DNA of 21,942 bases from a virus. Position 1 is the stretch's first letter; each line of letters begins with the position of its first letter. Position numbers and translations under genes: made by a program. The stretch is taken from positions 1 through 21,942 of IMG/VR virus record IMGVR_UViG_3300020131_000011, one strand, 5' to 3'. The notes under the pieces are model-generated. The model did no database searches and had not been told where the DNA came from. It saw only the letters and a program-made list of their open reading frames with translations. Positions 1 to 21,942 of the stretch are shown here, one piece after another.

Positions 1-1
1 G

Positions 2-79
2 CAGAAGTGGCGGGAAGATAACCCCGAGCTTATCCGCAAGATGCAGGAGAGCTTAAATGCTTCTATTAAACCTGTTTAA
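2..79 (+). CDS. C-terminal end of an unknown protein, cut by left edge
   Basis: An open frame enters from the left edge and ends at TAA 77-79. The visible 25 residues are charged, starting QKWREDNPEL and ending NASIKPV. They match no family I recognise. The frame looks real because the next gene starts inside it with a strong ribosome binding site (AGGAG at 45-49), giving a 23-base overlap of the kind usual in packed phage operons. Function unknown. Confidence 0.5.
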   Translation, partial: QKWREDNPELIRKMQESLNASIKPV

Positions 80-203
80 GAAAGCCACCGATTTAATCAG
101 TACGATTATCGGATTTATTATTTTCCTGATTGGATTTGCCGTCTTCGTTTGCGGGTACGGATTGATGGCGCTAGCAGTCAAAACAACGAGGGTAATGAAA
201 TGA
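57..203 (+). CDS. 48-aa single-pass membrane protein
   Basis: This small gene starts at ATG 57, seven bases after AGGAG (45-49), and ends TGA 201-203. The 48-residue product has a short basic N-terminus (LFKKA) and one long hydrophobic stretch at about residues 13-41 (ISTIIGFIIFLIGFAVF and onward), then a basic tail (VKTTRVMK). It should sit in the inner membrane. It overlaps the gene before it by 23 bases and the gene after it by four (ATGA at 200-203), so the three are probably translationally coupled. Phages use such micro-proteins as holins, antiholins or superinfection-exclusion factors, but nothing here decides between them. The strong start signal and double coupling make the gene itself fairly secure; the function is unknown. 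Confidence 0.7.
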   Translation: MLLLNLFKKATDLISTIIGFIIFLIGFAVFVCGYGLMALAVKTTRVMK

Positions 204-487
204 GAAGAATGGAAGTTCGCTGTTGCTGCCAACCCAAGAAGCGCCTTGGTTGGCTGGATGTATTTTGGTCTGAGCTGGAAGCTAAGATGGTCCGGCGCAT
301 TGAGCATATACCTTTCCCAGCAAGCCTCGAGGACGCACCCCAGCCCAGCGAAACTATCAAGGAGATATGCTTGCCTATTGTGGATATCCACATACCGGGA
401 GTCGGTAAATATCTAGCGATTAAATCTGAGGACACTCCAATCGAAACCCTGCGAAAGATAAACGGATTCATCGAAGACACGGAATGA
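200..487 (+). CDS. Hypothetical 95-aa protein with CCC motif
   Basis: The start chosen is ATG 200, because it forms an ATGA overlap with the preceding stop and has GAGGG about seven bases upstream. An earlier in-frame ATG at 149 lies inside the membrane-protein gene and lacks these signals. The 95-residue product begins MRRMEVRCCCQPKKRLGW, with three adjacent cysteines at residues 8-10. It ends with a mixed hydrophobic and charged region (IVDIHIPGVGKYLAI). There is no signal peptide or membrane segment. A cysteine cluster followed by basic residues could bind a metal or nucleic acid, but there is no second CxxC pair to complete a zinc finger. I do not recognise the family. Confidence 0.7.
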   Translation: MRRMEVRCCCQPKKRLGWLDVFWSELEAKMVRRIEHIPFPASLEDAPQPSETIKEICLPIVDIHIPGVGKYLAIKSEDTPIETLRKINGFIEDTE

Positions 488-516
488 CCTAATAAGGTTT
501 AGACAGAATTTGCAGG

Positions 517-545
517 TTGGACGATTATCCTTCTTGCATTATAAA
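517..545 (+). promoter_or_regulatory. Possible sigma-70 promoter before the secreted gly-rich gene
   Basis: The 104-base gap at 488-591 holds TTGGAC (517-522), a 17-base spacer and TATAAA (540-545). The -10 matches consensus at five of six bases and the spacing is ideal, but the -35 matches at only three. Transcription would begin near 552, leaving a leader of about 40 bases. The rest of the gap shows only a weak inverted repeat (GCCG at about 550 with CGGC at about 569). Inferred from pattern only. Confidence 0.35.
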
Positions 546-591
546 GCGAAGCCGTCACGCATAATTTGGCGGCACTTTTTAGGAGTTAAAA

Positions 592-1263
592 ATGAATAAG
601 AAATTTTGTGGGGTGATTTTCGCTGTTCTGTTGTTGGGGCTTTCGTCTACTGCGTGGTCCGCTGGGAATAACAACAGTAACGATTGTCCGGGTAACTCTT
701 GCCACGGTGGCCAGGGTGGTGACGGGGGCAACGGCGGTGACGGTGGCAACGCAACAGGCGGCAACGCAAGCGCTGATTCCTTGGGCATCGGCGTAGGCGT
801 AGGCATTGGCGGCGCTGCAACCGCAACAGGCGGGAATGCTACTGGTATCGGCTTGGGCGGAACGGGCGGTGATGCTACTGCTGTCGGCGTAGGTGGTGAC
901 GGTGGTAAAAGTTCCAGTGACGCCTCCTCTAAGGCCGGTGCAAGTGCTGGCGCATCGTCTGGCGGCAACTCGCTCACGGTTAACGAAGGAAACTTCGAAG
1001 CTCGAGCCAATCCCGTCGGCAGCTCCATTGCCGCGGGTGCTAACGGCACGTCCAAATGCCTGAAGCATACTAGCTTCTCCGGCAACTTCTTCTTTATCAG
1101 CGGAGCCAAGTCCAGCCATGAACCTGACTATATTTGCTGGGCGCAGGAACTTGGTGCTCCCGAAGTAGCAGTCCAAATGGCTTGCAACGATTCGGGGTCG
1201 TTCCGCAAAGCGTATAATCAAATCGCACGTCGCCAGGGTAAGGAGGAATGCCTGGTTGACTAA
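592..1263 (+). CDS. Secreted glycine-rich protein with cysteine-containing C-terminal domain
   Basis: Start ATG 592 follows AGGAG with good spacing. The 223-residue product has a classic signal peptide: basic MNKK, hydrophobic core GVIFAVLLLGL, and a likely cleavage after AWS at residue 23. It is therefore exported, and no lipobox is seen. Residues 24-130 are low-complexity Gly/Asn/Asp/Ala repeats (GGDGGNGGDGGNATGGNA-like). Residues 131-223 are a normal-complexity domain with C156, C182, C198 and C220 around ICWAQELGAPEVAVQMAC. With C32 and C37 the mature protein has six cysteines, which suggests disulfides formed outside the cytoplasm. Glycine-rich exported proteins with a small cysteine domain occur in other phages near lysis or tail genes, without an assigned role. 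It may act on the host envelope during infection or lysis. Existence secure, function unknown. Confidence 0.85.
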   Translation: MNKKFCGVIFAVLLLGLSSTAWSAGNNNSNDCPGNSCHGGQGGDGGNGGDGGNATGGNASADSLGIGVGVGIGGAATATGGNATGIGLGGTGGDATAVGVGGDGGKSSSDASSKAGASAGASSGGNSLTVNEGNFEARANPVGSSIAAGANGTSKCLKHTSFSGNFFFISGAKSSHEPDYICWAQELGAPEVAVQMACNDSGSFRKAYNQIARRQGKEECLVD

Positions 1264-1445
1264 GAATCCTCGCGAGGGAAGTTAGGCACGGTCTAATCAA
1301 GAGGCTTAGCGGCTGGCTTGAGGGTTCACCAAAGTGTCTAGCCCCTGCGGCTTTGAATGTAGGTCTTGTCCGGTTAGGCAGGGAGACCTGGAATCGGATA
1401 GCGTTTCAGAGCCAATGGGAGTAGGTACTTAACAAGGAGAACAGC
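1264..1445. other. 182-base gap with no recognised gene
   Basis: I see no open frame with a ribosome binding site, no convincing tRNA and no clear promoter or terminator here. The only symmetric feature is a 10-base palindrome CCTCGCGAGG at 1268-1277, just after the preceding stop codon; it could form at most a three-pair stem. For this densely packed genome the gap is large, so an untranslated leader or small RNA is possible but unsupported. Confidence 0.4.
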
Positions 1446-1736
1446 ATGGAAAAAGGTAAACGCGGGTTCGCTAGCATGAGCCCCGAGAAGCGGGCGGAGA
1501 TAGCTAGGATGGGCGGGAAAGCAGCGCATGAGAAAGGAACCGCTCATAAGTTCTCGCCGGAAGAAGCTAAGGCAGCCGGGCACAAAGGCGGGTCTACACC
1601 TGCAAACGGGCGTCACCGCTTTACTGTAGATGAAGCCAGAGAGGCTGGGCGCAAGGGAGGGAAAGCTCAGACAGGGAAGCCCCGCCGTCGCACTCGCCAT
1701 ATCACGGAAGGCGATATATTAACAAAGAAGGATTGA
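1446..1736 (+). CDS. KGG-repeat (YciG/GsiB/Con-10-like) stress-type protein
   Basis: Start ATG 1446 follows AAGGAG. The 96-residue, very basic protein carries three versions of the short KGG motif: GFASMSPEKRAEIARMGGKA, then FSPEEAKAAGHKGG, then FTVDEAREAGRKGG. This is the repeat of the bacterial stress-induced KGG family (Pfam KGG; YciG, GsiB and plant LEA-like relatives). Those proteins are hydrophilic, largely unstructured and linked to desiccation or general stress. The tail (KPRRRTRHI) is strongly basic and could contact nucleic acid. The role in a phage is not established. It ends at TGA 1734-1736, directly before the next gene, whose ribosome binding site lies inside its last codons. 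Family assignment is confident; function is not. Confidence 0.85.
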   Translation: MEKGKRGFASMSPEKRAEIARMGGKAAHEKGTAHKFSPEEAKAAGHKGGSTPANGRHRFTVDEAREAGRKGGKAQTGKPRRRTRHITEGDILTKKD

Positions 1737-1741
1737 CCATA

Positions 1742-2002
1742 ATGTGGAAAGACTTCAAACAGGGCTTTATGAACGCATTGACCCTGAAGGATATCCGATG
1801 GCTTATCTACAACCACATCAGCTATCCCTTGCAAGCCGCTAGGCGAAGACACAGAATGTTGAAGTGTACCCGCAACCACAAAGACGAACCGTATGAACAC
1901 TTCAACGGCTGGGCTTTGGGTACAGGACATTACCCTGTCCGCTGTACGAAGTGCGGAACGCTCAAGTACATCAACAGCAAGGGTGAATGGTACAGGGGTT
2001 AG
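1742..2002 (+). CDS. Small zinc-ribbon-like protein (DUF1660-like)
   Basis: I chose ATG 1742 because AAGGA (1728-1732) lies nine bases upstream. A TTG at 1733 in the same frame touches the ribosome binding site and is unlikely. The 86-residue product has a basic N-terminal half and a C-terminal half with a possible metal site: C-x3-H in CTRNHK followed by CxxCG in RCTKCGTLKY. This resembles the small prophage zinc-ribbon proteins grouped as DUF1660, an assignment made by eye. It is the last plus-strand gene, and its TAG stop (2000-2002) overlaps the stop of the opposing hydrolase gene. No terminator is visible between the two, so transcripts may run into each other. Confidence 0.7.
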   Translation: MWKDFKQGFMNALTLKDIRWLIYNHISYPLQAARRRHRMLKCTRNHKDEPYEHFNGWALGTGHYPVRCTKCGTLKYINSKGEWYRG

Positions 2003-2631
2003 AGATGCCCGGGTATCTTAGCGGTCGGGACGTAAACGGGTTCGAGTTTAACCTGGCTCGGGATAGGGCAGTTCTCCGGGTCCATGATAAAGCGCTTCCA
2101 CTGGCAGATATTGCCGTAATCGGTGTACGAACTGTGAGTGTTCCCATCTGCGTTGATGTTTACGACCTTACGATTCCCGCCGGTATATCCACTATGGCCT
2201 AGCAGCCCGAAGTCATGCCAAGGTAAACGGTCACCCCACTTTAGCGCGACATCGTTCTTCGAATGGATGTTGTATAGCTTATCAAAGCAGTCCGGAATGT
2301 AAACGTCCTGTTCCGCTGCTGCTCCGAAAAAGAATACATGGGAGAACTTGCGTGGGGTAGGTTCCGCGGCCATTTTCCGCATAGCGTATATTGAGGCCAG
2401 GCAGCCGAAGGAGTGCGCGACAAGGATGTCTCCGTGCTTTGCTGTAGCTGCTATCACGTCCGCCCGGCGTTCCTTTGCCGTCTGTAGATATGCGAACAGT
2501 GCCCACATTCTGGGGTAGGCGATATCAATGACTTCAAAATCTTGGGCCAACGTTGCTAGCAGTTTGTCGGTGAAAGAGTTGCTGGACGTTGACCAGTTAT
2601 GTATCCCGTTTACTCCAAGCACTCTTTTCAT
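1999..2631 (-). CDS. Alpha/beta-hydrolase-type esterase/lipase-like protein
   Basis: This 210-residue protein starts at ATG 2631 behind a GGGGG ribosome binding site. It reads as an alpha/beta hydrolase. The N-terminus NGIHNW resembles an oxyanion-loop strand. The nucleophile elbow is VAHSFG with Ser74 (Ala in place of the usual first Gly). Asp127 in IHSKNDVAL and His166 in GNTHSSY are at the right order and spacing for the catalytic acid and base. There is no signal peptide. It lies directly downstream of holin and endolysin, so a late lysis role such as lipid or ester cleavage in the envelope is plausible, as with LysB of mycobacteriophages. The sequence shows no specific LysB signature, and modification of a host metabolite or polysaccharide acetyl groups is equally possible. 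Fold confident, substrate unknown. Confidence 0.8.
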   Translation of the reverse strand: MKRVLGVNGIHNWSTSSNSFTDKLLATLAQDFEVIDIAYPRMWALFAYLQTAKERRADVIAATAKHGDILVAHSFGCLASIYAMRKMAAEPTPRKFSHVFFFGAAAEQDVYIPDCFDKLYNIHSKNDVALKWGDRLPWHDFGLLGHSGYTGGNRKVVNINADGNTHSSYTDYGNICQWKRFIMDPENCPIPSQVKLEPVYVPTAKIPGHL

Positions 2632-2644
2632 ACTGCCCCCTATG

Positions 2645-3190
2645 CTAAGCCGATAGCGCTTTCACGGCTAACGCATGCAGCGCCAGCCTATCCTCATACC
2701 CGTTGAGTCCGCCGTTGATACGCTTTGTGATTGTGCGGAAGTACCCCATATCAGCAAGCTCGTTCAAGCCCGTGTTCCACCAGTACCAGGCTGCTGATAA
2801 GGATGCGTACTGTGGCTCCTCCAGCAGCTCGGGCTTTGCAACGAGGTCAAGCTCGAGGGCGATACCGCAAAGGAGGTAATTTCGTTTCCCTGTAATCTGG
2901 ATAAGGCCCCTGCCCTTGTATAAGCGCCCGTCGTCATCGTCCTCGGGAGTGTTGCCTAGTGAGACAGCTTTGCGACCCGTGTCGTAAGCTTCGCCGCTGG
3001 CCAATTCCCGAACGTACCGAAGCCTTCCCGACTCGTGCCCCACTTGGGCCAGGAAAACTGCTTGACGCTTGGGTGTATTGATTTCGAAACGTTCCATCGC
3101 CCGGTTAATGTGGGCAACCCATTTCACAGCCCGTTCCATTGGGCATTCCATGGCTCGGGAGAGTTGGAGCGCTGTTATATCGTTGTTCAT
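2645..3190 (-). CDS. Endolysin, glycoside hydrolase family 19 (chitinase-like) type
   Basis: The 181-residue protein cuts cell-wall glycan at lysis. It has the hallmarks of GH19-type phage lysins: FLAQVGHESGRLRYVRE (46-62) with the probable catalytic Glu53, the substrate-groove motif YKGRGLIQITGKRNY (91-105), and the later ITKRINGGLNGYEDR (154-168). Length is typical for a single-domain lysin. No signal peptide or SAR anchor is present, so it should depend on a holin. Its start overlaps the stop of the putative holin by four bases (ATGA), the usual holin-lysin coupling. No spanin (Rz/Rz1) pair is found beside it in the window. Confidence 0.9.
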   Translation of the reverse strand: MNNDITALQLSRAMECPMERAVKWVAHINRAMERFEINTPKRQAVFLAQVGHESGRLRYVRELASGEAYDTGRKAVSLGNTPEDDDDGRLYKGRGLIQITGKRNYLLCGIALELDLVAKPELLEEPQYASLSAAWYWWNTGLNELADMGYFRTITKRINGGLNGYEDRLALHALAVKALSA

Positions 3191-3588
3191 AATTTAGTTA
3201 GGAACGCCCTTAGCCACCCGCTGATACCGAATGCCATCAAGCCAACGACCAGGGCAAGTATCCAAAAGATGCCGCGTCGGAAAAGTTCGTTTCTTAAATC
3301 GGAATAGAATTTTGCCCGCTCGGTTTCACTTTGAATCATGATTTCGTGGGCTTTGCGGTGCCCATTGGGGTCACCATTTGGAAAAGCATCACTGAGGATT
3401 CGGTCGATTCGTTCCCGTTCCTCGAGTAGGTGGGTTTCGAACTTTCGCTCGTTGCTGTCTACTCGGGAAAGGACTTCTGTTTGACGGGAGGCTATGATTT
3501 GCAGCAGGGCGACAACTTCTTCGGGGCAGGTCTTTCTTGCATCTGCGACCATTTGTTCAATGTTATCTTGTGTTTCTTTTTCACCCAT
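3187..3588 (-). CDS. Putative holin or lysis-associated membrane protein
   Basis: The 133-residue protein has a long charged, helix-prone N-terminal part with probable coiled coil (about residues 35-65), the segment FPNGDPNGHRKAHEIM, and one C-terminal membrane segment at about 106-127 (IFWILALVVGLMAFGI). This is the layout of many unnamed phage membrane proteins found next to endolysins; XhlA-type proteins have a similar plan but are shorter. Here it lies immediately upstream of the lysin and overlaps it by four bases, so holin is the best guess. A single-span holin would be of the class III kind. A GGGGGG ribosome binding site precedes the start. Membrane topology is confident; pore function is inferred from position alone. 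Confidence 0.7.
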   Translation of the reverse strand: MGEKETQDNIEQMVADARKTCPEEVVALLQIIASRQTEVLSRVDSNERKFETHLLEERERIDRILSDAFPNGDPNGHRKAHEIMIQSETERAKFYSDLRNELFRRGIFWILALVVGLMAFGISGWLRAFLTKL

Positions 3589-3609
3589 GCGCTAGCCCCC
3601 CGACTGTTC

Positions 3610-4263
3610 TTATGTATCAGCTGTCACTCTAACCACGTTGGTCCCGTCTGCTAGAAGGATAGCCCGCTTTGTTTGAGCTACCGCAACCCCCGTTCCGGCA
3701 GCCGTCTTGAATGTGATGGGGTCAGCGCCTGATGAGCTGTTTACAAATACGACCCATTCACCACTGTTGGGCAGTATAACATTTTGAGCCGAAGCCAAAG
3801 CCCCTGTGATGATGATATAGCGGGCCCGGGCTTGCGCTGCATTTAAGGTCACTTGTGCATTAGTTACGGGAACAGATACTTTCGAGGTCACATGCTTTGG
3901 GTCAACCCATGCCCGTTCGTCGGTGTAGCTTGTAACAGTTGAGCTTCCTGCAACGATTGTATAAAGAGGGATGCTACCGGGCGTGAAACCCGTGGTGTTT
4001 GCGGAAACAACGCCCGCTGGCGTAGCTTCAACGTAGTTTGTAAGGCTTGCTGATAGTGCCACGACACCATTGGCAATCGTGGTCAGTACGCCATCAACTA
4101 GCATCCTGCCGCCGTAGTATCCCCAGGTCAGCCCGGTTGTGGTTGATGCCCGGCGGCCGAATATCGTAGCTGGTGACCCCGCGTCAAACAAAGCGTTAGC
4201 GGTCACTTCCTTGCTTGCTTGGCTGGAGCTAATTGTATCTAGGTTCGTGGTGCTGTTTGACAT
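3610..4263 (-). CDS. Tail-fibre-like or minor virion protein
   Basis: The 217-residue protein is Ser/Thr/Val/Ala-rich and beta-prone throughout, with almost no charged helix, as expected of a fibre or distal tail protein. The N-terminal half (about 15-120) describes domain-like repeats of strands and turns. The C-terminal part (NSGEWVVFVNSSSGADPITFKT, split here by eye from ALLADGTNVVRV) resembles the ending of many phage tail or fibre proteins. It starts at 4263, two bases after the large tip protein stops, so it is probably an accessory of that complex. No enzymatic motif, signal peptide or chaperone domain is seen. A receptor-binding role is inferred from position. Confidence 0.7.
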   Translation of the reverse strand: MSNSTTNLDTISSSQASKEVTANALFDAGSPATIFGRRASTTTGLTWGYYGGRMLVDGVLTTIANGVVALSASLTNYVEATPAGVVSANTTGFTPGSIPLYTIVAGSSTVTSYTDERAWVDPKHVTSKVSVPVTNAQVTLNAAQARARYIIITGALASAQNVILPNSGEWVVFVNSSSGADPITFKTAAGTGVAVAQTKRAILLADGTNVVRVTADT

Positions 4264-4265
4264 GA

Positions 4266-6803
4266 TTAAGTCCTTCTGATGATTGTTCCGGAAGCAGGGT
4301 ATCCCCTGCCGTTGATTGCTGACATCTGGTACACATTAAAATTGACCACCTCGGGAACTGGATTTGATGGGTCTTGTATCTGCCAGACGTTAGTCCCGTT
4401 ACTGGATACTCCAGGCCCAGCATATAAGACTCCATCATGCGCATAAAGGGCACGGACGAAAGCTGCTCCGTTCCATCCGCCACTAACCCCATCCCCTCCG
4501 ACCTTAGTCCAGCTTGTACCGTTCCAAGACCAGACTTCTCCTTCGTCGGCGCTTTCACCAAGGCCTACATATAGCACCCCACTTAGGACGGTCATGGTGT
4601 ACGCATACTCATGAGCACTTGCCCAGCTTCCGTTTAAGGAGTCGCCCCCGATTTTAGTCCAGGCTGTGCCGTTCCATCTCCATACCTCGGCGTCCCCTGC
4701 GCTATCACCAAGACCGGCATAGATATATGTCCCATCCTGAGCAAGCGAACGGATGCGCTCGTACCCAGCACCCCAGCTAGAATTTACACTGTCCCCGCCA
4801 ATCTTGGTCCAGCTAATAGAACCAACAGGGGTTGACCAGACTTCGGCGTCGTTGGCGCTGTTACCTATGCCTACATATAATGTGGTGCCCATAATCACCA
4901 TCGTCTGGACAACTTCGTAATCAGTATTCCAGCTCGAGTTCAGTCCATCCCCGCCAATCTTTTCCCAGACCGTTCCGTTCCATCTCCAAACTTCCGCACC
5001 GCCCGCTGAAGCTCCAAGACCTGCGTAAAGGTACGTCCCGTCTTCTATCATGGACCTGACCATATCGTAAGTTGCTGGCCAGCCTGAATTGAGCCCGTCG
5101 CCCCCAACTTGCGTCCAGACTATTCCGCTCCCGCTATACCTCCAGACGTCTGCATATCCGGTGAGAGTGTAATATGTGCCCACATACAGCGAGCCGGCGT
5201 AAACAGTCGGAGCAAACACTTCCAGATAGCTTGTCGAGTTTATGAAAATGGAGGTCAGTGTGGTGCCGTCCCATAGGTACACCTGCCCGCTTCCTCCGGA
5301 TATGCCCCCTGTTGTTATGACCAGGTATCCATTCCAGTACGTCAGCCCTATAACATAATCAGGGAAGCCGTCTATATCAAAATCCGCGTTGTCAAGTATC
5401 TGTAGCCATGAAGGGGCACCGAAGTCGGAAAGCTGGAGAGCCCTGGTATAATCAAATGTGGAACTTGTGGACTCATATGTATTTACTAGCTCGCCCAACT
5501 CGTCGACGATGTCTATTTCATATGCTTCCGTTTGCTCGCTCATTGGGACGTCGACATAGTCGCGCCAATCTGCATACAGTCTGTTCCGGCGAACCCAGTT
5601 TATCGTGACGTCGCCTGTTGCGTTCCGCTCGACTGCAAAGGCATGGACAGGAGCGTAGCATTCCTGGCCTACGTTCTGGAACGTGAAGGACGACTCCTCA
5701 GTGTCCTGTATGATGTCGTTTAACGTGACGACCTTGTAAAGGCGTTCTTGAGGGATGTCGGTGCTGGGTAGCGCTAGGCGGATAAGAGCGAAGTCCAACA
5801 GGACAACCCTATCCCCTTCCGCATGCGTACTGATTGCCCATTCTGTTCCCCTGCGGCCACGAAGCAGCCCGCTGATTTCGTATATACCTTCATCAAGCTG
5901 TTCCGCGTTCTTGAACTGCAATACCTCGTCACCCACTAACAGAGCGTTAGCTCCGTTCAATACAGCGAGCTCTGTCGTGCTGCTTAATTCTCCGCCGTAT
6001 GGGAAGCGAACAATAAGGGTATTGGTCTCGTCGAATATGTCGGCACGTCCTACCCCAAGGACATCACGGGTGAACCCGAATATGGAAGCAGTGAACACCC
6101 CGTCAAGCTGTTGGTAGGTTAGCCCGTTATCAGAGGACTTGAAAACAACAGCCCCTTCCCATCCATCATTCCGGCCCGCGGCAGCCACATAGATTCCAAT
6201 GCCTTCGTCCGTATCCCGAAGCAGTGCAATATCAAGCAGCTCGTACCGACTCTTAGCCAGCGGGTACAGGACTTGGTCGTCGAACTCGCCCCCATCCCCT
6301 TCCGAATTGGAGATGTACTGGGAAGCTTCGTCCGGAACGCATTGCAATCCAATAACCCCGTTCGAGTTGTCATCAGTTGCCAGAACATAATACTGGTGAA
6401 CTGCGACATCTGTTTCCACAAGTATGACGTCCGTCGGCTCGATGAACTTGTATTTATTGTTCAGCTTTAGCTGGGCCATGTTGCGCGAGACCCAGGCGTT
6501 ATAAAGTACGCTGTCAGCAATCTGCTTCGCGTGGTTAGCTGTCAACACGACTTGGACATCGATGCCTATCTTGTTAATGCTGCCGCCCGTCATGCGCTGG
6601 CTATGCTGGACCCCAGTCTGGTAATCGTGGTCCTGGCTGATATATCCAATCTGCACTTCCTTCGGCATCTCAGCTTCCTGAGTGCGTTCGATAGCGATTA
6701 AGTCTTCGACGTTACCGATTGACTCGCTTGCTGCCAGGTCGTCTTGATGAATAGTGACAGCGGGTGCCCCGCCACGTTTCACGAATTTGATTTTAGCGGC
6801 CAT
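4266..6803 (-). CDS. Tail-tip protein, C-terminal half (GTA-gp15/J-like) with inserted beta-propeller
   Basis: This 845-residue ORF looks like the second half of a GTA-gp15-type host-specificity protein. Residues 1-80 (KIKFVKRGGAPAVTI, then EMPKEVQIGYISQDHDYQTG) continue a domain begun in the ORF upstream. About 85-460 include the tip domains, with ISGLLRGRRGTEWA (310-323) and an FN3-like stretch ending FDYTRALQLSDFG. In relatives this runs almost directly into the strand seen here at 818-835 (VVNFNVYQMSAINGRGYPA). Instead about 350 residues intervene: a beta-propeller-like repeat of some seven units, five nearly regular at about 50 residues each (EVWRWNGT, W-TKIGGD, LYxGxG). The start ATG 6801-6803 follows the upstream stop TAA directly and in the same frame, with GGAAAG seven bases before that TAA-ATG junction. 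Scaffold family confident; propeller role (receptor or glycan contact) inferred. Confidence 0.85.
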   Translation of the reverse strand: MAAKIKFVKRGGAPAVTIHQDDLAASESIGNVEDLIAIERTQEAEMPKEVQIGYISQDHDYQTGVQHSQRMTGGSINKIGIDVQVVLTANHAKQIADSVLYNAWVSRNMAQLKLNNKYKFIEPTDVILVETDVAVHQYYVLATDDNSNGVIGLQCVPDEASQYISNSEGDGGEFDDQVLYPLAKSRYELLDIALLRDTDEGIGIYVAAAGRNDGWEGAVVFKSSDNGLTYQQLDGVFTASIFGFTRDVLGVGRADIFDETNTLIVRFPYGGELSSTTELAVLNGANALLVGDEVLQFKNAEQLDEGIYEISGLLRGRRGTEWAISTHAEGDRVVLLDFALIRLALPSTDIPQERLYKVVTLNDIIQDTEESSFTFQNVGQECYAPVHAFAVERNATGDVTINWVRRNRLYADWRDYVDVPMSEQTEAYEIDIVDELGELVNTYESTSSTFDYTRALQLSDFGAPSWLQILDNADFDIDGFPDYVIGLTYWNGYLVITTGGISGGSGQVYLWDGTTLTSIFINSTSYLEVFAPTVYAGSLYVGTYYTLTGYADVWRYSGSGIVWTQVGGDGLNSGWPATYDMVRSMIEDGTYLYAGLGASAGGAEVWRWNGTVWEKIGGDGLNSSWNTDYEVVQTMVIMGTTLYVGIGNSANDAEVWSTPVGSISWTKIGGDSVNSSWGAGYERIRSLAQDGTYIYAGLGDSAGDAEVWRWNGTAWTKIGGDSLNGSWASAHEYAYTMTVLSGVLYVGLGESADEGEVWSWNGTSWTKVGGDGVSGGWNGAAFVRALYAHDGVLYAGPGVSSNGTNVWQIQDPSNPVPEVVNFNVYQMSAINGRGYPASGTIIRRT
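4380..5144 (-). repeat. Tandem beta-propeller blade repeats within the tip protein
   Basis: Five in-frame units of about 150 bases encode blades of the form EVWxWNGTxWTKIGGDxxNxSW followed by a variable strand and YxGLGxSAxxA (residues about 554-808). Two less regular units at residues 482-553 precede them. The copies differ by many bases, so they are established protein repeats, not a recent DNA expansion. The pattern of Trp, GGD and LYVG strands suggests a seven-bladed propeller of the tachylectin or kelch kind. Confidence 0.75.
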
Positions 6804-8732
6804 TTAATCACTTTCCACTGCGTCATAAAAGTAGGCCAGCAACAAGGGCTCAAGAGCTGCTCGGGCTGGGGCTTGCTTTGTTATCACGTAACCTAGAACT
6901 TCTTCCGTCATATCTGCCACGTCTATCTCAGGGGCTTCCAATCCTGCCCGTTCGCTTATGTCCGTTACTATGTCCATCAACAAAGCGGAAGTGGGTTGGA
7001 TGCGGGGAAGCAATGGGACACGAACCAATTCCCCGTTATAGCTCAGCCCTCCCAGCAGCCAGGCCCATTCGATATTGCCGTTATCGTACAACGTTAGAGC
7101 AACACTCGTATCATCCGGAGCTGGGGTCGTATATGACTCCTCTAAGCTCCAGTCTGTCACGTCGTACTTCCGGAATGTGTTGCTTGAACCCAGCCACAGG
7201 GAATCACTAAGGCTGGAATAAATCATATAGAAGACATTAGCTGGGGCTGTTAGGACTAGGGTGAGCGTTCCTGCTATCGGGTCGAGTTCATAAACATTTG
7301 GGCTCAAGTCTCGCGCTACATATACCACATCCCTGCGAGTGTCCCATGCCAGCCGCATATTGCCGGAACCAGCTGGCATGGATATATGGTGTACCCTGTT
7401 GTTAGTCTCGTAACTAAATATCTCGATGATGTACTGGCCGCCTAAGTTCTGTCCAGCTAGCACGAGGCGCCATGTGGACACATCTCCGCCCAATACCATT
7501 TCAGTTCCTTGGTAACGGAAGCCGGGCGTCACTTCGATATAATCAAACGAATCTAATTGCGTCTGCATTTCGGAGGTAATGAACTCAAGGAAGTTTCCTT
7601 CCATGCTTGTGATACGAGCATCCCCGAATGCAGCTCCGCAGAACGCCCATGCTGTCATTGTGACAGGGTTGTATATAGTCGCCCCTGAAGCAGCCAAGCC
7701 TCCTGACCAACCCAGGTTGCTGTTACCGAGATACGCTAGGGAATTAGGGTCGTACTTTTCAACAATCATATCATCGGGCCAGTTAACACCAGCATTCCTG
7801 CCCGCTACCCATATCTCATCATAATAATCAACTTCTCCAGTCATCTCGTCGACTTGGTAGCCGTAGACATGGGTCACCGTCCTTGGGTCGGTATCATCGG
7901 ACCGGAGAGCTACCCTATCAATTTCCTGCCCCGTATAAACATCACGGGCGACCAGGAAACCCGGGCCGTTCACGCTTGTGGCATGGGCTGTATAGATGCG
8001 ACCGTTGATGGGTCGTTTATACATTGCATACCCATCAGGGAATGTCTCTCTTGGAGGGTAGCTTTCGGGCCCGCGTACAACCTCGAACGTGAAGTTCGGG
8101 ATGCGGTTGCCGTATGGTGCCACATCCAGTCGCTCGAATACTATGTAGGCTCGACCGCGATAGGCTGGGGTATTGTTTGCCCCTAGATATGACTGGAGGA
8201 GCGGGTCGGGCTGCTGATTAAAGTCGCCCTTATAAACTCGGATACCAGCGCTCACTCCTGTGAAGCCCGTGTTGTTGGGTCGACGGTCATATACTAGCTT
8301 CCCGTCCGCCCATATACGAGCAACACCATCTATCTCGCCTTCGCAGAGCAGGATGGCGCAGTTGGCAAAATACGAATATGTGATATGGCTACTGCTGGAG
8401 CTGCCGCCACCTCCCTTGCCACCTCCGCTGCTTCTAATCCTTTCCACATTACGGACTTCAATCAGCGGGGGCGCCCAGATTACGTTCCCAGCTAAGCGGA
8501 TGGAACCGTACGTGATAGGGATGAACGAGCCGTATGCAGAGCCTTGAACGGACTTGTCAGCCAGGCGCGGACCCTGCTGGTCGGGAAGAGATATCTTCTG
8601 CTGCCCGATACCCAGCATGGACGAAGCAATCGAACCTATGGTCCATCCGATACCAGCCGCGGACATGCCCATAAACGTCCCACCGATTGCCCCACCAATA
8701 CCAGCCCCTATCAGAGGAAGTGCTAGCTGCAT
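6804..8732 (-). CDS. Tail-tip protein, N-terminal half (GTA-gp15/J-like) with propeller-like insertion
   Basis: The 642-residue ORF opens like GTA-gp15 and related tail-tip proteins: a Gly/Ala-rich hydrophobic start (GAGIGGAIGGTFMG), ITYGSIRLAGNVIWAPP (73-89), a Gly/Ser linker (102-115), ALCEG-like ILLCEGEIDGVARIWADGK (127-145) and YRGRAYIVFERLDVAPYGNR (191-210). The scaffold then stops at FTFEVVRGP (215-222) and resumes at LLMDIVTDISERAGLEA (584-600), ending LEPLLLAYFYDAVESD. Between them lie about 355 residues of beta-rich sequence (for example DVVYVARDLSPNVYELDP and DSLWLGSSNTFRKYDV) that read like quinoprotein or YVTN-type propeller blades, in the place where GTA-gp15 carries a TIM barrel. 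The sequence at the stop codon falls in the middle of a domain that continues in the next ORF. Confidence 0.85.
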   Translation of the reverse strand: MQLALPLIGAGIGGAIGGTFMGMSAAGIGWTIGSIASSMLGIGQQKISLPDQQGPRLADKSVQGSAYGSFIPITYGSIRLAGNVIWAPPLIEVRNVERIRSSGGGKGGGGSSSSSHITYSYFANCAILLCEGEIDGVARIWADGKLVYDRRPNNTGFTGVSAGIRVYKGDFNQQPDPLLQSYLGANNTPAYRGRAYIVFERLDVAPYGNRIPNFTFEVVRGPESYPPRETFPDGYAMYKRPINGRIYTAHATSVNGPGFLVARDVYTGQEIDRVALRSDDTDPRTVTHVYGYQVDEMTGEVDYYDEIWVAGRNAGVNWPDDMIVEKYDPNSLAYLGNSNLGWSGGLAASGATIYNPVTMTAWAFCGAAFGDARITSMEGNFLEFITSEMQTQLDSFDYIEVTPGFRYQGTEMVLGGDVSTWRLVLAGQNLGGQYIIEIFSYETNNRVHHISMPAGSGNMRLAWDTRRDVVYVARDLSPNVYELDPIAGTLTLVLTAPANVFYMIYSSLSDSLWLGSSNTFRKYDVTDWSLEESYTTPAPDDTSVALTLYDNGNIEWAWLLGGLSYNGELVRVPLLPRIQPTSALLMDIVTDISERAGLEAPEIDVADMTEEVLGYVITKQAPARAALEPLLLAYFYDAVESD

Positions 8733-9145
8733 AATTCAGTTCCTTTGAAACGATAAGCTTCACGAATGCGCGAACGCCACGTATGGTCTAGAACGTGCTC
8801 GACTACTTTCCCAACGCCCGAATAAGAATGGATTATCCCAACGTCCGTTTTGATTGCTAAGTGCTGGGGCTCTTTATAGAACACCATCCAAAGGACATCA
8901 CCTGGCTGGGCATCGTTAACTTTGATTGGAATCATTTCGCGGTTTAAGACTTCCCGCATCATCTTCGGGTCCGGGTCCCTGCCGTAATTCTTTGCATCGA
9001 AATTGCTGAGCCCCAGTTCGTGAGCCACCCCAACTATCAGACCGACACAATCGACCCCGATACCCTTGAGCCGGCCTTGATGACGAAATTTAGTGCCTAA
9101 GTACTCACGAGCTTTGCTCACCACTTCTAGATTAGTTCGTACCAT
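8723..9145 (-). CDS. NlpC/P60 family tail-associated cell-wall peptidase
   Basis: The 140-residue protein has the NlpC/P60 layout: nucleophile Cys33 in GVDCVGLIVG, the QPGDVL turn (80-85), and the catalytic His95 in QHLAIKT followed by VGIIHSY. The family cleaves peptide cross-bridges of peptidoglycan. In GTA-type tails the equivalent gene (gp14 position) sits between the hub and the tip protein, exactly as here, and is thought to help the tail cross the cell wall during DNA entry. The start lies 14 bases inside the upstream hub gene and its stop lies inside the start of the tip gene, so all three are coupled. Length is normal for the single-domain tail form. Confidence 0.9.
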   Translation of the reverse strand: MVRTNLEVVSKAREYLGTKFRHQGRLKGIGVDCVGLIVGVAHELGLSNFDAKNYGRDPDPKMMREVLNREMIPIKVNDAQPGDVLWMVFYKEPQHLAIKTDVGIIHSYSGVGKVVEHVLDHTWRSRIREAYRFKGTELCS

Positions 9146-9974
9146 ATGACATCACCCTATCTATGCCAGGAACATGGGGCTCGCCCTGAAAGTTGATTGC
9201 ATTAGCGTAACCGACACAAGCTGCGAACGTCTTTGAGCAGCCGCGGACGATAGTATAAGTATCACCTACTTCCAAGTTGTACGGGAACGGGATGACCAGT
9301 TCAATTATGCCCCCTGCTTGGGTCGAAGCTTTAACTTCCATGCTTAGCCCTGCGTTATTCCCGCTTGTCATTGTTACCAAGCCATATTGAAACAGGTTGT
9401 CCGCTTCCGTGCGGGAAGTGTCCGCGAAATTGCGGTTGTCCGTTACGCTTGTGATAGCCCCTGCGAACGTATATGGGGCAAGGTTAACTGTGCAACGATT
9501 GTCACCAAACTGGGCCCGGCATGTAGGCGTGGTCACTTCCCCGATGACATTTGTGTAAGCTTGCATCATGCCACGAAGTTCGGCTGCCACTGCTCCGCGG
9601 TTTAGCTTTATGTTACCCAGAGTTCCTTTGCGCTGATGAAGGCTGCCCTGCGACAAGTCCTCATAATTGACCACGAAGATTTCGATGCCCGCATAGTCCC
9701 AAAGCCCGGCAATGATATCGCCTTCTGTTATGAGGTCGGAGTCTACTAGAGCAATGACTTCCAAGTTATCGACGGACAGGTTGTTCGACGTGGTCACATT
9801 GGAGGGAGTGTATCCGATAGCGGACTCGTATGTTACGCCATCAATTTCCAAGTTGTTAACGTGGTCCGTGAATCCTAGAACAGTCCCGTTATTAAGAGTG
9901 ATTTTCCAGCAAGTGCAAAGCGTTGTGACTTCCTGCTCCAGGTGAGCTTTAAGTGCGGGTGAAATTGTTTTCAT
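9132..9974 (-). CDS. Tail hub protein, DUF2163 / BR0599 type (GTA gp13-like)
   Basis: I chose ATG 9974: it lies one base past the upstream stop and has AGGG six bases before it. A longer frame to 9995 would run into the preceding gene. The 280-residue protein matches the DUF2163 plan: N-terminal MKTISPALKAHLEQEVTTLCTCW, a central YEDLSQGSLHQRKGTLGNIK, and the C-terminal signature TFAACVGYANAINFQGEPHVPG. Four cysteines (C152 and C161 in CRAQFGDNRC, C246 and C253 in CSKTFAAC) are spaced as in tail-tip proteins that hold an iron-sulfur cluster, such as lambda gpL. That is inference from the pattern. The protein forms the hub between Dit-like ring and tip. Confidence 0.88.
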   Translation of the reverse strand: MKTISPALKAHLEQEVTTLCTCWKITLNNGTVLGFTDHVNNLEIDGVTYESAIGYTPSNVTTSNNLSVDNLEVIALVDSDLITEGDIIAGLWDYAGIEIFVVNYEDLSQGSLHQRKGTLGNIKLNRGAVAAELRGMMQAYTNVIGEVTTPTCRAQFGDNRCTVNLAPYTFAGAITSVTDNRNFADTSRTEADNLFQYGLVTMTSGNNAGLSMEVKASTQAGGIIELVIPFPYNLEVGDTYTIVRGCSKTFAACVGYANAINFQGEPHVPGIDRVMSYGTN

Positions 9975-9975
9975 G

Positions 9976-11079
9976 TTATACCCTGATTTCCACAATAGGA
10001 ATCTGTCCCCAGCCTTGAACGCCGGGTGCGATTACGTCGACGCGAATCTGGTCTGTATCGAAACGGCACGGCACATCGAACTCCCCTGTCCAAGTTAATG
10101 TGTCCCCGTCCGGATAAAGTTCGGCGCTCCCACCTGTTGTCCTAGCAGAGAACGCAGTTGCATCGACTCCGCTTAAATCAAAATAATCCGCGTTGGCATT
10201 AACGACTGCATACGCCAGGTCGTTAATCTGGGTCATGCCGCCAACACCCATGATTCGAACTTTCTGCCCGTTTGTAAAAGTATGCCCAGTTAAGTAGACC
10301 CGAGCTGGGTTCGTTTGCGTGATGCCATACTTGGTTATCGTCCCCCCGCTTGTGTATGCTCCGAACGCACTCGCATCAACATCCAGAGTCACATGGGTTC
10401 CGTCGGGAACGTTTAGGACGTCATAATAATTTCCGTTCAGCTGAATCATGCCGCCCACCGATTCGGTCTTGAGCTTATCCCCAGCGACAAAACCGTGGGC
10501 AACCGAAGTCTCAATGATTGGGTTCCCATCCGAATCCAGTGTAATCCCAATTATAGTCCGCGCGATGTTAGCGTTGATTACTTCCGCTTCGTCTGGAATA
10601 AACGTTACCAGGCCGGAAGTATAATCGATTGTCACATTGCCAGGCGCTGCCCCTTCGGTGACTGGCGCCCCGTTACGATAAACCGTTACAGTCCCCTGAA
10701 CAGGTTTGTTAATAGTACGCTCCTCGGAAAGCACTCCAGTCTCGTACTTCTTAATCATCTGGTATGACGTAAGCAGACCGTCTGCAACCCCATCGCCCAG
10801 AAAGCCTTCCCCATCGCTTACTTGATAATCGCTCCAATCCTTAAACCGGAATCCGTAAGCCCTGCCCTTTACTGACCGGAAGAAGTGTATCAACTCGTAC
10901 AGCTTCTCTTTGGTGCGGGCAGCATGCGAAACGTCGTACGAGGCGCGAGCGACCGCCCAAGTAATGTTCCGTTTTTCATGCCCCGAGTTTACAATGACAA
11001 TGTTGGTCTTGTAGCCAGGCCCCCCTGTGGCACCATAGCTCACGTTTGCAGGGAATCGCGGTGTTTCTAAAAATGTCAT
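9976..11079 (-). CDS. Distal tail (Dit-like) DUF2460 protein with tandem FCCH-like insertion
   Basis: The ends match DUF2460 (TIGR02217; GTA gp12-like): FLETPRFPANVSYGATGGPGY (3-23) and ELIHFFRSVKGRAYGFRFKDWSDY (62-85) at the front, and LTWTGEFDVPCRFDTDQI followed by IPIVEIRV at the end. Ordinary members are near 210 residues, while this one has 367. The extra sequence, about 168-322, sits after GLVTFIPDEAEV, where relatives run straight to the WSGEFDVPVRFDTD strand. It holds two similar units, VAHGFVAGDKLKTESVGGM and TGHTFTNGQKVRIMGVGGM, each followed by a YxVxNxxxxxxxLxxVDAxAFxAxTxGG block. This resembles the FCCH-like domain seen in assorted phage proteins. The first base of the start shares the last base of the tape-measure stop (TAATG). 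Confidence 0.88.
   Translation of the reverse strand: MTFLETPRFPANVSYGATGGPGYKTNIVIVNSGHEKRNITWAVARASYDVSHAARTKEKLYELIHFFRSVKGRAYGFRFKDWSDYQVSDGEGFLGDGVADGLLTSYQMIKKYETGVLSEERTINKPVQGTVTVYRNGAPVTEGAAPGNVTIDYTSGLVTFIPDEAEVINANIARTIIGITLDSDGNPIIETSVAHGFVAGDKLKTESVGGMIQLNGNYYDVLNVPDGTHVTLDVDASAFGAYTSGGTITKYGITQTNPARVYLTGHTFTNGQKVRIMGVGGMTQINDLAYAVVNANADYFDLSGVDATAFSARTTGGSAELYPDGDTLTWTGEFDVPCRFDTDQIRVDVIAPGVQGWGQIPIVEIRV
10114..10560 (-). repeat. Two tandem FCCH-like units inserted in the Dit-like protein
   Basis: Residues about 174-249 and 252-322 of the DUF2460 protein are two diverged copies of one domain. Shared landmarks are H-x-F-x-x-G-x-K, GVGGM-x-Q-x-N, a Tyr-Val strand, the VDA-x-AF element and T-x-GG at the end. 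The copies align at protein level but differ widely in DNA. Such units resemble the ubiquitin-E1 FCCH-type fold reported in phage structural proteins; assignment is by eye. Confidence 0.6.
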
Positions 11080-13091
11080 TATGTGTTCCTCGCCAATGCT
11101 CTGTTAACCGATTGTCCTACTTCAGCGGCTATCTGTGCTTGAGTGCGGCTATCCATAGTCCCAGCGATTGAGAAGTTATTCACAACGCTCACCCCACCAC
11201 CTACCCCAAGCTTGCCGTCTGCCCCTCGCTTCAGTGGAATGATAGCTTCGGGACCTGCTTCGCCCATAACGCCCGTCCTTCCTCCCCCGAACGTGAATGG
11301 GGTTGCCCCATCTACTATCCCACCGGAAGCGAAAGGAATCGGGGCAACACCTGAGGAAGTAAACGCATTACCTTTCGCGTTAAAGAAGCCACTGAAGAAG
11401 TCCATTATTCCGCCCGCTCCACCAGCGTCATTAAACGCCCCCTTTGCAAACTCGAGCAGTTGTGATGCCAGCAGTTCAGACACCATGCGGTCAATCATAT
11501 TTTTAAATGAGTCGCCGAAGTCACCCATCTTGCCCTGCATTGCATCGAAGAAGAATGTGCCCATTGCGTCCTGCATGTTGGCAGCCGCTTCTTCCCAGAA
11601 CTCGGTCACTTTGTCCGCGGTCTCCTCGTGGGAACGTCCCAGTCTTGCGTTGACTGCTTCAGTGTACTGTTCGAGGTTGATTGTTCCTTTCAGATACGCG
11701 TCAGCTAACAGCTTCATATCCTCACGGGCTTTCTCGAGCCCTGCTGTTGGAGTATCTTCCATTAACTCATGCAAGCGCTTTAGAGGCTTCTCTGCTTCTT
11801 CAGCCATTGCCTTAAAGCGTTCCTGCTTGTCGGTATATTCTTCCAGTATCAGCAGAGCTTCGCGAGCCCGTTCAAGCTGCTCTGGGCTAGCGCCAGCAAT
11901 TTGCAAATCAAAGAGCTTGGCTTCTACATCCGTCATTTCCAGCTTAGCCACTTCTGTTTGGATGTCGCGGATGCTTTTCTCCACATTCTCAAACATCTTC
12001 TTAGCAGCTTTGCCAGTCTCGCCTTCCGCTTTGATAATCGGAGCAGCAATCTTCTTGGCTATGTCCCCGCTCTGCGATTCAATCCTTGCTGCCGGCTCAT
12101 CCCATAATGCGCCTACTGATTTAAACGTCTGGGTGATATCGTCAACAAAGTCGACGGTTCGCTGGGCTGTGATATCGAACGCTGCTTGGAAGTTGCCGGA
12201 GAATAACTGGACGAGGGATGCTGCAAATCCCCCAATCTGATTCCCTACTACTTTGAACACTCCCCCGACCGCTAGAGCAGCGGAAGCGATAAGCTTGATA
12301 CCCGTAACCGCAACCGAAGCAGCTTCAGCCAAAGCAGATGAGCCTTGCGCTGTGTTAAACATTTCGTCGGTCAGGTTGACCAGGGAGGGAAGGAGCTGTT
12401 TGGAAATCTCGTTGAAGATGCCGCGAGATACTGCACCCAGGCGAGTCATGTTGTCGTTAAACACTTCAGCCGCTTTAGCTGCATCCGTGCTAAGAGTAAT
12501 CCCAAGGCGGTCGGCTTCTTCTTGCAAGCCCGCGATACCTTCTTTGCCTTGATTCAGGAACGGGATAAGTTCCGCTCCAGCCTTACCAAACAAGGCCACA
12601 GCCAGAGCAGTCTTTCCAGCACTGTCTTCCATTGCTGCAAAACGCTCAGCAATGTCCAACATGACTTGGTCGCCGGAACGCAACTCGCCGTTCGTAGTCT
12701 TAAAGCTGATACCCAGAGCAGTGAAAGCTTTAAGCGCTTCGCCTGTTCCTTGGGAAGCGTCGCTCATGCCCTTGGACAAGCGCACCAGCGAAGCATTCAA
12801 CGACTCTTGTGCAACCCCAGCCAGGTCAGCTGCATACCCCATGGAGCTCAGCGCTTCGACGCTTACCCCAACTTTCTGAGAAGCCTTTAGCATCTCGTCC
12901 TGCAAGTCGATGGACTGCTTGACGCCAGTAGCTACAGCAGCACCCATCGCCAGGAACGCTCCGCCTACCACCTTCCCGATGTCCGCTGCTTGCTTCTTGA
13001 AGTTGGCGAGAGCCTTCTCCGCCCGTTTGGTATCGGTTTCGAAGGAACCCGTTTTCATCAGCAGGTCGATTATAATACTTCCAGCAGCCAT
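11079..13091 (-). CDS. Tape measure protein
   Basis: The 670-residue protein spans the tail lumen and sets tail length. It opens with DLLMKTGSFETDTKRAEKAL and a hydrophobic GGAFLAMGAAVATGV (43-57), typical of tape measures. It contains a membrane-like stretch at about 262-297, a long helical, charged coiled-coil region (about 350-520) and a Gly-rich C-terminus with GEAGPEAIIPLKRGADGKLGVGG-type sequence and VNNFSIAGTMDSRTQAQIAAEVG, the common ending of proteobacterial phage tape measures. At the usual 0.15 nm per residue the tail would be about 100 nm. AGGAGG precedes the start, which lies two bases after the GT chaperone stop. No lysozyme or peptidase insertion is visible. Confidence 0.93.
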   Translation of the reverse strand: MAAGSIIIDLLMKTGSFETDTKRAEKALANFKKQAADIGKVVGGAFLAMGAAVATGVKQSIDLQDEMLKASQKVGVSVEALSSMGYAADLAGVAQESLNASLVRLSKGMSDASQGTGEALKAFTALGISFKTTNGELRSGDQVMLDIAERFAAMEDSAGKTALAVALFGKAGAELIPFLNQGKEGIAGLQEEADRLGITLSTDAAKAAEVFNDNMTRLGAVSRGIFNEISKQLLPSLVNLTDEMFNTAQGSSALAEAASVAVTGIKLIASAALAVGGVFKVVGNQIGGFAASLVQLFSGNFQAAFDITAQRTVDFVDDITQTFKSVGALWDEPAARIESQSGDIAKKIAAPIIKAEGETGKAAKKMFENVEKSIRDIQTEVAKLEMTDVEAKLFDLQIAGASPEQLERAREALLILEEYTDKQERFKAMAEEAEKPLKRLHELMEDTPTAGLEKAREDMKLLADAYLKGTINLEQYTEAVNARLGRSHEETADKVTEFWEEAAANMQDAMGTFFFDAMQGKMGDFGDSFKNMIDRMVSELLASQLLEFAKGAFNDAGGAGGIMDFFSGFFNAKGNAFTSSGVAPIPFASGGIVDGATPFTFGGGRTGVMGEAGPEAIIPLKRGADGKLGVGGGVSVVNNFSIAGTMDSRTQAQIAAEVGQSVNRALARNT

Positions 13092-13093
13092 CT

Positions 13094-13740
13094 TTATCCT
13101 CCTGGTGGGTGTCCGCCTAGTGTTTCAATGATGCTCATGTCAGTGGAGTCGAACTCTTTGTTACCACCACCTATGGGCTTCTTTAGCCACTCCGCTATCT
13201 TCTCTATCTCTACTCTACCCGTCACAGCAGCCAGCATCGCAGCGGGCCGCTGATGAACGTGGTAATTGTCAAACGGATACAGCTTGTAGAACTCTGTCCA
13301 CATAGTGAACTCTTGCTGGCTCATCGTTTCCTGTAGCTCTTTTACTGTTCTGCCGCCAAGGGCGAGCGCCAGGACGAACCAAAACCACTCTTCGCCCTTG
13401 ACGGCTAGGCTTTTTTTGACTTGCCCGCTGCTAGCCCGTTTAGCTCCATGATGGCTTCGCTAATCTTGTTCATCGCGTCGGGCTTTAGAGTCAAGGCCTT
13501 TTCGACGGTCATTGCAGCAGTTCCATCTGGGTTAACTAAAGAGCGAGCAATAAGTCTGCCCATCGCTTCGACTTGTCTTTCTTCATCACCAGAACGTTCT
13601 GCTAGGGTAAAGCGCCGGAACTCCACTGCTGGCAGCTCCTTAAAATACAACGTATGCTTTTTCCCATCAGACAACTCAACCTGGCGTTCAATTACATCGC
13701 CGCTTGCAAACAGTGAATCAGGAATCGAATTAGGATTCAT
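13094..13740 (-). CDS. Tail assembly chaperone GT, -1 frameshift fusion
   Basis: Ribosomes that slip back one base on A-AAA-AAA (13417 down to 13411) leave the G frame one codon before its stop and continue to TAG-like termination at 13094. Position 13411 is read twice. The product has 110 G residues and 105 T residues, 215 in all. The -1 frame is open from the slip site onward, reading SLAVKGEEWFWFVLALALGG then RTVKELQETMSQQEF, which is the usual T-domain sequence of this family (LGGRTVxELxxxMSxxEFxxWxxFY). The frame directly joins an apparent 76-residue ORF at 13094-13324, so that ORF is part of the fusion and not a separate gene. GT binds the tape measure and recruits tube subunits, then leaves. 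Mechanism known from lambda; efficiency here unknown. Confidence 0.85.
13405..13740 (-). CDS. Tail assembly chaperone G
   Basis: The 111-residue unfused product ends GKSKKA-stop, with the slippery run encoding the two last lysines. It lies between tail tube and tape measure, the fixed place of lambda G-like chaperones, and has the usual small helical make-up: an N-terminal beta part (KHTLYFKELPAVEFRRF) and helices rich in Glu, Arg and Ala. G is made in excess of GT and coats the tape measure during assembly. The ribosome binding site AAAGGA lies in the loop of a short possible stem (TGGG with CCCA, upstream of ATG 13740), which might tune translation; this is speculative. Confidence 0.85.
   Translation of the reverse strand: MNPNSIPDSLFASGDVIERQVELSDGKKHTLYFKELPAVEFRRFTLAERSGDEERQVEAMGRLIARSLVNPDGTAAMTVEKALTLKPDAMNKISEAIMELNGLAAGKSKKA
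13411..13417 (-). promoter_or_regulatory. Slippery sequence A-AAA-AAA for -1 frameshifting
   Basis: Read on the minus strand in the G frame, the codons are TCA AAA AAA GCC TAG. The seven adenines fit the X-XXY-YYZ rule with all positions A, so both tRNA-Lys can re-pair after a one-base backward slip. The following G and the nearby G-frame stop are as in many known tail chaperone sites. No strong downstream hairpin was picked out by eye. Confidence 0.85.
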
Positions 13741-13777
13741 TTTGGGTCCTTTCCCATGTTATTGAAATTAGAACTAC

Positions 13778-14254
13778 TTACGCCTTCCAAGACCAGCTAA
13801 CTACACCGCTCCGCTGAACCACCAGGGTGCCCCGAACGATTTCGTTGGTAGCGATATCGATATTCACATCGGACACATAACCTTGGAACGCTGCGAAAGT
13901 GCGGGTGGTTGGGTACTCGAAATTGTCGCCGTCGGAATTAACGGTTGGGACATCGGCACCATCGGACAAGCCAATCGCCCATTGCAGGTTACGACCATCT
14001 TCCTTCAAGTCGAACAGGATTTGATGGGAGAACTGCACTGGGTCGAAGTTGAACGGAACGTTAACAGCGCCAGGATTACCCAGACCACGAAGGAAGCTGC
14101 GGTCGGTGTCGTCCAAGCAGGTGCTGTCGATTTGGTCAGCTGGGCCGCCCAGACCAGTGATACCAGTAGGGCAGTGAAGCTTCAAGACCGCTGGGATTGC
14201 GGTACTGTAAGAGTCAAGCAAAAATAATGCTGAACCTTGGGTACGAATTGCCAT
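13778..14254 (-). CDS. Major tail protein (tail tube subunit)
   Basis: The 158-residue protein sits immediately upstream of chaperones G/GT and the tape measure, the canonical place for the tube subunit. It starts MAIRTQGSALFLLDS and contains the phrases LKLHCPTGITGLGGPADQIDST and DRSFLRGLGNPG, then beta-rich strands (VNVPFNFDPVQFSHQILFDL) and an ending VQRSGVVSWSW, all typical of short lambda-gpV-like tube proteins. It should assemble as stacked hexamers around the tape measure. A strong AGGAG lies eight bases before ATG 14254. In the 47-base gap before it, TTGTTG and TATTAG with a 17-base spacer form a weak possible extra promoter. Confidence 0.9.
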   Translation of the reverse strand: MAIRTQGSALFLLDSYSTAIPAVLKLHCPTGITGLGGPADQIDSTCLDDTDRSFLRGLGNPGAVNVPFNFDPVQFSHQILFDLKEDGRNLQWAIGLSDGADVPTVNSDGDNFEYPTTRTFAAFQGYVSDVNIDIATNEIVRGTLVVQRSGVVSWSWKA

Positions 14255-14301
14255 AATTATCTCCTAATAAAAAGAACTACAGTTTACAACAAAAAACTCT
14301 G

Positions 14302-14886
14302 TCACTCTGCAAACGCTGGTATCCAGTGCGGCACCCCACCAATAAATATCCTCAGCCATTTTGCTGGGGAGATGTTAGCTGGAGCGTTTGTGGCCGCGAA
14401 TGTCGCAGTACCTGTTCCAGCGGGTACATCCAATCCGATGATATTCAGTTCGGGTGTAGTGAACGAAATAGTTACATCTTGATTTCCGTCTAGCGTTATC
14501 CCGATATTTTCAGCTCCTATATTATGCTGATATAAGGAGCCGCTTCCATCGCCGCTGATGGTCACGTCATCAGTAGCCCAAAACGATGAACCATTTCCGC
14601 CAACGTACTGTTGTTTCTGGTAACTGGATGATAAATCATTAGCATTAACCAATTCAGTTATCAAGCTGCCGTCGAAACTCCCAACAAAAGGACGAGCATT
14701 CATCTCTCTATATGTTATGCCCTCCTCTGTGTAGAATTTATAGTTGCTTAATCTTCCTCCCCAGATGGATTCGGAACGTATGCTAACCTCCGAGTCGGTT
14801 GCGTTCTGTGTAGCTACAGCCCCGAAGCCCCCGCCTCCCCCGCCTCCACCACCTCCGCCTGTTCCACCTATAATTAAACGAGCCAT
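14302..14886 (-). CDS. Virion protein with poly-glycine N-terminus (short form)
   Basis: The 194-residue protein begins MARLIIGGT followed by eleven glycines, exactly as the 458-residue protein encoded just upstream does; the two then share no obvious sequence. The body is Ser/Thr/Asn/Gly-rich and beta-prone, with phrases such as SFDGSLITELVNANDLSS and GDGSGSLYQHNIGAENIGITL, and ends AKWLRIFIGGVPHWIPAF. No signal peptide, enzyme motif or membrane span is seen. It lies between the tail-completion genes and the tube gene, so a virion decoration or tail accessory role is likely. GGAG stands ten bases before the start, similar to the spacing for its neighbour. Function inferred from position only. 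Confidence 0.75.
   Translation of the reverse strand: MARLIIGGTGGGGGGGGGGGFGAVATQNATDSEVSIRSESIWGGRLSNYKFYTEEGITYREMNARPFVGSFDGSLITELVNANDLSSSYQKQQYVGGNGSSFWATDDVTISGDGSGSLYQHNIGAENIGITLDGNQDVTISFTTPELNIIGLDVPAGTGTATFAATNAPANISPAKWLRIFIGGVPHWIPAFAE
14827..14886 (-). repeat. Poly-glycine N-terminal module, copy 2
   Basis: The first 20 codons encode MARLIIGGT plus eleven Gly. Against the copy at 16228-16287 all 20 residues are the same, yet 13 of the 20 codons differ, every one at the third base. The shared codons include TTA Leu, ATA Ile and ACA Thr. Confidence 0.85.
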
Positions 14887-14910
14887 ATCATCTATTCTCC
14901 ATTACAAGGG

Positions 14911-16287
14911 TTATCTGTCCGAACTGTAATCGGTGTAGAGCCGCATCCAGTCGATGTCTATTGTTTGACCAATGCTTGTGCCACCAACTATGAAGGCTCC
15001 TAGAGTGAATCCCGCCGTCGGGAGTGATGCGAAATTATAATCAGCGAACAGATTACCGTTTATATACAACCTCGTCCTCCCAGTGGAAGGGGTTATTCTC
15101 ATCAAATATTTATTATACGACCCAAATGTTATAGGGAAAGTACCTGAGATACTTACAGAACTCTCTACCCCAGCAACCCAAGAACGAAGTCCGAACCTAT
15201 TATTATCGGCAGGGTAGCTGTAGCTCACCGCAACGCCGTTCTGTGGTTGGGCATCCGCTTGGTCAATGAACCCGATATAGATTCCCCCTTGATTGGATGC
15301 GTTATATACCTGGCCTATACTCATTGACCATTCTAGATTCACTTCGTCTGAGGAAGCTGTGTCTAGGAAGAACACTTCAGTGCTAACGGAAGCATCCTGT
15401 GAGAGAGTAAACCCGCACCGTTCGCTCGACAGCAACCCAACGTCAGGAACTAGCCGGATAATGCCTGGTCGTTTAGCAGTACCAGGCAACAGCGTGACAG
15501 CACCCCCATTCGCTGTGAACGTGCTCAAGTTGGGGATTGTTGTCCCGCCAAAACTTACAAAGTCTTGAATAAGACCAAACCGCTTGGCTGGATTCTCTAG
15601 CTCAGTTTCGTTAGGACCAATGCCCCATGCCCCATCCCCTTTAAGATATAGGGCAGCTGAAGGAGTGCCCGTGCCAAGGGATTCCACATTTATCTGTACG
15701 GGGACTCCAAGTTCGTCTTTAATCGAAAGCTTGTTGTTGTTCTCAGCGGTGATATGCGCCTGGTTTAACCCTCCGCTACTAAACAGAGCAATGGGTCTAG
15801 TAAACTGAAAAAATTCGTTAGTTAGCTCAATCTTCGCACCGGATGAACCTATCTGGAGAGTCATCTTTGGGTCAGGCTGTGAAGCTCCCCCGGTTATCTG
15901 GAAATTATTAGCACTCCAAATCGAAGCGACATTGGTTGGGTCAATTGAGCCGTCCATGTAGAATTCATATAACCAATTCTCTTCAGAATCGGTTATAAAC
16001 CAATCGTATCCCGCGTCGAATTCAGTAGGTGGTGGAAGGACAGTCTTATGAGTTATAAATTCGACGCCCCAGTTGTCCGGTTCGCCAGTGCCCCAAATGA
16101 CATTCGATGCACCATCAACAGCGAACTTTCGTACCCCAGCTACAGACCCTTCAAAAAGTCCTGGCAGGGAATTCTCTACATCCGGAGGGATAATCTTGAA
16201 GGTATAGTCGCCAAGCGTTATCTCGCTGCCGCCACCACCGCCGCCTCCGCCTCCGCCACCTGTACCTCCTATGATTAACCGGGCCAT
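14911..16287 (-). CDS. Virion protein with poly-glycine N-terminus and lectin-like C-terminus (long form)
   Basis: The 458-residue protein starts MARLIIGGT plus eleven glycines, then continues with beta-rich sequence. Middle parts (IGSSGAKIELTNEFFQF and AHITAENNNKLSIKDELG) look like fibre or spike repeats. The last 130 residues (about 315-455: LEWSMSIGQVYNASNQGGIYIGFID, here split, then YLMRITPSTGRTRLYINGN and IDIDWMRLYTD) have the strand order and motifs of concanavalin or laminin-G-like lectin domains, which often bind sugars. No enzyme motif is apparent. The gene lies between a 111-aa unknown and its short partner. A receptor- or surface-glycan-binding virion protein is the best inference; whether it sits on head or tail cannot be told. 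Confidence 0.75.
   Translation of the reverse strand: MARLIIGGTGGGGGGGGGGGSEITLGDYTFKIIPPDVENSLPGLFEGSVAGVRKFAVDGASNVIWGTGEPDNWGVEFITHKTVLPPPTEFDAGYDWFITDSEENWLYEFYMDGSIDPTNVASIWSANNFQITGGASQPDPKMTLQIGSSGAKIELTNEFFQFTRPIALFSSGGLNQAHITAENNNKLSIKDELGVPVQINVESLGTGTPSAALYLKGDGAWGIGPNETELENPAKRFGLIQDFVSFGGTTIPNLSTFTANGGAVTLLPGTAKRPGIIRLVPDVGLLSSERCGFTLSQDASVSTEVFFLDTASSDEVNLEWSMSIGQVYNASNQGGIYIGFIDQADAQPQNGVAVSYSYPADNNRFGLRSWVAGVESSVSISGTFPITFGSYNKYLMRITPSTGRTRLYINGNLFADYNFASLPTAGFTLGAFIVGGTSIGQTIDIDWMRLYTDYSSDR
16228..16287 (-). repeat. Poly-glycine N-terminal module, copy 1
   Basis: Codons 1-20 of the 458-residue protein encode the same peptide as codons 1-20 of the 194-residue protein (14827-14886). 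The boundary of similarity falls straight after the glycine run, where the proteins continue with SEITLG here and FGAVAT there. Confidence 0.85.
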
Positions 16288-16293
16288 GATTGT

Positions 16294-16626
16294 TTAGTCC
16301 TCGCGATACTGTACGTCAATCATGCAGTCGGCAGCACCAGCGGTCAAAGTGTCCGCTGTACTGGAGTTGCAAACCACAATCCCGTTCACAAAGTGGCGAC
16401 CATAGGGAGCGTAGTCCAAGGAAAAGCTTTCGCCGGACGGGACTTTGAACGAGACAGCAGGTGTCGCCCCTGCGGACGGGGCTTCTGCTGCGTCATGTAT
16501 TTGGATAAACTGGTCCGCTCCGGTGTTAATCCCAGTTAGGCCAAACAATCGACCCGAGCGAGTCATCGCCACAACACTTGCAGCAAGCCCGTCACTGTTC
16601 GCATTCTTCATAAAACCGTTTAACAT
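16294..16626 (-). CDS. Small phage structural protein, unknown
   Basis: Two ATG codons are adjacent (16629 and 16626). AAGGAG is only three bases from the first and six from the second, so I chose the second; the product is then 110 residues. It is beta-prone and rich in small residues, with IVVCNSSTADTLTAGAADCMIDVQY near the end (broken by eye into strands), a phrase seen in many unnamed phage structural proteins. It sits between the DUF3168 tail-completion gene and the poly-glycine proteins, six bases before the next start. It may be a decoration or tail accessory protein. No specific function can be given. Confidence 0.65.
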   Translation of the reverse strand: MLNGFMKNANSDGLAASVVAMTRSGRLFGLTGINTGADQFIQIHDAAEAPSAGATPAVSFKVPSGESFSLDYAPYGRHFVNGIVVCNSSTADTLTAGAADCMIDVQYRED

Positions 16627-16636
16627 CATATTCTCC

Positions 16637-16993
16637 TTATCTGTTCAAGAAATAATCGAACTGCAATGCAACTCGGAAAAGCTTTGTATCAAACTCGCGT
16701 TCATTTGCCAGGTGTTGCGTCATATGGCAGTGCGGCTCCAAGGCGTTGCGAACTGCGATTGCTAACTGCTTCACCTGCTTTTCTTCCTTGCTGTAGCAGT
16801 CAACCTGTACGACTTGCCTGTCCACAGTAGGCAGTTCCGAAAGCGTGTTCTCGGGTGCGCCCGCTGGGACAGACCAGACCACGTAAGGCTTGGATGTGTC
16901 CTGAACAGCCTGGCCGCTACCGTAAACCCGAGTCTGGACCAGTGTGGTCACATCGGGCGCTGCGGTTAAGATATCAAAGACCGGAGGAAACAT
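16637..16993 (-). CDS. Tail completion/terminator protein, DUF3168 family
   Basis: The 118-residue protein matches the DUF3168 pattern: an N-terminal helix PPVFDILTAAPDVTTLVQTRV with YGSGQAVQDTSKPYVVW, the strand VDRQVVQVDCYS, a helix KEEKQVKQLAIAVRNALEP and a C-terminal strand FRVALQFDYFL. In HK97-like and SPP1-like phages (gp17 group) this protein caps the tail and joins it to the head. Gene order agrees, since it follows the HK97 gp10-like gene by three bases and precedes the tube gene. Length is normal. Confidence 0.88.
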   Translation of the reverse strand: MFPPVFDILTAAPDVTTLVQTRVYGSGQAVQDTSKPYVVWSVPAGAPENTLSELPTVDRQVVQVDCYSKEEKQVKQLAIAVRNALEPHCHMTQHLANEREFDTKLFRVALQFDYFLNR

Positions 16994-16996
16994 TGC

Positions 16997-17467
16997 TTAC
17001 CTCTTTAAATGCTTTTGGGCAATCTTATCGATTGATTTATTTAGGTCACTTACTGTGACCTCTATAGCTTCCCTAGCCCTTGATGCAAACGCTGGGCGGA
17101 TAAAGGGTTCAGCTGGCTGTTTGCTGGAACCGTACTCCAAAAGGTTAGCAGTCTTTCTCGTTGTGGTGGGTCTCCCTTCCCGGTCCGGGTATGTCTTCCT
17201 GAGGACGCGGACAAGGTAGCGTTCGCCCTTTCCGTCGGACGGGGGCTTGCCCCTGGTCACTTTTATGCTTTGCTCAAGGAGCCCGGTGCTATCGTCCCCA
17301 GCAGTGACCGCTTTTAGGTTAGCGATGACTTGCCTTTGGATGACCCGCGCTCCTTTTCGAAGCGCAGCTTTAACAGGGCCCCCGCGGTTGCTAACGACTT
17401 CCGCTGGGAGCTGCCTCAGCATGCTCAGCGTATGTTCCAAGCCATCGATTTTGAAGTCAACGTTCAT
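16997..17467 (-). CDS. HK97 gp10-like tail-completion/head-tail protein
   Basis: The 156-residue protein has the HK97-gp10-like layout: an N-terminal IDGLEHTLSMLRQLPAEV, a basic helix VKAALRKGARVIQRQVIANL, the central strand KGERYLVRVL, and the C-terminal signature NLLEYGSSKQPAEPFIRPAF followed by a helix. Proteins of this family act at the head-tail interface. It begins inside the last codon of the small coiled-coil gene (four-base overlap) and is followed by DUF3168, matching the order connector, joining protein, gp10, DUF3168, tube in HK97-like phages, except for the inserted sugar cassette upstream. Confidence 0.88.
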   Translation of the reverse strand: MNVDFKIDGLEHTLSMLRQLPAEVVSNRGGPVKAALRKGARVIQRQVIANLKAVTAGDDSTGLLEQSIKVTRGKPPSDGKGERYLVRVLRKTYPDREGRPTTTRKTANLLEYGSSKQPAEPFIRPAFASRAREAIEVTVSDLNKSIDKIAQKHLKR

Positions 17468-17655
17468 AATGGTTCGAACTCCGCACGTTCTCTCCCAATG
17501 GGTTCACCATCAAACGAAAGCACGGGTTCGGAAGTTTGCGGTTCTTCTTCCGCAAGGGAAGCAACAAGTTGAAGGAGTAACGATTCTACCCTGAGCGCAA
17601 TTTTCTCAACGCGCTCCAGTCTTTCCAGCAGTTCGTTATGTTCTTGTTGCGGCAT
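17464..17655 (-). CDS. Small coiled-coil protein, unknown
   Basis: I chose ATG 17655 because GGGGGG lies six bases before it; a longer frame to 17718 has no such signal. The 63-residue product has an amphipathic, probably coiled-coil helix at about 8-35 (ELLERLERVEKIALRVESLL) and an acidic tail. It overlaps the next gene by four bases (ATGA). It follows the 85-base gap at the end of the sugar cassette. No family is recognised. Confidence 0.65.
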   Translation of the reverse strand: MPQQEHNELLERLERVEKIALRVESLLLQLVASLAEEEPQTSEPVLSFDGEPIGRERAEFEPL

Positions 17656-17740
17656 TAGGTTCCCCCCAAAAAAGGACCTTTGTTTATTTCCGTAATTATG
17701 CGCTAAATCCTGCCGCATACAAACATCTAAAAGTCAAGTT
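17656..17740 (-). promoter_or_regulatory. 85-base gap after the sugar cassette: hairpin and weak promoter candidate
   Basis: This is the longest gap in the minus-strand block. An AT-rich six-pair hairpin (CTAAAA, loop, TTTTAG; 17727-17744) overlaps the methyltransferase stop. On the minus strand TTGTAT (17722 to 17717) and CATAAT (17700 to 17695), 16 bases apart, could be a weak promoter driving the tail genes. The hairpin lacks a G/C stem and a T-run, so it is not a standard terminator. Confidence 0.25.
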
Positions 17741-18223
17741 TTAGGTCATTTTATTAAACGCGACAACGCTGTAACTCCAGCACAAATCGCGCTCACTATT
17801 GATGACATTTACAAAGCCCAAGTCCTCGACTAACTTACGCATATCGTCAGGATGCCACTGGTGCAAGTGTTTACGATTGTTCTGCGGCAGCCAGTACTCC
17901 ATATCCGGATGCGGAAGATAAAGAAACAGCACCCCACCGTCAACGAGTCTACTTTTCCAATGCAGCAGGGCTTTCACCGGGTCGGTTAGATGCTCCAAAC
18001 AATGACTAGAGAAGATGTAATCAAATTTATCGTCCGGCAAAGCTTCCGCGGTTGCCCCATGCCGTTTCTCTATGGGGATAGCCCAACCCAAAGGCCAATC
18101 CCCGCATCCTATGTCAAGCCCGCGCCCCTTGCAGAACTGTTCAGCAAATGGAGTGGCGAAGCGGGCTGCATTGCCTTCCTTCAAGTACTGTGGATACAGT
18201 TTGCCCTTGTACTCGTATATCAT
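17741..18223 (-). CDS. SAM-dependent methyltransferase (class I)
   Basis: The 160-residue protein has the class I fold signals: motif I GLDIGCGDWPLG (about 35-46, the SAM-binding loop), the acidic strand end FDYIFSSHCLEHLTDP (67-82) and the LVDGGVLFLYLPHPD segment (93-107). It resembles Methyltransf_11-type enzymes, which methylate sugars, lipids or small molecules. The missing usual C-terminal domain makes it a compact form. It overlaps the GT29-like gene by four bases and closes a four-gene sugar cassette, so methylation of a glycan, on the virion or the host surface, is the likely role. Substrate cannot be read from sequence. Confidence 0.85.
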   Translation of the reverse strand: MIYEYKGKLYPQYLKEGNAARFATPFAEQFCKGRGLDIGCGDWPLGWAIPIEKRHGATAEALPDDKFDYIFSSHCLEHLTDPVKALLHWKSRLVDGGVLFLYLPHPDMEYWLPQNNRKHLHQWHPDDMRKLVEDLGFVNVINSERDLCWSYSVVAFNKMT

Positions 18224-18897
18224 TTTCTTCCCCTCTCCAAGCTCTCCAGTAATGTGTCGTCCATGATAAGCGGGTACTTACTTTTGTTTTCGATTATCCA
18301 GTCGCGCTCCCTGTTCGGCTCGTGACGGATTGGGTCTGCTTGATTTGTAGGTACCCACTTTTCATCCCCATTGTGAATCCTTGATTCAAAGAAGTCGAAC
18401 CCAGTTAAGTAGACTGCGGCAGGGTTGAACGCAAGGATGTCCAGCAAAGCAGCAAACCCAGTAGTCGGAATATGGTTACCCAACAGCGCGAACTTTTTCA
18501 TGAATTCTTCGCGGGTTGGGATGTAGACTGGGCAAAACCACCAGCGCCTCCGTGCGATGTATATGTATTGGAAATGCACCCCGTTCATCCTGCCGTGGCG
18601 CTTATGCCAATCCGTTACCGGGATGGAATCGTCTGGGCACTTGGCCATGCAAAGCGTCACACCATCTTTTTGTAACTGCTCGGAAGTTTTGGAAATGTTC
18701 ACCCCGAAGTAGCTGTAGAAGATATCCGTCCGTTGCCCGCTACCCTGCGCGAGCTTGTAATTATTCACACGAACGACAACGTGATGCGAATCAATATACC
18801 CGGGCTCATTAAGGAAAGCGCTTGGGCCGCCACCCACTAGCGCCACCCTTTGCCCCTCGATGATTGACCGGACATGCTCCCTACTGCAAGAATTCAT
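18220..18897 (-). CDS. Sialyltransferase-like glycosyltransferase (GT29-type motifs)
   Basis: The 225-residue protein has motif order like GT29 and its bacterial or viral relatives: nucleotide-binding VALVGGGPSAFLN (18-30), VVVRVNNYK (40-48), TDIFYSYFG (57-65), TTGFAALLDIL (145-155), YLTGFDFFES (163-172) and a late IRHEPNRERDWI (190-201) with the probable catalytic-base His192. True family members move sialic acid from CMP-sialic acid, but distant members may use other sugars, so donor and acceptor are unknown. It overlaps its upstream neighbour by 17 bases and the methyltransferase by four. No signal peptide or membrane span, so it should work in the host cytoplasm. Confidence 0.75.
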   Translation of the reverse strand: MNSCSREHVRSIIEGQRVALVGGGPSAFLNEPGYIDSHHVVVRVNNYKLAQGSGQRTDIFYSYFGVNISKTSEQLQKDGVTLCMAKCPDDSIPVTDWHKRHGRMNGVHFQYIYIARRRWWFCPVYIPTREEFMKKFALLGNHIPTTGFAALLDILAFNPAAVYLTGFDFFESRIHNGDEKWVPTNQADPIRHEPNRERDWIIENKSKYPLIMDDTLLESLERGRK

Positions 18898-19657
18898 TTG
18901 CCACCCACCTTATCTCTTCTTCTGTTGCGGAGTCTATCACATACTTGGAATTCTTGTGGTGATGAATCTTCTCTGGTGTTATTTGCTGGATATATGGGAC
19001 GGGCGATTTAAGTCCGCGTTTGCTCCAGACTGTCAGCGACGGTTTTCCGAAGCACTCTGCTAGAGGGTTCATAAACGAGCAATGCCCTATAAAGCCTTTG
19101 GCGACCTTAGCCATGTCCAGCAGGTCTTTGACGCTTGTCTTTCCAGCTAAGTCCAGAGTCACCCCGTCGAACTTGTGAAGGGGCTTGCCATTGCCCATTT
19201 GAATGATGTTGTAATTCTTTGATATCTCGTCTATCGCAAGTTGCATCTTGCTGAAGTTGGGGAGCAGCTCCATCCCAAAGCCGTCGTTCCTATTCATGGG
19301 AGGACGTACCATTTGCAAGACAACAAACGGCTGGAACCTTTCAAGTATCTGGAGCAATTCGTAATTCTGCGCCCGCCAGCTTATCATCAGCGGGATGTCC
19401 TGCGGCAGCCCTGCGCTGATACAGCAGTCTTGAAATTGAGTTGTTCCTTTAATAGGCTTGCGCTGGGCATAATGGGCAAGGATGTCCACATTATTCCGGC
19501 TGAACTTCTCGGTCGTGCAATCTAGCTGGCTGAATACGTCGGGATAATCAGTTAGAGCTACGACCTTCTTCCCCCGAGTTAATAAATAATCGACTATGGC
19601 TTGCAGGTAAAGCGCATCCCCTAGCCCCCGCCCACTTCTGATTCTAAGACCTGACAT
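18881..19657 (-). CDS. Heptosyltransferase-like (GT9-type) glycosyltransferase
   Basis: I chose ATG 19657 because GGGGGA lies just upstream; a start at 19678 would only add residues without a better signal. The 258-residue protein begins GLRIRSGRGLGDALYLQAIV, the GxGD-type opening of GT9 (ADP-heptose LPS heptosyltransferases), followed by KKVVALTDYPDVF. Its C-terminal half has MAKVAKGFIGHCSFMNPLAE and FGKPSLTVWS, the usual sugar-donor region of this GT-B fold. It is shorter than cellular GT9 enzymes (about 320-350), so one domain may be reduced. Overlap with the neighbouring genes is 37 and 17 bases. Transfer of a sugar to lipopolysaccharide or a virion glycan is possible; donor unknown. Confidence 0.7.
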   Translation of the reverse strand: MSGLRIRSGRGLGDALYLQAIVDYLLTRGKKVVALTDYPDVFSQLDCTTEKFSRNNVDILAHYAQRKPIKGTTQFQDCCISAGLPQDIPLMISWRAQNYELLQILERFQPFVVLQMVRPPMNRNDGFGMELLPNFSKMQLAIDEISKNYNIIQMGNGKPLHKFDGVTLDLAGKTSVKDLLDMAKVAKGFIGHCSFMNPLAECFGKPSLTVWSKRGLKSPVPYIQQITPEKIHHHKNSKYVIDSATEEEIRWVANEFLQ

Positions 19658-20238
19658 ATTTCCCCCAATGGAAAACAATCCAAAGCTGTTTCCCGGCTAC
19701 AGTTTATAATTTCGATGCCTTGCCTCTTTGCGTAAGAAGCAAGCGCTTTGAATTGACTCGGCCAACGGGCGATTGAGTTGCAGTTGGATAAGGGCTTCGG
19801 ATGTTCACCGTGCCAGTGCGACTTCCCGTCTGCTTTCTTTGCATCATACCCCAGCAAGATGATTCTTTTAGCCTTGCCCGCTATTGCGAGCGATATTGCA
19901 TTCGTGCCGGAGTTCCCGAAGTTGGAGAACCATCCCTTACCATGAACAGACAGGGCGCCATATGAACCGCCCGACATCCAGCTGGTCACCCTAATACCGC
20001 GAAACGTTTTATCTACCTGAGCCCGGTATGCATGCCACCAAGCCCCGTCGAAAGCGTAAAGCACATCCGCCCATGGGCACCGCTCGAACGTGTTGTTCGT
20101 GACGATTGTCGGGAGCCCCGATTGCCGTACCAGCTCGCAGTCCTGTTCCGTTAGGCTTGGGCCACTTGCAATGCAAACAACCGTTCTTCCGGACCATAGA
20201 CCTTTTAACTGGTCAATCTTCAACCGCATCCCCAACAT
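19621..20238 (-). CDS. DUF115/GT42-like putative glycosyltransferase
   Basis: I chose ATG 20238: GAGG lies nine bases upstream. GTG 20247 and ATG 20229 are weaker options. The roughly 205-residue product has a Rossmann-like opening TVVCIASGPSLTEQDC and GLPTIVTNNTFERCPWADVLYAFD, then GNSGTNAISLAIAGKAKRII, LLGYDAKKADGKSHWHGEHP. This is the pattern of DUF115/MAF-type and GT42-like proteins, common in phages, with a SHWHGDHP-type motif. Such proteins transfer sugars or use nucleotide-sugar-like substrates, but activity is rarely shown. It starts 26 bases inside the end of the head-tail joining gene, as the first gene of the sugar cassette. Assignment is by motif recall. Confidence 0.7.
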   Translation of the reverse strand: MLGMRLKIDQLKGLWSGRTVVCIASGPSLTEQDCELVRQSGLPTIVTNNTFERCPWADVLYAFDGAWWHAYRAQVDKTFRGIRVTSWMSGGSYGALSVHGKGWFSNFGNSGTNAISLAIAGKAKRIILLGYDAKKADGKSHWHGEHPKPLSNCNSIARWPSQFKALASYAKRQGIEIINCSRETALDCFPLGEICQVLESEVGGG

Positions 20239-20566
20239 AAGCCACACCCTCGGACGCCATAAGAGTCAGGTAATGCAACCCGCTATTTGGGTCGGGCAGT
20301 ACAGCTTCTATCTTATACACTTTGCCGCGGAATACTGCGCGAATTCCGGGTTTAAACTTGTCGTTATAACGGACAGTCATGCGGGTATTTAATTGGCTTT
20401 GAACAGCTTGCGATGAAAGATACTCGCGCCCGGATACAGGGGCAACTTCCGTCGAGATGGGATACCCAAACAAATCAACCCAAGTCTCTACCCGGTCCCC
20501 CTCCGAATCTATCTGGGTGAAAAGTTCTTGGAACTCTACCTTGTGACGTAAGCGCCCGGCTCTCAT
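20213..20566 (-). CDS. Head-tail joining protein (Phage_H_T_join / SPP1 gp16-like)
   Basis: The 117-residue protein has the family start MRAGRLRHKVEFQELFTQID, the conserved VETWVDLFGYPISTEVAPVSGREY (split by eye), the beta strand RMTVRYNDKFKPGIRAVFRGKVYKIEAV and the ending YLTLMASEG. Members form the stopper ring below the connector. It overlaps the gp6-like gene by four bases (ATGA) and precedes, after an overlap, the sugar cassette. Length typical. Confidence 0.92.
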   Translation of the reverse strand: MRAGRLRHKVEFQELFTQIDSEGDRVETWVDLFGYPISTEVAPVSGREYLSSQAVQSQLNTRMTVRYNDKFKPGIRAVFRGKVYKIEAVLPDPNSGLHYLTLMASEGVAYVGDAVED

Positions 20567-21198
20567 GCTAGTGACATCCGAATTTGATGTGGTTTAAGCA
20601 GGGAGCGGACGCCGTTTGCAATAGCCACGAGGGGCTTGTCCGCAACGTCTTCCCGGTTTTCGTACAAGTGCCCAAGCTGCAACAGTATTGCGGCCTTGAT
20701 AGTGAAAGGAAGCGGGCCTAATGCATCGCTGCCCATTGCGGCAGCCCTATATGTAATCCGGATTTCCGCGTTGGGCTCGCTGTTGCGTAGGCTTGGCCAT
20801 TGCGTGACTGGGTAGACTGTATTCGTATATGGGCTAAACGTGAAGTCAACAGCAGCATCACTTCCCTCACCGAAACTGAAGTTGGTGATTTCCGCTACTG
20901 GCCCAAAAGGAAGAACAATGCCTCCGTTATCCGATGGGAACGAGTCAATAACGGCCATGATGGTCTTTTCCGTTAGGCTCATGCCTAGATAGTTCTCACA
21001 GGCCTGGCGGGCTGCCGACAAATATAGAGCAACCAGAGAATCGTCCGGATGCCCGTCGCTATCTATTGGGTCGAGTCGCAAGTGCGCCCGGCATTCCTCG
21101 AGTGTTAAGGGCTCCTCAGTTGTTTCACTCAGCACCATCACCCGCGTGGCGCTGCCAGGATATGTGAGCTGGTTCCGGCTCCAGGTATGCCTTCTCAT
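20563..21198 (-). CDS. Head-tail connector, HK97 gp6-like
   Basis: The 211-residue protein carries the gp6-like adaptor hallmarks: PLTLEECRAHLRLD near residues 30-43, DDSLVALYLSAARQACENYLG (52-72), then beta strands giving NGGIVLPFGPVAEITNFSF and a C-terminal helix ending LLQLGHLYENRED. The family forms a ring on the portal that the head-tail joining protein docks to. The start at 21198 overlaps the collagen-like stop by four bases. A shorter start at residue 21 (MVLSETTEEP) is possible, and it would remove a poorly conserved basic leader. Confidence 0.9.
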   Translation of the reverse strand: MRRHTWSRNQLTYPGSATRVMVLSETTEEPLTLEECRAHLRLDPIDSDGHPDDSLVALYLSAARQACENYLGMSLTEKTIMAVIDSFPSDNGGIVLPFGPVAEITNFSFGEGSDAAVDFTFSPYTNTVYPVTQWPSLRNSEPNAEIRITYRAAAMGSDALGPLPFTIKAAILLQLGHLYENREDVADKPLVAIANGVRSLLKPHQIRMSLA

Positions 21199-21942
21199 AG
21201 CTTCTTCCCTTTGTGGTCGATTATCGTTAAGTCGCGACCCGGCTCTCCCTTGTCGCCCTTCAGACCATCCTTGCCATCCCGGCCTCGCTTAACTGCAAGC
21301 TGCCAATCGGAGTCACCATCACCTGGTCGAGTTTCGGTGCTGTCTGCTTTGCATATCCATAACGAGCCGTCACGAGTCACAGTTTCGTTCTTCTTGAACG
21401 TACCGTCTTTCCAGATGCCCCTGTAAACCATAACAGGGAAGTGCAACTCTTTGGTCATGCGCTTGCTCGTGGTGTTGAAGTTAAGGACCACACGGTTGTC
21501 GTCGTCCTGCGTTACTTCGATGCTCTCCAGCCCTTCAACTACCACAACCCAGCCAGCTTTCTCAATCTCTTCGACGCCGGATAGCTTATCCGTGTCACGG
21601 AAGGAGCGGACAATGCCCCCGCGATGCCGTGCGTATGTATTGCGATGGTAAGTGCGCTCTGGGTCAAGGCCGTCCAGAATTTCCAGTTGCAGCGCATCGC
21701 GCCCATCCCGACCTGCTTCCCCCTTGTCGCCCTTATCGCCTTTCTCCCCATTCTTCGGAACTGGAATTGCCTTAACAGCTTCCTCGACTAATGTATGGAT
21801 AATAGGCTCGACATCTTCGACTGTGACTGACTTGCCGTCTTCCCCGTTCTTGGGAGCTGGGATTGCTTTGATGTAATTGCCGACCAGTTCCTCCAGTGCG
21901 GGCATTACTTCTTCCATCGTCACTGACTTACCGTCCGCGCCA
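21195..21942 (-). CDS. Collagen-like phage protein, 5' end cut by right edge
   Basis: The frame stays open to the right edge, so this is the C-terminal part of a longer protein; GTG 21923 is only an internal valine codon. Two copies of a 32-residue unit, GKSVTxEDVxPxxxxLVxxxxKAIPxPKNGE, are seen, followed by collagen-type triplets (EKGDKGDKGEAGRDGRD) and, near the end, GRDGKDGLKGDKGEPGRD. Between the two triplet blocks lies a globular part with YRGIWKDGTFKKNETVTRDGSLWIC, which resembles a chitin- or carbohydrate-binding CBM5/12 strand pattern. It precedes the connector genes, so it belongs to the head region; head decoration or fibre is plausible. Confidence 0.8.
   Translation of the reverse strand, partial: GADGKSVTMEEVMPALEELVGNYIKAIPAPKNGEDGKSVTVEDVEPIIHTLVEEAVKAIPVPKNGEKGDKGDKGEAGRDGRDALQLEILDGLDPERTYHRNTYARHRGGIVRSFRDTDKLSGVEEIEKAGWVVVVEGLESIEVTQDDDNRVVLNFNTTSKRMTKELHFPVMVYRGIWKDGTFKKNETVTRDGSLWICKADSTETRPGDGDSDWQLAVKRGRDGKDGLKGDKGEPGRDLTIIDHKGKKL

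Follow-up and report, generated by a model that had tools for sequence, protein, structure and literature searches.

The window analyzed here, a 21,942-nt stretch of an IMG/VR virus record (IMGVR_UViG_3300020131_000011, positions 1–21,942), carries a siphophage tail module on the minus strand in which a tail-tip gene is interrupted by a stop codon directly followed by a start codon, raising the question of how one domain comes to be encoded by two open reading frames. The first of these, ORF A, ends ...LLLAYFYDAVESD followed by a TAA stop codon (nt. 6804–6806), and the second, ORF B, opens with the abutting ATG (nt. 6801–6803; MAAKIKFVKRGGAPAV...), keeps the frame of ORF A, and ends at nt. 4266 (Table 1), in agreement with a preliminary description of the gene as split at an in-frame TAA-ATG. 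Were the stop codon passed, the hypothetical read-through product would comprise 642 + 1 + 845 = 1,488 residues. We consider it very likely that this arrangement is an established gene fission within a megatron-type hub domain, in which coupled re-initiation would yield two chains that unite through strand complementation.

Table 1. Features of the divided tail-tip gene in the window.
Feature	Position (nt.)	Strand	Description and basis
ORF A, 642 a.a.	6804–8732	−	N-terminal half of megatron-like baseplate protein (ORF call, 6tba match, PHROG 4271); iris/adhesin-like N-terminus, β-propeller insert, and first 71 residues of central hub domain
ORF B, 845 a.a.	4266–6803	−	Remaining central hub domain, C-terminal (fibre-binding) region, and second repeat insert
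Junction TAA-ATG	6801–6806	−	Stop of A directly abuts start of B, in frame; from sequence
Shine-Dalgarno-like GGAAAG	6811–6816	−	7 nt before ATG; overlaps conserved Val-Glu codons
Last β-strand of A, YDAVES	6810–6827	−	Arm 1 of split hairpin; AlphaFold2 strand 68–73
First β-strand of B, KIKFVK	6777–6794	−	Arm 2 of split hairpin; AlphaFold2 strand 79–84
Central hub domain, A part (A residues 572–642)	6807–7019	−	Structural match to RcGTA 745–984
Central hub domain, B part (B residues 1–171)	6291–6803	−	Structural match to RcGTA 745–984
Rcc01698_C domain, PF23666 (B residues 241–334)	5802–6083	−	Pfam, E = 7.7e-28
N-terminal iris/adhesin-like region (A residues 4–224)	8061–8723	−	PHROG 4271 and 6tba match
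Peripheral domain of A (residues 225–576)	7005–8060	−	Modelled β-propeller; AlphaFold2 and structural match
Repeat insert of B (residues 465–822)	4338–5411	−	At least 5 GGDxxNxSW-type repeats ~50 a.a. apart

Family and domain content of the two ORFs

PHROG 4271 (tail protein, 1,309 positions) spans residues 10–224 of A and 3–464 of B, and the solved RcGTA megatron (6tba) is matched at residues 5–207 by A (E = 4.9e-38) and at residues 836–1275 by B. The central PF13550 (Phage-tail_3) domain is present but shared between the two chains, with profile positions 2–25 matching the last 24 residues of A (Pfam, E = 0.0075; a short piece, below the family cut-off) and positions 26–151 matching residues 3–132 of B (Pfam, E = 2.6e-25); the split thus falls inside one domain, as had been proposed. 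Judging from these matches and that to PF23666, A and B together are an RcGTA gp15/"megatron" baseplate protein of the PF13550 and PF23666 family, which bears out the GTA-gp15/J-like identity first suggested for them.

Of the solved relatives, the RcGTA megatron and the Roseophage R4C megatron (8gtc) match best. With the former (Rcc01698/gp15; 6tba, 6teh; PMC7296036), the window proteins have in common an N-terminal iris/adhesin region, a central hub, and an Rcc01698_C region, and the gene order is also similar, with small tail genes lying between the tape measure and megatron genes. However, the RcGTA megatron is one chain of 1,304 a.a., whereas two chains are encoded here, cut at the position of D821/G822, and the window differs further in a modelled β-propeller as the peripheral domain and an extra repeat insert in B. 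The R4C megatron (PMC10276861), also one chain (1,447 a.a.), matches the whole modelled region with its residues 878–1420 (Z 22.2) and carries mannanase-like and carbohydrate-binding peripheral domains. An uninterrupted polypeptide, usual but not defining for the family, is absent from the window and the eight further contigs described below; a TIM-barrel/mannanase-like peripheral domain, which is variable in the family and not defining either, is absent as well.

In the place of the latter domain, known from RcGTA and R4C (for R4C, PMC10276861), residues 225–576 of A were modelled as a YncE/BamB-like β-propeller, with Z about 20 to Sqt1, YncE, BamB, and others (pLDDT 67 for the whole of A). 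The insert in B (~358 a.a.) has its GGDxxNxSW-type repeats at B residues 567, 617, 669, 719, and 769 and is absent from the nearest relative, L010; it is perhaps a second propeller, a candidate receptor-facing domain.

Recurrence of the break among relatives

Relatives were gathered from IMG/VR, GTDB genomes, and phage records, and the junction was placed using a profile of the junction-spanning region. The same split, which the preliminary description had suggested looking for in related phages, was found in eight further IMG/VR contigs from eight data sets (L010, L093, L094, L095, L099, L100, L101, and L113), all broken at the residue at which the window is broken, which argues against chance. 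With nine contigs sharing the break residue, the split is an evolved one, which excludes both faulty sequencing and a defective gene. The manner in which the two genes meet varies, with a 1-nt overlap (TAATG or TGATG) in seven contigs, a 4-nt overlap (ATGA) in L010, and TAA-ATG in the window only, and in nine of nine split contigs B starts with M[ASL][GA], after which comes the ancestral strand. A total of 123 domain matches (at least 78 once near-copies were removed) are continuous at the junction, and both solved homologues are continuous at the split site.

Two junction-based pattern scans of IMG/VR recovered the known split contigs and no new ones. A junction-spanning query aligned whole in all but 1 of 60 phage isolate records among the matches listed, and no split isolate was found among these, the split contigs being metagenomic fragments. 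A DNA-level search of phages gave no match, profile alignment A3 retrieved no relative, and profile alignment A1, built from 8 diverse sequences, had too much divergence to be of use in scanning collections. Among 369 genomes from the class of a Betaproteobacteria MAG, 27 carried the family, and none of the 29 matches started at profile positions 25–26 in a short frame, a few late-starting matches not having been individually inspected.

Some relatives are divided elsewhere. Caulobacter phage BL57 (L162), the exception among the 60 isolate records, appeared split in tblastn and was rejected, with breaks at profile positions 95/96 and 258/259; its megatron gene is annotated as several CDSs, the breaks lack start codons, its relatives are continuous, and the pattern resembles sequencing frameshifts. 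Contig L118 was likewise set aside, as its apparent between-domain break (ORFs at nt. 7824–9320 and 9449–12091) lies away from the split site and may be a sequencing frameshift. In the Xanthomonas phage Pfeifenkraut (L006, nt. 1770–5907), the megatron regions are similarly divided among CDSs that overlap by 1 or 4 nt, a third CDS intervening between those of the N-terminal and central regions; however, the cut there falls between domains and the central domain is uncut at the hairpin turn. Split proteins are already known, but a literature search, conducted largely without subscription papers, found no earlier report of splitting or fission in a tail-tip/baseplate hub protein, nor of a conserved split inside the megatron hub domain.

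Reading frames and structure at the junction

The preliminary description allowed for occasional read-through to a 1,488-a.a. product. Some full-length protein made by read-through or recoding of the TAA might then do the work, and in the window, whose A and B share a frame, this would add few residues, all within a β-turn. The window is alone in this respect, so rare read-through would be possible there only: in each of the eight other split contigs, A and B occupy different frames, and in six of these the B frame is closed 1–6 codons upstream of the ATG (it is open for 33 codons in L093 and 15 codons in L095). TAA is, moreover, generally the least leaky stop codon. A frameshift fusion of A and B was also considered and rejected, as the last 60 nt of A contain no usable slippery heptamer; the only slippery-looking run, found in L094 (TTTTTTG), precedes the point at which the B frame closes, one codon before the B ATG, so that fusion would still be blocked. 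A functional read-through product is accordingly very improbable, and the frames leave read-through no general role in the split contigs.

The structure at the break was modelled with AlphaFold2 on a single chain combining the last 74 residues of A with residues 1–464 of B, in which Tyr took the place of the stop; the alignment contained 52 relatives (pLDDT 87.5). Residues 4–246 of this joined model correspond to the RcGTA central domain (residues 745–984; Z 22.0, rmsd 3.5 Å over 232 residues), a hub fold common to T4 gp27, Mu gp44, and VgrG. The last strand of A and the first of B form a hairpin in the model, and the stop and start codons make up its turn, equivalent to RcGTA D821/G822. When A was modelled alone (30 sequences, pLDDT 67.5), the last strand was unformed and the last residues fell to pLDDT 51, a drop to be read in the knowledge that chain ends lose confidence anyway and that the alignment differed from that of the joined model; as modelled, this fits strand complementation. 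To the gp27-like hub domain, the C-terminus of A would contribute the two opening helices and the first strand of the hairpin, and B the partner strand and all that remains. Since each carries one arm of the hairpin, A and B, as two stable polypeptides, could re-form the hub domain by strand complementation, presumably within a trimeric ring below the tail tube.

The large insert in each half of the window gene (the propeller at A 225–576 and the repeats at B 465–822) might instead suggest that A and B now work separately, as independent proteins that no longer form one domain. We find this about as improbable as read-through, given that the cut interrupts a hairpin of the hub domain and both parts of this domain are conserved, that the window and L010 share 61% identity in the last 75 a.a. 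of A and 52% in B, that stop and start abut or overlap throughout the split contigs, and that A alone is modelled without its last strand.

Proposed re-initiation, selection, and history of the split

Gene fission followed by coupled translation of the halves is consistent with the spacing of stop and start, which is 0 nt in the window and −1 or −4 nt in the other split contigs, within the range of about −8 to +10 nt applied to termination-reinitiation pairs. Spacings of −4 and −1 nt are usual for such pairs, among which subunits of heteromeric complexes are overrepresented (PMC10666635), and in translationally coupled overlapping gene pairs (PMC10666635, PMC6728339) stop and start likewise lie within −4 to 0 nt and the products are often subunits of one complex. 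Unlike these, A and B, which would likewise be coupled, arose from one gene cut within one domain. Close spacing is in itself not peculiar to A and B, since the operon has other junctions of similar tightness, such as the TAATG that follows the tape measure gene.

The motif GTGGAR stands just upstream of the start in nine of nine split contigs, compared to GGAR in 10 of the 33 fused relatives that share the VE motif (p = 2e-4, a statistic that ignores relatedness); its presence in all nine indicates that the conserved Val-Glu codons can double as a Shine-Dalgarno sequence. In the window, this GGAAAG had been placed seven bases before the TAA-ATG, a distance that is correct for the ATG, whereas the TAA is only 4 nt away. 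Ribosomes that have just completed A would start B at its own ATG by termination-reinitiation, using the TAA-ATG and the Shine-Dalgarno-like GGAAAG. Because B would be translated by ribosomes finishing A, the two should stay near a 1:1 ratio, and we infer that both chains occur in the virion and assemble in that ratio. Fission with re-initiation and association of the halves, one of the possibilities originally raised, is thereby well supported by the split at the same residue in nine contigs, the stop/start spacing, the GTGGAR motif, and the modelled hairpin.

Between L099 and L100, dN/dS is 0.062 in A and 0.040 in B; both halves have therefore been maintained after the split, and purifying selection acts on both. 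A recent nonsense mutation, as was further suggested, or else a sequencing or assembly error, in a continuous gene has in its favor that most relatives are continuous across the site, but can be given almost no credence and is refuted as a general explanation by the eight other contigs, since nine contigs break at one residue with proper start codons (overlapping the stop in eight), the window has four codons (TAA ATG GCC GCT) where continuous relatives have a single sense codon, located between ESD and KIKF, the likely error case, BL57, breaks elsewhere and without starts, and dN/dS is low in A and B alike.

Trees built on the N-terminal region and the B region, with the junction excluded, placed split sequences in three groups: L094, L095, L099, and L113 (100/100); the window and L010 (100/99); and L093, whose nearest sisters, L009, L012, and L090, are fused (100/100). 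A single clade of all split sequences was rejected (AU p = 6.7e-10), so at least two changes of state have occurred at the hairpin turn. Relative to its fused sisters, L093 differs at the junction by an 8-nt indel and by substitutions at the turn; its B region is 71–73% identical to theirs, and the contigs come from related metagenome data sets. The history would be either one of repeated cuts at the same turn or one of an ancestral cut healed at least once. We tentatively raise, as a possible though not a favored course, a reversible fission in which one ancestral hub-hairpin split, predisposed by GTGGAR serving as a Shine-Dalgarno sequence, was naturally re-fused in the L009/L012/L090 lineage; reversibility would in that case be a natural property of the split tail hub.

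As the closure of the tail channel, which it opens on infection, the megatron/J protein also anchors host-recognition parts, and a conserved cut in its ring-forming domain indicates a fold that can be built from two chains. The defined β-turn offers a natural split site for assembly studies, and close fused and split relatives provide a clean case for what fission buys, be it co-translational assembly, stoichiometry, or easier exchange of receptor-facing halves. Annotation pipelines will list the halves as separate tail proteins.

Two other regions of the window, both on the minus strand, drew our attention. Adjacent genes at nt. 14302–14886 and 14911–16287 have a common start, MARLIIGGTGGGGGGGGGGG (poly-glycine), before diverging, and show no Pfam match. 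Within the head-tail module, nt. 17741–20247 hold four genes, one of which encodes a methyltransferase (PF13489, E = 1.7e-12), while the other three show no Pfam match above cut-off apart from one weak MptE-like match; these four genes are possibly a surface-sugar modification cassette.

Follow-up and report, generated by a model that had tools for sequence, protein, structure and literature searches.

A fibre-like cassette within the tail module

The DNA analyzed here, referred to as the window, is the whole of IMG/VR record IMGVR_UViG_3300020131_000011 (21,942 bases). Its minus strand carries a tail module that runs from the portal end through connector, head-tail joining, gp10-like and tail terminator genes to three unknown genes, a lambda-like tail tube protein, a chaperone, a tape measure and the tail tip. 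The module also holds genes that, from the look of their sequence, we take to be glycosyltransferase-like and methyltransferase-like. A four-gene set at 17741-20247, between the head-tail joining and gp10-like genes, presumably comprises three glycosyltransferase- or DUF115-like genes and one methyltransferase-like gene; all four were matched in order in loci L036, L080 and L098, and the last one also in L072. Elsewhere in the window, a tail protein with Rcc01698_C (4266-6803) has kelch-like repeats WRWNGTVWEKIGGDGLNSSW in its second half, and the portal-like C-terminus at 21195-21923 (phrog_1289) also has collagen-like GDKGDKGEAGRDG repeats. On the plus strand, opposite the tail module, a Gly-rich protein with a signal-peptide-like start and no Pfam match is encoded at 592-1263.

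The three unknown genes form a cassette whose upstream edge is the tail terminator gene (16637-16993, minus strand; phrog_78 and PF11367) and whose downstream edge is the tail tube gene (13778-14254, minus strand; phrog_158 and PF16460). The gene next to the terminator, u111 (16294-16629, minus strand), encodes a small, apparently all-beta protein that we propose as a socket on the basis of family alignments, an AlphaFold2 model and fold comparison. Directly after it lies B458 (14911-16287, minus strand), an ORF for an orphan fibre-like protein, followed by A194 (14302-14886, minus strand), an ORF for a second orphan protein with the same start. Searches for relatives of the B458 and A194 bodies returned nothing useful, and B458 folded without relatives gave an unusable model (pLDDT 35). 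We also rejected the idea of a common fibre C-terminus in A194, the corresponding pattern giving no matches among the ORFs of all loci compared. We infer that both are virion genes, as an earlier note on this DNA had called them, from their position between the tail terminator and tail tube genes.

The locus was compared with 73 loci encoding related tail tube proteins, in 70 of which both the terminator and the tube gene could be placed (the exceptions being L073, L103 and L104). In all 70 measurable relatives the gap between these two genes spans 18-159 bases and holds no gene, vs. 2.4 kb containing u111, B458 and A194 in the window. Relative to 70/70 relatives, the cassette u111-B458-A194 is inserted as a unit. 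These close relatives lack the whole cassette and so offer no copies of the peptide described below for comparison. One of 69 relatives (L098) has an extra gene (~4819-5530) between the gp10 and tail terminator genes (752 bases), one gap upstream of the position of the window cassette, which suggests more than one site for cargo genes in the neck region.

The shared start of A194 and B458

Residues 1-20 of the two proteins are identical and consist of MARLIIGGT followed by eleven Gly (16228-16287 in B458 and 14827-14886 in A194, both minus strand). The codons of the two copies differ at 13 of 20 positions, always in the third base, so that 47 of the 60 bases are identical and the longest in-register run of shared DNA is 8 bases. 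Over residues 2-20, six of 19 codons are identical, vs. 5.0 expected for independent draws from the codon usage of the window, indicating that synonymous sites are saturated. Together with the perfect peptide, this saturation means that the peptide, and not the DNA, was conserved. Any common ancestry of the two starts has left no trace at synonymous sites, and selection on the peptide explains their identity. Beyond the start, BLASTP detects no significant similarity between the bodies (best E 0.26). These results reproduce what the earlier note had reported, namely the common 20 residues, the exact count of third-position differences, the complete divergence of the bodies and conservation at the protein level. 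As to its statement that the DNA has drifted, two identical 60-base repeats at a distance of 1.4 kb would be open to recombination, and selection against such a direct repeat may have contributed to the divergence by speeding codon change.

We hold with high confidence that this is a real shared start under selection; chance does not produce, in two genes side by side, a common 20-mer whose Gly runs are equally long. Slippage as the source of the Gly run was likewise rejected, since codons are mixed in both tracts. A processing signal of the double-glycine leader type was considered as a further candidate reading. Each protein has a single run of five or more Gly, located at the start, and all six frames of the window contain no others. 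Across the viral collection, in a scan that may omit records very near the window, the motif RLIIGGTGGG matched no further record, and within that scope this record alone has the exact MARLIIGGT-G11 peptide. A comparable pair of genes with a common start was seen at no other locus examined.

Glycine runs of similar appearance are common elsewhere. GGT-G9 without a start codon gave at least 120 stretches, and 125 such runs that we examined, five of them from genome matches or L005, were mostly linkers inside longer proteins; the genome collection contributed five matches, none of them a phage gene start. The looser pattern M-x5-GGT-G5 yielded 31 stretches, mostly internal or unrelated, with L004 and L005 as the most convincing starts of the MARLIIGGT-Gly kind. 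In the record of L005 (L239), a capsid-like gene and neck-like genes are followed by the 112-residue protein P0001 (1050-1385) and then by MSGFYT-GGT-G11, whose start codon overlaps the P0001 stop. P0001 is probably a relative of u111, judging from hhalign (probability 63, E 7e-5 for a single comparison). By their sequence, we take the later genes of L239 to resemble genes of tail-sheath phages. In the record of L004 (L240), MIEYIT-GGT-G8 follows a short protein that the test applied did not identify as a u111 relative.

The u111 family and the genes behind it

The earlier note had not recognized the gene upstream of B458, u111, as the likely partner of the peptide. u111 itself matched neither PHROGs nor Pfam. 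Three successive scans of viral contigs recovered 5, 38 and then 129 relatives, of which 80 were kept from the third. Among 27 family members, no PHROGs family was found, and Pfam at a weak limit gave DUF7134 in five, Ecotin in two and DHDPS in one, matches that we take as chance. The family had no match among PDB sequences. An AlphaFold2 model built from 67 sequences is predicted with confidence as all-beta (mean pLDDT 94.5, pTM 0.87). Foldseek returned no PDB match with an E of 0.001 or lower; the weaker ones that it lists include jelly rolls of viruses, trimers of the C1q type and the HFTV1 turret. VIA-align likewise gave no match at Z 8 or more. It ranked a baseplate cup chain of a Klebsiella phage highest (Z 6.7, under 8) and also listed Ena2A (6.6), the HFTV1 turret (6.5), F-BclA (6.3), KHP40 cement (6.0) and, at 5.7, ExsF with the F-Anchor peptide.

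The best viral model is U6C862 (TM 0.88, 41% identity), an uncharacterized protein of Ralstonia phage RSK1, which is described in the excerpted source as a temperate podophage (PMC10975493). Phages with u111-type domains would include a siphophage in the window, a podophage by the RSK1 match and perhaps a myophage in L239. An isolate-rich phage collection gave one match only, to an uncultured 485-kb record with a u111 relative as query; here the domain is present and the gene behind it has no strand-type start. In the same record (L341), two nearby proteins (592-1737 and 2761-3288), separated by a further ORF, each have a u111-like domain at their end. Locus L251 encodes proteins of 147 and 150 residues, ~3.2 kb apart, that both start M[TP]LTPCEPCNC[IV]PG, the second of which contains the u111 domain. 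Among 399 Burkholderiales genomes, two had u111 matches: one (L339) is followed by MGTMVVSPSG, a similar start that lacks the Leu or Ile required by the patterns, and the other (L340) has no fibre behind it.

Genes directly behind u111-type genes tend to have a short, hydrophobic, strand-like start of the same kind, e.g., MSLIISP. In 38 family loci, the next gene frequently began MALNITG, MPLVITP, MGLVISP, MSLFISP or MAKLSIG, and further examples were MALLISG, MALIITP, MAELDITP and MKLDITP. A simple gene caller placed the next gene in 31 of the 38; in the seven that it missed (L248, L254, L256, L264, L273, L275 and L276), MAKLSIG occurs four times and MALTITP and MKLDITP once each, while the remaining start, MAFTEFY, is without the pattern. 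After removal of repeats, a leave-one-out profile separated 28 training starts from 138 other genes (AUC 0.81, p 1e-7). Three patterns, rx1-rx3, were written after these starts had been seen, and their training counts are accordingly biased (rx1, 19/28 vs. 20/138; rx2, 18/28 vs. 8/138; rx3, 16/28 vs. 3/138).

The hold-out set comprised 46 loci outside the first set, with the next gene placed in 42, leaving 41 starts after repeat removal, and was run with a slightly altered start-codon rule. The frozen profile again distinguished these starts from 222 other genes (AUC 0.765, p 3.6e-8), as did the frozen patterns (rx1, 18/41 vs. 18/222, p 1e-7; rx2, 10/41 vs. 15/222, p 0.0016; rx3, 9/41 vs. 5/222, p 3e-5). 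More than half of the hold-out neighbours fall outside the patterns, rx3 being missed by 32 of 41. When both sets were pooled (69 starts) and set against 141 fibre-like genes, chosen by our own composition rule, and 1822 other genes of unrelated loci, rx3 occurred in 25 vs. 3 and 14, rx1 in 37 vs. 11 and 106, and rx2 in 28 vs. 11 and 81, respectively. Clustered by body (residues 13 on), 73 downstream proteins fell into 49 unrelated clusters, of which 18 contain rx3, 20 rx2 and 26 rx1. In some of these proteins, e.g., in L243 and L260, the start passes straight into collagen repeats. MARLIIGGT, which was outside the training set, outscored 99.7% of background starts on the profile, as well as each of the 24 other genes of the window that were tested. 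The glycine starts of L239 and L240 fail rx1-rx3, and the score of MSGFYT is reached by 18% of background starts.

A proposed docking peptide, its alternatives and known systems

The earlier note had proposed a shared attachment peptide, which predicts that similar starts with unrelated bodies should recur behind u111 homologues. That part is supported by the family, as is its suggested search for MARLIIGGT-Gly starts insofar as the strand pattern recurs on unrelated bodies; the exact sequence was not found elsewhere. We consider it rather probable that an N-terminal docking peptide plugs interchangeable B458 and A194 fibres into a u111 socket with the Gly run as spacer, and our confidence that the start is a docking peptide at all is moderate. 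Residues 2-6 (ARLII) would form a short hydrophobic strand, ended by GGT, and the eleven Gly a flexible or polyglycine-type spacer. The strand would plug into a site on u111, encoded just upstream and probably an oligomer; the candidate u111-binding peptide is MARLIIGGTGGGG. B458 and A194 would then be two interchangeable fibre-like bodies with one plug, addressing the same kind of site and either mixed on one virion or in competition. Binding itself, the oligomeric state of u111, a location near the neck or the tail and the targets of the two bodies are all points that we infer. The docking reading draws on peptide identity at saturated synonymous sites, the position of the cassette, the unrelated bodies, the family-wide link of strand-like starts with u111-type neighbours, the high profile score of MARLIIGGT, the glycine start behind the probable u111 relative in L239 and the predicted beta fold of u111. 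Counter to it stand the majority of hold-out neighbours outside the patterns, the glycine starts of L239 and L240, which fail the patterns, the protein before the L240 start, the two Burkholderiales cases, the 485-kb phage, whose domain lacks such a start behind it, the lack of a second locus with a paired start and the fold matches of u111, all under Z 8.

Among the alternatives, it is unlikely, if conceivable, that the peptide anchors both proteins to another virion part, such as the tail tube, terminator or neck, with u111 a mere neighbour, e.g., a decoration protein. The cassette does sit between the terminator and tube genes, and the pattern is absent from many u111 neighbours. Yet strand-like starts associate with u111-type neighbours across many unlike phages, also on the hold-out set, and the corresponding gap is empty in 70 relatives that share the terminator and tube genes, giving no sign of such a site on either protein. 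We regard as quite improbable a short Gly-rich tip that faces and binds the host, in the manner of glycine-rich brush or adhesin domains. GGT-G9 after a hydrophobic strand is indeed frequent inside adhesin-looking phage proteins, and the excerpted account of brush domains describes them as glycine-rich with exposed hydrophobic patches (PMC13243795). Those runs, however, are mostly internal and accompanied by several Gly motifs, whereas A194 and B458 have a single run at the start, and side fibres are described in the same excerpt as attaching via their N-terminal domain (PMC13243795). Least probable of all is that a copied gene start was fused to another body and persists as a functionless relic: partial duplication would give two adjacent genes with identical starts, but a relic peptide would be lost before synonymous sites became saturated, and the equal run length and mixed codons argue against slippage.

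The docking reading can be extended, more tentatively and at somewhat less than even likelihood, to u111-type proteins as a widespread socket of tailed phages that takes a hydrophobic plug, such that any plugged fibre body could be swapped and the DNA of the two window plugs was possibly driven apart against recombination. If true, two fibres with an identical plug would allow a test of whether they are displayed together or in competition on one virion. The range of bacteria open to a phage depends on fibre swapping, and a short start that marks a fibre of this socket would expose fibre genes in uncultured phages with unmatched bodies. A socket role would also give a function to a small beta family that is absent from PHROGs and the PDB.

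Several known systems resemble this arrangement in part. According to the excerpted source, N-terminal peptides of down to seven residues attach receptor-binding proteins in Klebsiella phages and in K1E/K1-5/SP6, and two proteins of one phage may share one adapter (PMC6872550). The hepta- and undecapeptides of K1E/K1-5/SP6 and the heptapeptide MALxxLV of the KP34 group are short conserved N-terminal peptides on different bodies, the feature by which the K1-5/KP34 type is recognized and which A194 and B458 also display. In that type, as the excerpt has it, the partner is encoded by the same phage, and here the candidate, u111, lies directly upstream, as a putative partner. The adapters described there have a T4 gp10-like domain and the bodies are depolymerases, whereas here the neighbour is a small beta protein of an unnamed family and the bodies are orphans; u111 had no PDB sequence match to tie it to the T4 gp10-like domain, and its top fold row is the baseplate cup chain (see above). 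A194 and B458 further differ in that both plugs are identical and have eleven Gly behind them.

Among spore proteins, the excerpted source describes an F-ENA hook (MP-hydrophobic-hydrophobic-x-P) that docks in the cleft between beta-trimer subunits, an F-Anchor leader peptide in Bacillus ExsF that docks in a beta-trimer cleft, and collagen-like stalks behind the docking peptide in F-Anchor and F-BclA (PMC11952670). ExsF and F-BclA are among the weak fold matches of u111; a sequence relation was not seen, and DUF4183, the F-ENA head domain, is absent from the Pfam matches of u111 and 27 family members. The HFTV1 turret and KHP40 cement are small beta-sandwich virion-surface proteins among the fold matches, again with no sequence relation, and a Z under 8 may mean a common arrangement only. 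In glycine-rich brush and adhesin domains, several glycine-rich stretches form one domain, unlike the one run in each of A194 and B458. Searches of open-licence literature gave no papers for MARLIIGG, nor did they return the u111-type neighbour family, the glycine spacer or the doubled identical plug. By analogy, the A194/B458 start may well work like the docking peptides of the K1-5/KP34 type and the Bacillus F-ENA hook: a short docking peptide is, as a working idea, already known and ordinary in principle, and what is new here are its parts, namely the neighbour family, the Gly spacer and the doubled plug.
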